A DNA stretch of 61,743 nt from Akkermansia muciniphila (GTDB lineage Bacteria > Verrucomicrobiota > Verrucomicrobiia > Methylacidiphilales > Verrucolacustridaceae). Where the stretch lies: positions 1-61,743 of the forward strand of contig CAMDXQ010000003.1 in the NCBI GenBank assembly GCA_945878585.1, in the 5' to 3' direction. How positions within the stretch are numbered: position 1 is the first letter of the stretch; the number at the start of each line of letters is the position of its first letter. A program made the translations under genes and the position numbers. Shown here one piece after another: positions 1 to 61,743 of the stretch. Below the pieces are notes generated by a model. The model did not search any database, had not been told where the DNA came from, and saw only the letters and a program-made list of their open reading frames with translations.

Positions 1-180
1 GTGTTTCCTAGGCCAGTCCCACCAAAAAAACGGAGCGGAATTAGAATGAGCCCGCTTCCAGTCCGGTTTGATCTTTCGTCTACTCAGATCCGCCATCGAT
101 TGAAGCAAGGTCTTTCGATTCGCGGAATGGTTCTTCCACAGATTGAAAAGCTTGTTCAAGAAAGTCGATCCTACCGATGA
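1..180 (+). CDS. nadD: Nicotinate-nucleotide adenylyltransferase, C-terminal fragment
   Basis: Only the last 59 codons are inside the window; the gene begins upstream. Frame 1 is open from base 1 to a TGA at 178-180. The segment FDLSSTQIRHRLKQG followed by RGMVLPQIEKLVQES matches the C-terminal NadD signature (SST-x-IR-x-R followed by a conserved P and an amphipathic helix), which forms part of the nucleotide-binding site. NadD adenylates nicotinate mononucleotide in NAD synthesis. The stop overlaps the rsfS start as ATGA, and the nadD-rsfS order is common in bacteria. Product identity rests on this short tail and on the neighbour. Confidence 0.82.
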   Translation: MFPRPVPPKKRSGIRMSPLPVRFDLSSTQIRHRLKQGLSIRGMVLPQIEKLVQESRSYR

Positions 181-521
181 ATCTAGAAGGATTAGAGCTG
201 GCCAAGCTTTGTCGTGAGCTAGCCTCCAATAAGAAGGCTCAAGATCCTGTTGTGCTGGATTTACGCAAGGTCGGTGGACCTGCGGATTTCTTTCTTATCG
301 TTTCTGCTGAGAATGAGCCACAGCTCAAAGCGATTGCCGGGGAGATTGAGCGTGGGGCTGAAGAGGCTGGGAGAAAAGTATTTCGCTCCTCTGGTCAGGC
401 GGCCAGCCAGTGGATGATCTTGGACTACGGGGATGTCCTTGTTCATATCATGCACTCGGCTCGCAGAAACTTCTACCGACTAGAAAACCTATGGGGGGAT
501 GCGGAAAAGATCCTGAGTTAA
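177..521 (+). CDS. rsfS: Ribosomal silencing factor RsfS (Iojap family)
   Basis: 114 residues, full length for the family. RsfS binds ribosomal protein uL14 on the 50S subunit and blocks joining with 30S when nutrients are scarce. Family hallmarks are visible: an N-terminal LCRELASNKKAQDPVVLDLR segment, then ADFFLIVSAENEPQLKAIA (family form: D-hFhI-x-oG-s-poxxh-AIA), and the C-terminal W-h-hhDYGDVLVHIMH-x-xxRxFYxLExLW block. It starts at the ATG that overlaps the nadD stop (ATGA), implying translational coupling. Convergent with argS, with only 23 bp between the two stops. Confidence 0.95.
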   Translation: MNLEGLELAKLCRELASNKKAQDPVVLDLRKVGGPADFFLIVSAENEPQLKAIAGEIERGAEEAGRKVFRSSGQAASQWMILDYGDVLVHIMHSARRNFYRLENLWGDAEKILS

Positions 522-544
522 GACAGGTTGCCCTAGGGGGCAGT

Positions 545-2251
545 TTACATTTCTTCCAAGGTGGGAATTCCTAAGAGTCCAAGGCCTTCTCGAAGAATAT
601 CCCCAGTTAGGCCTACCAAGGTGAGGCGGGATTTTTGAAGGGCAGGGGAAGAAGCCTGTAAGACAGGGCATGCCTCGAAGAATCGATGAAACATCCCTGC
701 CGTCTCAAAGAGATATCCGCAAAGATGGTGGGGTCTTCGATCGGAAGCAGCCAAATCGACTACCTCGCCGAAACGAAGAAGCTGACGGGAGAGTTCTTCT
801 TCGGCCGACTCTTCCAGTAATATGGGATGGTCTGGAGTGGCAGGCATGCCAGCTTTTCGAAGAATGGAGCGGGAGCGAACGTAGGCGTTGAGAATATAAG
901 GGGCCGTGTTTCCATCAAACGCGAGGAGTTTCTCCCAGGTGAACACATAGTCGAGGTTTCGGCCCGGCATTTGGTCGGCATACTTCAAACTGGCAATTCC
1001 TAGAAGCTCAGCTTTTGCATTAAGAAGTTCACCGGATAAGTCGGGACGTTTTTCCTGAAGGATCTTTTTTGCGCGCTCCTTTGCCTCATCCAGAAGATCG
1101 ACCAACTTGATGGGGGTTCCGTCACGGCTCTTTAGAGGTTTCCGATCTGGACCGAGGATGGTGCCGAACCAGACGTGCTCCAGTGCAATATGCTGATTCC
1201 ACTTTTTGGCCGTGTCGAAGAGCCAGCGGAAATGCAATTGTTGCCTTCCATCTGTCACATAAATGATTCGGTTCGCATGAAGGTCCCTAGAGCGGGAGCG
1301 GAGAGCGGCAAGATCGGTGGTTCCGTAGAGAAAGGCGCCGTCTGATTTCCTGATTAAAAAGGGTTCTTCGGAGATGTTGGGATTTTGAACCACAACGGCT
1401 CCTTGACTGACTTCAGCGATCTTAAGGCGTAATAGTTCTTCCACGAGTCCAGGGAGTTCGTCATGGTAGGTGCTTTCTCCTTTTTCCAGATCAAAAGTGA
1501 CCCCCAGACGGCGATAAATCTCGTGAAAATGCTCGGCTGAACGATGGCAGAAGTGTTGCCAGTCTTTTATTCTTTCCGCTTCGCCGTTCTGAAGAGCGGC
1601 AAGTTCAGCTCTAGCTTCATCCATTTTCTTGGGATCCGATTCTGCTTGTTCATGTCCTCTTTTATAAAACTCTTCCAGTTGCTGAATGGAGCGGTTCGGA
1701 TCAAGATCTGGGCGACCTGCCTCACGGTAGGCAAGAAGAAGTTTGCCAAACTGTGTTCCCCAATCCCCGAGGTGGTTGATCCGAATGACCTTATGCCCGC
1801 AGCGGGCGAGAAGTCGGGAAAGCGAATCCCCAAGCAAGGTCGAGCGAATGTGTCCAACGTGCATAGCCTTGGCGATGTTGGGTGAGCTGAAATCCATAAC
1901 GATGGTTTCGGCTTTGAGGGTTTGCAGGATGCCAAAAGCTGGATCTTTACGGAGGGTTTCAACAGCTTTTGCGACCGCAGCGGGATGAACGCGATAGTTT
2001 ACAAAGCCACTTCCAGCGACTTCTGGAACGGCCCAATCCAATGGGGGTGGGCACTCCTGGGCAAGACGCGAAGCGAGTTCGCGAGGATTGGCGCCAGTCT
2101 GCTTCGCGGCAACCATGGGAAGGTGGGTTTGAAAGTGGCCATGGCGGGGGTCAGCGCAAGGTCGAACCCAAGGGCCTGGTCCAATCTGTGGGAAATGGTT
2201 TTTTGCCCACCCTTGAATGCGGGTCTCCAGTTCAGATCGTAAAGAGGACAT
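545..2251 (-). CDS. argS: Arginyl-tRNA synthetase
   Basis: 568 residues, normal for class I ArgRS. It charges tRNA-Arg with arginine in the cytoplasm. The N-terminal additional domain is followed by SSPNIAKAMHVGHIRST (HIGH-type motif near residue 130), the family-typical NHLGDWGTQFG block, and the DGRQQLHFRW and GPDRKPLKSRDG blocks. The latter sits where other class I enzymes have KMSKS; ArgRS commonly lacks a canonical KMSKS. A DALR-type anticodon-binding domain closes the protein. The ATG at 2251 has no clear Shine-Dalgarno sequence. Monocistronic between rsfS (convergent) and the HELTH membrane protein upstream on the same strand. Confidence 0.96.
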   Translation of the reverse strand: MSSLRSELETRIQGWAKNHFPQIGPGPWVRPCADPRHGHFQTHLPMVAAKQTGANPRELASRLAQECPPPLDWAVPEVAGSGFVNYRVHPAAVAKAVETLRKDPAFGILQTLKAETIVMDFSSPNIAKAMHVGHIRSTLLGDSLSRLLARCGHKVIRINHLGDWGTQFGKLLLAYREAGRPDLDPNRSIQQLEEFYKRGHEQAESDPKKMDEARAELAALQNGEAERIKDWQHFCHRSAEHFHEIYRRLGVTFDLEKGESTYHDELPGLVEELLRLKIAEVSQGAVVVQNPNISEEPFLIRKSDGAFLYGTTDLAALRSRSRDLHANRIIYVTDGRQQLHFRWLFDTAKKWNQHIALEHVWFGTILGPDRKPLKSRDGTPIKLVDLLDEAKERAKKILQEKRPDLSGELLNAKAELLGIASLKYADQMPGRNLDYVFTWEKLLAFDGNTAPYILNAYVRSRSILRKAGMPATPDHPILLEESAEEELSRQLLRFGEVVDLAASDRRPHHLCGYLFETAGMFHRFFEACPVLQASSPALQKSRLTLVGLTGDILREGLGLLGIPTLEEM

Positions 2252-2303
2252 CAGAGTTTCAGGATAGGGCAGTTATTTCTAAGGCAGGCACAGGGATGAT
2301 GTT

Positions 2304-3035
2304 CTAGGCGGAATGAGGGAGGTAACGCAAGAGCAGGCCTGTGATCCAGTGGGCAATGGAGGTGTAAGTCCACGCCCAATCGCTTCCTAGATGGAGTAGT
2401 GTTTCTCCCAATGGGAAGGGTCGAAACGTCGACCAGAGCAACCCTCCGATAAGAAGAGTATTTCCAAGAAGAATCAAGGTCAGGGAGAAAACTCTGCCAT
2501 AGATTAGGAAGTCGGGTTGGCGAGTCGGGAAAAGGTCGAGCGTGAAAGCGTAGTGGTACCCCCAAATGGCACCCCAAAGTCCCAAGGGCGGAAGGGGAAA
2601 CTGCTGTAATTCAGGCCAAATTCGGGTTCCTGCAAGCCAAAGAACTCCTGCAATCATTGGATAAAATGGGAAGATATAGGGGGCCAGACTGATCCACGGG
2701 GAGACTCGGTCGGATAGGACTTTCCCCCCCTTAGAACTTGCTTGAAGAGAGTGAACCTTGCCCCCGCTCATCCATACGGCAATAGCGTGAGTGAGTTCAT
2801 GCCCTAAGACATAGATCCCACGGGGCCTAGGTAGGGCGAAAAATGCAACGCAAGCGAGGATGAAACCCACGGCAAAAATCACGGCACCAGCCCAAGGGAA
2901 GTCAGGAGTCTGGGTTATGTTCTTGAACAATTTTCCAAAGAAAAGCAGGGTGGCGACCAGTCCTGGCCAAAGAAGAAGGGAGAGTCCAAGACGGAGTAAG
3001 TTCATGGATTGACGTGGGGGAGGGGGTTCAGGCAT
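2304..3035 (-). CDS. Polytopic membrane protein with HExxH motif (M50-like)
   Basis: 243 residues with about six hydrophobic segments. HELTH at residues 79-83, preceded by IYVLG and followed by AIAVWMSGGKV, is the arrangement seen in M50/site-2-protease-like and peptidase-M50B-like membrane proteins, where the two His and the Glu bind zinc. A second conserved Asp (LDLFP near residue 166) could be the third ligand. Whether it is a protease is not shown. The ATG at 3035 is chosen because AAGGGGAG lies 3-10 nt upstream of it; an internal ATG at 3005 has no such site. Only 11 bp separate this start from the divergent rpsT start. Confidence 0.7.
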   Translation of the reverse strand: MPEPPPPRQSMNLLRLGLSLLLWPGLVATLLFFGKLFKNITQTPDFPWAGAVIFAVGFILACVAFFALPRPRGIYVLGHELTHAIAVWMSGGKVHSLQASSKGGKVLSDRVSPWISLAPYIFPFYPMIAGVLWLAGTRIWPELQQFPLPPLGLWGAIWGYHYAFTLDLFPTRQPDFLIYGRVFSLTLILLGNTLLIGGLLWSTFRPFPLGETLLHLGSDWAWTYTSIAHWITGLLLRYLPHSA

Positions 3036-3038
3036 TGT
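3009..3038 (+). promoter_or_regulatory. Candidate sigma70-type promoter for rpsT
   Basis: TTGACG at 3009-3014 and CATTGT at 3033-3038 are separated by 18 bp. The -35 box matches 5 of 6 consensus bases and the -10 box about half. A start site 6-8 bp past the -10 box would fall at or just before the rpsT ATG (3047), so the transcript would be nearly leaderless, which agrees with the absence of a Shine-Dalgarno sequence there. The element lies inside the 5' end of the opposing HELTH gene. Pattern match only. Confidence 0.35.
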
Positions 3039-3046
3039 CTCCCCTT

Positions 3047-3301
3047 ATGGCAAATACTGCTTCTGCTGCAAAACAAGCTCGGGGTGCATTGCGCCGTCGG
3101 GCCGTCAATCGGCTCCTTTTGGATCATGCCCGTACAGCTCAGAAAAAGTTGATCGCCCTCATCACGGCAGGAAAAAAAGACGAGGCAGCCAAGCTGTTCC
3201 CAGAGCTTCAACGTCGCCTGGATCGCGCTGCCAAGGGCAAAGCGATCCACCGTAATCGTTCGGCACGAATCAAGTCCCGCATCGCTCACAAGCTCCGTTA
3301 A
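3047..3301 (+). CDS. rpsT: Small ribosomal subunit protein bS20
   Basis: 84 residues, MANTASAAKQARGALRRRAV onward, a Lys/Arg/Ala-rich helical protein typical of bS20, which binds 16S rRNA early in 30S assembly. The C-terminal KGKAIHRNRSARIKSRIAHK block is the conserved family end. The reading frame stays open 33 nt further upstream, but the ATG at 3047 gives the canonical N-terminus. No Shine-Dalgarno sequence: the start is preceded by a pyrimidine tract, and TCCCCTTATGGC around it is repeated exactly at the infA start (55205). Convergent with ispE, 2 bp apart. Confidence 0.96.
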   Translation: MANTASAAKQARGALRRRAVNRLLLDHARTAQKKLIALITAGKKDEAAKLFPELQRRLDRAAKGKAIHRNRSARIKSRIAHKLR

Positions 3302-3303
3302 TT

Positions 3304-4167
3304 TCATTCGCTCCCGCAGATCAGTTGGGCGACCTGTAGCCAAGCATCGTTTCCAAAGTACTCCCGTGCTGGGGTTGTGGCTTTCTTTGCTTCGCCTTCC
3401 GATTTCCAAAGAGCAAAAACGGTTGATCCGCTTCCACTCATTCGAGCGGCCAAGACCCCAGGTTGTTTTTCTAGCCACTCTCGCGCCGATCGAATCCAAA
3501 CAAATTTACTTTCTACGGGGCACTCTAAATCGTTACGAGGGTGGAGCGTGAGTTTTAATCCGTCGCACTGAATCAGTATAAGAGGTGGTCCCTCCCGGCC
3601 AGGTCTAGGTTGTTTGGCGTAATCTGTATAAGCCTGCGCGGTGGGGGAGGGAAACCCAGGATGAATAAGGAGAGCCCAAGGAAGATCTCGTAAGGGTATG
3701 GGTTGAAGAATCTCCCCCCGACCTGTTGCTCGGGCAGCATGAGGCTGAAGAAAGAATGGGACATCGCTTCCTAATTCTGCACCAAGACGAGCCAGCTCTT
3801 CGTCAGAATGGGGTGTGCCCCATAGTTTGCGCATCAGGAGGAGGGTAGAGGCCGCGTCGCTGCTACCGCCTCCGAGGCCAGCCCCTTGGGGGATTTTTTT
3901 ATCTAGGCGAAGCGCAACGCCCGCACCTTTGGGTGCATACTTCTGGATGGCGCGGGCGGCACGAATTACAAGGTTATCCTCCCCAGTGGAAAGTCGGGTA
4001 TCGCCATCAATCGACAAGCTGCATTTACCGTCCGTCGTGATATTTGCTGATAATGTATCAAACACGTTGACCCGAACAAAGAAGGTGTCGATGGGGTGGT
4101 ACCCGTCGGGACGACGATGACCTAAACGAAGGTCGAGGTTGATCTTGGCGTAGGCACGGGTTGTCAT
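3304..4167 (-). CDS. ispE: 4-diphosphocytidyl-2-C-methyl-D-erythritol kinase
   Basis: 287 residues, GHMP kinase family. It phosphorylates CDP-methylerythritol at the 2-position, step four of the non-mevalonate isoprenoid pathway. AYAKINLDLRLGHRRPDGYH at the N-terminus contains the catalytic Lys. The ATP-binding glycine loop PQGAGLGGGSSDAA is at residues 93-106, LGSDVPFF carries the catalytic Asp, and ARMSGSGSTVFAL is the third GHMP motif. The start at 4167 lies 20 bp from the divergent pyrF start. This gene links to the isoprenoid supply for quinones, polyprenyl carriers and the heme A farnesyl group made elsewhere in the window. Confidence 0.95.
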   Translation of the reverse strand: MTTRAYAKINLDLRLGHRRPDGYHPIDTFFVRVNVFDTLSANITTDGKCSLSIDGDTRLSTGEDNLVIRAARAIQKYAPKGAGVALRLDKKIPQGAGLGGGSSDAASTLLLMRKLWGTPHSDEELARLGAELGSDVPFFLQPHAARATGRGEILQPIPLRDLPWALLIHPGFPSPTAQAYTDYAKQPRPGREGPPLILIQCDGLKLTLHPRNDLECPVESKFVWIRSAREWLEKQPGVLAARMSGSGSTVFALWKSEGEAKKATTPAREYFGNDAWLQVAQLICGSE

Positions 4168-4187
4168 CAGGCCGGATTCCCGATTAG

Positions 4188-4880
4188 ATGGATGGAGTGA
4201 AATCTGATCAGATCATTCTCGCGTTGGATGTGGATACGGCCGAAGAGGCTTTGAGTTGGGCGAAGCGTTTTCGCGGAAAGATCGGAACTTTTAAAGTCGG
4301 ATTGCAACTTTATCTGCGTAGTGGGGGGGATGTTTTGAAGGGTCTTCAAAGACTGGGGGTTCCGGTTTTTTTGGATCTTAAGTTTCATGATATTCCGCAA
4401 ACAGTTGGGCAGGCGGTACGAGCCGTTTCTCACTGGGCACCTCGGTTTCTGACCGTCCACGCCTCGGGTGGGCAGGAGATGATGGAATCGGCAGTTTCCC
4501 ATGCGGCTAAGGAAACTTCTGTTTTGGGGGTAACCCTATTGACGAGTTTAAGTGAGGAGGCGGTGCGGGCGGGTGGTTGGAAGGGCGGGGTAAATGAAAC
4601 GGTGGGATGCCTTTCCAAATTGGCCCGGAAGGCGGGTCTTGCAGGGGTGGTCTGCAGCCCGCATGAGGCTAGCAAAGAGCGGTCCGCGTGGGGGGCAGTG
4701 GCTGAAATCGTTACTCCGGGAGTGCGACCCCCCGGAACTGTGGGGGATGACCAAGCTCGTTCAAAAAGTGCATCGGAGGCTATCGTTGCCGGGGCAAGTC
4801 GGATTGTCGTCGGGCGACCCATTCTTAAGGCGAGCAATCCTGAGGCTGTTTTGGAGGCCATTCTTTCTGGCAGGGGATAG
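4188..4880 (+). CDS. pyrF: Orotidine 5'-phosphate decarboxylase
   Basis: 230 residues, the usual size for the short bacterial group I enzyme. It decarboxylates OMP to UMP, the last step of de novo UMP synthesis. ILALDVDT starts the TIM barrel; FLDLKFHDIP at residues 61-70 holds the Asp-Lys-Asp catalytic array; VTPGVRP (phosphate-binding loop) and ASRIVVGRPI near the C-terminus complete the active site. The ATG at 4188 is immediately followed by a second in-register ATGG motif in another frame (GATGGATGG); the upstream one gives the normal N-terminus. No Shine-Dalgarno sequence is visible. Convergent with lptB. Confidence 0.95.
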   Translation: MDGVKSDQIILALDVDTAEEALSWAKRFRGKIGTFKVGLQLYLRSGGDVLKGLQRLGVPVFLDLKFHDIPQTVGQAVRAVSHWAPRFLTVHASGGQEMMESAVSHAAKETSVLGVTLLTSLSEEAVRAGGWKGGVNETVGCLSKLARKAGLAGVVCSPHEASKERSAWGAVAEIVTPGVRPPGTVGDDQARSKSASEAIVAGASRIVVGRPILKASNPEAVLEAILSGRG

Positions 4881-4905
4881 GGACTCTTGCTGCAAAGAGC
4901 CTGCA

Positions 4906-5601
4906 TTACATGGAAAATCGGGGGCCGAGGTAAAGTCCTCGGGCGACAGGATCGTTGATAAGAAAATCCGCGTTCCCCTCGCTTTCGACCTTGCCTTCGC
5001 AAATCAGATAGGCCCGACTGACAATCGAAAGTGTTTCCCGGACATTGTGGTCGGTGATGAGAATGGCAATGCCTTTTCGGCGCATCGTGAGGATGATTTG
5101 CTGAATGTCATAGACGGCAAGAGGGTCCACCCCGCTAAATGGCTCGTCGAGAAGGAGAACACTGGGTCGTGTAACCAGGCAGCGGGCGATCGCAAGACGC
5201 CGCTTTTCACCACCAGAAAGCTGGATCGCATGACTCTTGATTAGATTATCTAGGCCCAGTTCAACGAGAAGTTCGTGGCAGCGCTCTTTCCGCTCTTGAT
5301 CCGTAATGGGGAGGGTTTCCAAAATCGCCATTAAATTCTCCTCCACAGTAAGGCGCCGAAAGATCGATTCTTCTTGGGGGAGATAGCCTATTCCCCGTCT
5401 TGCGCGGCGATACATGGGCATGCCGGTTACGTCTTCACCCGAAAAATGAATCGAACCTGCTGTGGGTCGAACTAGTCCGACCAGCATATAGAAACTGGTG
5501 GTTTTTCCGGCCCCATTGGGCCCAAGGAGACCTACAACTTCTCCTGCCTTAATGTTCAAATTCACCCCGTTGACGACGTTTCGTTCCCCATACCGCTTCA
5601 C
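4906..5601 (-). CDS. lptB: LPS export ABC transporter ATP-binding protein LptB
   Basis: The cytoplasmic ATPase that, with LptF/LptG, pulls LPS from the inner membrane. Walker A GLLGPNGAGKTT, Q-loop YLPQEESIFRRL (a LptB hallmark), signature LSGGEKRRLAIAR, Walker B VLLLDEPF and switch ITDHNVRET are all present. The coordinates use GTG 5601, the only ATG/GTG/TTG start in the frame, but this removes the first beta-strand of the ABC fold. The frame runs on upstream as ILSCEGLVKRYGER, which is the expected N-terminus. A CTG at 5667 overlaps the lptA stop as CTGA and would give 253 residues, so the true start may be there. Last gene of the LPS chain. Confidence 0.93.
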   Translation of the reverse strand: MKRYGERNVVNGVNLNIKAGEVVGLLGPNGAGKTTSFYMLVGLVRPTAGSIHFSGEDVTGMPMYRRARRGIGYLPQEESIFRRLTVEENLMAILETLPITDQERKERCHELLVELGLDNLIKSHAIQLSGGEKRRLAIARCLVTRPSVLLLDEPFSGVDPLAVYDIQQIILTMRRKGIAILITDHNVRETLSIVSRAYLICEGKVESEGNADFLINDPVARGLYLGPRFSM

Positions 5602-5663
5602 GAGCCCCTCACAGGAAAGAATGGGTTCCCCAGTGACGACAGGGGCAGGATGGTCGGTCGTGC

Positions 5664-6161
5664 TCAGGGAGCTTTCTGAAGCATCACCCGGCTTGCTCCC
5701 TCCGTGGTCATCTTGTCTTCTTCCGGGTACAGGATGATTTTGTCTGCAAAAACAGTCTTATCCTTGGAGATGACTTTAGGTTGTCGAGCGACCTTCAGGA
5801 GGGTCAGTTTCTTGTCGGTCATGTCGTAAAGGGCTTTTTCGCTGGAAGTCTCGCTAGATCCGTCTTTTCGCTTAATCACGACATCTTCGCGTGCCTCCAA
5901 GGACTCAACGGCATCGTTGTCGGCGAAGAAAACAGTCATCTCTTTGGCAGTCATCTTAAAACGGGGTTCATCGACCTGAACGTTTCCGCGAAATATGCCC
6001 TGCTTTTTCCCCATCTTCTTTCCTAAATTAAGATCCAGAGAATCACTTGTGATCGTCGTCGAGTTATTGGTGGTTGAAGTAATGGATGGTGCTGGGGTTG
6101 TCGCATCTTCTGCACGAATGCCAGTTGTGAGGCATAAAAGGATTAGAAAGGTTTTTTTCAT
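5664..6161 (-). CDS. lptA: LPS transport periplasmic protein LptA
   Basis: 165 residues from ATG 6161. MKKTFLILLCLTTGIRAEDA is a signal peptide. The mature part has the OstA/LptA pattern: ITSDSLDLNL, a repeating beta-strand unit GIFRGNVQVDEPRFKMTAKE (the family's GNV and D-P-x-h-x-h-x-A consensus), then SSEKALYDMTDKKLTLL and VFADKIILYPEED. LptA oligomers form the periplasmic bridge for LPS between LptC and LptD. The start overlaps the lptC stop as ATGA. A longer frame to 6230 exists, but it would place residues before the signal peptide. The TGA stop at 5664-5666 overlaps the possible CTG start of lptB. Confidence 0.87.
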   Translation of the reverse strand: MKKTFLILLCLTTGIRAEDATTPAPSITSTTNNSTTITSDSLDLNLGKKMGKKQGIFRGNVQVDEPRFKMTAKEMTVFFADNDAVESLEAREDVVIKRKDGSSETSSEKALYDMTDKKLTLLKVARQPKVISKDKTVFADKIILYPEEDKMTTEGASRVMLQKAP

Positions 6162-6572
6162 GGCCTGGAGTTGGAGAGTACAACGCGAACTCGATTGTAC
6201 AGGGTTCCGCTGGAATCGGCGACGTTCCAATCAATCCCATTGGAAGAGATCATAAGAGTTGGGCGTTTGACGAGAATTCCGGTATCGGTGGTTAGCCTGT
6301 TCTCCTTACGCCAGAAATCACTTCGGGTTGCGGTGATGGTTGTCTCCACCTTTCCCTCAGAATTAAAGAGCTCAACATTCAGATCTTCGATTTTCAACTG
6401 ATTCGGGCTAACTACGGTCGCTCTTTTTCCATGAACGACAGCCGTCTTTTTCCCATTGGAGTCGGCTTGAGGAAGAGAAAAGTTCTGAATGACGGAACCG
6501 ATAGGAAACTCTGGTCCATTTCCTGCTGAAAGAGGCAAAAGACTCATCGCTATCAGCAGAAAAGTGAGGGAC

Positions 6573-6586
<14 letters not shown>
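6158..6586 (-). CDS. lptC: LPS export protein LptC-like
   Basis: 142 residues from ATG 6586. MLSPKSLTFLLIAMSLLPLSAG is a signal peptide or membrane anchor. The rest matches the LptC/DUF1239 beta-jellyroll pattern: KIEDLNVELFNSEGKVETTI, a central DFWRKENRLTTDTGI segment, RPTLMISSNGIDWNVAD and a final strand NRVRVVLSN. LptC takes LPS from LptBFG and hands it to LptA. The start lies inside the last codons of kdsA (14-nt overlap) and the stop overlaps the lptA start (ATGA). Sequence conservation in this family is low, so the call leans on its position between kdsA and lptA. Confidence 0.72.
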
Positions 6587-9676
<3,090 letters not shown>

Positions 9677-9680
<4 letters not shown>

Positions 9681-10243
9681 TTGGCTTTTGTGAGTTGCTC
9701 AAGAATCCAATCTTTTGCGGAAGACCAATCTTGTGCAGTGAAGGAAGCGATCTGAACGGAGGCTTCCAGCTCTTCGGGCGGGACCCGAAGATTTAATAAG
9801 ATCGTTTGGCATCCCGCGGCTTGGCCTGCTTGAACATCGCTCAGGCGATTTCCGACCATGAAGGATTCTTTTAGATTGAGGCCAAACGTGGTAGCAGCTT
9901 CTTGAAGCATTTTTGGGGAAGGTTTCCGTCGGTCGTCATATGGATCACCTGGAGCCGCATAGCAGTGGCCGTAATGGGTGAAAATCTTCCCTCCTCCCAG
10001 GAGCTCCTCCATTCGGGCGTCAACCGAGCGAACCTGCTCTTTTGTGATGAGTCCACGACCTACTCCGGACTGGTTGGAGATAATGATCAGAGGAAGTTTT
10101 GAGCGACGAAGCTCTGCAATGGCGGATGAGGCGCCAGGAATGAGTTTTACCTTATTAGGGTCACCCAGGTAAGGGACGTTTTCGATTAACGTGTCGTCGC
10201 GGTCAAGGAAGACGGCGCTTTTACCCATGATGGCGGGCGGCAT
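9677..10243 (-). CDS. gmhB: Heptose-1,7-bisphosphate 7-phosphatase (HAD-IIIA), GmhB
   Basis: 188 residues from ATG 10243, which has GGAG 7 nt upstream; the inner ATG 10228 gives a more usual MGKSAVFLDRD start but has no such site. HAD motif I is FLDRDDTLIENVPYL, motif II is IIISNQSGVGRG, and RRKPSPKM and MVGNRLSDVQAG are motifs III and IV. In LPS synthesis it removes the 7-phosphate from heptose bisphosphate made by the upstream kinase. The Cys-rich zinc loop known in E. coli GmhB is largely missing here (one Cys in GHCYAAPG, and DDRRKP instead of C-RKP). Another HAD-IIIA sugar phosphatase is possible, but context favours GmhB. Confidence 0.82.
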
Positions 10244-11252
10244 CGATCAGCTCCGCAGGGGTTACTGTGGCTGTGCCAAGTTTTCCAACGACGATTCCAG
10301 CGGCTAAGTTAGCTATTTCTGCAGCAGCTGGACCGCTCAGGCCTGCGGCGAGACCTGAAGCGAGAAGGGTAATTACGGTATCACCAGCACCCGAGACATC
10401 GTAGACCTCTTGGGCACGGCTTGGGATTGCAAAGGGCCGAGTATGAGGCTGAAAAAGAATCATTCCATGTTCTCCTAAAGTGAGAAGGAGGTAGCGGCAC
10501 GACCAACGAAGGAGAAGCTCTTCGCCAGCTGCAATCCAGTCTTCGGGGCGAGATGAATCGGGCTGTCCGATGGCACCAAATGCCTCCACCCGGTTTGGTT
10601 TCACCAAAGTGGCACCATGCCAATCGAGAGGGTTATGGATATTAGGATCGACTGCTGTGGGAATTCCTTTATTTTGGGCGGCAGTGAGAAGAGCGTCGAC
10701 AAAAGCTTGGTCGAACAATCCTTTGCCATAGTCCTCAAGGATCACAGCGTCGCATCGGGGAAGAACATGAAGAGCTTTCTTAAGGACAGCTTCCCGTTCT
10801 TTTGGGGTTAGATGAGATGGTTCTTCACGATCGACTCGCACCACTTGCTGTTGTCTTGCGAGAATGCGAGTTTTTAAAATTGTTGGAAATTTATTAGAGC
10901 GGCAGATTCCGGAAGTTCCGATTTTCCCATGTCGCAGAAGGGTAAGGAGTCTTTGTCCAGCGGGGTCTTGTCCAATTCCGCCGCTTAATTCGGCATGGAT
11001 TCCGAGCGCGGCAAGATTCCGACCGACGTTGGCGGCTCCACCGGGATAGGCCTGTTCTCTTTCGACATGAACAACAGGAACGGGAGCTTCGGGGGAGATG
11101 CGGGAAACGCGACCATAGATAAACTCGTCGAGCATCAGGTCCCCGACAACAAGAACCCGCAGTTTGCGAAAGCTCGCTAGGGTTGATTTTAGACGTGGTG
11201 GTGGAAGGTGTGTTTTGGCTAAGGAGACCATCTCAAGATGATGCCGAAACAT
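10221..11252 (-). CDS. rfaE1: D-glycero-beta-D-manno-heptose-7-phosphate kinase
   Basis: 343 residues, PfkB/ribokinase fold. It corresponds to the N-terminal kinase half of E. coli HldE, phosphorylating heptose 7-phosphate at C1. VVGDLMLDEFIYG, the GGAANVGRNLAALG sugar-binding block, AVILEDYGKG and the anion hole DVSGAGDTVI are intact. There is no nucleotidyltransferase domain: the protein stops at the end of the kinase, so a separate HldC/RfaE2 is needed elsewhere. AAAGGA 4 nt before ATG 11252 supports the start. It heads the minus-strand LPS chain; its end overlaps gmhB. Confidence 0.93.
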   Translation of the reverse strand: MFRHHLEMVSLAKTHLPPPRLKSTLASFRKLRVLVVGDLMLDEFIYGRVSRISPEAPVPVVHVEREQAYPGGAANVGRNLAALGIHAELSGGIGQDPAGQRLLTLLRHGKIGTSGICRSNKFPTILKTRILARQQQVVRVDREEPSHLTPKEREAVLKKALHVLPRCDAVILEDYGKGLFDQAFVDALLTAAQNKGIPTAVDPNIHNPLDWHGATLVKPNRVEAFGAIGQPDSSRPEDWIAAGEELLLRWSCRYLLLTLGEHGMILFQPHTRPFAIPSRAQEVYDVSGAGDTVITLLASGLAAGLSGPAAAEIANLAAGIVVGKLGTATVTPAELIDAARHHG

Positions 11253-11367
11253 CGTCCTTTGAGCAACGCTACCCTGAAATTTTTGACTCCTTACCTTGTG
11301 ATCGAAAGTTGGTGATGGAAGTTATTGATCATCATATAGGCTGGGGGTAATAAAAAAACATAAAGTA

Positions 11368-11396
11368 TTGATGGACAGTCACCTGTAATGTAGTTT
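11368..11396 (+). promoter_or_regulatory. Possible promoter upstream of the PHP phosphatase
   Basis: TTGATG (11368-11373) and TAGTTT (11391-11396) are spaced 17 bp apart in the 215-bp gap between divergent rfaE1 and the PHP gene. Each box is a partial consensus match. If used, the transcript would start near 11403 and carry a leader of about 65 nt that contains the inverted repeat at 11413-11451. No comparably good element was found for rfaE1 on the other strand. Confidence 0.25.
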
Positions 11397-11412
11397 TTAG
11401 AGGTGTTTGAGA

Positions 11413-11451
11413 TAGGTGCATGGAAAATGATGCTTTGGCTAAATGCACCTA
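11413..11451 (+). repeat. 9-bp inverted repeat in the PHP-gene leader
   Basis: TAGGTGCAT (11413-11421) is exactly complementary to ATGCACCTA (11443-11451), with a 21-nt spacer. The right arm ends on the first A of the AGGAG Shine-Dalgarno sequence (11451-11455) for the ATG at 11468, so as RNA it could form a hairpin next to the ribosome site; as DNA it could be an operator. Confidence 0.5.
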
Positions 11452-11467
11452 GGAGTTAGTAATAGAC

Positions 11468-12262
11468 ATGCTTTTTGATTACCACATGCATACGCCACTT
11501 TGTGGACACGCCGTTGGGCATCCGAGGGAATATGCGGCAGAGGCAGTCCGAAAAGGGCTCAAAGAAATTGGTTTCTCAGAGCACAACCCGATGCCAGTCA
11601 AATTTGATGATTGGAGGATGGATTTGACGGATTTCCCCGAGTATTTGCGACTCGTAGAGGAAGCAAGAAGTGAGTTTCCACAACTCCCGATTCGTTTGGG
11701 GCTTGAATGTGACTTTATCCCAGGAAAGGAAGGGTGGATTCGGGAATTGGCCAAAAAGGCTGACTTCGACTATTTCATCGGTGCAGTCCACTACATCACA
11801 CCCGATTGGGATGTGGATAATCCTTTGAAACTATCCCGCTGGAAAGATCAACCTGTGGAGGAAGTGTGGGCTAAATATTTCAAGGCCATGACTCAGGCAG
11901 TGGGAAGCGGGCTCTTTGATTTCATGGCCCACCCTGATTTAGTAAAAAAATTCGGTCATCGCCCCCAAGGGGATCTCCGACCTTTCTATAAAGATACTCT
12001 CGATGCGATTGAGGCTGCGGGAGTCGCGATGGAGGTCAGCACGGCAGGTCTTCGCAAGGAGGTGATGGAGATTTATCCGTCCAAAGTCTTTTTGGAAGAG
12101 GCATTGAAAAGAAATATTCCGATTCTCATTTCTTCCGATGCACACGCACCACAGGAGGTGGGGCATGAATTTGGACGCGCGGTGTCCCTAGTGAAAGAGG
12201 TGGGTTATCGCGAGGTAAACTGTTTTCGCAAGCGAGAAAGAGTTCGAATCCCCCTGGGGTAA
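11468..12262 (+). CDS. PHP-domain histidinol-phosphatase (HisJ/HisK type)
   Basis: 264 residues. DYHMHTPLCGHA at residues 4-15 gives three metal-binding His. IGFSEHNP, LECDF, IGAVHYI, MAHPDL and ISSDAHAP supply the remaining His/Asp/Glu ligands of a trinuclear PHP phosphatase. Proteins of this type hydrolyse histidinol phosphate in histidine synthesis, though other sugar or amino-alcohol phosphates are possible because no his genes are nearby. The start at 11468 follows AGGAG with a 12-nt spacing; the leader contains a 9-bp inverted repeat abutting that site. Convergent with murA, 6 bp apart. Confidence 0.85.
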   Translation: MLFDYHMHTPLCGHAVGHPREYAAEAVRKGLKEIGFSEHNPMPVKFDDWRMDLTDFPEYLRLVEEARSEFPQLPIRLGLECDFIPGKEGWIRELAKKADFDYFIGAVHYITPDWDVDNPLKLSRWKDQPVEEVWAKYFKAMTQAVGSGLFDFMAHPDLVKKFGHRPQGDLRPFYKDTLDAIEAAGVAMEVSTAGLRKEVMEIYPSKVFLEEALKRNIPILISSDAHAPQEVGHEFGRAVSLVKEVGYREVNCFRKRERVRIPLG

Positions 12263-12268
12263 CTTCTT

Positions 12269-13573
12269 TTACTTCCGCTCAATTTGAGCACCAAGGGACT
12301 TGAGACGTTCTTCAATGCGACTGAAACCACGATCGATCTGGGTGATGTTTCGGATCTCTGATTCCCCTTCGGCACAAAGAGCCGCGATGAGTAGGGCCAT
12401 GCCGGCCCGGATGTCGGGACTGGCGAGTTTCGCGCCATGAAGCTTGTCGGAGCCAAGAATGACGGCCCGGTGAGGGTCGCACAAAATGATCCGGGCGCCC
12501 ATTTCGAGAAGACCATCGACAAAGAAAAGGCGAGATTCGAAAAGTTTTTCGTGAATCAGAACAGTTCCTTTGCACTGGGTGGCTGTGACAAGTGCAACGG
12601 AGGTCATATCGGCTGGAAAGCCCGGCCATGGTGCGTCGGCGATGTGCGGAACTGCTCCGCCAAACTCCTTTTCGACCTCCAGTGACTGGTTCTTGGGTAC
12701 AAGAATGTCCTGCCCGTGAATCTCGGTGCGGATGCCGAGCCGTCCAAATGTTTGGAGAATCATCCGCATATTCTGAGGCGCAGTATTTTTGATTTTTAGC
12801 TTGCCCCCGGTGACGGCGGCTAGGGCAAGGAAAGATCCTGCTTCCAGGTAGTCAGCGCTGATTCGATGTGTGGCGCTTTTGAGAGACTTGACCCCTTCGA
12901 TCGAAAGGGTGTTTGTTCCGATGCCAGAGATTTTTGCGCCCATTGCATTCAGAAGGTTGCCTAGGGCCTGAACGTGGGGCTCACTCGCAGCGTTATGGAT
13001 AACAGTGATTCCGTCAGCCAATGCTGCTGCGCAGAGTCCGTTTTCAGTCGCGGTGACTGAGGCTTCATCCAGCAGGATGTCAGCTCCCTTAAGTTTTTTT
13101 CCTTTAATCTGAATTCCGTCGCGGGTGTCTGTGATCTGTGCGCCCAAGGCGGAGAAGATCTGGAGGTGAGTGTCGAGTCGCCGGCGTCCGATTCGGTCTC
13201 CACCAGGCCGAGGGAGGGTCACTTCACCTGTGCGTGCGAGAAGAGGGCCAGCCAAAGTGACTGAACCGCGCAGACGGGACCCTAGTTCCGGATGAATGGT
13301 GGATTTTGGACTCTGTTTGGCTTGCAGGGTTAAAGTGCGGCGAACATCCGTTGAGTCTGATTCGTTGGAGGAGAGTCCTAGTTCGACAAGAATCTCCTCC
13401 ATCAAACGGACATCATCGATCTGGGGAATATTTTTCAGAGTGATGGATTGATCGGTTAAACAGGCGGCGGCCATAAGGGGCATGGCTTCGTTCTTATTCC
13501 CTTGAGGCTCGATCTCGCCTTGGATCGATTTTCCCCCATGGACAATGAACTTGGATCCGTTGACAGTGGCCAT
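12269..13573 (-). CDS. murA: UDP-N-acetylglucosamine 1-carboxyvinyltransferase (Cys-to-Asp form)
   Basis: 434 residues, EPSP-synthase fold. It transfers enolpyruvate to UDP-GlcNAc, the first committed step of peptidoglycan synthesis. GNKNEAMPL holds the Lys27-Asn28 pair, FPADMTS holds the substrate-binding Asp, and GSRLRGSV and IGRRRLD supply active-site Arg residues. The catalytic loop reads RPGGDRIGR: Asp126 replaces the usual Cys (E. coli Cys115), the residue alkylated by fosfomycin. Asp at this position is known naturally in chlamydial and mycobacterial MurA, which remain active and fosfomycin-insensitive. Divergent from the aminotransferase (97 bp). Confidence 0.94.
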
Positions 13574-13670
13574 AACCAGAAACTGCCTAGATCGTGGGGT
13601 GAGGGCAATCCTTCGGAAGGAATCTTTTTGGGGTTTAGTCTTGGGGTTTCTTCCCTACAATAAGCTTCTT

Positions 13671-14810
13671 ATGAAGGTTCCAATGCTCGATTTGGTCGCA
13701 GAGCACGCTCCCTATCGGACGCAGCTGGAAGCTGCTTTTCAACGTGTTTTGAATAGCGGGCGGTTTGTTTTAGGACCTGAAGTTGAAGCTTTTGAACGTG
13801 AGATCGCTAGTTGGATTGGAGTTCCTCACGCGATCGGTGTTTCGAATGGATCGGATGCACTACTTTTAGCTCTTCAAGCGGTGGGAGTCGGGCCTGGGGA
13901 TGAGGTGCTTTGTCCGACCTACACTTTTTTTGCAACCGCGGGAGCAGTCGCCCGATTGGGGGGCAAACCGATTTTTGTGGATAGCGCTGAGTGTTGCTAC
14001 AACCTTCGCGCGGATCAGGTGGTCGCCAAAATTGGTCCTAAAACAAAGGCCATCATTGCCGTACATCTTTTTGGTCAATGTGCCGACATGGATCCGATTT
14101 TGAGTGCGGCTGAAAAACATGGTATCCCAGTGATTGAAGACGCGGCCCAGGCTTTGGGAGCCAAAGATAAGGGGCGTCAGGCTGGGACCATGGGAACGAT
14201 TGGGACGTTCTCCTTTTTCCCCACTAAGAACCTTGGGGCACTTGGGGAAGGGGGATTGATCACGACGAAGGATGCCTCTTTGGCGGAAAAGATACGAAAG
14301 CTGCGAGTTCACGGAGCTAAACAGAAATACTTCCATGAAATGATCGGTGGGAATTTCCGCCTTCACGAGCTTCAGGCCGCTTTTTTGCGGGTAAAGCTAC
14401 AACACTTGGGCTCAGCCTTAGGAAAAAGACGTCAAAACGCAGGAAAGCTGCTTCAGGCGTTACAGGAGAGATGGAGCGCAATCATGCCTCTTAGTTCCTG
14501 CGTGTGCCAAGGGCAGAGACAAGTCGGGGACTTTAAGCCAGGAACTATTCTTTTGCCTTTTTCCTGTCACTCAGGCGAGGGGGAGCACACTTGGAACCAG
14601 TTTGTGATTCGTATGCATGGGCAGGGAAAAAGAGATGAGCTTCGAGAAAAACTGGCCAATGAGGGGGTTCAAACCGAAGTATATTATCCCCGAGCCATGC
14701 ATGAGCAGGAGTGTTTTTTGTCCCAAGAAAAGAGTTTTCCCGTAGCCACTCTTCTCTCCCAGGAAACCCTAGCGCTTCCACTGTCTGAAACTCGGTACCT
14801 AGATTCGTGA
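13671..14810 (+). CDS. DegT/DnrJ/EryC1/StrS sugar aminotransferase, short C-terminus
   Basis: 379 residues from ATG 13671. A PLP-dependent aminotransferase of nucleotide-sugar pathways. VPMLDLVAEH at the start, RFVLGPEVEAFE, VSNGSDALLLAL, DEVLCPTYTFFAT, VIEDAAQALGA and FSFFPTKNLGALGEGG (catalytic Lys in PTKNLG) are all canonical, as is WNQFVIR near residue 310. The end is odd: after ETLALPLS the usual 20-30 residue closing helix (YPEL...QQDYVV-like) is replaced by ETRYLDS and a stop, and neither alternative frame restores it. Likely makes an amino sugar for the surface glycans encoded downstream. An alternative ATG at 13683 has AAGG in front. Confidence 0.87.
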   Translation: MKVPMLDLVAEHAPYRTQLEAAFQRVLNSGRFVLGPEVEAFEREIASWIGVPHAIGVSNGSDALLLALQAVGVGPGDEVLCPTYTFFATAGAVARLGGKPIFVDSAECCYNLRADQVVAKIGPKTKAIIAVHLFGQCADMDPILSAAEKHGIPVIEDAAQALGAKDKGRQAGTMGTIGTFSFFPTKNLGALGEGGLITTKDASLAEKIRKLRVHGAKQKYFHEMIGGNFRLHELQAAFLRVKLQHLGSALGKRRQNAGKLLQALQERWSAIMPLSSCVCQGQRQVGDFKPGTILLPFSCHSGEGEHTWNQFVIRMHGQGKRDELREKLANEGVQTEVYYPRAMHEQECFLSQEKSFPVATLLSQETLALPLSETRYLDS

Positions 14811-14848
14811 CGCATATTTGATTCTAGTTTAATTTAGTATTCGAAAGT

Positions 14849-16312
14849 TTAGGTGAAGCTCTTTGTTCTGCCGAGCAACGAATCGCCGGAGGGCATAGGT
14901 GTTGAAACACAAATCCATTGATAGGCGAAAAGACCAGGAAAAAAGCCAACTAAGGAATTTGCAAGCGGTCCCAAGATCGAAGTTACCCATTCCGGCAGAG
15001 GTAGAAGTCCAAATGGTGGGGGTAATCCCTTGAGAGAAGTGATGGAAAACATGCTGTCATTCAATAGTTCCTTGAGGGAATGGCGGGAAAACAGGAATCG
15101 ATGTGTTTCATCAAGGATTCCACGACGTCCATAATTAAGTCTTCCCGTAAGGAGAAAGACTATACGTAGGGGAAGAAAAGAGGTGTTAGGAACTGTGATG
15201 AGGAGTTTGGGTAACTGTGGGTATGCAGTTCGAATCTCTCCAAGAAGTTCTCTTTGGCGACGTCTGTCAAGGTGTTCTAAAACATCCAGAAGAAGAATAA
15301 CCTCAGTCGGTCCTAAAGGTGGAAGTGGCTTGTTTAAGTCATGAGTTTGGAGGGTAATTCCTGGGATGGGATCTGTGTGAATCTCTTCGTCTAATATTGT
15401 CACTTGGCAATCTTTCTCTTGGACGAGATGTTTTCCGATCCATCCATTTCCCCCCCCAAGATCAATGACTCTTGATTCCGGCTCTACTTGCTTGATTGCC
15501 TCGGAATGAGAGGACCCATTAAGGTGAAGTTTTGAAACGTATCTGCCATCACCCTTGGTAATTATATCAAATCTTCTCGCGTAGAAAATCCCAGCATCTG
15601 TGCACCATGATTCGAGACAACTCTTCAGGCACCCCCAGCAGTATTTCCATCCATTCACGCGGCAAATCTCAGATCCGTAATAAGTCGGTATAGAAATCTC
15701 ACGAATGCTTCCACCCGACTTCATGATCTGAATGATGATTTCGGTGTCAAAATGGAAATTATTGGTATTGAGTTCGAACGGAATTCTCCGAAGGAGCGCA
15801 CAACTATAAGCCCGATATCCCGTGTGAAACTCGCTAAGGGAAGCGCCCAGAATGCGGTTCTCAAGGCTTGTCACGATCTGGTTGCCGACCCATTTGTAAA
15901 ACGGCATCCCACCACTTAACGCAGAGCGCCGATTCATCATTCGCGATCCAAAAACTGCATCCCCCTGTTTTTTTATTAGCGGATCCATCATTTCGGGAAG
16001 GAATTCAGGTGCATATTGTCCATCCCCATGAAGAAGCACGACATGATCGAAGTTGTGTCGGATTGCATAGCCATATCCAATCTTCTGGTTTCCTCCATAT
16101 CCTAGATTGACCGGATTCTTGAGAACTTGGATGGGCCAGGCGTTTTTTGGAGGCGTCCAAGTGGCTGCTAAATCAGAGGTCTTGTCGCTAGAGGCGTCAT
16201 CCAGCACGAGCACTTGTCCTTGTCCCTTCAACCGGGACCAAGGAATACGGGAAAGGACAGACTGGATATGATTTTCCGCCTCGTAGGCAACAATAAGAAT
16301 CAACGTTTTCAT
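14849..16312 (-). CDS. Glycosyltransferase family 2 fused to SAM-dependent methyltransferase
   Basis: 487 residues in two domains. Residues 1-240 are a DPM1-like GT2: ILIVAYEAENHIQSVL, VLDDASSDKT (36-44), LNPVNLGYGGNQKIGYGYAI-type segment, LLHGDGQYAPE (metal site) and GSRMMN. Residues about 260-487 form a class I methyltransferase: VIDLGGGNGWIGKHL near 280 is the SAM loop, followed by LLLDVLEHLDRR and LLITVPNTS. A Cys-rich link (CWGCLKSCLESWC) joins them. GGGAG lies 6 nt before ATG 16312. The start overlaps the stop of the upstream membrane protein (ATGA), so both are probably one glycan-assembly unit. Substrates are unknown. Confidence 0.88.
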   Translation of the reverse strand: MKTLILIVAYEAENHIQSVLSRIPWSRLKGQGQVLVLDDASSDKTSDLAATWTPPKNAWPIQVLKNPVNLGYGGNQKIGYGYAIRHNFDHVVLLHGDGQYAPEFLPEMMDPLIKKQGDAVFGSRMMNRRSALSGGMPFYKWVGNQIVTSLENRILGASLSEFHTGYRAYSCALLRRIPFELNTNNFHFDTEIIIQIMKSGGSIREISIPTYYGSEICRVNGWKYCWGCLKSCLESWCTDAGIFYARRFDIITKGDGRYVSKLHLNGSSHSEAIKQVEPESRVIDLGGGNGWIGKHLVQEKDCQVTILDEEIHTDPIPGITLQTHDLNKPLPPLGPTEVILLLDVLEHLDRRRQRELLGEIRTAYPQLPKLLITVPNTSFLPLRIVFLLTGRLNYGRRGILDETHRFLFSRHSLKELLNDSMFSITSLKGLPPPFGLLPLPEWVTSILGPLANSLVGFFPGLFAYQWICVSTPMPSGDSLLGRTKSFT

Positions 16313-17661
16313 GCTCTCCCTTTGCGCGATAAAAATGCTCCTGCTGTAAATAGTGTTAATAAATAGAGACTAAAATAATAATTTGCGAAGGCCTGCTTGT
16401 TGAAAATAAAAAAAGCCCAAAGGAGCCAGAATACAATTTCCAATGCCGAATGCGGAGTTAGCTTGCGCTCCTTGAGGATGTTCTTTATTCGAAAAAAGAG
16501 CCCTAAAAACCATAAGAAAACTCCTGCGGTTAACAAATAGAGCGGGCCAAACAAGTAGCTAAGGCTATCAGGACGGAATGGTTGCACGATCTGAAGCCCA
16601 AAAGTGGACCAGAAGTACGCCTGGGGCTCGCTGAATAACGGCAAGAAGTAAAGAAGTCCGACAGTCGACAAGCAAACAACCGACCGCATCTTTTCTTGTT
16701 GGTAAAGGCTCATCCATGGGAGGACAAAAGGAATTAGATACTGTTTTGAAGAGATCCATAGTCCGGCAAGTATCGCTCCTGGTATTCGGGTCGAAAGAGT
16801 CGCTGTTCCGAGAAAAAGAGCGCCACTCAAGCCATCGGACCATCCTTGTTCGAAAATAAATTCAAGACGTGGAAAAAAGAGTGCTAACAGGGCAATCTTT
16901 TTCTCCACCTCTCCTTGGAGGCCTAAGAAAAATGCGGCAAGGACGTAAAGAGCAAGAAAAGCAAATCGATAATCAGGAAAAAGAAGGTTACCCAGCCATC
17001 CAGCCAGAAGTGTGGTAAGCGGATATGGGAACCCAAACTTCAGGCTGTCGCCTTGCAGGAGATCCGGGGCGTATAGATTGGTGTTCGGGCCGTATATATT
17101 AGGCATCAAGATTCCGTAGGGGTTGCCTCCTTTGGAGAGTTCGGATGAGGCTGCCTCGAAGAAGCTAAAAACATCAATCGCAGGGTGGGGCGATGCCCGT
17201 AAGGTCCAAAATCCTGCGAGAAACAGCACGGCACAACATGCTGAGAATAATGCCTTTGCGCTGCGTCCAGTATGAAACCAACACAAGATCCCTGCGGTAG
17301 CGGCAAGAGAGCGAAGTCCTAACCAATAAGGAATCTCAGACTGAGAAGTCGATTGAAGGTAGTATCCCGGAATTCTAGTGACTGGAAGAGCGAACATTAA
17401 AATCAGTAGAGCCACCAAAAAAACCCTTATGAAAGATTCGAAAATCTTGCTGTCGATCTTCCATGGGGCTATCGCGGCAAACAATGTGGAAGCCAATAAA
17501 AAGACTTTGGAGGTCAGAGAGCCCATGCCATCACCTAAAAAAATTGCTAATCCGAGGAGACAAGCGGATACCCATAGAAAGGTTTGGGTCTTTTCATCAA
17601 AATATCCTTGGGTCCCCTTGGCCGAATTTATTTTAAGGGAAGATGCCTTGTTTGTGAGCAT
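16309..17661 (-). CDS. Polytopic GT-C-like membrane protein (GT87/DUF2029-like)
   Basis: 450 residues with about 10-12 membrane segments. After the first helices it has AIDVFSFFEAASSELSKGGN followed by PYG (D163, NPY 180-182), the pattern of lipid-phosphate-mannose-dependent GT-C transferases of the GT87/DUF2029 type, where the Asp in an outer loop is catalytic. Family assignment is tentative because the rest is generic hydrophobic sequence. AGGAAAGAGG directly precedes ATG 17661. Its stop overlaps the GT2-methyltransferase start. Codons look richer in A/T than in the neighbouring housekeeping genes (judged by eye), which could indicate transfer. Confidence 0.6.
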   Translation of the reverse strand: MLTNKASSLKINSAKGTQGYFDEKTQTFLWVSACLLGLAIFLGDGMGSLTSKVFLLASTLFAAIAPWKIDSKIFESFIRVFLVALLILMFALPVTRIPGYYLQSTSQSEIPYWLGLRSLAATAGILCWFHTGRSAKALFSACCAVLFLAGFWTLRASPHPAIDVFSFFEAASSELSKGGNPYGILMPNIYGPNTNLYAPDLLQGDSLKFGFPYPLTTLLAGWLGNLLFPDYRFAFLALYVLAAFFLGLQGEVEKKIALLALFFPRLEFIFEQGWSDGLSGALFLGTATLSTRIPGAILAGLWISSKQYLIPFVLPWMSLYQQEKMRSVVCLSTVGLLYFLPLFSEPQAYFWSTFGLQIVQPFRPDSLSYLFGPLYLLTAGVFLWFLGLFFRIKNILKERKLTPHSALEIVFWLLWAFFIFNKQAFANYYFSLYLLTLFTAGAFLSRKGRA

Positions 17662-17685
17662 CCTCTTTCCTAGCCTAATTTGCTG

Positions 17686-20600
17686 ATGAGTAAAAGCTCC
17701 CGAGCCGAACAGCCTTGGCTGGAAAAAGGTTTGTTCTTTGTTTTTTTAGCGGTTTTTGGGTTTTTCTGGCTTCAAAATGGTCCCTCCAACCAAGAGCTTT
17801 TAGCTAACTATGCCAAGGCGAAGGATTTGTGGGACTTGATGGTTGTAAACAAGGGTTTTGCTTGGTGGACGCCGAACTATCTTGGGGGAGCCCCCACCGC
17901 GCCATTGGCGGGAACCGCATTGACGATGTTTTGGATGGTTCTTGGGGGAGCCTTCACCAATCCAATCGTGGGTTGCAAGGTGCTTGGGTTCCTCGCCCTC
18001 GCAGTTTCAGGAGTTTTGATGTCTGCCTTTATCCGACGCCTTACTGGTGACGAACGTGCAGGTTGGATTGCCGCATTTCTCTATGCACTTGGACCGCAGG
18101 CCGCTCTCCGGCTTGCTGGAAATGAACATATGCCAGTTATTTTCTCCATGCCGTACCCGCCTCTGATCGGTTGGGGGCTATTGGAAATTGCCACTCGAAA
18201 CTCAGGAAGAGGAATTGTGGTTATTGCATTATCGGTCGCCGCTATGAGCCTTACTTTTAATAAAATCACCGCTGTCTTTGCCCCAGTAGCTCTTGGATTA
18301 GCCGTTTGGCTTCACTTCCGATATCCGCACAAGACCATGCCTCTAATCAGGGGTTGTCTTCTTGCTGGGGGTATTTTTCTTTTTTTGGGCATCCTTCCTC
18401 AACTCCCCGGACTTCGAGAGGCTAGTCGGATGACTCTTTTTTCCAGTGACCCGCTCCTTGGCTGGCAATCTAGCTTTTCCATTAAAGCCCCGCTCTCCTG
18501 GTTTGATCGAGGGGGCTTACTGATGCAGGGGATGCCTAGTAATTTCACCGTGGATGAGGGTGGTTTCTACTTGGGGATCATCGTTGTCCTTGCCACGGCT
18601 GTGGCTCTTGAGGTTCGTCGCAGGGGCTCCGAATCGAATCTGGATGGCCCTCTCAAACTTTTTATTTTGCTCTTCCTGCTCATCCAGTGGTTCAGCTTGG
18701 GGCCACGCAGCGGATTCGGCGGAATTATGGAGTTTCTAAAATCGGCTCAGGGAATTCAGGACTGGGTTCTGCCCATCTTTTGGATCAGTGCCTTGGGCCC
18801 AATCGCTGTTCTTGCTTTGATCTGGCCGAACGGAAAATGGAAGTGGCCGACATTTGCGATCGCTTTGGCGGTTTATATGTTTCTGCCGGGTTTTCGACTC
18901 TTTGAACTGATTCCTTTGGCAGGGACCGTCCGTGCCCCATGGTCTTTCTGGCAAGTAGGTGGGGCCTTTTGTCTTGCAGGAGTAGGCGGAATTGCCATTA
19001 CACGGTTTTGTCCTGGAAAGACGAGAAGTTGGCTTCCACCTGTCGTCATGATTGTTGCTGCACTCGATTTCACACCGTATTACGGCAAGTTTTTCAAGCC
19101 AGGACTGGAGGTGGGTACTTACGAAAGTTTCCTTGAGGCAGCAGCCTTCCTAAAAAACCAGCAGAAACCAGGATCTATTTTGCCACTTTCTGGCCGATAT
19201 TTTTACACCCAATTACCCCAACTGACGGGTCGGCCAATCTCCACCGAAGCGTTTCAAGCCTACTTTATGAGCAAAGGGGTTCGAGCGATTCAGGATGCGG
19301 GCGGGGCAAATGCAGATCTCATGAAGGTTTCATTAAGCTTACAGGGCGTCAGGTATATTCTTTTAGATCGAAAGGATGTCGATACACCGGAGCAACTCCA
19401 GGCTGCATTCAAACAGCAGTACCCAACCGTGTTTGAAAACTCGTTTTTCACAATTCTTGAAAACCCCAATTCGTTGGCTCCAGGTTTCATTGCGAAAAAC
19501 TATGTCTCTATCCCTCCTTTGCGATTTGAGTATTGCGGCGCAGATCTAGGGTTGGTTCGTCTTTACTTCCTGCCAGTGGAAATTCCGGGAATTGAGATAA
19601 ACGATCCGTCCTTGGCTGGGATCATGAATCCTGAGAATGGGGAAGTGGAGCTGACTCCGGGGTTCCGAGATAAGGAAGGCGAGCCTTTCCGCTTATTGGA
19701 TTCATCCACTTGCCGACATGAAGGGCCTAATGTTTGCAAGATTTCACCTCAAGGGCAGTCAGGATGGCTTATGTTGACCCAGGCTTGGCATCCCGATTGG
19801 CATGTTTTTGTGGATGGAATAAGGAGCGATCTGCGTAGGGTAGCTGTCGCATTTACCGGCATCCGGATCGGAGAGGGGGCTCGGGAAGTGAGTTTTGTAT
19901 TTTCTCCTCCAATTTGGGTTTCCCTTTCTCTGGGTCTTGGTCTTGGAAGTTGGATATTGGTTTTCGGTGGAAGTGCTTATCTGCGTTTTACAACGTCTGC
20001 TACCACTTGGAAAAAATGGTGGGAAGGGGAGGATCTGGAATTCGATAAGCCGATTCAAGCGAACACCCGAAAAACTCCTTTCGTGGTGAAAGAAAAAAAT
20101 GTTCGTCATGAGAAGCTCGGGAAGCCCTTGGTTGTTTTGCCTACCTACAATGAGTCTCAGATGATCCAGCTCGCTCTCGACGAAGTCTTGGGAAAAGCCC
20201 CTACTATTGATGTTCTTGTTGTGGATGACGGATCACCGGATGGAACAGCTGGCAAAGTTAAAAGCCATTCAATGTACGGTAAACGAGTTCATATCTTGGA
20301 GCGTCCCGGGAAAGCGGGTTTAGGCTCAGCGTATCGTGCGGCATTTCAGTGGGCTCTAAAAATGGGTTACGATGCTGTCGTAGAGATGGATGCCGACCTG
20401 TCACACGATCCGGCGGATGTACCGCGACTTTTGGCGGCTCTCAGTGAGGGGGCAGATATTGCAGTCGGGTCACGTTACTTGAATGGAATACGAATTCTGA
20501 ATTGGCCCCAAAGCCGGCTTTGGATCAGTACTTTTGGAGGATGGTATGCTAGGAGTTTGACCGGTTTGCCTATGACCGATCCGACCAGTGGCTTTAAAGC

Positions 20601-20829
20601 AATCCGGCGTCGGGTATTGGAGGAGTTGAATTGGGAGAAATTCACTGCCCAAGGGTATGGCTTCCAAGTCGAACTTCACTTCTTTGCATGGCAATCAGGA
20701 TTTAAGATTGTGGAAGTACCCATCGTTTTCACCGAACGTCGCCAAGGGGATTCCAAGATGTCGACTCCGATTGCTATCGAGGCAGCAAAAAGGGTCTTTC
20801 AACTAGCGATTCGGAGGATTTTCCCATGA
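17686..20829 (+). CDS. YfhO-like membrane protein fused to DPM1-like GT2 glycosyltransferase
   Basis: 1047 residues. Residues 1-460 have about 11 membrane helices with a GT-C/YfhO-like loop (WTPNYLGGAPTAPLAG). Residues 460-750 are an outer domain ending in GWLMLTQAWHPDWHVFVDG and a VSFVFSPP strand, the YfhO signature, followed by one more helix. Residues 810-1047 are a complete cytoplasmic GT2 of the polyprenyl-phosphate-mannose synthase type: PLVVLPTYNES, VVDDGSPDGTA, VEMDADLSHDP, VGSRYLNG, DPTSGFKAI and FTERRQGDSKM. So donor synthesis and GT-C-like transfer may reside in one chain. Starts at ATG 17686 without a Shine-Dalgarno sequence, 24 bp from the divergent gene; its stop overlaps the next gene (ATGA). 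Confidence 0.85.
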   Translation: MSKSSRAEQPWLEKGLFFVFLAVFGFFWLQNGPSNQELLANYAKAKDLWDLMVVNKGFAWWTPNYLGGAPTAPLAGTALTMFWMVLGGAFTNPIVGCKVLGFLALAVSGVLMSAFIRRLTGDERAGWIAAFLYALGPQAALRLAGNEHMPVIFSMPYPPLIGWGLLEIATRNSGRGIVVIALSVAAMSLTFNKITAVFAPVALGLAVWLHFRYPHKTMPLIRGCLLAGGIFLFLGILPQLPGLREASRMTLFSSDPLLGWQSSFSIKAPLSWFDRGGLLMQGMPSNFTVDEGGFYLGIIVVLATAVALEVRRRGSESNLDGPLKLFILLFLLIQWFSLGPRSGFGGIMEFLKSAQGIQDWVLPIFWISALGPIAVLALIWPNGKWKWPTFAIALAVYMFLPGFRLFELIPLAGTVRAPWSFWQVGGAFCLAGVGGIAITRFCPGKTRSWLPPVVMIVAALDFTPYYGKFFKPGLEVGTYESFLEAAAFLKNQQKPGSILPLSGRYFYTQLPQLTGRPISTEAFQAYFMSKGVRAIQDAGGANADLMKVSLSLQGVRYILLDRKDVDTPEQLQAAFKQQYPTVFENSFFTILENPNSLAPGFIAKNYVSIPPLRFEYCGADLGLVRLYFLPVEIPGIEINDPSLAGIMNPENGEVELTPGFRDKEGEPFRLLDSSTCRHEGPNVCKISPQGQSGWLMLTQAWHPDWHVFVDGIRSDLRRVAVAFTGIRIGEGAREVSFVFSPPIWVSLSLGLGLGSWILVFGGSAYLRFTTSATTWKKWWEGEDLEFDKPIQANTRKTPFVVKEKNVRHEKLGKPLVVLPTYNESQMIQLALDEVLGKAPTIDVLVVDDGSPDGTAGKVKSHSMYGKRVHILERPGKAGLGSAYRAAFQWALKMGYDAVVEMDADLSHDPADVPRLLAALSEGADIAVGSRYLNGIRILNWPQSRLWISTFGGWYARSLTGLPMTDPTSGFKAIRRRVLEELNWEKFTAQGYGFQVELHFFAWQSGFKIVEVPIVFTERRQGDSKMSTPIAIEAAKRVFQLAIRRIFP

Positions 20830-23675
20830 AGCAGAGTGAATCGACCTCTTTCACACAGCGCTGGTCTTGGCCCTTTGATCGCGTGGATTGGATTGCTGCA
20901 GGTGCGGCTTGGTTTGTTTCTCAGGTTGTCTATTTCGTAACAGCACAACCCAATGTTGGTCTTCTTGATTCAGGTGAATTTCTGACCGCCGCTGTCCATG
21001 TCGGAGTGCCCCATCCCACGGGGTATCCTCTGTGGACGATCGGGGCTCATATTTTCAAGCTCTTCCCGTTTGGCAATGGAGCATGGGAAGTAAATTTGTT
21101 TTCCGGATTCTGTACCGCTCTTTCTGTTGGAATCGTTGGACTGATTCTATGTAACTCGATGAGATGGGCGGGGATTCGAGATCGACTTGCTCAAATCCTT
21201 TCCGTGGGTTGGGCTCTAGCCCTCGCTTTCAGCGTTTCGATGTGGTCTCAGGCCGTAATCGCGGAGGTTTATGGTCTGCACGTTCTGGTCGTTACTCTCT
21301 ATCTTTGGGTTCTTTACCGTTGGGTCCGGGAACCGGCTTGGACCAACGGTCTCGCATGGTCTGCTTTTTTCTTTGCATTGGGAATGAGTAATCACCATTT
21401 GATGATTGCATTGGCGCCTCTCCCTTTGCTTGTGATGTTGTTGAGGCGAAGGGAACTGCTAGCGGAGGGATTGCTCTACTTAAGCCTTGCAGCCGCCTTG
21501 GTCTATTGGGGGTTTGGAAGTATTTCCGGCGATCCAGCGACCTGGCACTCTTCCATTCGATTTCTCTACTGCGTAGGTGCTGGTTTAGTGATTTGGCTTG
21601 TTGTAAGGCGAAAACTCACCCATTGGAGGACAGGCGCCCTCGTTCTCCTTGGTGTAGCGGTTGGCCTTTCTCCTTACGCCTATATGCCGCTTGCCTCAGA
21701 AACCAATCCTCCGATGAATTGGGGCTTCACTAGCACGAAAGAGGGGTTTTTCTATTCGGTGAATCGAAGTCAATATTCCGGTAAACTCTCCGATCAGCTC
21801 TTGAAGACGGTAGGCAAGGCCATGGGGGCAACTCCCCCTGAGTTGTTGCAGAGTCCTGTTCCTCTACCGGGAACACCACTACCTCCATCTTTCCGTGAGA
21901 CTTTGGGCAAGTTTTCCCAGCTCTATTGGCGAAAGATCGTCTCCAACTTTAGTCCGCTGGGCATTTTGGCCTTGGTCGCTGCGGTTGGCTTTTTAGGTGC
22001 TCTTCCTCAACCGGTTCGCTCCTGGATTCAAGTCGTTGCCTTGGGTTTTCTTTTAGCCGGTTTTCTTCAGCCTGCTTTTGATCAAGCTGGAGCAGACGAG
22101 GCGGCTTGGTTACTTTACATGCCCTATCTCGGGTTTTCGCATGCCTTTTTCGTTTTACTGGCTGGATTAGGCTCAGGGTTGGCTCTTGAGCGCTTTTCGA
22201 AGAGCCCAGGAATCAGTTATGGGGTTGCCCTGCTTCTGGTAGGGGGAATTGCTGCATTCAGTTTTCGCCAGAATCTGACATTTTGTAGTCAGCGGGACCA
22301 CTGGTTTGGCTGGATGTACGGGCGCGATATGTTGGCTGATTTGCCGCCGGACAGCTTCGTATTTGGGGGGACGGACCCGGGTCGATTCGTTCCTACTTAT
22401 ATGATTTTGTCGGAGAGTTTTGAACCCAAGAAACATAAAAGGGACCCGAATTTCGACCGGCGTGATCTTTACATCATCACCCAAAACGCCTTAGCCGATG
22501 CTTTTTATAATCAATACATTCGGAATCACTATTCAACAGAACGACCTACCCCCCGGGGTTGGGTGGATAAGTGGCTTGGTCGTGACAAACATTTCCCCCA
22601 AGCGCCCCTCGTCCTGCCTCGCCAAGAGGATATTATGGCAATTTATCAAGGGGCTATTGAAAGGAGACAACTGGATCTGACTGCTCCAGACCCAAACTCA
22701 GACCCGACTGTACTGAATTCGATGGTTGGGGAGTGGATTTGGCAGCGAAACAAGGACCAAAGGCGTTTCTTTGTCGAAGAAAGTTTTCCCATGGAATGGT
22801 CTTATCCGAATGCAGTTCCTCATGGTTTGTGTTACGAAATTAAAAAGGACCCGGTTCCATTCTTGACCCCTGAACAGGTAGAAGGGGATATGAAGTATTG
22901 GCGAGAATACATCGATCATCTAAAGGGAGACCCTCGCTTTGAAGATGATATTGATGCGCAACGGTCGTTTTCCAAATTAAGAAATACTGGCGGGAATATC
23001 TATAAATGGAGAAAAATGCCTGAAGCTGCCGAGAAAGCTTATCGGCAGGCATTGGAGCTTTGGCCTGGCAACACTGAAACACTGAACAATTTCACTGACC
23101 TACTCATGCAACAGAAGAGGGCTCCTGAGTTAAGGGATATTCTGGAAAGGGCATCCAAGGCAGATCCAAATAACGGGTTGCTTGTGATGCTTTTGGGTAA
23201 TTGCGAAAGGAAAATAGCCTTAGGAAAGGAGATTGCCGCTTTAGAGCAGCAATGGAAAAACTCCTCGAAGGATCCCAAGCTTTTTCAGCAAATTCTTGGA
23301 AAGTACTCGGAAGAAGGAAATCTTGTAAAAGCCGACCCCTTTGTCGTTCAAGGAGGATCACTCTTTCCGACCAATTCGGAGATACTTAGGGATATTGTGA
23401 ACTATTATGCCGCTCAGAATCGTCTTCCTGAAGCGATTGAGTACGGGAAGAAACTTGAGAAACTTTCTCCAGAGGATGCTGATCTAAAGCTGGGAATGGC
23501 CAAGTTCTCTATGGCGATTGGGAATAGATTAGAGTTTTACCGATATCTAAAGGATGCCATTCGTTTCGGTGGTTTGCCGATGAGGGAGAAGATTGCTACA
23601 GAACCGATGTTCCAGAAGATCCAAGGGGAGTCGGAGTTTCAGACCTCTTTGCGACCATCACAAAAAGGGCAGTAA
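20826..23675 (+). CDS. DUF2723 membrane protein with C-terminal TPR repeats
   Basis: 949 residues. The N-terminus has the DUF2723 signature NVGLLDSGEFLTAAVHVGVP followed by HPTGYPLW: an acidic DSGE in the first outer loop as in GT-C transferases. About 12 helices run to residue 480. A soluble middle part follows (VFGGTDPGRFVPTYMI), then TPR-like repeats from about 725 to 905 (KAYRQALELWPGNTETLNNF and similar). The human relative TMEM260 is a protein O-mannosyltransferase, so a surface-protein glycosyltransferase is plausible, but the bacterial role is unproven. GGAGG lies 8 nt before the ATG, which also overlaps the upstream fusion gene by ATGA. Confidence 0.82.
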   Translation: MKQSESTSFTQRWSWPFDRVDWIAAGAAWFVSQVVYFVTAQPNVGLLDSGEFLTAAVHVGVPHPTGYPLWTIGAHIFKLFPFGNGAWEVNLFSGFCTALSVGIVGLILCNSMRWAGIRDRLAQILSVGWALALAFSVSMWSQAVIAEVYGLHVLVVTLYLWVLYRWVREPAWTNGLAWSAFFFALGMSNHHLMIALAPLPLLVMLLRRRELLAEGLLYLSLAAALVYWGFGSISGDPATWHSSIRFLYCVGAGLVIWLVVRRKLTHWRTGALVLLGVAVGLSPYAYMPLASETNPPMNWGFTSTKEGFFYSVNRSQYSGKLSDQLLKTVGKAMGATPPELLQSPVPLPGTPLPPSFRETLGKFSQLYWRKIVSNFSPLGILALVAAVGFLGALPQPVRSWIQVVALGFLLAGFLQPAFDQAGADEAAWLLYMPYLGFSHAFFVLLAGLGSGLALERFSKSPGISYGVALLLVGGIAAFSFRQNLTFCSQRDHWFGWMYGRDMLADLPPDSFVFGGTDPGRFVPTYMILSESFEPKKHKRDPNFDRRDLYIITQNALADAFYNQYIRNHYSTERPTPRGWVDKWLGRDKHFPQAPLVLPRQEDIMAIYQGAIERRQLDLTAPDPNSDPTVLNSMVGEWIWQRNKDQRRFFVEESFPMEWSYPNAVPHGLCYEIKKDPVPFLTPEQVEGDMKYWREYIDHLKGDPRFEDDIDAQRSFSKLRNTGGNIYKWRKMPEAAEKAYRQALELWPGNTETLNNFTDLLMQQKRAPELRDILERASKADPNNGLLVMLLGNCERKIALGKEIAALEQQWKNSSKDPKLFQQILGKYSEEGNLVKADPFVVQGGSLFPTNSEILRDIVNYYAAQNRLPEAIEYGKKLEKLSPEDADLKLGMAKFSMAIGNRLEFYRYLKDAIRFGGLPMREKIATEPMFQKIQGESEFQTSLRPSQKGQ

Positions 23676-23676
23676 A

Positions 23677-24315
23677 TTATTTCCTGGTCGGAACGGGTGG
23701 GGGAGTGGCGGAATCTGCAGGCAACGCAAGCAACCCTGCTTCATTCCAAGGATTTGTCATGCCCACAAGCTCTTTGCGTTTGGTGGCAACTTCCTCTGGG
23801 GTAATCGGGCCTGCGCTGTTTCCCCATTCACTCCGGATATAGGTTAGAATGGCCGAGATTTGGTCATCCTTTAATGGGACCGGGGCCCCATCACCCCATG
23901 CCGGCATATTATTGTTGTATAAAACACCCTTCACGTTGATAGGTCCCGCGATTCCTTTGTGAAGTATCGAAATCAGTCTGTTCTTAGATTCCAGGACCCA
24001 CTCCGAGCCGGCCAAAGGAGGGTAGACACCGACTTGGCCTAATCCAGTTGCTTGATGGCATTGGGCGCAGTTTGCCGTGTAAAGACGTTTGCCGATCACC
24101 TTTGGATCGGGTGGGGCAACAGGTCCTGTATTGACGGGGCCCCAGGTAATTTGGCTTGGGTCGTAGACATCCCCTCGAAATCCGCCGCTATAAAAGAACA
24201 GATATCCTCCCGCCCAGAAGGAGAGAATTACCCCCAGACCCAGGATCCACCCAGGAATGGGAGCATGACGCTCGGTTGGGGCTTGGGAGACGGAAGGTAG
24301 TTCAGATGGGTTCAT
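23677..24315 (-). CDS. Membrane-anchored monoheme cytochrome c (CcoP-like position)
   Basis: 212 residues from ATG 24315, with GGAGG 10 nt upstream. One helix (WILGLGVILSFWAGGYLFFY, residues 23-42) anchors a class I cytochrome c: heme site CAQCH at 83-87 and axial Met in NNNMPAW (M137). ISAILTYIRSEWG is the closing helix. Last gene of the ten-gene ACIII operon, overlapping the preceding cytochrome (ATGA). By order (N-O-P) and anchor topology it resembles a reduced cbb3 subunit III with one heme instead of two. Expected to carry electrons on the periplasmic side, either to the CuA oxidase encoded nearby or within the ACIII assembly. Confidence 0.85.
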   Translation of the reverse strand: MNPSELPSVSQAPTERHAPIPGWILGLGVILSFWAGGYLFFYSGGFRGDVYDPSQITWGPVNTGPVAPPDPKVIGKRLYTANCAQCHQATGLGQVGVYPPLAGSEWVLESKNRLISILHKGIAGPINVKGVLYNNNMPAWGDGAPVPLKDDQISAILTYIRSEWGNSAGPITPEEVATKRKELVGMTNPWNEAGLLALPADSATPPPVPTRK

Positions 24316-24914
24316 TTGAGTGGGGCCTCCGGCAACGCATAGTCGGTACGTAGAGATTGGAGATAAGCCACCAGAGCTTTGGCCTCGTAGCTTGGTAATA
24401 ATTGCTTCCAATCCCGGGTTGGGACTGAAAGAGCTTCGTTTTCAATCGATGGTCCGGCCAAAGAGGAATCAAACAGCCAAGGATGAGGGGGGCAGGTCGA
24501 GTTTGGATTTCTTTGGCGTGGGTTGTAGAGGTGCATCAGTAAATCCTTGGATTCTGGGACTCTCAATCCGACATTCGAAAGATCAGAACCGATTCTGGAT
24601 AATCCGATGAGGGCGGGTTCACGGAAGAGGTAATCACGCGGAACGGTGCGTCTTGGGCCCCAACCCCGAGTTAGATCAGCAGAGCCCGAAGGACCTCGGA
24701 CAGAAAGGGAGTGGCATTCGAGACAGCCTTGGCTGGCAAAAACGCGAGCGCCCGTTTGAGCAAGGCCTGAGGGGGTCGGGGGAGCCGGATAGTTGGTCTC
24801 TTCGTTGAGAATGGGTTCCAATCTCCCTACCTGGAAGAAACCGAGCGCGACTTGTCCTGCCCAGGCAAAAAGAAGAGCGAGGAAGACAAGAACGAGAGCT
24901 TGGCTGGATTTCAT
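24312..24914 (-). CDS. CcoO-like membrane-anchored cytochrome c
   Basis: 200 residues from ATG 24914. A single N-terminal helix (residues 6-27) is followed by GARVFASQGCLECHSLSVRG (CLECH 64-68), then RIGSDLSNVG and HLYNPRQRNPNSTCPPHPW. These blocks match cbb3 oxidase subunit II (CcoO): GC-x-x-CHS, G-DL-x-x-VG, HL-NPR. In canonical CcoO a Met in NMP/SMP is the axial heme ligand; here that position is Cys141 (STCPP). A longer frame extends to 25019 but would overlap the CcoN-like gene, while 24914 leaves a 4-nt gap. Member of the ACIII operon tail. Confidence 0.85.
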   Translation of the reverse strand: MKSSQALVLVFLALLFAWAGQVALGFFQVGRLEPILNEETNYPAPPTPSGLAQTGARVFASQGCLECHSLSVRGPSGSADLTRGWGPRRTVPRDYLFREPALIGLSRIGSDLSNVGLRVPESKDLLMHLYNPRQRNPNSTCPPHPWLFDSSLAGPSIENEALSVPTRDWKQLLPSYEAKALVAYLQSLRTDYALPEAPLK

Positions 24915-24918
24915 CGTT

Positions 24919-26355
24919 TTAGTGGTGGGCTGGGTGGAGGGGATGGTTCGGGATATCACGATTTGCAGGAAAAACAGCGACAGGCGCAACGGAAGGGAAG
25001 AGCTTGAGGAGGCTGGCAAAGAAGATGGAGGAAAATGCCAACTGGCCTATCCACCAGAAAAGTTGACCTGCCAAAACAATCACGAGGAATGGTCGGAGGT
25101 AACTCGAGATCGTGGACATAGGAACGCCGGGATCATTCAGGGCCAAACCTTGAAAGATGCCAGCAAGTGCGTAAGCAGAGGCCAGTAGAGCAGCGCCTAA
25201 AGTGGTGAACCAGAAGTGGTATGCGAGCGCAGGATGGCTAGGCCATCCCATCGATCGAGAGGCGGGCAAGAGGGCATAGATGGCGCCAGCGAGAACATTT
25301 CCGTAGAAGGAGAAAAGGAGCAGCGCCTGAGTGGCTTGGCCGACCATGGTAAACGTGGTTGTTTGCCGAACTCCTGGCAAGGCCAGAAACGTTATCCATG
25401 CATATGAAGCGAAGTATGACCAGAAGCCGACAGCGAAAAAGCGGAGGGCAACTTGGCGCCGACACTCCTCCCATTTTCCTTCAAGAAGGGGTTTGAAGAG
25501 AAGAGTATTGCCTAGAACAGCGACTCCAAGAAGGAGAGTGGCGACAACCCCTGCACTTTGTAGCCAGGAGGGCATGGGTCCTTCACTTGCCAAGCTGTTG
25601 CCAATCCATCCGCCCAAAGTGATCGTTGCAACCCATGAAAGGATCCCAAGGGAGAGGCTACCCGCTGCGCGCCCCGTGAGAGCAGGTAGAAGTTGAAAGA
25701 GTAAAACTAGAGCCAAAGGAGTCAGCCACAGATGATGAAGGAAAGAGTGCCATGCAAACTGCATGATGATCTGAAGGGCGCCCGGGGCCAGACTTCCTCG
25801 GAGAAGAAGCTCGGCAGTGCCTAGTCCCAATGGGAAGGCAATCAGTCCGCCCAATAGGTAGAGCCGAGGAAGTAGAGGGCCACTTTTCCAGGAGCGTCCT
25901 AAACCACGGGTGAGACCAGTTCCAAGAATTAGGAAAGAGATGAAGAATAGGACGCTCACGGATCTCGAGAAAGGCAGGGAGAGGAGACCCGTGGATCCAT
26001 TCCAAAGAATTTCAGCCAAGCCAACAAGAACAGCGAATTGCCAGAGGATTGCCGCACTGGTCAGGAGGCGTCCGTACCGAAAGGGTATTCCTGAAATCCT
26101 TGGGATCAAAATCAGCAGAACTCCGAGGAACCCAGAAGAGATCCAACCGTAAGTAAAAAGAAAGGACACAAGCGGGGCTAGATGGCCATATCCGATCCAA
26201 GGAATAGGAAGGAGATAGGCGAGCGAAGGAACCAGCAATTGTATGGTTGCGAGAACTTGGAGACCTGCTCCAAGTAAGGCCCAACTGACCGAACCGATCA
26301 GCAGGATTCCTGCGGAAGAGTTGGCTTTACAGACTGATGGAGTCGGGGAGTTCAT
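24919..26355 (-). CDS. CcoN-like (cbb3 subunit I) membrane protein lacking heme and copper ligands
   Basis: 478 residues, about 12 helices. Family membership is shown by WALLGAGLQVLATIQLLVPS, by HPALAYHFWFTTLGAALLAS with AGIFQGLA just after it (a cbb3 subunit I hallmark), and by AGAIYALLP. The metal ligands are gone: helix II has PLVSFLFTY where CcoN has RPLHTN; the CuB His-His pair region reads ASEGPMPSWLQ instead of GPHHLHYT-x-LPDW; and VGQATQ (338-343) replaces the IGHVHS pair of heme ligands. A His cluster WHSFLHH (202-208) is out of register. So it probably cannot reduce oxygen and may be a structural or quinone-interacting subunit. It follows the one-TM protein by 2 bp. Confidence 0.8.
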   Translation of the reverse strand: MNSPTPSVCKANSSAGILLIGSVSWALLGAGLQVLATIQLLVPSLAYLLPIPWIGYGHLAPLVSFLFTYGWISSGFLGVLLILIPRISGIPFRYGRLLTSAAILWQFAVLVGLAEILWNGSTGLLSLPFSRSVSVLFFISFLILGTGLTRGLGRSWKSGPLLPRLYLLGGLIAFPLGLGTAELLLRGSLAPGALQIIMQFAWHSFLHHLWLTPLALVLLFQLLPALTGRAAGSLSLGILSWVATITLGGWIGNSLASEGPMPSWLQSAGVVATLLLGVAVLGNTLLFKPLLEGKWEECRRQVALRFFAVGFWSYFASYAWITFLALPGVRQTTTFTMVGQATQALLLFSFYGNVLAGAIYALLPASRSMGWPSHPALAYHFWFTTLGAALLASAYALAGIFQGLALNDPGVPMSTISSYLRPFLVIVLAGQLFWWIGQLAFSSIFFASLLKLFPSVAPVAVFPANRDIPNHPLHPAHH

Positions 26356-26357
26356 GA

Positions 26358-26825
26358 TTATTTTTTTACTGCGGAGGGGGAAGGGGCTGGAGTGGCCCCT
26401 CCGTCCACTTTTACGGCGGGTGTTGCTGCGACTGGTTCCGTAGCAGGCAAGCCCGGGTAAAGAGGCGCACCAGCAGCGGATATGGCCGAAGGTTGGATGG
26501 TGGTGATGGGATATGCGGGGCGCGGTGGATTTGAGCGGAGCTGGGGAACGACCAGCTCCATGGCTTGAGCGATCGGAATGTGGGCGACACCTTTTGACTT
26601 ATCGACCCAACCATATGTGGTGACTGCCGAATCTTGTTCTGTTCGGAGTTTTGACAATTTTTCGAGGCGAACTTTTGCAGCCGATTGGGTGATTGTGGAA
26701 GGGGTTACTCCTAGTGGCCGAAGCAAAAAGGCAATACTGGCTAACCCCAGGAAGCCTGCTGCGAGCCAAAGCCCTGGCAGGTAGGGGTGGCGTCTCTGAT
26801 GAATGGAGTGGGAGGATTCGCTCAT
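26358..26825 (-). CDS. Conserved one-TM protein of oxidase clusters
   Basis: 155 residues: a cytoplasmic start, one helix (residues 17-36), then a periplasmic part with YGWVDKSKGVAHIPI (71-85) followed by an AMEL-containing helix, and a low-complexity Pro/Ala tail. The YGWVD-x-x-G-x-x-x-IPI-x-x-AM pattern recurs, from memory, in small proteins beside cytochrome oxidase or SCO genes in Verrucomicrobia and Acidobacteria; I know no proven function. The start overlaps actF (ATGA) and the gene is locked into the ACIII operon between actF and the CcoN-like gene. An assembly or stability factor is a reasonable guess, no more. Confidence 0.65.
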   Translation of the reverse strand: MSESSHSIHQRRHPYLPGLWLAAGFLGLASIAFLLRPLGVTPSTITQSAAKVRLEKLSKLRTEQDSAVTTYGWVDKSKGVAHIPIAQAMELVVPQLRSNPPRPAYPITTIQPSAISAAGAPLYPGLPATEPVAATPAVKVDGGATPAPSPSAVKK

Positions 26826-28066
26826 AACCAGTTGGTCACCGCCAAGCTATCCCGTAGACGCGGGTCGCGGGCGGGGAAAATCGAACCACGGGAAAGGAGC
26901 CAGAGAACCGTGTGACCGAGGATTCCCAAGACACCGACAAGGGCAAGAAGATCGAGGAGATGCGGGTGGAAGCCTGTGGTAGCGGCCACATGACCGGCAT
27001 GTCTCGACTCCTGAAGCTGAAGATTCGGCATGATAATCCAGTAGATGTCCACACAGTGCATGCCGACTACCCAAACGGCCGTGCTACAGATGCGCCATGG
27101 AGTTCTTTTTGCCGGCTGGGTCAGAAGGAGGATGAAGGGGATGAAGAAGTGACCCACAACCAGAAAGATAGAGTACCAGTACCAACTGCCGGTATTGCGG
27201 TATACGAAGAACCATGTTTCCTCTGGGATGTTTGCATACCACTGCAGGAAATATTGGCTAAAAGAGATATATCCCCAGAAGGTGGTGAAGGCGAAAAGGA
27301 GCATTCCCATGATATGATTATGTTCGACCGTGAAGAGACCCTTAAGGTGTCCCGTGCGGACAAGGCCATTCGTGATCAAAATCAGAATCGCCATCGAGGA
27401 TTGGGCACAACCGGCAAAAAGGTAGACTCCCCACATGGTGGAGTACCAGTGGTGGTCCAGTGACATCAGCCAATCAAATCCAGCAAAGGTAAGGCAGAGT
27501 ACAAAGAGAGGGATAAATCCATAGGCCGTATGGCGAAGGCGAAGGGTGATTCGGGGGTCTCCATCCAAGTCTTGTCGCATGGAAAGATTCCGGTAGAGCA
27601 GTCCAGCTAGTGAAAAGAAAAGGAGGTAAAATCCGCAACGGATATAAAAAAACGGCTCATTCAAAAACGGTCTTTTCCATGCAAGGAGTGGATCTTCCGA
27701 CAAATCGGTGGTCATCCAGTGCCAAAGCTCTTTCGAGAAAAGGAAGATGATGGGGAGAAACAGAAGAAGGAGGACTGGAAAGCACGAAGCTATCGACTCA
27801 AGAATCCGGCGCATCAGGACGGACCAGTCGGCATCCAGCGCATGGTGAAGAAGTGTCCAAAAGAGCGCACCTGCACAAATAGTAAATCCCACCGTGAAGG
27901 CAAAGAGGTAGGAGAACGCTAACTGCATCGGGTTTGTCATCAGCCCCCACACAAAAGCGGAGATAAGACCGATTACGCCAACCGTCGGGAAAAGGACGGG
28001 CAGGATGCCAAGACTTTCCAGCCGAAGTTTTTCTGCAGAAGGAAGATGTGAAGGGCTATGGCTCAT
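26822..28066 (-). CDS. actF: Alternative complex III subunit ActF (NrfD-like)
   Basis: 414 residues with about 10 helices, the smaller of the two NrfD/PsrC-like quinol-binding membrane subunits of ACIII. FDWLMSLDHHWYSTMWGVYLF is characteristic of ActF, as are EETWFFVYRNTG and HFFIPFILLL. ACIII oxidises quinol and passes electrons to periplasmic carriers in place of the bc1 complex. It overlaps actE upstream and the one-TM gene downstream, each by ATGA. Confidence 0.92.
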   Translation of the reverse strand: MSHSPSHLPSAEKLRLESLGILPVLFPTVGVIGLISAFVWGLMTNPMQLAFSYLFAFTVGFTICAGALFWTLLHHALDADWSVLMRRILESIASCFPVLLLLFLPIIFLFSKELWHWMTTDLSEDPLLAWKRPFLNEPFFYIRCGFYLLFFSLAGLLYRNLSMRQDLDGDPRITLRLRHTAYGFIPLFVLCLTFAGFDWLMSLDHHWYSTMWGVYLFAGCAQSSMAILILITNGLVRTGHLKGLFTVEHNHIMGMLLFAFTTFWGYISFSQYFLQWYANIPEETWFFVYRNTGSWYWYSIFLVVGHFFIPFILLLTQPAKRTPWRICSTAVWVVGMHCVDIYWIIMPNLQLQESRHAGHVAATTGFHPHLLDLLALVGVLGILGHTVLWLLSRGSIFPARDPRLRDSLAVTNWL

Positions 28067-28683
28067 GGTTTCTTGGCGGCGTTTGCTACATCCGGCGGAA
28101 GAAGTTTTGCTGGCGCATTCTGCGCCAGTTGGAGTGCCCGGATATAGGCAACGATCGCCCAGCGGTCGTTGACGTCGATATGATGATACGGTCCCATCTG
28201 ACCCTTCCCGTGGGTGATCGTATTAAAAATTTCGCCATCGGCCATTTCCCGGTACTTGTCGAGGTGGTAGCTGGCCGCTCCGACCAGTCCATATTGCGAG
28301 GTGATCCCATTTCCTGCGCCTGTCGCACCGTGGCAAACTTGGCAGTTAATTTGATAACGTTCCTGTCCACGTGCGAGGAGCTTTTCATCTACGGTTACCG
28401 GGATACCCGTTCCCCACATATTTCCCATCTTCCCTGTAAGGCGGTAAGGCTGGTCGGTGGTGACATGGAAGGGAATCGTTCCGTAAGGGGGCACGCGATC
28501 GACTCTGCCTTCTGTAAAGAGTGGGGAAGGCGTTTGTGACTTGTATTTGGGTTGCCGATCCATGTCGGGGAAAATTTCGATCGGGGTGCGCTGGGTGAAG
28601 TCCCCACGAAATCCTGCGATAGCCACGATCGCCACAACTAGGGCGCCAAAAACGGCGAGGAAAATCCGAATAAAACCCTTCAT
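28063..28683 (-). CDS. actE: Alternative complex III subunit ActE (monoheme cytochrome c)
   Basis: 206 residues: an N-terminal helix (RIFLAVFGALVVAIVAIAGF) then DMDRQPKYKSQ, a typical ActE lead-in (family form DM-x-x-QP-x-x), and a class I heme site CQVCHGATGAGNG. The axial Met is probably that in GKGQMGPYHHI. The closing helix is DRWAIVAYIRALQ. ActE is the lipid- or helix-anchored heme subunit that, with ActA, moves electrons out of the complex. ATGA overlaps on both sides. Confidence 0.92.
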   Translation of the reverse strand: MKGFIRIFLAVFGALVVAIVAIAGFRGDFTQRTPIEIFPDMDRQPKYKSQTPSPLFTEGRVDRVPPYGTIPFHVTTDQPYRLTGKMGNMWGTGIPVTVDEKLLARGQERYQINCQVCHGATGAGNGITSQYGLVGAASYHLDKYREMADGEIFNTITHGKGQMGPYHHIDVNDRWAIVAYIRALQLAQNAPAKLLPPDVANAAKKP

Positions 28684-29267
28684 GAGGATGTCTCCGGACG
28701 AACTGGATTCGGGGTTTCTTCCGGATCCTGAAAGATTTCTGTAATATAGAGGCCACCGATGCCTTGCAAAAGTTGTCGCGAGGATGTGGTGTCAAATCGG
28801 GGATCTGTTGATTCCAGTACAAGAAAGAAGCCATCATCGGTGGCACGCTGAAAGCGATCCCAGTTGAAAACAGGATGATGAAGGCGCGGAAGAAGTGTTA
28901 AAAGGAGTAGACCGAGAACTGTGCCGAACGCAGTTAAGAGAATGGTCAATTCAAAGAAGATCGGGAGGGAAGGCTCGAGTGCGAAATAAGGTTTTCCCTG
29001 GACGATCAGGGGGTAATTGATGGCGGAAGTGTAGTAGATCAGAATGAAAGCTACGGATAGTCCCGTGCACCCACCGATGAGGGAAAAGAGAGACACGCGA
29101 GAGCGCTGGAAACCCATGGCGTGATCCATTCCGTGAATCGGGAAGGGTGAGTACACGTCCCACTTACGAAAGCCAAGGGAATGAATTTTCTTTGCTGCTT
29201 CCAAAAGTGCGCCGGCAGATGAGAACTCTGCTCCCAAACCAAAAAGAGATGAGGTCGGTTGGCTCAT
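28680..29267 (-). CDS. actD: Alternative complex III subunit ActD (DUF3341)
   Basis: 195 residues. [22 protein letters not shown] then [19 protein letters not shown] is the DUF3341 signature; two hydrophobic helices follow ([19 protein letters not shown] and a second one with [19 protein letters not shown]). No cofactor is bound by ActD; in ACIII structures it is a peripheral subunit with membrane helices lying against ActC/ActF. Overlaps actC and actE by ATGA. Confidence 0.93.
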
Positions 29268-30727
29268 GCGTGCACCTGGGAAGCCCCATGTGAATGTGTG
29301 GAAAGCGAGTGGTGATGAGTGCCGTTAGTGTCGTCCGTATGAGGGTCGGCCTGAGGAGTGATGCCCTTGACTTCAAACATGTTGATGATCGGGAGGAAGC
29401 GGACAAAGAGTAGGAAAAGGAATACGAAGAGACCTATCGTGCCGATAAAGAGAGTTATATCGACCCAAGTCGGGGAGAAGTAACCCCAGGAGGAGGGAAG
29501 AAAGTCGCGATGAATCGAGGTGACGATAATGACGAATCGTTCGAACCACATTCCCGTATTGGGGAACATTACGATGGCTAAGACAACCCAGGGGTTTTGG
29601 CGGCAGTACTTGAACCAGAAAAGTTGAGGAGCGGCGACGTTGCAGGTGATCATCGCCCAGTACGCCCACCAGTAAGGGCCAAAGGCGCGGTTCGTGAAGG
29701 CGTAGATCTCAAAGGGGTTGCCACTGTACCAAGCGATAAAGAACTCCATCGAGTATGCGTAACCGACGAGCGAGCCGGTAAGTAGAATGATCTTACACAT
29801 GTTGTCGATATGCTTGTCGGTGACGAGGTCGTGAAGGTGGTAAATCTCACGGAACGGGATGAGAAGAGTGAGAACCATGGCGAAACCGCCGAAGATGGCG
29901 CCTGCAACGAAGTAAGGAGGGAAGATGGTGGTGTGCCATCCGGGAACAATGGAAGTAGCGAAATCGAAGGAAACGACGCTATGCACAGATAAAACGAGGG
30001 GGGTCGAAATCCCCGCGAGAATCAGATAAGTTTTTTCGTAATGGGTCCAGTGACGGTTTGACCCGCGCCAACCCAAGGCCAGGAGACCATAGACCATCTG
30101 ACGAAGTCGGGTGGTGGCACGATCTCGAAGGGAGGCAAGATCTGGAATCAGCCCCAAGTACCAGAAAATCAGGGAAACGGTGAAGTAGGTGGATACTGCA
30201 AAAACGTCCCAAAGGAGTGGGCTCCGAAAATTTTGCCAGATGGCATTTGCGTTCGGGATGGGGGCAAGAAACCAAGCCATCCAGACTCGGCCGACGTGAA
30301 AAGCTGGAAAGATTCCCGCACAGATGACGGCGAAAATGGTCATCGCTTCTGCGGAACGATTGATCGAGGTGCGCCATTTTTGGCGAGTAAGGAAAAGGAT
30401 GGCTGAGATCAGAGTTCCTGCGTGGCCGATTCCGATCCAGAACACGAAGTTCGTAATGTCCCAGGCCCAGCAAACGGGGACGTTCAAGCCCCATACTCCG
30501 ACTCCAGTGGAAACAAGGTAGGTCAGCATTGCTGGTACCAATGTGGCCATGCCCCCGAAAACAATGGTCAGAATCCACCACCACTTCGGAGCACGTTCTT
30601 CCACGATTTGGCAGACGTGTTGAGTGATCCACGATAAGGGCCGGTGGTTGGACACAAGCGGTTGACGCTCCAAATACGCTGCGGCTTGCGCAAAAGCAGC
30701 TTGAGAGGATGGGTTATCGGCTCTCAT
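29264..30727 (-). CDS. actC: Alternative complex III subunit ActC (NrfD-like, quinol site)
   Basis: 487 residues with about 10 helices. [67 protein letters not shown] and [15 protein letters not shown] are strongly conserved ActC/PsrC blocks near the quinol pocket. A His-rich tail ([22 protein letters not shown] region) ends the protein and might bind a metal, an inference only. Overlaps actB and actD by ATGA. Confidence 0.94.
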
Positions 30728-33700
30728 TCGTGGCTCCCTTGTTTCGGGTGAGCAGGAGTTTCGTGGGAAGCACCTGCGCTCTTTTCTGCGGAGTGCTTCT
30801 CCGCATGGCCGTGGGCAGGTGCATAATGGGTACGGGCGCCGGGCATGGCCGGGTTGGGATTCCGAATTCTTCCCAAATAGGTCAGCCGTGGACGAACATT
30901 GAGGTATTCAAGAAGAGAGTAGTTCTGGGGAAGTTCGCGCAATTTTTTCACTTCCGATGATTCATCCAGCAGATCACCAAAGACGATCGCTTCGGCAGGG
31001 CAGGCTTGCTGGCAGGCGGTTTTGAGAGTTCCAGTTGGAATTTTCAAATCGGCTGAGTCGCGAGCACGAACCCGAGCTGTGATCTTTGCATCTTCGATGC
31101 GCTGAACGCAGAACGTGCACTTTTCCATGACTCCACGCATCCGAACGGTGACGTTCGGATTCTTCTGGAGCTTGATCGTCTCCTCGGTCCCTTTGGGGGC
31201 CAGAGGTCCCCAATAAAGCTTGTCCAAGGCGCGTTGGTTGTAATCGAAGAAGTTGAATCGCCGGACCTTGTAGGGGCAATTATTCGCGCAGTACCGTGTA
31301 CCGATACAACGATTGTAAGCCATCACATTCAGACCTTCCTCATTGTGAACGGTGGCATTCACTGGGCAGACCGTTTCGCATGGGGCGTTTTCGCACTGCA
31401 TACAGGCGATCGGTTGGGAGACTGATTCAGGGGCGTCGGGTTCACCGGTATAGTAACGATCCACGCGGATCCAGTGCATTTCACGGCCTTTCATGACCTG
31501 ATCTTTGCCGACGATCGGGATATTGTTTTCTGCGGTACAAGCCGTGACACAGGCGTTGCAACCCGTGCAGGTTGAGAGATCCACCACCATCGCCCACTGG
31601 TGTTGGCCATCTAATTTTGGATTCGGGTAAAATGTTTGATTCGGCGGGATGTGGGCATCCATTCCAACGGTTTTCACCCAAGCAGGATTTTCTTTGAATT
31701 CGTTGACGGATGCTTCTCGGACAAGGTCACGTCCTTCCATCACTTGGTGTTCCTGGGTGACGGCGAGTTCCTGAGTGCGCCCTGTGCGTTTAAGCTGGAG
31801 TCCATTCGCCTGGTAGTCCGTGGTGGATGTTCGGAGTTGGTACGCATCAAAACCGGCGCCCTTAGCGACAGGTCCACTCAGCTCTTGTCCGTATCCGAGG
31901 GGGAGACTGGCACTTCCATTGGCATGACCAGGAGCAATCACGATAGGGCCTTCGATCGTGCGGCCAGCAAGCGTGGCTTTCACCACATCGGCGACTAGAA
32001 TCCCTTTGATGATATCATTTTTCAAACCAAGGGAGCGTGCGGTCTCTGGAGAAAGAAGAATTGCATTATCCCACGTGAGTTTGGTCATGGGATCCGGCCA
32101 TTCCTGCATCCAACCATTATTGGCGTACCGGCCGTCATCCACTGCGGCAGAGTGAATAAAGACGGTTTCAAGGGAGGCGGGATCTTCTGCAGGAGAGCTT
32201 TCAATACGAGGAAGAAGCCCTGCAACAGCGTTTAGATTTGCTGTTCGTGAAGTCGGGGAAGCCGCTGGGCTTGCCTGAAATCCTTCACGGACAAAATCGT
32301 TCCAGCCTTGCTCTAGTTTCTCGCCAGCCAAGCCTGTGCGTTGGGCGAAAGTTTCACGGATGAGGGAGGGACCGATCGGGATGGGTTGCCCAAGAATTTG
32401 GGATAGGACTTCCAGCTGACTTAGACCGGCCCAAAGAGGTTGGATCATCGGCTGAACCGACAGGTAAGAACCGTCGACAGCTAATGCGTCACCCCAAGAT
32501 TCCAGGTAGTGGGTTCCCGGAATCGACCATGTTGACTGTTTTGAGGTCGCATTTGGAAGGGAAGAAAGGTGAAGAGTGTTTGGAACAGAGGACTGAAGGG
32601 CTGACCAGTTCATGTCGGCGGGTGCGTTATAGACGGGATCCCCGCCAAGAATGACCAATGTGCGAATGGTTCCGCTTCGAATTTTTTCAGCAAGCTGCGC
32701 CAGCGTGGCAGATGGAAGAGCCCGTCTGGGTTGAACAAGAAGGGTTGTGCCAACGGAGCCCAAGGCAGAATTCAGCGCAAGGGCGAGTGCTTGGAGTGGT
32801 ACGGGAAGGCGTCTTCCCACAAGTAGAAGAGAGCGGTTGCCGTGGGAAACGAGATCGGCAGCACATTCCCGGATCCAAGCTGGATCAACGCCTTCGGGAA
32901 GGGGAAGGTCGGGAGACTGCGATAAGAGAGCATTAAGCTCCGCGCTAGGCTTGGCGGCACGGATTTGACGGGCAAGTTCAAGAAGGAAGGCCCCTGTAGC
33001 ACTCGGACGGAGACGGAGACGGTGATCGGCCATTGTGCCGGTGATGGAGAACCGTGGTTCAACAACATACAGGCGATTTGTTGAATCGGAGGGTTGGCGG
33101 GTCCGGCGCCCGGATGAGAAGCCCCGGGTGTCGGAAAGATCTCCTTCATCCGATCCCAAGAAATCACAGTCGACCGCCAGAATCGTGCTGGCAGCGGAAA
33201 GAATAGGGCGGAATTCGGTATTGTCGCCAAAGACAAGGGCTGACGCCTCTAGATCTCGTCCGGGGGCTAGGGGTTCGTACGTTGCCCATGTAGATTGTGG
33301 GAACTGACGCTGGAGTTCTGTGCGAAGTCGATCTCGCGTGGGTGAAAGTTGTTCGTCGGCGAGAACTGCGAAAGAGGAGCCGGAGGTGGAAGTCGACTCG
33401 GTACGGATTCGGTTGATCTCTGCATTCCAGTCGGCTGAGGAGGCTTTTTTTCCACCTTTGGTTAGATGCTGGCGACGGGCAGGGTCATACAGATCGAGGA
33501 TCGAGGCTTGGGCATGATTATCACTCGCGCCCTGGCTCAGGGGATGGAGTGGGTTGCCTTCCATCTTGATCGGGCGTCCGTCAAAGGTTGTCGCGAGCAA
33601 GGGAGTCGCGCCGCGACGGCGAGGTTGAGCTGTGGCGAAGGAGATTTTTTTGCCGGGTACAACCCATTCTGGGGATTGGGTGAAGGGAACGAGGTGGGCC

Positions 33701-33927
33701 TCGGGTCGGCGACAACCGGAAAGGCTCAGGCCCGCGAGTGCAAGGGAAGCGCCCATGAGTCGGATGAAATTCCTCCGAGAAAGAGGATCCTGATCCCATT
33801 CGGCGGCTCCGGCAGGGAACTCGCGGTGCAGCCACTCTTCGAAATCAGGAGTCTTCGCGTACTCGCCAAGGCTGCGCCAATAGGTACGCCCTTGAGAGGA
33901 GGAGGGGTGATGGAGAGTGCGTTTCAT
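30724..33927 (-). CDS. actB: Alternative complex III subunit ActB (molybdopterin-like plus ferredoxin, Tat)
   Basis: 1067 residues. [20 protein letters not shown] with the twin Arg at 51-52 is a Tat signal, carried after a 50-residue leader typical of ActB; a Cys (SGC, residue 72) follows. The large middle part resembles the molybdopterin oxidoreductase fold, a domain that lacks the cofactor in known ACIII. The C-terminal domain has four Cys groups: [37 protein letters not shown] and a CTFC/CQQAC pair, enough for three 4Fe-4S and one 3Fe-4S clusters. This is the fused B1+B2 form. It is separated from actA by 3 bp. Confidence 0.94.
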
Positions 33928-33930
33928 GGT

Positions 33931-34584
33931 TTAGCGATGGCACCCGCTGCAACTCACGGGGGGTTTTACATTCCACTCTTTGACGAATTTTTCGCCAAGT
34001 TCGCGCTGACTCGTGCCCATGGGTGGTTCCCAATCTAAATTCGTCACTTGGTCAAGCGGGCGGAGATGATTTTCCGGAGCGCGGTGGCACTCCAAGCACC
34101 AACCCATGCTGTGGGGTTTGGCGTGGTAGACGACTTCCATGTGGTTGACGTTCCCATGGCAAGCGACGCAACTGACGCCACGATTCACGTGAACCGCATG
34201 ATTGAAGTAGACGTAGTCGGGAGCTTTATGAATTCGGACCCACGGAACCGGATTGCCGGACTTCCAAGACTCGCGTACGGCAGCAAGTTTAGGGCTTTGG
34301 GATTTGATTTGAGTGTGGCAGTTCATGCAGGTCTGGGTGGATGGAACATTGGAGTGGGAGGATTTTTCAACTCCCGTATGGCAGTAGCGACAGTCCATTC
34401 CAAGTTGATTCACATGGAGGGAGTGATCGAAAGCCACGGGTTGGGTGGGTTGATAACCGACTCGTGTGTATTTTGGGGTAAAATAGTAGGCCATCCCCGA
34501 GACAACGCTGGCCGCAATGACTGTGAGACAGACCAAGATTTTGATCGGCAACCAGTTGCTAAAGCGGGGAAATATATTGGCCAT
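33931..34584 (-). CDS. actA: Alternative complex III subunit ActA (pentaheme cytochrome c)
   Basis: 217 residues. An N-terminal helix (residues 14-35) is followed by five CxxCH heme sites at 65-69, 86-90, 139-143, 163-167 and 212-216, the exact count of ActA. QPVAFDHSLHVNQLGMDCRYCH and YFNHAVHVNRGVSC are family blocks in which extra His residues act as axial ligands. First gene of the ten-gene minus-strand operon; the 242-bp gap to coxB must hold its promoter, though I found no convincing -35/-10 pair. Confidence 0.95.
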   Translation of the reverse strand: MANIFPRFSNWLPIKILVCLTVIAASVVSGMAYYFTPKYTRVGYQPTQPVAFDHSLHVNQLGMDCRYCHTGVEKSSHSNVPSTQTCMNCHTQIKSQSPKLAAVRESWKSGNPVPWVRIHKAPDYVYFNHAVHVNRGVSCVACHGNVNHMEVVYHAKPHSMGWCLECHRAPENHLRPLDQVTNLDWEPPMGTSQRELGEKFVKEWNVKPPVSCSGCHR

Positions 34585-34826
34585 GGGGGATCAGTTGGAA
34601 TTTTTCAAGGAGTTGTCTCGATTTAGGTCGATGTGTGAAAATGGAGATTCTTTTGACCTTCATCAAGGATGCATTAGAAGTATTAACCGAAAGCCTTTGG
34701 CTATTAGTTTTGTTTACGGGCTTTTTCCCTCTGATTTTGACAAGCAGAGCGGGTGAAATGGGGAGTGGAAGGCAAATCAATCGGGAAGGGGTTGAAATCT
34801 TTGAAATTCATTGGAGACTCACCCCC
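34585..34826. promoter_or_regulatory. Divergent control region between the ACIII operon and the cox operon
   Basis: 242 bp between the actA start (minus) and the chosen coxB start (plus); both respiratory operons should be driven from here. The best -35-like string on the plus strand is TTGACC at 34653-34658, but it has no good -10 partner at 16-18 bp. GGAG at 34813-34816 is the coxB ribosome site. The coxB frame stays open back to 34635 with a hydrophobic stretch, probably by chance. Confidence 0.4.
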
Positions 34827-35693
34827 ATGCAATCGCGTTTCTATCGTTTTGTTTCCCCCTTTCTCGTTCTGCTCTTCGTGGGTCTTTTACCGGCCCACGC
34901 AGAGATTCGGGAAACCAGTGTTTGGTGGTTACCCCGGAATGTGAACATGTTTGGGCATGCGATCGACTTTATCTTCTATGTCATTCTCGTTCTTACGGGA
35001 GTGACTTTCATCGGAGTCTTTTCGGTCTTGGGTTATTTTCTTGTGAAGTATCGTGCTCGTCCTGGTGTTCCTGCAATTCATAGTCACGGAAACAACACTC
35101 TTGAAGTGGTGTGGACCACAATTCCTGTTTTCATTTTCCTCGGTCTGGCCATTTACGGAAACGAAGAGTGGAGTCGCATGAGGCGAAATACTCCTCCGGC
35201 AGATGCATTGCCCGTGGCGGTCGTCGGTGAGCAGTTCGGTTGGAACGTCCGCTATCCCGGGGCAGATGGGAAGTTGGCAAAAATGGATCCTCTGAAGGTC
35301 GGTAAGGACAACCCCTTTGGAGTTGATCCAGCGGATCCTGTTGGTCTGGATGATTTCACAAGTTACAACGATCTGGTTTTTCCAGTGAATCGCCCTGTTC
35401 GTCTTTATCTCGGATCGAAAGATGTGATTCACGCATTTTACGTCCCAGAATTTCGTCTTTACCAAGATATGGTTCCCGGGCGGGTGTATGACTTTGTGTG
35501 GCTCAAGGCGGAAGCGACGGGGAAGTTTCAATTGGCATGCAATCAGTTGTGTGGGCAGGGACACTATAAAATGTTTGGCAAACTTTCTGTTGTTCCTGTC
35601 GCTGAGTACGAGGCCTGGGCGAAGGGGAAGGCCCCAGCGCCTGCGGTTACCGGCACAAGTTCTGCTACCCCAGTTGTTTCGAATCAAAGATAA
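34827..35693 (+). CDS. coxB: Cytochrome c oxidase subunit II (CuA)
   Basis: 288 residues from ATG 34827, where GGAG sits 10 nt upstream and a signal peptide begins (YRFVSPFLVLLFVGLLPAHA). Two helices follow, then the cupredoxin domain: VVGEQFGWNVRYPG, DVIHAFYVPEFRLYQDM with the first CuA His, and CNQLCGQGHYKM (Cys238, Cys242, His246, Met249). The usual Glu between the Cys residues is Gln here; that residue binds copper through its backbone. No heme c domain is fused. The frame is open 64 codons further upstream and a longer form is possible but lacks a ribosome site. Confidence 0.93.
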   Translation: MQSRFYRFVSPFLVLLFVGLLPAHAEIRETSVWWLPRNVNMFGHAIDFIFYVILVLTGVTFIGVFSVLGYFLVKYRARPGVPAIHSHGNNTLEVVWTTIPVFIFLGLAIYGNEEWSRMRRNTPPADALPVAVVGEQFGWNVRYPGADGKLAKMDPLKVGKDNPFGVDPADPVGLDDFTSYNDLVFPVNRPVRLYLGSKDVIHAFYVPEFRLYQDMVPGRVYDFVWLKAEATGKFQLACNQLCGQGHYKMFGKLSVVPVAEYEAWAKGKAPAPAVTGTSSATPVVSNQR

Positions 35694-35704
35694 GGAGATA
35701 AAAG

Positions 35705-37480
35705 ATGAGTACTGCAACCTTGAGTCACAATGCTTCGCACGCCTCACACGAACACACTGAGCCGACGGGATGGAGGAAATACTTGTGGTCGATGGACCAT
35801 AAAGTCATTGGTCTGCAGTATCTCTTCACCTCGCTGCTTTTTCTCTTCGTCGGCGGAGGTCTCGCACTCCTTCTTCGTTGGCAGTTGGCTTACCCGTCGA
35901 CTCAGGTAATGGCGAACGGCGATGTGGGGAATCCCATGTCCCTCGCGTTCATTAACCCCCAGTTTTACAATTCTCTCTTCACCATGCACGCCACGGTGAT
36001 GGTGTTTCTCGTGGTGATGCCCTTGCTGATTGGCGCATTCGGGAACTATCTGATTCCGCTCAAAATTGGGGCTGGGGACATGGCTTTTCCTTTGATCAAT
36101 GAGTTGTCGTACTGGGCGTATGCACTTTCTGGAGTGATTCTGATGGCGAGCTTCTTAGTTGCGGGTGGCGCTCCTGCGGGTGGATGGACCTCGTATGCGC
36201 CCTTGAGTTCCGTTGCCGCTTACAACAACACTCAGATGGGGCAGAGCCTGTGGTGTGTGGGTATTTTCATTAACGGATTGGCTTCCATCATGGGGGCGTT
36301 CAACTACATCACGACGATTGTGAATATGCGGGCGCCTGGCATGGGTTTTTTCCGGATGCCTCTTGGGGTGTGGGGGTTGTTTATCACCGCATTTTTGCTC
36401 CTATTGGCAGTGCCGGTTCTTTCCGCTGCAGCTGCTATGCTCTTTTTGGATTTAAATTCTGGAACAAATTTCTTTAATCCCGCACACGGTGGCCAGCCCC
36501 TTCTTTGGCAGCATCTCTTCTGGTTCTTCGGTCATCCCGAGGTTTATATCATGATTCTTCCCGCCATGGGTTTGGTGAGTGATGTGCTGGCTATTTTCGC
36601 CAGGAAACCCATTTTCGGCTATCGCGCCATGGTCTACGCGATGGTGGCGATCGGCTTTCTTGGATTTATCGTGTGGGGTCACCATATGTTCGTTTCCGGA
36701 ATGAATCTGGTTCTTTCGGCGGCCTTCGGTGTGTCCACCATGGTCATCGCGGTTCCTTCTGCCATCAAGACGTTCAACTGGCTCGGTACGCTCTGGGGAG
36801 GCTCGATCCGCTTTACCACTGCCATGCTGAATGCTCTGGCTTTCGTTCTGATGTTCGTCATTGGGGGGCTTTCCGGAATATTCATGGCATCTACCCCAGT
36901 CGATATCTTTGTGCATCACACGTACTTTATTGTCGCCCACATTCACTACGTTCTTTTCGGGGGAAGTATTTTCGGCATCTTTGCCGCCATCTACACTTGG
37001 TACCCCAAGATGTTTGGACGCATGTTGGATGAGACTTTAGGCAAGATTCACTTCGCCTTCACCTTTGTCTTTTTTAATCTTTGTTTCTTCCCCATGCACA
37101 ATGTGGGCTTGGGTGGCATGATGCGCCGAATTGCCGACCCTACCGCATACGAACACCTTCGGTCGCTACAGCCGATTAACCAGTTTATCACGTTAGCAGC
37201 GATCGGACTGGGCTTCGCTCAGTTTATCTTTCTTTGGAATTTCTTCCGCAGCCTGAAGTATGGAGCTCCTGCAGGAAACAACCCTTGGGAAGCAACCACC
37301 TTGGAGTGGATGGTGGCTTCTCCTCCTGGACACGGGAATTTTGAAACAACGCCTACAGTTTATCGTGGACCGTACGACTTCAGCGTCCCCGGACATGCGC
37401 GTGATTACATTATGCAGCATGAGCCACCCATATCGGAATCGCCCGTCGGAAAGCCGAAGCGTGCGGTTTCGGCGGGGTAA
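35705..37480 (+). CDS. coxA: Cytochrome c oxidase subunit I (aa3 type, A1 family)
   Basis: 591 residues, 12 helices plus a C-terminal extension. The binuclear centre is intact: GHPEVYIMILPAMG (CuB His, cross-linked Tyr and the D-channel Glu of A1 enzymes), VWGHHMFVSGMN (two CuB His) and HTYFIVAHIHYVLFGG (both heme ligands). The heme a His is in LFTMHATVMVFL. It reduces O2 to water and pumps protons. A strong AAGGAG precedes the ATG at 35705, 11 bp after coxB. The TAA overlaps the ctaA ATG. Confidence 0.97.
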   Translation: MSTATLSHNASHASHEHTEPTGWRKYLWSMDHKVIGLQYLFTSLLFLFVGGGLALLLRWQLAYPSTQVMANGDVGNPMSLAFINPQFYNSLFTMHATVMVFLVVMPLLIGAFGNYLIPLKIGAGDMAFPLINELSYWAYALSGVILMASFLVAGGAPAGGWTSYAPLSSVAAYNNTQMGQSLWCVGIFINGLASIMGAFNYITTIVNMRAPGMGFFRMPLGVWGLFITAFLLLLAVPVLSAAAAMLFLDLNSGTNFFNPAHGGQPLLWQHLFWFFGHPEVYIMILPAMGLVSDVLAIFARKPIFGYRAMVYAMVAIGFLGFIVWGHHMFVSGMNLVLSAAFGVSTMVIAVPSAIKTFNWLGTLWGGSIRFTTAMLNALAFVLMFVIGGLSGIFMASTPVDIFVHHTYFIVAHIHYVLFGGSIFGIFAAIYTWYPKMFGRMLDETLGKIHFAFTFVFFNLCFFPMHNVGLGGMMRRIADPTAYEHLRSLQPINQFITLAAIGLGFAQFIFLWNFFRSLKYGAPAGNNPWEATTLEWMVASPPGHGNFETTPTVYRGPYDFSVPGHARDYIMQHEPPISESPVGKPKRAVSAG

Positions 37481-38535
37481 TGGATTCGACCTTCTCCGCC
37501 CGAGGCCCCTATCGCGCGGCCTGCTTCCTGGTCGGGTCGATCCTTTTTCTGATCACCCTCGGTGGGCAGGTGACTACCCGCGTTGCGGGCATGGCAGTTC
37601 CTGATTGGCCGGGAACCTTTGGGCACAACATGTTTGTCTATCCATGGTCGAGCATGACTTCCTCCATGTTTATTTTTCTCGAACACTCCCACCGATTGGT
37701 TGCCTCAGGAGTTGGGCTGATCACCCTCTTGGTTTCTGTCTGGGTGTTTCTGACTCAGCCCAAGGGATGGGCACGCCGTCTTGCAATTACAGCCTCTGTT
37801 CTGGTGGTGTTGCAGGGAATTTTGGGTGGCCAGCGGGTGATTCAGGCCTCCTGGGTTCTTGGATTGCTTCATGGATGCTTGGCGCAGGGATATCTGCTGG
37901 TGGCGGGTAGCTTGGCACTAGTTCTTTCTCGATTTTGGAAGAATCCTGGACATGGGGATGATCTGGCGCGGGCTCGTGCGAAGATGGTTTGGTTCATGAC
38001 AGCACTCGTTTTGACTCAAACGATTCTCGGTGCGCTGATGAGACATGAGGGTCCAGGATTTTTGTCGGTTCCGGATTTTCCCAAAATTTACGGGGAATGG
38101 ATGCCGGCTTTCTGGGATTCATCCGTCCTGACCAAGATCAATCATTATCGGGCCAGCGAACTCCAATGGCCTGAGACGACGCGGACTCTGATTCTTTGGC
38201 AGATTCTGCATCGCACATTGGGAATCGTCGCGTTGGTTGGTATTCTAGGCGGTGCCATCTGGAGTGTCCGATCGGCAGTGACCCCGTCGTGGTGGAGTCG
38301 TGGGATGGTCGGTTGGGTATTTCTGGCGATTTCACAAGTTGTCCTCGGTATTTCGATTCTTTGGACGGGGCGCCTTCCTGAGATCGCAACTGCCCATGTC
38401 CTCTTGGGGGCATCCCTGAGTTTGATGGGGTGGCTATTGGGACTGGCATCTTGGCGATCCACTCAGGATCTCCCTTTGGCAAAAATGGGTCGAAACACTT
38501 TTCGCAAGAATTCAAAAAGGGAAGTATCCCGATGA
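37480..38535 (+). CDS. ctaA: Heme A synthase CtaA/COX15
   Basis: 351 residues, 8 helices. LITLGGQVTTRVAGMAVPDW and LEHSHRLVASGVGL are the N-terminal half-signature with one heme-binding His pair; QILHRTLGIVALVG and the later TAHVLLGASL carry the C-terminal pair. It oxidises the C8 methyl of heme O to heme A for the adjacent aa3 oxidase. The ATG shares its A with the coxA stop (TAATG), so translation is coupled. The central loop (residues 180-235) is longer than in short bacterial forms. Confidence 0.93.
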   Translation: MDSTFSARGPYRAACFLVGSILFLITLGGQVTTRVAGMAVPDWPGTFGHNMFVYPWSSMTSSMFIFLEHSHRLVASGVGLITLLVSVWVFLTQPKGWARRLAITASVLVVLQGILGGQRVIQASWVLGLLHGCLAQGYLLVAGSLALVLSRFWKNPGHGDDLARARAKMVWFMTALVLTQTILGALMRHEGPGFLSVPDFPKIYGEWMPAFWDSSVLTKINHYRASELQWPETTRTLILWQILHRTLGIVALVGILGGAIWSVRSAVTPSWWSRGMVGWVFLAISQVVLGISILWTGRLPEIATAHVLLGASLSLMGWLLGLASWRSTQDLPLAKMGRNTFRKNSKREVSR

Positions 38536-39440
38536 GTCATTCTCCCGGAGCATGGGCGGCGACGAGAAGTTCGACTTCGGGACTCCGTGCATGGCTCCAA
38601 GACTGGTCGGAACTTGCCAAGGCACGATTGAGCCTATTGGTACTCTTAACCACTCTGGTCGGTCTCTATTGCGGTGCAGCGGGGCGTTTAGAGTTTTGGC
38701 GGACCCTCTGTACGCTTCTTGGGACCTCTCTGGTGGCTGCTGCGGCTGCGGTCCTCAATGAGTGGCTGGAAAGGGATCTCGACGCCAAAATGACAAGGAC
38801 GGCTAACCGACCTTTGCCCGCAGGGCGGGTCGGCCCGGATGAGGCTTTGCTCGGAGGAGCAGGGATGGCGGGGATCGGTTTGGCTACGTTGTATTTTGGC
38901 GTTCATGCGCCTGCAGCGTTTCTCGCAGCGGCAACACTCGCTCTTTACCTTTTTGTTTATACCCCAATGAAGCGGTGGACAGCTTTCAATACATTGGTGG
39001 GAGCAGTCCCTGGTGCCATTCCCCCTTTGATCGGTTTTACTGCAGGTCGTGGCCGGATTGAAATGGAGGGTTGGGCTCTTTTTTCAATTCTTTTTCTTTG
39101 GCAAATCCCTCACTTCATGGCGATTGCGTGGCGGTATCGTGAGGATTATCGGCGTGCAGGATTCCGAATGTTGCCGTGTCGGGACGAGGAGGGGAGGGTC
39201 ACGGGTTTGGTTTCCGTGCTTTATTGCTGCGCCCTGTTGCCTGCGTCGCTTTGGCCTGTTTCGTTGGAAGCTGCGGGGTGGCTTTATGGAGTGGGAGCCG
39301 TTTCATTGGGCTTAGGGTACACCTACTTCGCTGGCATTTTCGCTTGGAAGCCTTCTCCTGCCTCAGCTCGAAACCTTTTTCTTAGTTCTATCCTTTATCT
39401 TCCCCTTCTTTTGATTCTTCTTGTCTCAGACTCCCGCTGA
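38532..39440 (+). CDS. ctaB: Protoheme IX farnesyltransferase
   Basis: 302 residues from ATG 38532, overlapping the ctaA stop as ATGA. UbiA-type prenyltransferase: NEWLERDLDAKMTRTANRPL holds the first Asp-rich motif (N-x-x-x-D-x-x-x-D), YREDYRRAGFRMLP the second, and VGAVPGAIPPLIGFTA the conserved loop between. It attaches a farnesyl group to heme b, making heme O for CtaA. An earlier in-frame start exists inside ctaA but gives an N-terminus foreign to the family. About nine helices. Confidence 0.95.
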   Translation: MSHSPGAWAATRSSTSGLRAWLQDWSELAKARLSLLVLLTTLVGLYCGAAGRLEFWRTLCTLLGTSLVAAAAAVLNEWLERDLDAKMTRTANRPLPAGRVGPDEALLGGAGMAGIGLATLYFGVHAPAAFLAAATLALYLFVYTPMKRWTAFNTLVGAVPGAIPPLIGFTAGRGRIEMEGWALFSILFLWQIPHFMAIAWRYREDYRRAGFRMLPCRDEEGRVTGLVSVLYCCALLPASLWPVSLEAAGWLYGVGAVSLGLGYTYFAGIFAWKPSPASARNLFLSSILYLPLLLILLVSDSR

Positions 39441-39442
39441 TC

Positions 39443-39559
39443 ATGACTCCCTTGCGCAAAGCCAATCTCCGGATTCTACTCCTTCTTGTCGTGGGAGCCT
39501 TGATTATGACCGCGTTTTGGGTGTATTTCATTATCGCCAAAGAGCCGATTCAACCCTAA
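39443..39559 (+). CDS. 38-residue single-TM protein between ctaB and coxC
   Basis: A short frame with ATG at 39443, 2 bp after the ctaB stop, and TAA at 39557-39559. The product starts MTPLRKANLR, has one helix (ILLLLVVGALIMTAFWVYFI) and ends AKEPIQP. A positively charged start followed by one helix is the expected shape of a small oxidase subunit or assembly peptide, and the gene exactly fills the gap before coxC. No family recognised. Its position in a tightly packed oxidase operon argues that it is real. Confidence 0.6.
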   Translation: MTPLRKANLRILLLLVVGALIMTAFWVYFIIAKEPIQP

Positions 39560-39572
39560 ATCGAATTCCTTG

Positions 39573-40226
39573 ATGAGTGCCACAACGATCCCATCTGCCC
39601 ATGCCATTCCAGTTTCTTCGGCTGGCCCTCGCTTCACCCTTCCGAAATTCGGCATGCTGGTCTTCTTGGCATCCGAAGCGATGCTTTTTGCGGGTTTGAT
39701 CGGTGGCTACATTGTCTTGCGGATAGCCCAAGGGCAGGGGAGTTGGCCGCCCCCCGGGGCACCTGAGATCGGAGTAAAGATTCCTCCCACCTTTCTGAAT
39801 TGGGTGATGATTACCAATACAGTCATCCTTCTTTCTAGCAGTGTGACGTACCATTGGGGGGAAGTTCGTATGCGAAAGGGAGGAAGCGGCCTGATTGGCT
39901 ACGCCCTCACCGCCCTTTTTGGAACGATTTTCCTGGGGGTTCAGGCTTGGGAGTGGATGCATCTCAAGCACGAGGGCATGTGGTTCAATACATATGGAAT
40001 TTACGGCTCATGCTTTTTCACTATGACTGGCTTTCACGGCCTGCACGTTTTTCTCGGGCTTTTAGGGATCCTCATGACGGTCTGGAGATCGGGGTTGAGG
40101 CAGATGAAGCTTTTTTCGGGTCAGACTCCGAATCCTTCTCATACGTTCGAAGAGCTCACCGGCTACTACTGGCACTTTGTGGACGTGGTCTGGATCTTCC
40201 TTTATTCGATCCTGTACGTTTTGTAA
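39573..40226 (+). CDS. coxC: Cytochrome c oxidase subunit III
   Basis: 217 residues from ATG 39573; a TTG three bases earlier is in frame. Seven helices: FGMLVFLASEAMLFAGLIGG contains the conserved Glu of helix III-type sequences, FLNWVMITNTVILLSSSVTYHW, MTGFHGLHVFLGL (the family FHG-x-H motif) and YYWHFVDVVWIFLY at the end (WHFVD-x-VW signature). The first two helices of long subunit III forms are reduced, as in caa3-type enzymes. Last gene of the cox operon; convergent with the CoaB-like gene. Confidence 0.94.
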   Translation: MSATTIPSAHAIPVSSAGPRFTLPKFGMLVFLASEAMLFAGLIGGYIVLRIAQGQGSWPPPGAPEIGVKIPPTFLNWVMITNTVILLSSSVTYHWGEVRMRKGGSGLIGYALTALFGTIFLGVQAWEWMHLKHEGMWFNTYGIYGSCFFTMTGFHGLHVFLGLLGILMTVWRSGLRQMKLFSGQTPNPSHTFEELTGYYWHFVDVVWIFLYSILYVL

Positions 40227-40233
40227 TCAAGCT

Positions 40234-40872
40234 TCAGGACTTCAGGAAGGACGCCAGAACGCGTCCCAACGCCTCTGCGTCCGGGCAGGGAATACCTGGC
40301 GCGTTCTCCGTAAGAAAAAGATATCCCATCCCATAGGAAGGGCCGTTGAGGACCGAAGCGTTCGTTTTGCAATCTCTGCACTGCCGTCGAGCTGATTTTT
40401 CGGCCTCCTCAAAGGTGCTCGCTGCTTCCCATTTCCATCCGACCAACTTGGCTTGAGGTGCTTTGGAGCGAAGTGTCGGCAAGATTCGCGGACTGGGTTT
40501 GAGTTTAAGATCAATTTGGGAAAGGGATCCCGGCCATTTCTGAGTCGAAAGGGGGCGCTGGTCGGGTCCAGTTGCCTGAATGAAGTCGTAATCGGGCAGA
40601 GCCGCAGGCAGGAGAATGGCCTGAAAATCCGTGAGGGTGGCATCCGCAATCAGTTTCTGTAGATCGTGAATCGTTCGAAAACGCCCGGCGACGGGTATTT
40701 GGGGGGGGAGTGGATGGGTTAGATTCTCCCCAAGCCAAAGGTGGGGGGAGAGACCTGATTGGCGAAGAATATCAGCCACAGTCATCCCGGTGCGACCCGT
40801 GGAGCGGTTGGAGATCTCACGGGCAGAATCGAGCGGAGTGCTGGTTGGACCTGCAATGATAAGGACCTTCAT
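40234..40872 (-). CDS. coaB: Stand-alone CoaB-like phosphopantothenoylcysteine synthetase domain
   Basis: 212 residues. MKVLIIAGPTSTPLDSAREI then SNRSTGRTG is the N-terminal nucleotide-binding signature of the CoaB half of CoaBC/Dfp. AILLPAALPDYDF, LKLKPSPRILPTLR and LVGWKWE match later CoaB blocks. The flavoprotein decarboxylase (CoaC) half is absent, so if it works in CoA synthesis the partner must be encoded elsewhere. Convergent with coxC (7 bp) and divergent from the lycopene-cyclase-like gene (85 bp). Only AAGAAA precedes the ATG. Confidence 0.75.
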   Translation of the reverse strand: MKVLIIAGPTSTPLDSAREISNRSTGRTGMTVADILRQSGLSPHLWLGENLTHPLPPQIPVAGRFRTIHDLQKLIADATLTDFQAILLPAALPDYDFIQATGPDQRPLSTQKWPGSLSQIDLKLKPSPRILPTLRSKAPQAKLVGWKWEAASTFEEAEKSARRQCRDCKTNASVLNGPSYGMGYLFLTENAPGIPCPDAEALGRVLASFLKS

Positions 40873-40957
40873 TTTCTTTTTTTAGCCGAAAAGTCAGGGC
40901 GGGCGAAACATCAGGCTTGCACCGGGGGCTTGAAGAGTGGAAACCGATAGGTGACCC

Positions 40958-41692
40958 ATGACTTATAGCGGCTTCCATCTCGCCTTTAATCTGCCCCTTC
41001 TTTTGATTCTGTTCTTCTTTTCGGGGAAGGGATTTTGGCCCGGAGAGATGGTTTTTGTGATGCTGGCTGTTCTTGGAATCGTGGTTGCGTTCACTTCGCC
41101 GTGGGACAATTGGGCGGTTGCAAAGGGAATATGGGATTTTCCGCCCGAGCGGGTTCGGTTCCGAGTTGGGAAACTCCCTATCGAGGAGTACGCATTTTTT
41201 GTCATCCAGTCACTCGAAGTGATGATGCTGAGTTGGGCTTTTCTCCACTGGGTCAAAGCCCCTGTGGGTGCCCCCATGCCTCGTTGGATTGGGGAACCTC
41301 AGGTTCTTCGCCATTTGGGAATCCTTTTTGTGTGTTGGATTGCCGTGGGAGTCGCACTGAAAGAGTGGCCGAATCGCTATCGTCGTATTCACTATGCTTG
41401 GCATCTATTCTTCTGGTTTTTACCCATCGTCTTCATTCAGTGGATTGTGGCAGGCCCCATGCTCTTGGCTTATTCTTGGCACGTTCTGGTTCCCACCTTG
41501 GCCATTGGAACCTACCTATGCCTAGCGGATTGGTATGCGATTCAAAAAGGTATTTGGTTCTTTGATCCCAAGCAGATCACAGGCTGGAAAATTGCTGGGG
41601 AGATGCCTTGGGAAGAGGCTGCGTTTTTCTATATCACTAGCCTGCTTGTAGCGCAGACTTTCTTAATCCTTCTTCCCGCGACTCTTCGCTAA
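40958..41692 (+). CDS. Lycopene cyclase domain membrane protein (CrtYcd-like, two repeats)
   Basis: 244 residues, about seven helices, two copies of the lycopene cyclase domain. Repeat 1: SPWDNWAVAKGIWDF, RVGKLPIEEYAFFVIQSLEV. Repeat 2: LADWYAIQKGIWFFDPKQITG and MPWEEAAFFYITSLLVAQT. The paired PxEExxFF motifs are diagnostic of the heterodimeric CrtYc/CrtYd or fused CrtYcd and bacterioruberin-type cyclases, which close carotenoid end groups. No other carotenoid gene is in the window, so the substrate could differ. Start preceded by AGGTG. It follows a divergent CoaB-like gene. Confidence 0.8.
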   Translation: MTYSGFHLAFNLPLLLILFFFSGKGFWPGEMVFVMLAVLGIVVAFTSPWDNWAVAKGIWDFPPERVRFRVGKLPIEEYAFFVIQSLEVMMLSWAFLHWVKAPVGAPMPRWIGEPQVLRHLGILFVCWIAVGVALKEWPNRYRRIHYAWHLFFWFLPIVFIQWIVAGPMLLAYSWHVLVPTLAIGTYLCLADWYAIQKGIWFFDPKQITGWKIAGEMPWEEAAFFYITSLLVAQTFLILLPATLR

Positions 41693-41710
41693 AAGGGGAA
41701 GGATTTCTGA

Positions 41711-42286
41711 TTAAGATTTCGGTTCGTTGCCGGGCTTCCACTTGATATTGCACCCCAAGCTGGGGGTCTGTGGAGAGGGTACGCTTTTGCGGGCAAGAAT
41801 AGCTTCGAGAACGGCACGAAGGTCGCCCCCTGTGGCAATGGCATCACTTTTTGGCCGAGAAGAATCGAACTGGCCTGAATAGACGAGGCGGGCAGCTGCA
41901 TCCAAAACAAACAGATCAGGGGTACAGGCAGCGTGCCACGCGTGGGCAATATTTTGGGTGCTATCTACCAGATAAGGGAATTCCCATTTCGCTTCACGGG
42001 CAAAGGTAGGCATCTTGTCGGGTGCATCATCTGGGTACTGTTCAGCATCGTTGGAGTTGATCGCAACAAAGGAGATCCCCTTGGGAATGTATTCAGACGC
42101 GATACGACCAAGCGCTTCACGAATATGAATGACATAAGGGCAGTGATTGCAGGCAAAAACTACAACAAGAGGTTTTCCTTGGGCGCAGCTTTCTCGGGAC
42201 CAGATCTTCCCATGGGAATCGGGAAGAGAGAAATCCGGTGCAATGGATCCCAAGACCAATCGTTGAGTGGAAGCAGTGCGAGCCAT
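41711..42286 (-). CDS. Thioredoxin-like/AhpC-TSA family protein
   Basis: 191 residues, thioredoxin fold. PLVVVFACNHCPYVIHIREA contains a CxxC-type pair (Cys-Asn-His-Cys), then GISFVAINSNDAEQYPDD and WHAACTPDLFVLD with the cis-Pro before DLF. This is the family of thioredoxin-like proteins with the ACNHCPYV motif that is widespread in bacteria; the role is probably thiol-disulfide exchange, but the substrate is unknown. No signal peptide is evident. It starts 3 bp after the protease gene on the same strand, so the two are probably cotranscribed. Confidence 0.85.
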   Translation of the reverse strand: MARTASTQRLVLGSIAPDFSLPDSHGKIWSRESCAQGKPLVVVFACNHCPYVIHIREALGRIASEYIPKGISFVAINSNDAEQYPDDAPDKMPTFAREAKWEFPYLVDSTQNIAHAWHAACTPDLFVLDAAARLVYSGQFDSSRPKSDAIATGGDLRAVLEAILARKSVPSPQTPSLGCNIKWKPGNEPKS

Positions 42287-42289
42287 CTT

Positions 42290-44689
42290 TTATTTTATGG
42301 TTGGAGGCGGAGTCGAACGGTCCTTGGCGATCGTTGATCCTTTGTGGGTGGATTGAAAATTGAGCCAATCCCTCATGATTTGAAGAGCTTCTCCAAGTTC
42401 ATAGGCTTCGGCTAGATCAACTGCATCGGTGACTCCCTCGGTCTCCCCATCGGCAGACTCTTCCAGAGTTGGCTTTTTCTTTTTTGGATCTTTATCGGAA
42501 AGGATCACGCCTTTTTTATCGTCGATCACAAGACGGGCCTTGGGTTCGGATGTTTTCTGTAGCCGTTCTTCAATCTTCTTTCGTTCGTCGTTTCGGATGT
42601 CTTCGGTATTCTTTTCCTGGACTCGACTGGTTTCGTTTAGGGAGATTTTTCCTGATTCGATCCGAGAACGAACTTTCTCTATATCTGCCTTAAGAAACTC
42701 CATATCTCGGTCGGAAGTGATCCGATCTTTTGATTTCTCCTGAAGAACGCTTTTCAATGAAGGATCCATTTTATTTGCAGAGTAGCGACTTGGACCAATT
42801 TCGTCCCATGGGAGGGCATTCGGAAGGTCGGATTCACCGATTTTCATGTAGTCGAGAGGGGAGGGGATGGCGATATCGGGGATCACACCACGATTTTGAG
42901 TAGAATGGCCGTTCGGCAAATAAAATTTCTGAATGGTCAGTTTGACCGCTCCTGCCTGGGGCTGAGCCTTCTCACTGCCTTGCTTTAGAAACCGCCCGAG
43001 TTCGACGACTGCCTGAACGGTTCCTTTTCCATGGGTGCTTTTTTCTCCGACCACGAGAGCCCGACCATAGTTTTGGAGGGCTCCGGCTGCGATCTCAGAT
43101 GCAGAGGCACTGCGTCGACCTGTCAGCACCAAGAGTGGGCCTTGGTAAAGCGAGCCAGGGTTATCATCGGTCCGCTGAATAACTGTGCCTTTGTTGTCAC
43201 GGACCTGAACCACGGGTCCCTGATCAATGAATAGACCGGTAAGGGTGACCGCCTCATCCAGAAGACCGCCTCCGTTTTTTCGGAGATCCAAAATCACCCC
43301 GTCAACTTGAGCCTGATTGAGTTTCTTTAGAAGAACCTCAACATCCTCGGATGTGGAGCGGGGTCGGGCTCCATTGCCGCTCGCAGCCGACTCAGCTCCG
43401 CCGACCTCTCCATAAAAACTGGGCAGATCGATCACTCCAACGCGCCAGGAATCCGAGGTAGCAGGCGGGATGTCAGTAGCTTTTTTTGATGTGTCAGAAT
43501 CTTTGGCAGGCTCTTTTCCTGTGAGACTTCCAATTGTTTTCTCCCACCAAGTAGGGTTTTCCTGGGTGTTCTTGGAGGGGGTTGGTTCGGAAACAGCCAC
43601 GGGGAAACGGTTGGGTTTGGGGATATCATAGACCGAAGCGGTGGCCTGTTGGGCGGCCAACTTTACTTCGTCTCGGGTAATCTGAACTTCTCGCTGCTCG
43701 CCTGCATTGCTTCCTGCGGGGATGACTTGTAGGCGAACGAGTGTGTTCTTTGGTCCACGGATTTTCTTTACGGCATTCCGCAACTTCATGTCGACAATGT
43801 CATCGAAGGCGTTCTCGCCTTGTGCGACCCCAATGATTTTATCGCCGACCTTCAGCCGTCCATCGAGATCTGCAGGCCCGCCCGGGACCAACTCTTTGAT
43901 CACACAGTAGCCGTCTTCCGAGGCAAGGACTGCGCCGATACCGCAAAGAGCCAGCTTAATGCCGATAGAAAAATCTTCGAGGGTAGCCGCGCTCATGTAG
44001 CTGGAGTGAGGGTCGTAAAGACTGGCAAGGGAGGTGAGGTAAAGTTGGAGAATTTCCTCGTTATCGTAATCCTCAAGATTTTTGACGAGGCGGTCATACC
44101 GTTTTGTTACGGTGGTCAGTGGATCTTCGTCTGTTTTCTTTTTTTCTTTGGCGACTTTTGATTTTGGGGCGAGCTTTTCCCTGAGCATGTCGAATTTAAG
44201 GCGACGTTCCCAAAGCTCATCTGCTGCCACGGTATCAGCTGGCCAACCCACTTTCGTGCGGTCGATCTCATAGCTCTGGTCGGAAGAAAAATCGAAAGGA
44301 AGGAGAAGACGTTTTTTGATCCAAGCCAATCTGTCACGGACCCGATCATTGAATCCCGCAAAGATTTCAAAAGCCGGAGTAGTGTTTCCCTGCTGCGTCA
44401 ACTGGGCCAACTGGGAAGCATATGTATTTTGGTAAGCGACCAGATCGCTTTCTAGGAAGAAGGCGTGATTGTAGTCGAGCGACTCCATGTACGCCTTAAT
44501 CCAGTCCTTGGCCTTCTCCTCGGTCAGTGGCTTGCCAGCAAAGTGGTGATCTTGAAGAAGTTTTTGAACCAACATTGCGGTGGCCTGAGAGCCCAAGCTC
44601 GGACGCAAGTTTTCCGAATGGAGTTGAGTCCCGCTGAATTGAACAAATAGGAGTGCAGTGACAAGAAAATGGGATCCGTACCTATGCAT
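42290..44689 (-). CDS. prc: Tail-specific (carboxy-terminal) protease, S41 family
   Basis: 799 residues. A signal peptide (HFLVTALLFVQFSGTQL) is followed by the long Tsp/Prc N-terminal domain (SLDYNHAFFLESDL), a PDZ domain (GPADLDGRLKVGDKIIGVAQ), the S41 core (VDGVILDLRKNGGGLLDEAV; GRRSASASEIAAGALQNYGR with the nucleophile Ser; GEKSTHGKGTVQ with the catalytic Lys), and a C-terminal DUF3340-like domain. Periplasmic; degrades misfolded proteins and trims cell-wall enzymes or C-terminally tagged proteins. AAGGA lies just 1 nt before the ATG. A 118-bp gap separates it from the LytTR regulator on the same strand. Confidence 0.93.
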   Translation of the reverse strand: MHRYGSHFLVTALLFVQFSGTQLHSENLRPSLGSQATAMLVQKLLQDHHFAGKPLTEEKAKDWIKAYMESLDYNHAFFLESDLVAYQNTYASQLAQLTQQGNTTPAFEIFAGFNDRVRDRLAWIKKRLLLPFDFSSDQSYEIDRTKVGWPADTVAADELWERRLKFDMLREKLAPKSKVAKEKKKTDEDPLTTVTKRYDRLVKNLEDYDNEEILQLYLTSLASLYDPHSSYMSAATLEDFSIGIKLALCGIGAVLASEDGYCVIKELVPGGPADLDGRLKVGDKIIGVAQGENAFDDIVDMKLRNAVKKIRGPKNTLVRLQVIPAGSNAGEQREVQITRDEVKLAAQQATASVYDIPKPNRFPVAVSEPTPSKNTQENPTWWEKTIGSLTGKEPAKDSDTSKKATDIPPATSDSWRVGVIDLPSFYGEVGGAESAASGNGARPRSTSEDVEVLLKKLNQAQVDGVILDLRKNGGGLLDEAVTLTGLFIDQGPVVQVRDNKGTVIQRTDDNPGSLYQGPLLVLTGRRSASASEIAAGALQNYGRALVVGEKSTHGKGTVQAVVELGRFLKQGSEKAQPQAGAVKLTIQKFYLPNGHSTQNRGVIPDIAIPSPLDYMKIGESDLPNALPWDEIGPSRYSANKMDPSLKSVLQEKSKDRITSDRDMEFLKADIEKVRSRIESGKISLNETSRVQEKNTEDIRNDERKKIEERLQKTSEPKARLVIDDKKGVILSDKDPKKKKPTLEESADGETEGVTDAVDLAEAYELGEALQIMRDWLNFQSTHKGSTIAKDRSTPPPTIK

Positions 44690-44807
44690 TCCTTAAGCAT
44701 AGCCCTAGATCAAGAAAATGCATCTTCGTTTCAACTGATATTGTGATGGGGGCTGTAAAAAAGTTTTAACAGTCTTGGAGGAAGATGTCTATATGCATTA
44801 TAATTAG

Positions 44808-45539
44808 CTAGTTACGTCTTTTCTTTTGATCGCTGGGGGGGGGCGAGATTGCCTTTACGAGTGATGACGAGTGGCGACGAGAAGCTGTAAGTTCGGTCTT
44901 ATCTCGAAGAGTTACAAATAACTTCGAAGTCTTTCGATGCCAGCCAGAGACCTGATTTCGCGCAACCCATCGACTTCGAGATAACTGGAGAAAGGTATTT
45001 TTTGGGAAAGCATTGAGAATGTTTAGTAAAGTGGATCGTAAGGTTCCTTTCCCTTTAGGGGAGTGTAAAATCACGTAATTACCCATCGCTTCGATCTGCT
45101 GAATATCAGCTCCTTCGATAAGAACTTTTTGGTGCGAGATTTCAGCGAGGAAGGATGGTGCATCTCCGCTCGCATTCGGGCTGATTCTACGTGCGGCACG
45201 TTCGAGGGCTTGATGAAGCCGGGTTTTGTCAACCGGCTTTACAAGGTAGTCGACTAAATCAAATTCGAAACCGGTTGCCCCCTGGCTAGGGTCGGCTGTT
45301 ACCGCGATGCAGAGAGGAGATGGAGAAACTGAACGAAGAATGTCGAATCCGTTTTCATGTCCAAGCGACAAGTCTAAAAAGATAAGATTCGGTCGAAGTT
45401 TTTCTATAAGAGATTTTGCCTCCGTCAGAGAGCTTGCTTCGCCGAGAAGATTTACTTCAGGGAAGGCTTTGAATATATCTCGTAAATCTTGACGGCAAAG
45501 AGGCTCGTCATCGATCAGGACTACGTTTAGTCGATTCAT
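44808..45539 (-). CDS. LytTR-family response regulator
   Basis: 243 residues. Receiver domain: VVLIDDEPLC with the acidic pair, LIFLDLSLG with the phospho-acceptor Asp, VTADPS and LVKPVDKTRL with the switch Lys. The LytTR DNA-binding domain follows (IQQIEAMGNYVILHSPKGKG, STLLNILNAFPKNTFLQLSR, SRWVARNQVSGW). It ends with a basic Ser/Arg/Lys tail. Its start overlaps the stop of the MASE1/LytS-like kinase (ATGA), so the pair is one two-component system. Target promoters are unknown. Confidence 0.93.
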   Translation of the reverse strand: MNRLNVVLIDDEPLCRQDLRDIFKAFPEVNLLGEASSLTEAKSLIEKLRPNLIFLDLSLGHENGFDILRSVSPSPLCIAVTADPSQGATGFEFDLVDYLVKPVDKTRLHQALERAARRISPNASGDAPSFLAEISHQKVLIEGADIQQIEAMGNYVILHSPKGKGTLRSTLLNILNAFPKNTFLQLSRSRWVARNQVSGWHRKTSKLFVTLRDKTELTASRRHSSSLVKAISPPPSDQKKRRN

Positions 45540-47593
45540 ACCAGGCTACCCCCGACCGGGAGCGTTAGGGTTGCTGATACTACGCCCTTTCTTTCTTCTC
45601 GGAGTTTAAGGGATGCTTCATGATGATATACCAAAAGAAGATGTTGTCGCACGAGCGCCATACCGGCAGAAACTTGCTCGAGGGAGCGGGGTTTTAAGTT
45701 TCCAGGCTGAGATATCGTTACGACCAATCTCTTGTCGGCGTCCAGCTTGGCCGAGAGTCGAATCCATAACTTTTTCTTTGCTGAAAATGCCCCATGTTTT
45801 ACCGCATTTTCCACCAAAGTCTGGAGACTCATCGGAGGTATTTTGAATGCTTGAATCTTTGAGGGTACAGTGACTTTGAATAACACGTCTTTTCCGCGCA
45901 TGGTTTCGAGTGCGAGATATTGGCGGCAAAGGGACAATTCTTCTTCGATCGGGATCAGAGTGTTGAGTTGAGAGTCCACAGAGGTGCGCAAAAACTGAGC
46001 GAGGAGTGTGATAAATTCCCGTGCCCGAAGTGGGTTACGTTGTACGAGAGCCCGAAGACCCGTGAGGCAGTTAAAGAGGAGGTGGGGGTTAATTCTGGAT
46101 CGAATCGTGGCCACCTCCATTTTAGCTATTTCTGCGCTTATTTCGGCTTTTTCAGCTCTTTCTTCCAATCGGAGGCAGTGTAGGAGTCCAGTTGCTTCGA
46201 GAGGCTCTCCCGATCCAGAAGAATGGGTAATTAGCCAGTGGGATAAATAGGCAGGTGCGCAGGGATCTTTCGATAAAATCTTCATCTGACCAGTCCTGCT
46301 TTTTTTGTTAAAAAGCGGATATTCTTTGGGAATCTTGTTCGACACGGAATCCTGATCGATCGAATAACCTGTAACGGCACTCCACGTCCAAAGGGATGAG
46401 TCGAGGGAGCTCATTACCCAATGATCTTTTTGTGATCTGGCTCGCAAGCTGTCTGCTGCCAAGCCCAAAGGAAACATGGTGACGCAAAAAAGGATCAAGA
46501 GGCCGACTTCTTCTGTGTGGGGCGCCATTGTCACATTCAGAGATCGAAGATCGGACATTCTGAAATGATTGTGCTGGTTGTTTCCGCCAGTTGGATCTGT
46601 CTTTGCAGATGGATTGCTATTCTCGGGAGGATGACTGTTTTTTAGAGATACAAAGAGAAAGGAAAGAATGAAAAAAGAGAGGGTCGCCCCCTTCATTCCA
46701 TTCCCCCAAACACCCCATACGATCAAGGGCAGTAGAAAGATAAGGATCATTCCGCGAAGCGGTGAAAAGAGAGTAAAGGTGCAAAGCAAAATGACTAAGA
46801 GAAGGCTATGTCCGGCGATTCCTAGTCCCTTTGGAGATAGCCAGTGAAACTGGCGAATGTTTTGCCAAACAAGAATCAAGGGTGTCAAAAGAATGATTCC
46901 TCCAGCGTTTGCAAGCGCGTAGGTCACCACCTCGGTCTCAAAATGTGATATGGGAATGACGCCTGCTTTCCATAACAGGGTTTGCGCGATGAGGGCGCTG
47001 GTAAGGGCAGGAATCCAAGGCGCGGCAATCAAGAAAATGGCGATATCCCGCTGCTTGCTTATCCAAAGATGAAAACCAGCGGCGACCTTAATAAGAAGAA
47101 ACCACGCAAGGGAGGTTTCTGCGATATTGGCCAAGGGTAAAAGAAGTGCTGTGGATGTAGGAAGAAATGGGGAAACAAGGAAATGGTAGGCGACCAGTCC
47201 GAGGTAAACACCCGAAAGCATCCAGGGTCCCCCCAAAAGAACGCAACCCAGGGCGGCTCCTGATCCGAGCCAAAGGGATGAGGACCAATCGGGAGAAGTA
47301 TTATGAAGCCATTTAGAGGAGGCAGCCAAAGCGAGTTGAACGAGGGCGGTTAGGACAATGCCTTTGGTAGTGACGAGAAAGGTGCGTTTGGAGGGGGGAG
47401 TTTGCGAACGTAAATTAGGGGAGTGTTTTTCATGGGGATTGAAGACTGGGGGGGTAGATATTCGCGGCTTTCCACTCGTCACTTTATTTCTGCCACTCGT
47501 CCCTATGGAGTAGCGACTGGTTTGTGCCAAGAAATACTTCATTAATGCGTAAGTTTTTCGGTGTAAACCTATTCCTGAGTGATGAATAAACAT
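45536..47593 (-). CDS. Sensor histidine kinase, MASE1 plus LytS-type kinase core
   Basis: 685 residues from ATG 47593; ATG 47542 gives 668 and neither has a Shine-Dalgarno sequence. After a polar start, eight helices form a MASE1-like sensor (SSSLWLGSGAALGCVLLGG, ANIAETSLAWFLL, YALANAGGIILLTPLIL). A segment around SLDSSLWTWSAVTGYSI resembles a PAS remnant. A coiled coil (AEKAEISAEIAKMEVATI) leads to the His_kinase domain: RSRINPHLLFNCLTGLRALV with the phospho-His, then the ATPase N-box SLQTLVENAVKHG. The partner is the overlapping LytTR regulator. The ligand is unknown. Confidence 0.9.
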   Translation of the reverse strand: MFIHHSGIGLHRKTYALMKYFLAQTSRYSIGTSGRNKVTSGKPRISTPPVFNPHEKHSPNLRSQTPPSKRTFLVTTKGIVLTALVQLALAASSKWLHNTSPDWSSSLWLGSGAALGCVLLGGPWMLSGVYLGLVAYHFLVSPFLPTSTALLLPLANIAETSLAWFLLIKVAAGFHLWISKQRDIAIFLIAAPWIPALTSALIAQTLLWKAGVIPISHFETEVVTYALANAGGIILLTPLILVWQNIRQFHWLSPKGLGIAGHSLLLVILLCTFTLFSPLRGMILIFLLPLIVWGVWGNGMKGATLSFFILSFLFVSLKNSHPPENSNPSAKTDPTGGNNQHNHFRMSDLRSLNVTMAPHTEEVGLLILFCVTMFPLGLAADSLRARSQKDHWVMSSLDSSLWTWSAVTGYSIDQDSVSNKIPKEYPLFNKKSRTGQMKILSKDPCAPAYLSHWLITHSSGSGEPLEATGLLHCLRLEERAEKAEISAEIAKMEVATIRSRINPHLLFNCLTGLRALVQRNPLRAREFITLLAQFLRTSVDSQLNTLIPIEEELSLCRQYLALETMRGKDVLFKVTVPSKIQAFKIPPMSLQTLVENAVKHGAFSAKKKLWIRLSAKLDADKRLVVTISQPGNLKPRSLEQVSAGMALVRQHLLLVYHHEASLKLREERKGVVSATLTLPVGGSLV

Positions 47594-47658
47594 GAAGAAA
47601 TAAGATTACCATTCTTGATAATAGTGCAACCTTAAGTCCTATTGTTTTTTTTCTTCCC

Positions 47659-48300
47659 ATGGATAGCGGCATCTCATCACCCACTTCCCATCATGCGGAT
47701 CCTCTTTATTTTGCGGTCTGCGATGATCGCAGTTTTATCAGGGCTCTTTTTCATCAGTGGGTGGAGGCCAACCTGCCTTGTCGAATGGTGCAGGTCTCGC
47801 ATCCTCAGGAGCTACGTGCCTCCGACACCTCTTTTCGGCTGGTATTTGTTTCCACCCGTATCTCCTCCACCGAGGGGCGTATTTTACCTAAACACTGTTC
47901 GGGTGATCCGATTGTTTTTGATGACAACTTCACCCCTCTGACTGCGGTCTGGTGGATAGAGCGCGGTGCCAAGGGATTGCTCGACTTTCGGGACGGTCCC
48001 GATGATTGGTTGCACTGCGTCAATCAAGTCTTGGATGGTAGGCTGAGTCAGACCCCATCGGCTAAAAGTGCCATCGACGCGAATGATTCCAAGCGCGGTC
48101 TACAGCTTTTGAGTCGTCGCGAAATGCAGGTGGCCCAGTTGTTGGTCCGTGGAAACTCAGCAGAGCAGGTGGCCAAAAGGCTGGGCACTACGGAGGGAAC
48201 GATAAAAAACCAGAGAAAAGCCATTTATCAGAAGTTAAAAATCGTCCGTGCGACTCAACTAGCTTGGGCGATGGGGAATGGGGTGCCCGGCTCCCGATGA
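47659..48300 (+). CDS. LuxR-type regulator with degenerate receiver domain
   Basis: 213 residues. The N-terminal part folds like a receiver (LYFAVCDDRSFIRALF, then FRLVFVSTRIS), but the strand that should end in the phospho-acceptor Asp reads VFVST, and the switch Lys is not evident in GAKGLLDFR. The C-terminal GerE/LuxR helix-turn-helix is intact: LLSRREMQVAQLLVRGNSAE, KRLGTTEGTIKNQRKAIYQK. Control by phosphorylation is therefore unlikely. It is divergent from the MASE1 kinase, with 65 bp between, and a pyrimidine-rich string precedes the ATG instead of a ribosome site. Confidence 0.88.
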   Translation: MDSGISSPTSHHADPLYFAVCDDRSFIRALFHQWVEANLPCRMVQVSHPQELRASDTSFRLVFVSTRISSTEGRILPKHCSGDPIVFDDNFTPLTAVWWIERGAKGLLDFRDGPDDWLHCVNQVLDGRLSQTPSAKSAIDANDSKRGLQLLSRREMQVAQLLVRGNSAEQVAKRLGTTEGTIKNQRKAIYQKLKIVRATQLAWAMGNGVPGSR

Positions 48301-48440
48301 GAATTCCTCCCGAAAAGGAGAATGAGGAAAAGGTTGAACCTGAGAAGAATCGATCCTATGTCATGCTCGTTTCGATTGGCTTGAGCGCCATTTTCTGGAT
48401 TTCACTTTTCGCGATGCTTTTTTTTCTCCTAACGAAGTGA
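48297..48440 (+). CDS. 47-residue single-TM peptide coupled to the LuxR-type gene
   Basis: ATG at 48297 overlaps the LuxR-type stop as ATGA; TGA is at 48438-48440. The product has a charged N-terminus (MRIPPEKENEEKVEPEKNR) and one helix (SYVMLVSIGLSAIFWISLFA), ending LLTK. No family recognised. The exact 4-nt overlap, used throughout this genome between cotranslated genes, and the clear helix argue for a real gene, perhaps a membrane partner of the regulator. Confidence 0.5.
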   Translation: MRIPPEKENEEKVEPEKNRSYVMLVSIGLSAIFWISLFAMLFFLLTK

Positions 48441-48461
48441 TCCGAGGAACTCGTTATTTTC

Positions 48462-49610
48462 TCAGAGTTGCCGCAAAAGATCTTGGCAGACTTTTTTTGC
48501 ATCAAAAAACTCGAGAGCAATCTCCCGTGCTGCTTTCGAGTGCTCCGTGTAGTTGCGGCTGATTTCGGAAAGTCCCCCCACTGCTTCTTCAAGGGTTGAA
48601 AAGGGAAGAACTCCGCGGGTGGACGGGAGATGACGGCTCCAGCCTGTTTCCTGAACGACAGCAGGTCGTCCCGCGGCCAAGTAACAGGCTGTTCGGCAGC
48701 TAAACCAACCGGTTTTTCCCTCCACGTATCCATGCTTAGCTACGCTCCACTCTCCTCGCGAGGAAGTGAGAAAAGATCGGTATGCCTGATGATCCGGAAC
48801 GACTTCTTGGGGTTCAACTAGATCCCAACCGAGCTGACGCAACTCTTGAGCAGGGCGTTGGCCATCTACGCCAAGTCCCATGGCGAGCCGAAGTGGGGTT
48901 CTGGTTTTGGACGGCAAATCCCGAAATCGGTTGAACTCCAGATTCTTTTGTCCGTAGGTTCGACCTTCCCAAATTTTCGGTCGATAACTGGCCCAGTTCA
49001 TAACCGTTGTCCAGGGGGCTTCGCTTGGGATCGGGGTGACAGGCCACTGATCGATGGCAATCGGCTGAACGGTGGGTCGCCAAGTAATCCCGTCTACGGG
49101 GACGGGGCAACCAGGTAGTCCTACGGAAAGGCCGAAAGTGAAGTGGCTGTCATGATCGCGGAGTCGACCTGCGTATTGGGGGTTTGAACCATCCAGAAGT
49201 CCGATTTGGCAAAACATCGGGTCTCCATCGATAAACATTTTATGCCCTACCCGGAGGTCGTAATCCCTCAGCCAACCCGCGCTAGAAACATTGACCAGGA
49301 GATCCCCGTGACGAAGCCACTCCCGGGCAATCTTTTCTCCTGCTCCATGAAACTTCCCATCGGCACCGTTGCGGTACACCCACGCATGATCGAGGTCGAA
49401 ATCGTGAAAGATCTTTTTCAGGGATCGTAGCGCGAAAGAGCAGTCCTCGGTAATCGTTCCGGCCTCCGGGTCGTAGGGCCATGCACCGGAATCTTCCAGA
49501 TAAAGGACTTCGTGGCCCAACGAGCGAAAGCCAAGTAGGTAGTGCAGATAATCCCAGATCACTCCTCCAAAGGGATACTGACCGACCAGCCCGGTAATGA
49601 TGATGCGCAC
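48462..49610 (-). CDS. Glycosyltransferase-like protein (GT-B fold likely)
   Basis: 382 residues from GTG 49610. The start RIIITGLVGQYPFGGVIWDY resembles the glycine-rich first loop of GT-B transferases, and the C-terminal part (VAKHGYVEGKTGWFSCRTAC, GRPAVVQETGW, GVLPFSTLEEAVGGL) matches the nucleotide-sugar half of GT1/GT4-like proteins. No close family is certain and the acceptor is unknown. Monocistronic: 86 bp from divergent mutS and convergent with the 47-residue gene. Only a weak AAG precedes the GTG. Confidence 0.65.
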   Translation of the reverse strand: MRIIITGLVGQYPFGGVIWDYLHYLLGFRSLGHEVLYLEDSGAWPYDPEAGTITEDCSFALRSLKKIFHDFDLDHAWVYRNGADGKFHGAGEKIAREWLRHGDLLVNVSSAGWLRDYDLRVGHKMFIDGDPMFCQIGLLDGSNPQYAGRLRDHDSHFTFGLSVGLPGCPVPVDGITWRPTVQPIAIDQWPVTPIPSEAPWTTVMNWASYRPKIWEGRTYGQKNLEFNRFRDLPSKTRTPLRLAMGLGVDGQRPAQELRQLGWDLVEPQEVVPDHQAYRSFLTSSRGEWSVAKHGYVEGKTGWFSCRTACYLAAGRPAVVQETGWSRHLPSTRGVLPFSTLEEAVGGLSEISRNYTEHSKAAREIALEFFDAKKVCQDLLRQL

Positions 49611-49696
49611 GATCTTAGTTTATAAGTTTTCCAGACTATGCACAGCCCGCATCCTTGTGGATTGAGCTGGGAGGGAGAGTAAGGGAAAAAGGGAGT

Positions 49697-52207
49697 ATGG
49701 CAGAAGGGTCTACTCCGATGATGCGTCAGTATCAGGGACTTCGTGCCCAGATTCCAAAAGACACTTTTCTTTTCTTTCGCCTCGGTGATTTTTACGAACT
49801 GTTTTTTGAAGATGCAGCGGAGGGGGCACGGATGCTGAATCTTACCCTGACCAAACGGAATGGCATTCCCATGTGTGGTTTGCCTTATCATGCAGCGGAG
49901 GGGTACATCACCAAAGTTCTAGCTGCAGGGCGAAGGGTTGCGCTTTGCGATCAAATAGGGGAAGCCAAGAGCGGGCAAATGGTGGAAAGGGCGATCACCA
50001 AGATATTAAGTCCAGGATGTGCCATGGGGATGGAATTGACCGACCCCAAATTGCCTCGATGGCTGGGTGCTGTTCGTCGGGGGAACGGCAAGAAAGAGCC
50101 TTGGGGGTTCGCTTTGCTGGATGCAAGTACGGGGGAGTTCCGACTGTCGGAACCGAAAGACGAAGTTGCCTGTCGAGAGGAGATCAAGAGAACCCAACCT
50201 GCGGAGATTCTCGTCTCGGAAGAGGATAAGGAGATCCCTGCATGGGTCGATTCGCGAACGACGGTAACTCGGATTCCGGAATGGACGTTGGAGGATGATA
50301 CGGGAAGAACAGTGCTTTGTGAGCATTATCGGGTGCATAGTTTGGACGGGTTCGGGTGCAAAGGAATGGGTCCCGCAGTGGGTGCGGCAGGTGCCTTGGT
50401 GCGTTATGTCAGGGAAACCCTGAAAGGAGGAATGCGACATTGGCAGGTTCCCAAGCCTTTCCGTTCCGAAAGCTTCCTTCAGATTGATTCGGCAACTCAG
50501 CGAAATCTGGAGATCTTTGATTCTGCTTCTCCTGGTGTCTCCACAAGCCTGATTCGGGCGATTGATCAGACCCAGACCGCCATGGGAGGGCGAGAGTTGC
50601 GATCATGGTTGCTACGACCTCTGCGAAACAAGAAGGAGGTAGAAGAAAGGCATGAAGCAGTAGCCGGTTTTCTTGAGGATGTGGGGGCTATGGATGATTT
50701 CCGTGAGGCTCTTGGGGAAGTGAGGGATCTTCCACGTCTTGTCGGGCGTTTAGCCGGAGGCGCGGGAACGGCTCGAGATCTGCTGGCTCTACGGATAACT
50801 TTGAATGCTCTGCCGTCCCTCAAGGAAAAGGGTCGTGTTTTGGCGGGAAAGTTGAATCAAAGAGTGAGTGAAGCGATCAATCTGGAGGAATCTTTGGTGG
50901 CAGAGTTAAGCCGGGCGGTGGCGGATGATCCTCCAGGAACGATCCGGGAAGGTGGAATGATTCGTGACGGGTATGACAAGGTTCTCGACTCCCATCGTAC
51001 GGCAATGCGGGAAGGGAGAACGTGGATTGCGGAACTCCAGGCAAAGGAGGTGGAGCGGACTGGAATTAAGAGCTTAAAGATCCGTTTCAATAATATCAGC
51101 GGATATGGAATCGAAGTGACCAAAACAAACCTAGATCAGGTTCCGAAGGAGTATCAGAGGAAACAGACTCTCGCCCAGGCAGAACGTTATGTGACCCCTG
51201 AGCTCAAGGAGATGGAGGGGAAGATCTTGGGTGCGGAAGAGAAGTCGATGGCCCGAGAAATTCAGCTGTTTGGCCAGCTCCGAGATCTGGTTCTTTCCCG
51301 GAGTGAGTACTTGCAAAAAACGGCGGACGCTTTGGGGGCTCTGGATGTTCTTGCCGGCTTGGCCTCGACCGCGCGTAGGTGGGGATACGTGCGCCCGACC
51401 ATTCGAGAGGATCGCTCCTTGCGGATTCAAGGAGGAAGGCATCCTGTGATTGAACAATTACTGGCGGGTGGGGCTGAGCCATTTGTTCCGAATGATCTAT
51501 GGATCGGGGGTGAGAAGGGAACGCTTATGATTCTTACCGGACCCAACATGGCGGGAAAAAGTACGTACTTAAGACAGGCAGCACTCATCTGTTTGCTGGG
51601 GCAAATTGGATCGTTTGTCCCAGCTGCATCGGCCGAACTTCCGATCTTGGACCGAATTTTTACACGGATTGGAGCAGGTGATGATTTAGCTAGGGGTCAG
51701 AGCACATTTTTAGTGGAAATGAACGAGACTGCCATGATTCTGCATCATGCGACGGAAGATAGTTTAGTGATCTTGGATGAGATTGGGCGCGGAACGAGTA
51801 CCCTGGATGGGCTCAGTATCGCATGGGCCGTGGGCGAGTATCTGCATGATGAGGTGAAGGCGAAGACCCTCTTTGCCACCCATTACCACGAGTTGGCCGA
51901 ACTGGTGTTGACTCGGAACGGTGTGCGGAACTTTCGTGTCGATGTTCGGGAGGAAAAGGACCGGGTCGTGTTTTTGCGTAGAATTGTGGAGGGAGAAGCG
52001 GACCGGAGTTACGGGATTCAGGTCGCTCGGTTAGCAGGGTTGCCTGAACCAGTGTTACGGCGTGCGGGAGAGATATTAAAGGGACTAGAGGAAGGCGAAT
52101 TCGATGCGTCGGGCAAACCAGCCAGAATCAAACCCAAGAATCCAACTCAGAAGAAGAATACGAAAAACCAACTCGATCTTTTTACCGAGCGTGAAAAGTC
52201 TTTTTAA
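49697..52207 (+). CDS. mutS: DNA mismatch repair protein MutS
   Basis: 836 residues from ATG 49697, with AAAAAGGGAG in front; the frame is open to 49655 but the family starts here. GDFYELF (30-36) carries the Phe-x-Glu mismatch reader. NIS-containing clamp and lever regions follow. The ATPase has TGPNMAGKSTYLRQ (Walker A near 615), DEIGRGTSTLDG (Walker B) and TLFATHYHEL. Recognises mismatches and recruits MutL. The lysine-rich end (IKPKNPTQKKNTKN) is followed by LDLF, a beta-clamp-binding type motif. No mutL is in the window. Confidence 0.97.
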   Translation: MAEGSTPMMRQYQGLRAQIPKDTFLFFRLGDFYELFFEDAAEGARMLNLTLTKRNGIPMCGLPYHAAEGYITKVLAAGRRVALCDQIGEAKSGQMVERAITKILSPGCAMGMELTDPKLPRWLGAVRRGNGKKEPWGFALLDASTGEFRLSEPKDEVACREEIKRTQPAEILVSEEDKEIPAWVDSRTTVTRIPEWTLEDDTGRTVLCEHYRVHSLDGFGCKGMGPAVGAAGALVRYVRETLKGGMRHWQVPKPFRSESFLQIDSATQRNLEIFDSASPGVSTSLIRAIDQTQTAMGGRELRSWLLRPLRNKKEVEERHEAVAGFLEDVGAMDDFREALGEVRDLPRLVGRLAGGAGTARDLLALRITLNALPSLKEKGRVLAGKLNQRVSEAINLEESLVAELSRAVADDPPGTIREGGMIRDGYDKVLDSHRTAMREGRTWIAELQAKEVERTGIKSLKIRFNNISGYGIEVTKTNLDQVPKEYQRKQTLAQAERYVTPELKEMEGKILGAEEKSMAREIQLFGQLRDLVLSRSEYLQKTADALGALDVLAGLASTARRWGYVRPTIREDRSLRIQGGRHPVIEQLLAGGAEPFVPNDLWIGGEKGTLMILTGPNMAGKSTYLRQAALICLLGQIGSFVPAASAELPILDRIFTRIGAGDDLARGQSTFLVEMNETAMILHHATEDSLVILDEIGRGTSTLDGLSIAWAVGEYLHDEVKAKTLFATHYHELAELVLTRNGVRNFRVDVREEKDRVVFLRRIVEGEADRSYGIQVARLAGLPEPVLRRAGEILKGLEEGEFDASGKPARIKPKNPTQKKNTKNQLDLFTEREKSF

Positions 52208-52246
52208 AGGTTCCTCGGAATGTTCCGTGGGGTAAGATGACATTCA

Positions 52247-53443
52247 GTGAAGGGTCCCAAAAAAGTTCTCATTTTGTCTGCTAGTGCTGGAACAGGGCAT
52301 GTAAAAGCAGCTGCCGCGATCGAAACTGTTTGCCGATCCACCCCCGGAATCGGGGAAGTGGTGAATGTGGATGCCCTAGCTTTTACCAATAAGCTATTCC
52401 GAGACTTTTATTCGAAGCTTTATCTGACTCTGGTGCAGGATGCCCCAACTCTGTTGGGGTGGTGGTATGACAAGAGTGATGAGCCCTGGAAGACCGACAA
52501 GATGCGGCTTCTTCTGGATCGACTGAACACCCGCCCTCTCGTCCGTCTGATCTCCCAGCTTCAACCAGACATCACGGTTTGCACTCATTTTATGCCTGCG
52601 GAAATCATCTCCCACCTGATCACAAAAAAAACGATTCAGGCAAAACTTTCCATTGTGGTAACCGATTATGATTTCCATGCGATGTGGTTGTCTCGGGCTT
52701 TTCATAGGTATTTCGTCGCACTGGAGGAGACCAAGGCTTACTTGACGATGCTCGGACTTCCAGCCGATCGCGTGACGGTAAGCGGCATTCCAGTGGATCC
52801 AGCTTTCGGTCCCTCGGTCGATCAGTTGGCTCTACGAAAGAAACTAGGTCTGGCGACCGATCGACCTGTCATTTTAGTGACGGCGGGTGCGTTGGGAGTG
52901 AATCCAGCTGAACAGGTGGTGAAGTCTTTGCGACAGCTGAAGCTCAAGGCGCAAGTGGTGGTAATCTGCGGAAAAAACCCTGAAGCTAAAGTGCGCGTCG
53001 ATCAGGAGGTTTCGAGAACAGTTTCTGGGGAGGTAAAATTCTTAGTTCAAGGATATGTCGAGAATATGGCTGAGTGGATGGCATCTGCTGATCTTCTGAT
53101 TAGTAAACCTGGGGGAATGACCTCGGCGGAAGCGATGGTCTGTCACTTACCGATGGCGATTTACGATCCCATTCCTGGGCAAGAGGAGAGAAATAGTGAT
53201 CAACTGCTGGAGAATGGGGTAGCGATCAAATGTAATGAAATTATGACTTTGGGGTACAAAGTCGGGTGCTTGTTGTCCGACTCCGAGCGCCTCCAGAGGA
53301 TGAAAGAATCGGCGCGAAAGATGGGGCGACCCAAGGCGGCGGAAACGGTGGTCCGAACTTTGCTGGCCGAATCGGATACCGTTGCTGTGGAAGTGAATAC
53401 CAATCAGCAGGAGGAGATGGCAGAGCAGGTTCGGAAACGATGA
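52247..53443 (+). CDS. MGDG-synthase-like/MurG-like glycosyltransferase (GT28)
   Basis: 398 residues from GTG 52247. The N-terminal MGDG_synth domain has VLILSASAGTGHVKAAAAI (family form: SxxGxGHxxAA-x-A), then TVCTHFMPAEI, SIVVTDYDFHAMW and VSGIPVDPAF. The GT28 C-terminal half has VILVTAGALGVNPAEQVV and LLISKPGGMTSAEAM, the nucleotide-sugar-binding block. Relatives add galactose or glucose to diacylglycerol on the cytoplasmic face of the membrane. A glycolipid synthase is likely; sugar and lipid are not assignable. Its stop overlaps the GH1 start (ATGA), 39 bp after mutS. Confidence 0.87.
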   Translation: MKGPKKVLILSASAGTGHVKAAAAIETVCRSTPGIGEVVNVDALAFTNKLFRDFYSKLYLTLVQDAPTLLGWWYDKSDEPWKTDKMRLLLDRLNTRPLVRLISQLQPDITVCTHFMPAEIISHLITKKTIQAKLSIVVTDYDFHAMWLSRAFHRYFVALEETKAYLTMLGLPADRVTVSGIPVDPAFGPSVDQLALRKKLGLATDRPVILVTAGALGVNPAEQVVKSLRQLKLKAQVVVICGKNPEAKVRVDQEVSRTVSGEVKFLVQGYVENMAEWMASADLLISKPGGMTSAEAMVCHLPMAIYDPIPGQEERNSDQLLENGVAIKCNEIMTLGYKVGCLLSDSERLQRMKESARKMGRPKAAETVVRTLLAESDTVAVEVNTNQQEEMAEQVRKR

Positions 53444-54951
53444 AAACCGGTTGGCGGGGAGAGAAGTTTCTCTGGGGGGTGTCCTCCTGTGCCTATCAGC
53501 ACGAGGGAGGATATAATGGGGAAGGGCAGCCCCAAAATAATTGGGCAGCTTGGGAGAGGTCGGGAAAAGTCGCGCGATCGGGTCGAGCGGTCGATTTCTG
53601 GAACCGCTATGAGGAGGATTTTGATCGTGCGGAGATGATGGGACTTACTGGGTATCGGTTGGGAGTGGACTGGACGCGGATTCAGCCTGAGGCGCCCCCA
53701 GCCGGCTTTCAAGAGGCCGCTTTGGATAGGTATGTGGATATGATCACCGCTCTTCGAAAACGTCATCTGGAGCCGTTGATCACACTTTGCCATTTCACAA
53801 CTCCCCAATGGTTGGGGACCGATCCATGGCTGGATGAACAGACCCCGATCATTTTTAGTCAGTTTGAAAGAAAACTCTGGGAGGTTCTAAACCGAAAACT
53901 GGCGGAACGGGGCATCGCTCCACCCACATGGTTCATCACCATGAATGAACCGAACATGCTGGCGGCCTGCACTTATAACGTGGGTGCATTTCCGGCAGGG
54001 AGACGTGCTTGGTGGGCTGCGGCGTTGTGTGCTTTGCAAACGATGCTGGAAGCGCACGTTCGGGTTCGAAGGGAGATTCACGCGCTATATGCGGAGCATC
54101 CCGATTGGGGACTTCCCAAGTTGAGTTTTAACAACTTCGCGAGCGATTTGTACTGGATGGATAAGATGCTTCTCGATGTTTTGGAAGGGGCGAGGCAGAC
54201 GGAGGGAGGGGAACCGATTCTCGCATTTCTCACCGACCGATATCGCGAGTTCACCCGTGCCTACCGAGCCATGGATTTTCCCCATCACGGTCTTTTTTCT
54301 GAAGCGATCGGTGAGCTGTTGAAGCAGATCCAGCACGGACTGAGTCGAAAGTTTCTTCATGAAAGCACCTTCTCAAGACTTGTTCCACTGGTACGGGAAC
54401 GTAGGGAGGAGCCGGTTGTAGATTTTATCTCCTTCGACTATTACGATCCCTTCGTGGGCAACGCGGTCCGGCTTCCGACTTTTTCCGACCTCCGTCTGGG
54501 TCGGGTGGGACTACGGGAGTGGTTGACCCAAAGCCTTACGACCAAGTGGTGGGACTGGAAAGCCCTCCCGAGGGGGCTGCGTTTTTTTGTGGAACGCTAT
54601 GCAACCGAGTATCCGGATATTCCTATTCTGATTGCGGAAAATGGAATGGCAGAGCGACGCTGTCAGCGTTCGGACTCGTGTGTATTGCGAGGAGACCAGC
54701 AGAGTCGCAGTTATTTTATTCGGCAACATGTCGGGGAGGTGCAGAAACTCAAAGCGGAGGGTTTGCCATTGATCGGATATTTTCACTGGTCCCTAACCGA
54801 TAATTACGAGTGGGGAACCTACGATCCTAGGTTCGGGCTATTTGGAATCGATTTTAACTCACAAGACCTCGAGAGAATTGCTCGGGATGAGGGAGGTGAT
54901 ATCCCCTGGGAAACTTACGCCGAGATGGTTGCCAAGGATAAGAAAAATTAA
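53440..54951 (+). CDS. Glycoside hydrolase family 1 enzyme
   Basis: 503 residues from ATG 53440, overlapping the GT28 stop. GH1 barrel landmarks: [20 protein letters not shown] (sugar-binding Gln), [34 protein letters not shown] (acid/base Glu near 170), [10 protein letters not shown] (nucleophile Glu near 401) and [19 protein letters not shown]. The usual INYY before the catalytic Tyr is SFDYY here. No signal peptide, so cytoplasmic. It could be a beta-glucosidase or galactosidase, or, because it is coupled to a glycolipid synthase, a glycolipid-modifying enzyme like plant SFR2. The stop overlaps infA by 3 bp. Confidence 0.93.
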
Positions 54952-55205
54952 AGAGGGACGGGAGCGGCGGGTTGTCCATCCGCAGACGGGGGTGGAATCC
55001 GATACGTGATGCGTCCCTTTGTCAGATCGTAGGGGGACATTTCCATTTTTACTTTGTTGCCGATGTTCAGGCGGATGTAGTTCTTCCGCATTTTTCCGGA
55101 AATGTGGGCAAGAACGGTATGGCCATTGATCAGTTCCACTCGAAAGAGGGTGCCTTTGAGCACCGACTTAACGACTCCTTCCACTTCAACAACTTCGCCT
55201 GCCAT
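54948..55205 (-). CDS. infA: Translation initiation factor IF-1
   Basis: 85 residues, OB fold: [40 protein letters not shown] and [20 protein letters not shown] are the standard IF-1 blocks (family [18 protein letters not shown]). A Pro/Ala-rich tail ([15 protein letters not shown]) adds about 13 residues to the usual 72. No Shine-Dalgarno sequence: the start is preceded by CTTTCCCCTT, and the 12 bases TCCCCTTATGGC are identical to those at the rpsT start. TAA overlaps the convergent GH1 stop (TTAA). Confidence 0.96.
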
Positions 55206-55259
55206 AAGGGGAAAGCGTAAGTCAATTGTGAGGGGATTGGAACCTTTTTTGAGGCAGCT

Positions 55260-55970
55260 TCAGACCTTTTCGTGAATCCCGCACTCTCGTTTCCAGCCAA
55301 AGTGCCGAAGTTCAGAGGGGTCGTTTACTTCATCAAGACGCTTGGTCGTCACCCGGTCTCCGATAGAGACGTATCCTTTCGACCAAAGTGGATGATAAGG
55401 GAGGGAGTGTAGGCGCAGGTAGTCGCCCACTTGACGATCGCTCCAATCGAGGAGTGGTAGAAGTTTCAGTCGAGATTGAGATGATGAGATGACGGATAGT
55501 TTTTCTCGCGATTCTGATGAGGTTCGACGCAAGCCTGCAACCCAAAGGGTCGGGTTTAAGTCGGAAAGAGCTCGTCGTAATGGTTCCACTCGAATGATCT
55601 CATGAAACTGCTCCAGTCCAGTCGGCCCCATTTCCCATAAACGGCCGTGCTCCTCCTCTAACTGCTGCGGGGTGAGAAGAGGTCGAACCGTTGTGACATT
55701 AAGGTTTAGTTTTTTTGTTAATTCTTCCGCGAATAGATGCGTTTCGGGGAAGTGATATCCGGTATCGATAAATAGGATTGGTAGACTCGGGTTCTGTTGG
55801 GTTGCAAGGTGCAGGAAGGCAGCGGATTGGGCTCCGAAGGAAGTGGTTAAAACCATCTGATCCCGGTAGTTCCTTATGGCCCACTCCATTCGTTCCGTTG
55901 CAGATTTCGATTCCAGATCAGGTAAGTCCTTTAAAGAGACCTCCCTTCTTTTGGCTGAATCGGTAATCAT
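55260..55970 (-). CDS. cysH: Phosphoadenylyl-sulfate (PAPS) reductase
   Basis: 236 residues, adenine nucleotide alpha-hydrolase fold. TTSFGAQSAAFLHLA is the PP-loop, PILFIDTGYHFPETH the next block, WVAGLRR the substrate-Arg region, and WKRECGIHEK at the end holds the catalytic Cys. The paired Cys motifs that bind a 4Fe-4S cluster in APS reductases are missing, so PAPS is the expected substrate, reduced to sulfite with thioredoxin. This fits the fused APS kinase made by the neighbouring cysNC. Divergent from cysD with 40 bp between. Confidence 0.93.
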   Translation of the reverse strand: MITDSAKRREVSLKDLPDLESKSATERMEWAIRNYRDQMVLTTSFGAQSAAFLHLATQQNPSLPILFIDTGYHFPETHLFAEELTKKLNLNVTTVRPLLTPQQLEEEHGRLWEMGPTGLEQFHEIIRVEPLRRALSDLNPTLWVAGLRRTSSESREKLSVISSSQSRLKLLPLLDWSDRQVGDYLRLHSLPYHPLWSKGYVSIGDRVTTKRLDEVNDPSELRHFGWKRECGIHEKV

Positions 55971-56010
55971 CCTTGCAATTTACGTGAAAACCATACAAAG
56001 TCTATCGTTT

Positions 56011-56814
56011 ATGTCGTATTTGCAACATCTTGAAGATCAGAGCATTTATATATTTCGCGAGGCATTTGCGAATTTCAAGAATATGGCTATGCCCTGGTCG
56101 ATGGGCAAGGATTCAAACACATTGATCTGGTTGGCCAAGAAGGCCTTTGCTGGAAAAATTCCGTTTCCCTTGGTTCATATCGACACCACATACGAATTTC
56201 CTGAAATGTTGGCGTTCAGAGAGTGGGCACAGAAGCATTATGAAATCGATTTGATTGTCATCGTTAACGAGGAGGCTCGCAAGCGCGGCATCGGATATGA
56301 GACCCACGACCCTGTCACAGTAACGCATGAATTAAAGTCGGCCGCTCTTCAGCAAGCATTAGCCAAATACAAGTGGGATGCCCTTGTTACAGGAATTCGG
56401 CGAGATGAGGATTCGACTAGGGCGAAGGAGCGTTATTTCTCGCCCCGTACGGCGGACAATGAGTGGGAGTATCGAGATCAACCTCCTGAGTTTTGGGGGC
56501 AGTTCACAACCGCTGTAAAGCCGGGGGAACACGTGAGAGTGCAACCCTTGTTGGACTGGACGGAGCTCGATATCTGGGAGTATATCCGACGTGAGGGGAT
56601 TCCCATCCCTAAGATGTATTTTTCACAACAGGGGCGTCGGTATCGCTCTTTGGGATGTTGGCCTATTACAAAACCGATCGAAAGTTCGGTTGATACTTTA
56701 GAAGGGATTGTAGAGGAGCTGAAAACAACCAAGACCTCGGAAAGAGCCGGTCGGGCGCAGGACCATCACGAACGGAACGCCATGCAAAAATTGCGGGCGA
56801 AAGGATTCATGTGA
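56011..56814 (+). CDS. cysD: Sulfate adenylyltransferase subunit 2
   Basis: 267 residues from ATG 56011 ([20 protein letters not shown]), somewhat shorter than the roughly 300 of E. coli. [14 protein letters not shown] is the PP-loop (usually SGGKDS; Met here), then [34 protein letters not shown] and [14 protein letters not shown], all CysD blocks. With the CysN GTPase it makes adenylyl sulfate from ATP and sulfate. A longer open frame upstream overlaps cysH and is not used. The stop overlaps the cysNC GTG. Confidence 0.95.
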
Positions 56815-58832
56815 GCCAGGGAGTTGTCATGCCTCCGGCACCGAAACCCGTGCCAAAGGATTATGTTCCAGCCTTTTTTCCGAAGAGGCAGGGTGGAGCT
56901 CGAGCGGCGGGTGGACCGGAGGAGCCAAGAACCAGCATCGTAGTCGTAGGCCATGTGGATCACGGGAAGTCCACCCTGATTGGACGACTGCTTGCGGATA
57001 CCGGCTCCTTGCCCGAGGGTAAGTTGGAAGCTGCGGAGAAAGCCTCAAGAGAAGAGGGAATGCCGTTGGAGTATGCCTTTCTTCTGGATGCTTTTCTTGA
57101 GGAACAGGCGCAAAATATCACGATCGATACCACTCGGATCGGTTTCCGATACAAGGGTCAGTCCTTTGAAATTATCGATGCTCCGGGCCATCGGGAATTT
57201 ATTAAGAATATGGTCACGGGTGCAGCGGCTGCGGAGGAAGCCATTCTTCTGATCGATGCACACGAAGGATTGAAAGAGCAGACAAGACGACATGGCCTTC
57301 TGCTCTCTCTTCTGGGGGTATCGCGGGTGATCGTCGCCGTGAATAAAATGGATTTGGTGCAATGGAAGGAAGGCCGTTTTCGTGTTCTTGAAAAAGAGAT
57401 TCGAGAGTATCTGGGGGGACTGAAAATCAGTCCGAGGGAAGTGATTCCGATTTCTGCCCGGGAAGGATCAACCGTGATGCGAAGGGATGATCAGCATCTC
57501 CCATGGTGGAAAGGGCCGACCTTACTGGAAGCTCTTTTGGCGGGCGCAGGAAAGAGTCAGCAGTCACCCGAAGGACCGCTGCGTTTCAGTATTCAGGATG
57601 TTTATCGATTTGATGCAAGGCGTGTGATTGCAGGAAAACTGGAAAGCGGACGAATCCGAGTTGGCGATCCGGTCATTTTCTTTCCTGACCGCAAGGCCAG
57701 CCGGATTAAGAGTATTGAATCCTGGGGCGAAGAAACTCCGTTGCGTGAAGTGGGTCCTGGCCAGAGCGTTGCTGTGACGTTGGAGGAGCAGATATTTGTC
57801 GAGCGTGGTCATGTGGGCGCTTTGCCGGAGGATCCTCCTGTCGAGTCTCGCGAAGTCCGAGCTCGTATCTTCTGGTTGGATACGGAGGCATTACGTTTAC
57901 AGGCCCCCGTGACACTCCGGCTAGGCACCCAGTCGGTCGAAGCCCGGTTGGTTGCAATTGATCGGGTTGTGGACGCTGAGAAGCTTGAGGCAGTAACGGA
58001 TACAAGAGAGGAGGTGGGTCGGTTTGAAGTCGCTGAGGTACGCCTCCGTTGCCGTCGTCCCTTGGTTTACGATGCTCACGAGCGAGTTTCCGCCACTGGC
58101 CGGTTCGCGTTGCAGCGTGGCCCTCGAATTGGGGGAGGGGGGATCATTACATTTGCTGAATATCCCGCTTCCCTTGCCAAGCCTGTTACGGGAGAACACC
58201 TGACATGGACCGAGGGGCGTGTTTCACAAGAAGCGCGGGCAAGTCACTTTGGTCACGAGGGGGCGGTGATCTGGCTGACGGGGTTGTCAGGTTCCGGAAA
58301 GTCGACTCTTGCGGTGGCTTTGGAGAGTCTTCTTTTCCGTCGTGGGATCGGAACGATGATTTTGGATGGGGACAATCTTCGACACGGACTGTGTGCAGAC
58401 TTGGGTTTTAGCCTGACGGATCGGGCAGAAAACATTCGACGGGCCGGGGAGGTGGCAAAGCTGATGGCGGAATCAGGTTTGGTTGTGATTAGTTCACTCA
58501 TCTCTCCTTTGAAAAAAGAGCGTGAATCTGTCCGTGCTTCTTGCCGTAGTGCAGGAATTTCTTTTTCCGAAATCTTTATCAATGCCTCGATCGCCGAATG
58601 CGAAAAACGCGATCCCCGCGGCCTGTATCAAAAGGCTCGAAAGGGTGAAATTAAGGGTTTTACGGGAATCGATTCACCTTACGAAATCCCTGAACAACCC
58701 GACCTAATTCTAGAGACAGGGAAGGAAAAAGTAGTGGAATCGGCGGAGCGACTCCTAAGCCATGTATTAAACCTGGTCCGTTTGAAAGAAGAAGACCGAG
58801 AGGGTGCTCCTGGTCCCGGAGGACAGATCTAA
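56811..58832 (+). CDS. cysNC: Bifunctional sulfate adenylyltransferase subunit 1/APS kinase (CysN-CysC)
   Basis: 673 residues. The GTPase part has GHVDHGKST at 47-55, DAPGHREFI, and NKMDLV; a beta-barrel region runs to about 460. The APS kinase part has GLSGSGKST at about 490-498, [19 protein letters not shown] and [10 protein letters not shown]. Together with CysD it makes PAPS for CysH. Starts at GTG 56811, overlapping the cysD stop (GTGA). An extra 35 residues precede the GTPase. Convergent with the Sua5 gene (4-bp overlap of stops). Confidence 0.96.
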
Positions 58833-59866
58833 GCAGTCATTCGCGGAAGGAGGGACCACTTGCCCTCACGCCATTCGGCGGTTCCGGCGCTTGCCCGGGT
58901 TAATCGATCTCTCAGTGCGGGAGCCCATGGAGAATCGGGAATAGGATCGATTAAAATTGCAGAATCTCCTGCTACGTCAGCCTGACGAAGTGTTTTATAA
59001 AGATTCTGTGCGGCACTCGAGGGCTGACGATCGGCAGCTAGAATCTGAACCCGGGGGTTCTTTGGATTTAGAGCGTTGCTGTAGACAATATACTGGTAGA
59101 GGGAATCGAAGTTCTGGATGGGGGAAGTGCACAGGTAAAGCGGGGTTTGAGGGGCATAGTGGTGAGCTAGCATTCCCGGGGAAGCGGTGGAGCGATCAGG
59201 AGAAGTGGAGGAAGACCTTGTGGCAACGGGAACTTTAAGGGTTTCCGAAATTTGATCTACTGAGATGGATCCAGGACGGAGAATCACCGGATTTGATTCG
59301 CTTAAAGAGAGGACTGTGGATTCGATCCCATTTGAACAGCTGCCTCCATCCAGAATTAGAGGGATCTTTCCTTCCAGCTCCTGCAAAACGGCAGAAGCAT
59401 CGGTTGGGCTGATTCGTCCAAAGCGGTTTGCACTGGGTGCGGCTAGGGGTTGACCGATTTCCGCAAGAAGACGTTGTGCGTCGGGATGAGATGGAAAGCG
59501 TACGGCCACCGTGTCGAGTCCTGAGGTGACCTCGACAGGGACATGGTGTCCTTTGCGAAGGATGAGAGTCAGGGGTCCGGGCCAAAACTTCTCGGTTAAT
59601 AGTGATGCGGGTTCAGGAATCGGTTCAGCGACAATTCCACCACGAGCAGCAAAACCGAGGTCGGGTGAGGGGAGGTGGAGAATGAGAGGATCGGTGGAAG
59701 GTCTTCCCTTGGCATGAAAGATCTTCTGAACCGCCTCAGAGTGAAGGCCCAGACCACCAAGCCCGTAGACTGTCTCAGTCGGAAAAGCGACGAGGTCTCC
59801 GCCCCGGAGAATCTGGCAAGCCTCGCGCAGGGCTGCATCTGACACAGGAAGGACTCGGGTCTTCAT
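58829..59866 (-). CDS. sua5: L-threonylcarbamoyladenylate synthase, Sua5 long form
   Basis: 345 residues from ATG 59866 ([20 protein letters not shown]). YrdC domain: [64 protein letters not shown] and GIESTVLSL. The C-terminal Sua5 domain follows ([17 protein letters not shown]). It makes the threonylcarbamoyl-AMP used for the t6A37 modification of ANN-decoding tRNAs. A longer frame to 59944 would add 26 foreign residues. 87 bp from the divergent nadC. Confidence 0.94.
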
Positions 59867-59953
59867 TCCGAGATGATACGAGAAAATGTGTGGAGTGAAA
59901 AGAGAAGGGAGTTTTCCTCGACTTGTGCCTACCCAAGATTGCACGCTGTTTAG

Positions 59954-60820
59954 GTGAGTCTCTCTCCAAAAGATTGGCAGGCAGTGGTCCGAGAAGCTGC
60001 AGCTCGTGCAGTTGGGGAGGACGTGGGGCCGGATGATGTGACGAGCCGAATCCTGATTCCTGAGGGAGCCAAAGCGACCGGTTTTCTTGTAGCTCGGGAG
60101 GCGTGTGTGCTGGCTGGGATGGACGTTGCCGAGGCTGTTTTTCGGGAAGTGGACGGCCAGCTGAAATGGCGAGCCTTAGCTCAGGATGGAGAGAAGATCT
60201 TGGCGGGGAGAAAAGTGGCTGAGGTAGCAGGTTCGGCCCGATCGATTCTGACCGGCGAAAGATGTGCTTTGAATTTTATTCAGCGCCTATCGGGAGTTGC
60301 CACGCTGACTGCTGACTATGTGCGTCAGACGGAAGGTACGGTGGCAAAGATTCTGGATACGAGAAAGACGACGCCGGGTTTGCGGGCTTTGGAAAGGCAG
60401 GCCGTCCGTCTAGGAGGTGGGACGAATCACCGAACCGGTCTTTACGATGGAATTCTCGTAAAAGAAAATCATCTGGCACTAGTTTCTACATCCAATCTTC
60501 CCGAATATCTGAAAAAGGCCGCCCAAGATCATCCGGATCTTCCCATTGTGGTAGAGGCGGACAGCTGTGAGTTGGCTGAGAAACTGCTTCAGCTTCCTAT
60601 TCACCGAGTGCTTCTGGATAATATGACTTTGGATCAGGTCAACAAAGTCGTGGCTGCACGAAACAAACATACTTCGCAGGTCCAACTTGAAGCTTCAGGC
60701 GGGGTGACTTTGGAAAGAGCCCAAGAGTTAGCTCGAGCCGGTGTTGACTGGATAAGCGTGGGGAAATTGACCCACAGTGCGAGATCGATCGATTTCAGTC
60801 TCGATCTGATCCCAGGATAG
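59954..60820 (+). CDS. nadC: Nicotinate-nucleotide pyrophosphorylase (carboxylating)
   Basis: 288 residues from GTG 59954. Quinolinate phosphoribosyltransferase: EDVGPDDVTSRILI, ALNFIQRLSGVATLT, ILDTRKTTPGLRALERQAVR, GGGTNHRTGLYDGILVKENH, VEADSCELA, LLDNMT and LEASGGVTLERAQELARAGV are the ordered family blocks. It converts quinolinate to nicotinate mononucleotide, which the NadD at the left edge of the window would adenylate. No Shine-Dalgarno sequence before the GTG. Convergent with the two small membrane genes. Confidence 0.96.
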   Translation: MSLSPKDWQAVVREAAARAVGEDVGPDDVTSRILIPEGAKATGFLVAREACVLAGMDVAEAVFREVDGQLKWRALAQDGEKILAGRKVAEVAGSARSILTGERCALNFIQRLSGVATLTADYVRQTEGTVAKILDTRKTTPGLRALERQAVRLGGGTNHRTGLYDGILVKENHLALVSTSNLPEYLKKAAQDHPDLPIVVEADSCELAEKLLQLPIHRVLLDNMTLDQVNKVVAARNKHTSQVQLEASGGVTLERAQELARAGVDWISVGKLTHSARSIDFSLDLIPG

Positions 60821-60828
60821 AAAAAGAC

Positions 60829-61146
60829 CTATTTCTTAGCGGGCGCAGCAGTGGCGCCACCCGGTTGGTTCATCTGGATGTTGAACTGAGTGACAATCTC
60901 CTTCGCCTCGTTGTTGGTCAGGCTTAGTCGCATGAGATCCTTGGCTAGGTTCTCCAGCTTGTCGGAAACAGTTTTATATCGATTGATGGCTTGTGCGGCA
61001 GTTGCGGTCGTTTGGCTGACTGCCTGACGTTCTTTGACAATGGAGACGAGTTGAACCAAGTTGACCAAGAGAAACGCACCTAAGACGGTCACCAAGGGCC
61101 AGACGCAGGAGACCTGGGATTCGTAGGATTGATTTTCGTCGTTCAT
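60829..61146 (-). CDS. Small single-TM protein with helical periplasmic part
   Basis: 105 residues: polar start (MNDENQSYESQVS), one helix (VWPLVTVLGAFLLVNLVQLV), a coiled-coil-like stretch (KERQAVSQTTATAAQAINRY, then LENLAKDLMRLS) and a Pro/Ala-rich tail. No family recognised. The start overlaps the stop of the preceding 87-residue gene as ATGA, and both share the layout helix plus short amphipathic region, so they probably act together in the membrane. Confidence 0.6.
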   Translation of the reverse strand: MNDENQSYESQVSCVWPLVTVLGAFLLVNLVQLVSIVKERQAVSQTTATAAQAINRYKTVSDKLENLAKDLMRLSLTNNEAKEIVTQFNIQMNQPGGATAAPAKK

Positions 61147-61406
61147 GGGTTTGCTTTCTCCTCAAGTTTTACATTCAGTTCGTGTTTTTTTAGAATTTCT
61201 TTGAAAGCAGGATCTTTTTCTCCAGCCATGGCGATGCGAATGCTCAAATTGCGGAGGACAGTCTCCATCTGGGGTCCATTGGATACTTGGGCTTGCACCG
61301 CTTGGATCTGCGAGATGGCTCCCCGCGTGCTGAGTCCGAGTAGAAGGTTTACTAGCAAGAGAACGCTAACCAGACCGCTCAAGCTCCATAAGATAATTTT
61401 CTGCAT
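61143..61406 (-). CDS. Small single-TM protein, upstream partner
   Basis: 87 residues: one N-terminal helix (IILWSLSGLVSVLLLVNLLL), then SIQAVQAQVSN-like and LRNLSIRIAMAGEKDPAFKE amphipathic helices and a charged end. No family recognised. The ATG at 61406 is 6 bp past a promoter-like -10 box and has no Shine-Dalgarno sequence, so the transcript may be leaderless. Pairs with the overlapping 105-residue gene. Confidence 0.6.
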   Translation of the reverse strand: MQKIILWSLSGLVSVLLLVNLLLGLSTRGAISQIQAVQAQVSNGPQMETVLRNLSIRIAMAGEKDPAFKEILKKHELNVKLEEKANP

Positions 61407-61412
61407 ATGGTA

Positions 61413-61441
61413 ATCATCTTTGGAATGGGCAGTTTAGTCAA
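61413..61441 (-). promoter_or_regulatory. Promoter-like element for the small TM gene pair
   Basis: On the minus strand TTGACT (61441-61436) and GATGAT (61418-61413) are separated by exactly 17 bp; the boxes match 5 of 6 and 4 of 6 consensus bases. The ATG of the 87-residue gene begins 6 bp after the -10 box, so a leaderless message is predicted. Confidence 0.45.
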
Positions 61442-61448
61442 TGGGCAG
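61424..61448. repeat. Direct repeat AATGGGCAG x2 over the promoter
   Basis: AATGGGCAG occurs at 61424-61432 (inside the spacer) and 61440-61448 (overlapping the -35 box), 16 bp apart start to start. This is about one and a half helical turns and could be a pair of operator half-sites. Confidence 0.45.
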
Positions 61449-61461
61449 CATACCCATGCTG
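61446..61461. repeat. Perfect palindrome CAGCAT-ACCC-ATGCTG
   Basis: A 6-bp perfect inverted repeat with a 4-bp centre, immediately upstream of the -35 box of the small TM gene promoter. It also overlaps an alternative inverted pair ATGGG/CCCAT (61441-61445 with 61453-61457). Probably a protein-binding site if functional, since it lies upstream of the predicted transcript. Confidence 0.4.
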
Positions 61462-61743
61462 TGAGCAACTTTACCGGGTTCGAAAGGCTTCTGGCTAACT
61501 TACGGGACCTCAGGATTTTTGATGGGAGATGATTGTTGATTGGAAGGGGTCTGTAGTTTGTTGGGTTTGGTTTTATGAGGTAAAAATGCTGAGTTGGATG
61601 AGTTTACCCCCGACCAACTTTTCTTGCGGGCAAAGTAGCGCTTCGATTGGGCAGAAGATACCGCTCGATAGGCTTTTGAGTTCAAGTCACTACCTTGTGG
61701 GAATTATGCGGGAGCGGAAGTGGAAAAATAGGTCGACTTGAAT

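Follow-up and report, generated by a model that had tools for sequence, protein, structure and literature searches.

Organization of the ACIII operon

The window, the whole 61,743-nucleotide stretch of DNA analysed here, originates from a genome of a group of small-genome freshwater Verrucomicrobia. It contains a ten-gene operon on the minus strand with the order ActA-B-C-D-E-F, s155, N, O, P (Table 1). The Act proteins form alternative complex III (ACIII), and N is adjoined by genes for CcoO- and CcoP-type cytochromes. Adjacent genes share 4 bp or are separated by gaps of 2–4 bp, and this spacing supports the cotranscription layout that the first-pass annotation claimed for N, actA-F, and two cytochromes. 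The N frame starts with ATG and has exactly the boundaries annotated previously. The s155 protein has a single hydrophobic N-terminal segment and matches no family in Pfam or NCBIfam; it is retained in most operons, together with ACIII or with N. The genes of CoxB and CoxA are positioned upstream of ActA and are divergently transcribed. The Pfam profile PF00115 finds only CoxA and N in the window genome, and CoxA is the sole other heme-copper oxidase found there. Two fused genes are located elsewhere in the window: one joins a YfhO-like membrane protein to a glycosyltransferase 2 domain (17680-20829), and the other a glycosyltransferase 2 to a methyltransferase (14849-16312).

Table 1. Genes of the ACIII operon and the adjacent oxidase genes in the window
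Feature	Position	Strand	Basis
P, CcoP-like cytochrome c, one CXXCH, Met ligand retained, ATG 24315	23677..24315	-	profile match
O, CcoO/FixO-like monoheme cytochrome c, ATG 24914	24312..24914	-	FixO 51.5 bits
N, ligand-less CcoN-fold subunit, 478 aa, 12 TM helices	24919..26355	-	ORF, Pfam, phmmer, AlphaFold, Foldseek
s155, small protein between ActF and N	26358..26825	-	ORF, class comparison
ActF	26822..28066	-	position, homology across class
ActE, monoheme cytochrome c	28063..28683	-	profile match
ActD	28680..29267	-	PF11821 199 bits
ActC, NrfD-like	29264..30727	-	profile match
ActB, iron-sulfur subunit	30724..33927	-	profile match
ActA, pentaheme cytochrome c	33931..34584	-	profile match, operon comparison
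CoxB, divergent from ActA	34635..35693	+	ORF, locus comparison
CoxA, A-type oxidase subunit I	35705..37480	+	PF00115 507 bits

N has the fold of CcoN and none of its metal ligands

The Pfam COX1 model (PF00115) matches residues 17–430 of N with about 46.4–46.7 bits, above the cut-off, and phmmer aligns N over its entire length with CcoN chains of known structure (best match 8smr_E, E 3e-10). The AlphaFold (AF2) model of N (pLDDT 88.9, pTM 0.90) has the 12-transmembrane-helix fold of CcoN. Its top match in Foldseek is CcoN 3mk7 (TM 0.87/0.89), and CcoN chains rank clearly above NOR (only 0.75) and the A- and B-type oxidases. The CcoN fold claimed in the first-pass annotation is thus confirmed by the superposition of the model. 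The NCBIfam ccoN equivalog TIGR00780 scores N at 42.5 bits against a cut-off of 583. Because intact relatives of N linked to ACIII also reach only ~245 bits with the same equivalog model, the ACIII-linked oxidase represents a separate branch, or subfamily, of the C family.

In the alignments with solved CcoN chains and in the family alignment, none of the six histidines that bind heme b, heme b3, and CuB is present in N. The helix II histidine is replaced by Val63, the CuB histidine of helix VI by Ser204, the His-His pair of CuB by Ser254-Leu255, and the b3 and b ligands of helix X by Thr342 and Ala344. The active-site tyrosine of helix VII is replaced by Gly248. Placed by eye against the motif VGQATQ, the two helix X positions are Gln and Thr; neither alignment has a histidine there. 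The earlier alignment by hand, which led to the claim of total ligand loss, was right in substance. Judged from these alignments, N of the window genome is almost certainly metal-free. Since all ligands are missing, N is predicted neither to reduce O2 nor to exhibit hemes b and b3 in spectra.

The His cluster at residues 203–208 was considered as a source of replacement ligands, as its placement at the heme or CuB sites would have contradicted the earlier claim. Within the window genus, position 203 is occupied by His, Asn, Thr, or Ala, and position 207 by His, Asn, Gln, Thr, or Tyr. The only invariant histidines are His208 and His380, and neither belongs to a ligand column. The cluster was rejected, because it varies within the genus and the invariant His208 is outside the ligand columns. 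No conserved Cys or Met, and no spare conserved His pair, was found in N of the window genus.

The frame of N is open in 14 members of the genus, with about 59–85% identity, and dN/dS relative to the nearest relative is about 0.06, an approximate value because the dS of 1.6 is near saturation. The same kind of protein is present in closed genomes. The open frames, the dN/dS, and the closed genomes rule out that N is a pseudogene or an assembly error.

Distribution of N and its ligand states

A relative of N is present in 49 of the 62 genomes of the order, most families of which share the act-s155-N-O-P layout. The ligand set is complete in families f4, f6, f7, and parts of f9; it is lost in f1 (the window genus), f3, f8, and f9-g13, and partly lost in locus L057. 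A class-wide search covered 384 genomes of Verrucomicrobiae, about 58 loci were fetched, and the operon was found in nearly every family sampled. All seven residues (six His and the Tyr) are present in N from the same operon slot in 34 of the 94 loci of the class sample, and 60 loci are without the full set, with some 45 different decayed patterns among them; these are biased frequencies, as the loci were drawn from higher-scoring matches, and the window genus alone contributes about fourteen dead loci. N sequences with all seven residues are hereafter called intact, and those that lost ligands dead. The PF00115 scores are 241–272 bits for intact N versus 47–195 bits for decayed N.

In most relatives, N is encoded in the act operon. 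The exceptions are genomes G029 and G071, with ACIII and no N, and family f5 and genome G062, with N and no adjacent ACIII. Relatives scoring over about 380 bits were found only inside the class Verrucomicrobiae in a phylum-wide sample, and the only named relatives in a single-protein contig scan were two freshwater Verrucomicrobia MAGs (subdivision 6; Lake Lanier).

The intact ligand sets in the same slot of many members indicate that N descends from a genuine, ACIII-coupled oxidase of the C family. They support the earlier proposal that N is an oxidase that lost catalysis, but not that N was appended to the ACIII operon: the operon ancestrally combined ACIII with a C-family oxidase, which died repeatedly. 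Homologs in this slot lack all or most of the ligands in the window genus and in many other lineages, and the full sets in 34 of 94 loci change the story of origin to one of repeated loss.

In family f17 (L111, L112, L162) the seven positions of N read HNSQRYH or HNAQRYH, which retains exactly the helix II and second helix X histidines that bind low-spin heme b in CcoN. N of f17 is predicted to bind a bis-His heme b and to represent a heme-b-only intermediate.

Several loci differ in composition. Genomes G002–G004 of f3 encode a second ligand-less N and O pair away from ACIII (L176:2698-4122, plus strand; L070:2218-3639, minus strand); a fusion gene for the N and O of a true cbb3 (L176:1-2272, minus strand) lies divergently beside it. 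The N of f5 is truncated to about 350 aa and accompanied by O and P (L183:1516-3680 in G007, L066:5794-7944 in G008); ActD was not found in f5 genomes. In f42 (L135, L153, L154, L157) the operon contains two P-like cytochromes, one of which has two heme motifs.

Number of ligand losses

The tree of ActC and ActF requires 14 changes between intact and dead N, well-supported branches force 12 of these, and a model of irreversible loss gives 16 losses on the best ActC and ActF tree. The tree of O and P requires 11 changes, of which ten are forced. Dead and intact loci occur as near neighbours in several families: L110 with L108 and L109, L057 with L056, L129 with L155 and L128, L121 and L123 with L120, and L115 with L114 and L161.

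The full tree of N fits a different history, in which dead N would be a single ancient lineage swapped between operons by exchange. Most dead sequences are grouped in it, only three changes are needed, and the main dead group has an SH-aLRT of 98%. However, its dead branches are long and raised long-branch warnings, dead and intact loci are interleaved on the O and P and the Act trees, and in a reduced N set clades mixing intact and dead sequences are favoured or not rejected in f16, f9, f19, f25/31/53, and f33. The one ancient dead lineage was judged to be a long-branch effect from the comparison of the full N tree with the O and P tree and the reduced N set, and a single origin is unlikely. 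We read the trees as evidence for at least ten independent events of ligand loss in Verrucomicrobiae, possibly alongside some exchange of N alone between operons.

Selectivity of the decay and retention of O and P

Intact relatives have 122 columns with an identity of at least 97%. Of these, the seven ligand and Tyr columns have a mean retention of 14% in dead sequences, versus 66% for the other columns (Mann-Whitney p 3e-5); the contrast is partly built in, since sequences were classed as dead by their missing ligands, but a mean of 14% over seven columns goes far beyond that. Columns invariant in intact N and lost in dead N are foremost the ligands and other active-site positions. Among polar residues, Y251, S289, H304, T331, and Y330 (L053 numbering) are invariant in intact N and mostly lost in dead N. 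Thirty-six non-ligand columns are still at least 85% conserved in dead N.

From intact to dead loci, the mean identity decreases from 57% to 33% in N, from 53 to 41% in O, from 40 to 38% in P, and from 66 to 65% in ActC. Once the ligands are lost, N thus diverges fast and O somewhat, whereas ActC and P hardly change.

The heme motif CXXCH of O is retained in all dead loci, and P always retains its heme motif and Met ligand. The axial Met of O is invariant in all 34 intact operons and is exchanged only in operons with dead N: for Cys in the window genus (STCPPHPW in the window O), L129, L148, and L150, for His in f3 (L048), and for Ser in L144. The exchange suggests a retuning of the heme potential.

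N of Methylacidiphilum kamchatkense Kam1

In N from the Kam1 genome (G027), a single residue of the seven is left (SESSHFV). It aligns with solved CcoN, and its predicted model superimposes on CcoN with a TM of 0.81–0.85. The genome contains pmoA-like genes, one of them beside the published pmoC4 position, and the only other C-family-like protein seen is a separate one that is NorB-like by its motifs. The Kam1 genome paper reports ACIII genes co-located with a cbb3 oxidase and ties them to high O2 affinity (PMC6688271). Cbb3 is also listed among the terminal oxidases of verrucomicrobial methanotrophs in a 2021 review (PMC8498564) and in two further publications (PMC10205796, PMC11102522). If N is the published cbb3, as its position says, the Kam1 protein should not reduce oxygen. 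It is thus probable that several proteins published as "cbb3 oxidases", such as that of Methylacidiphilum, are unable to reduce oxygen. If so, models of respiration in Verrucomicrobiae need correcting, including the link to high O2 affinity in Kam1.

Co-occurrence with other oxidases

Of the 43 dead-N genomes, 42 encode a further, intact heme-copper oxidase (A-type in 41, a separate cbb3 in G075); none was found in G035. Intact N is the sole heme-copper oxidase found in G064, G068, and G367. A-type oxidases occur in 41/43 dead-N versus 25/32 intact-N genomes, a difference that is descriptive (Fisher p 0.03, uncorrected for kinship). Cox genes are located downstream of 25/55 dead and 7/32 intact loci in raw counts, but a comparison of independent pairs taken from the Act tree shows no association (median p 1). 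The raw excess vanishes under phylogenetic control, and downstream cox was dropped as a correlate of dead N. The earlier idea that N docks ACIII to the aa3 oxidase finds no backing here, as cox adjacency does not track ligand loss.

N, O, and P are retained or lost together as a set. Genomes of f5 keep N-O-P without ACIII. In the Methylacidithermus-like G029, ACIII-s155 leads directly into COX3/COX4/CoxB, and N, O, and P are absent. G029 probably belongs to the PQ17 lineage, which is reported to lack cbb3. Its ACIII without N shows that N is not essential to ACIII everywhere.

A probable scaffold for cytochromes beside ACIII

We consider N to be most probably (roughly 0.6) a catalytically dead scaffold holding O and P, which relay electrons from ACIII to another oxidase. 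It would descend from the catalytic subunit of a C-family (cbb3-like) oxygen reductase that shared an operon with ACIII and formed a menaquinol-oxidising unit with it. All or most of the heme and CuB ligands were lost repeatedly, with the fold, the operon slot, and the two cytochromes held by selection. N would serve as a membrane scaffold keeping the monoheme cytochromes O and P beside ACIII, and O and P would take electrons from ActA or ActE to another terminal oxidase, here the divergently encoded aa3. The presence of another oxidase in 42 of 43 dead-N genomes, as opposed to intact N as the sole one found in G064, G068, and G367, and the movement of N-O-P as a set support the scaffold and relay; that N binds O, P, and ACIII, and which way the electrons flow, is inferred. 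Of the earlier description of N as a membrane platform recruited for ACIII, the oxidase origin stands and the scaffold is plausible, though this role would not be a new recruitment. A more tentative proposal, possible rather than probable, is that the heme-copper oxidase fold became a cofactor-free subunit many times in parallel through intermediates of the f17 type, with a real role in ACIII energy conversion or electron branching, and that the heme of O was retuned from Met to Cys or His.

The fully kept membrane fold, the purifying selection, and the 36 conserved non-ligand columns would also suit an N with a new non-redox function complementing ACIII, for instance as a half-channel for protons or ions or as a binding pocket for quinone. 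However, the polar residues Y251, S289, H304, T331, and Y330 are mostly lost in dead forms, and the invariant histidines of the window genus are limited to 208 and 380, so this function is unlikely. The quinone or proton path suggested in the first-pass annotation is without positive evidence, and its invariant polar candidates are among the residues lost in dead N. Binding of metal or heme through other residues is more improbable still: partial sets occur in some lineages and f17 keeps the low-spin heme b pair, but the window genus has no replacement residues of the kinds named above, and Kam1 N retains one residue of seven.

It is also rather improbable, though less so than alternative heme binding, that N is a passing relic lingering in the middle of the operon without a role. 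Such a relic might explain the many ligand losses, the faster divergence of N after loss, the absence of N, O, and P in G029, and the shortening of N in f5. It is at odds with the open frames in essentially all sampled dead lineages, with the low dN/dS, and with a fold and specific residues held over very long branches.

Comparison with known systems

N resembles the CcoN of cbb3 oxidases (3MK7, 8SMR) in its whole-length fold (TM 0.87), its PF00115 match, and its CcoO/CcoP-type partners. It differs in missing the metal ligands and the Tyr, and in its TIGR00780 score (42.5 vs 583); P has one heme motif instead of two, and the operon is joined with ACIII. NorB has a related fold (TM 0.75), but unlike N keeps its metal ligands. 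In the ACIII-(c)aa3 supercomplexes of Flavobacterium johnsoniae and Rhodothermus marinus, ActA-F pass electrons directly to the oxidase and extra heme c domains form the bridge (PMC8552683, PMC5928083); CcoN/O/P-like subunits, present in the window operon, are not described there.

A search of the literature for a ligand-less CcoN, or a heme-copper oxidase subunit I homolog conserved without metal ligands, found no description. With reference to Refojo et al. 2010, the 2021 review notes that genes of a C-type oxidase lie next to those of ACIII in Opitutaceae and in verrucomicrobial methanotrophs (PMC8498564). That arrangement is like the window operon, and is here extended over the class Verrucomicrobiae. 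The papers searched take the cbb3 genes linked to ACIII to encode a functional oxidase (PMC6688271, PMC8498564, PMC10205796, PMC11102522), whereas many lineages, among them Kam1, lack the ligands. That ACIII is associated with genes of C-type oxidases was already known; relative to these papers, the ligand loss, its recurrence, and its effect on published annotation appear to be new. If this reading is right, the intact, heme-b-only, metal-free, and absent states of N constitute a natural series within one operon, which may reveal the demands of ACIII on a partner oxidase and the steps by which an enzyme of energy conversion turns into a scaffold.
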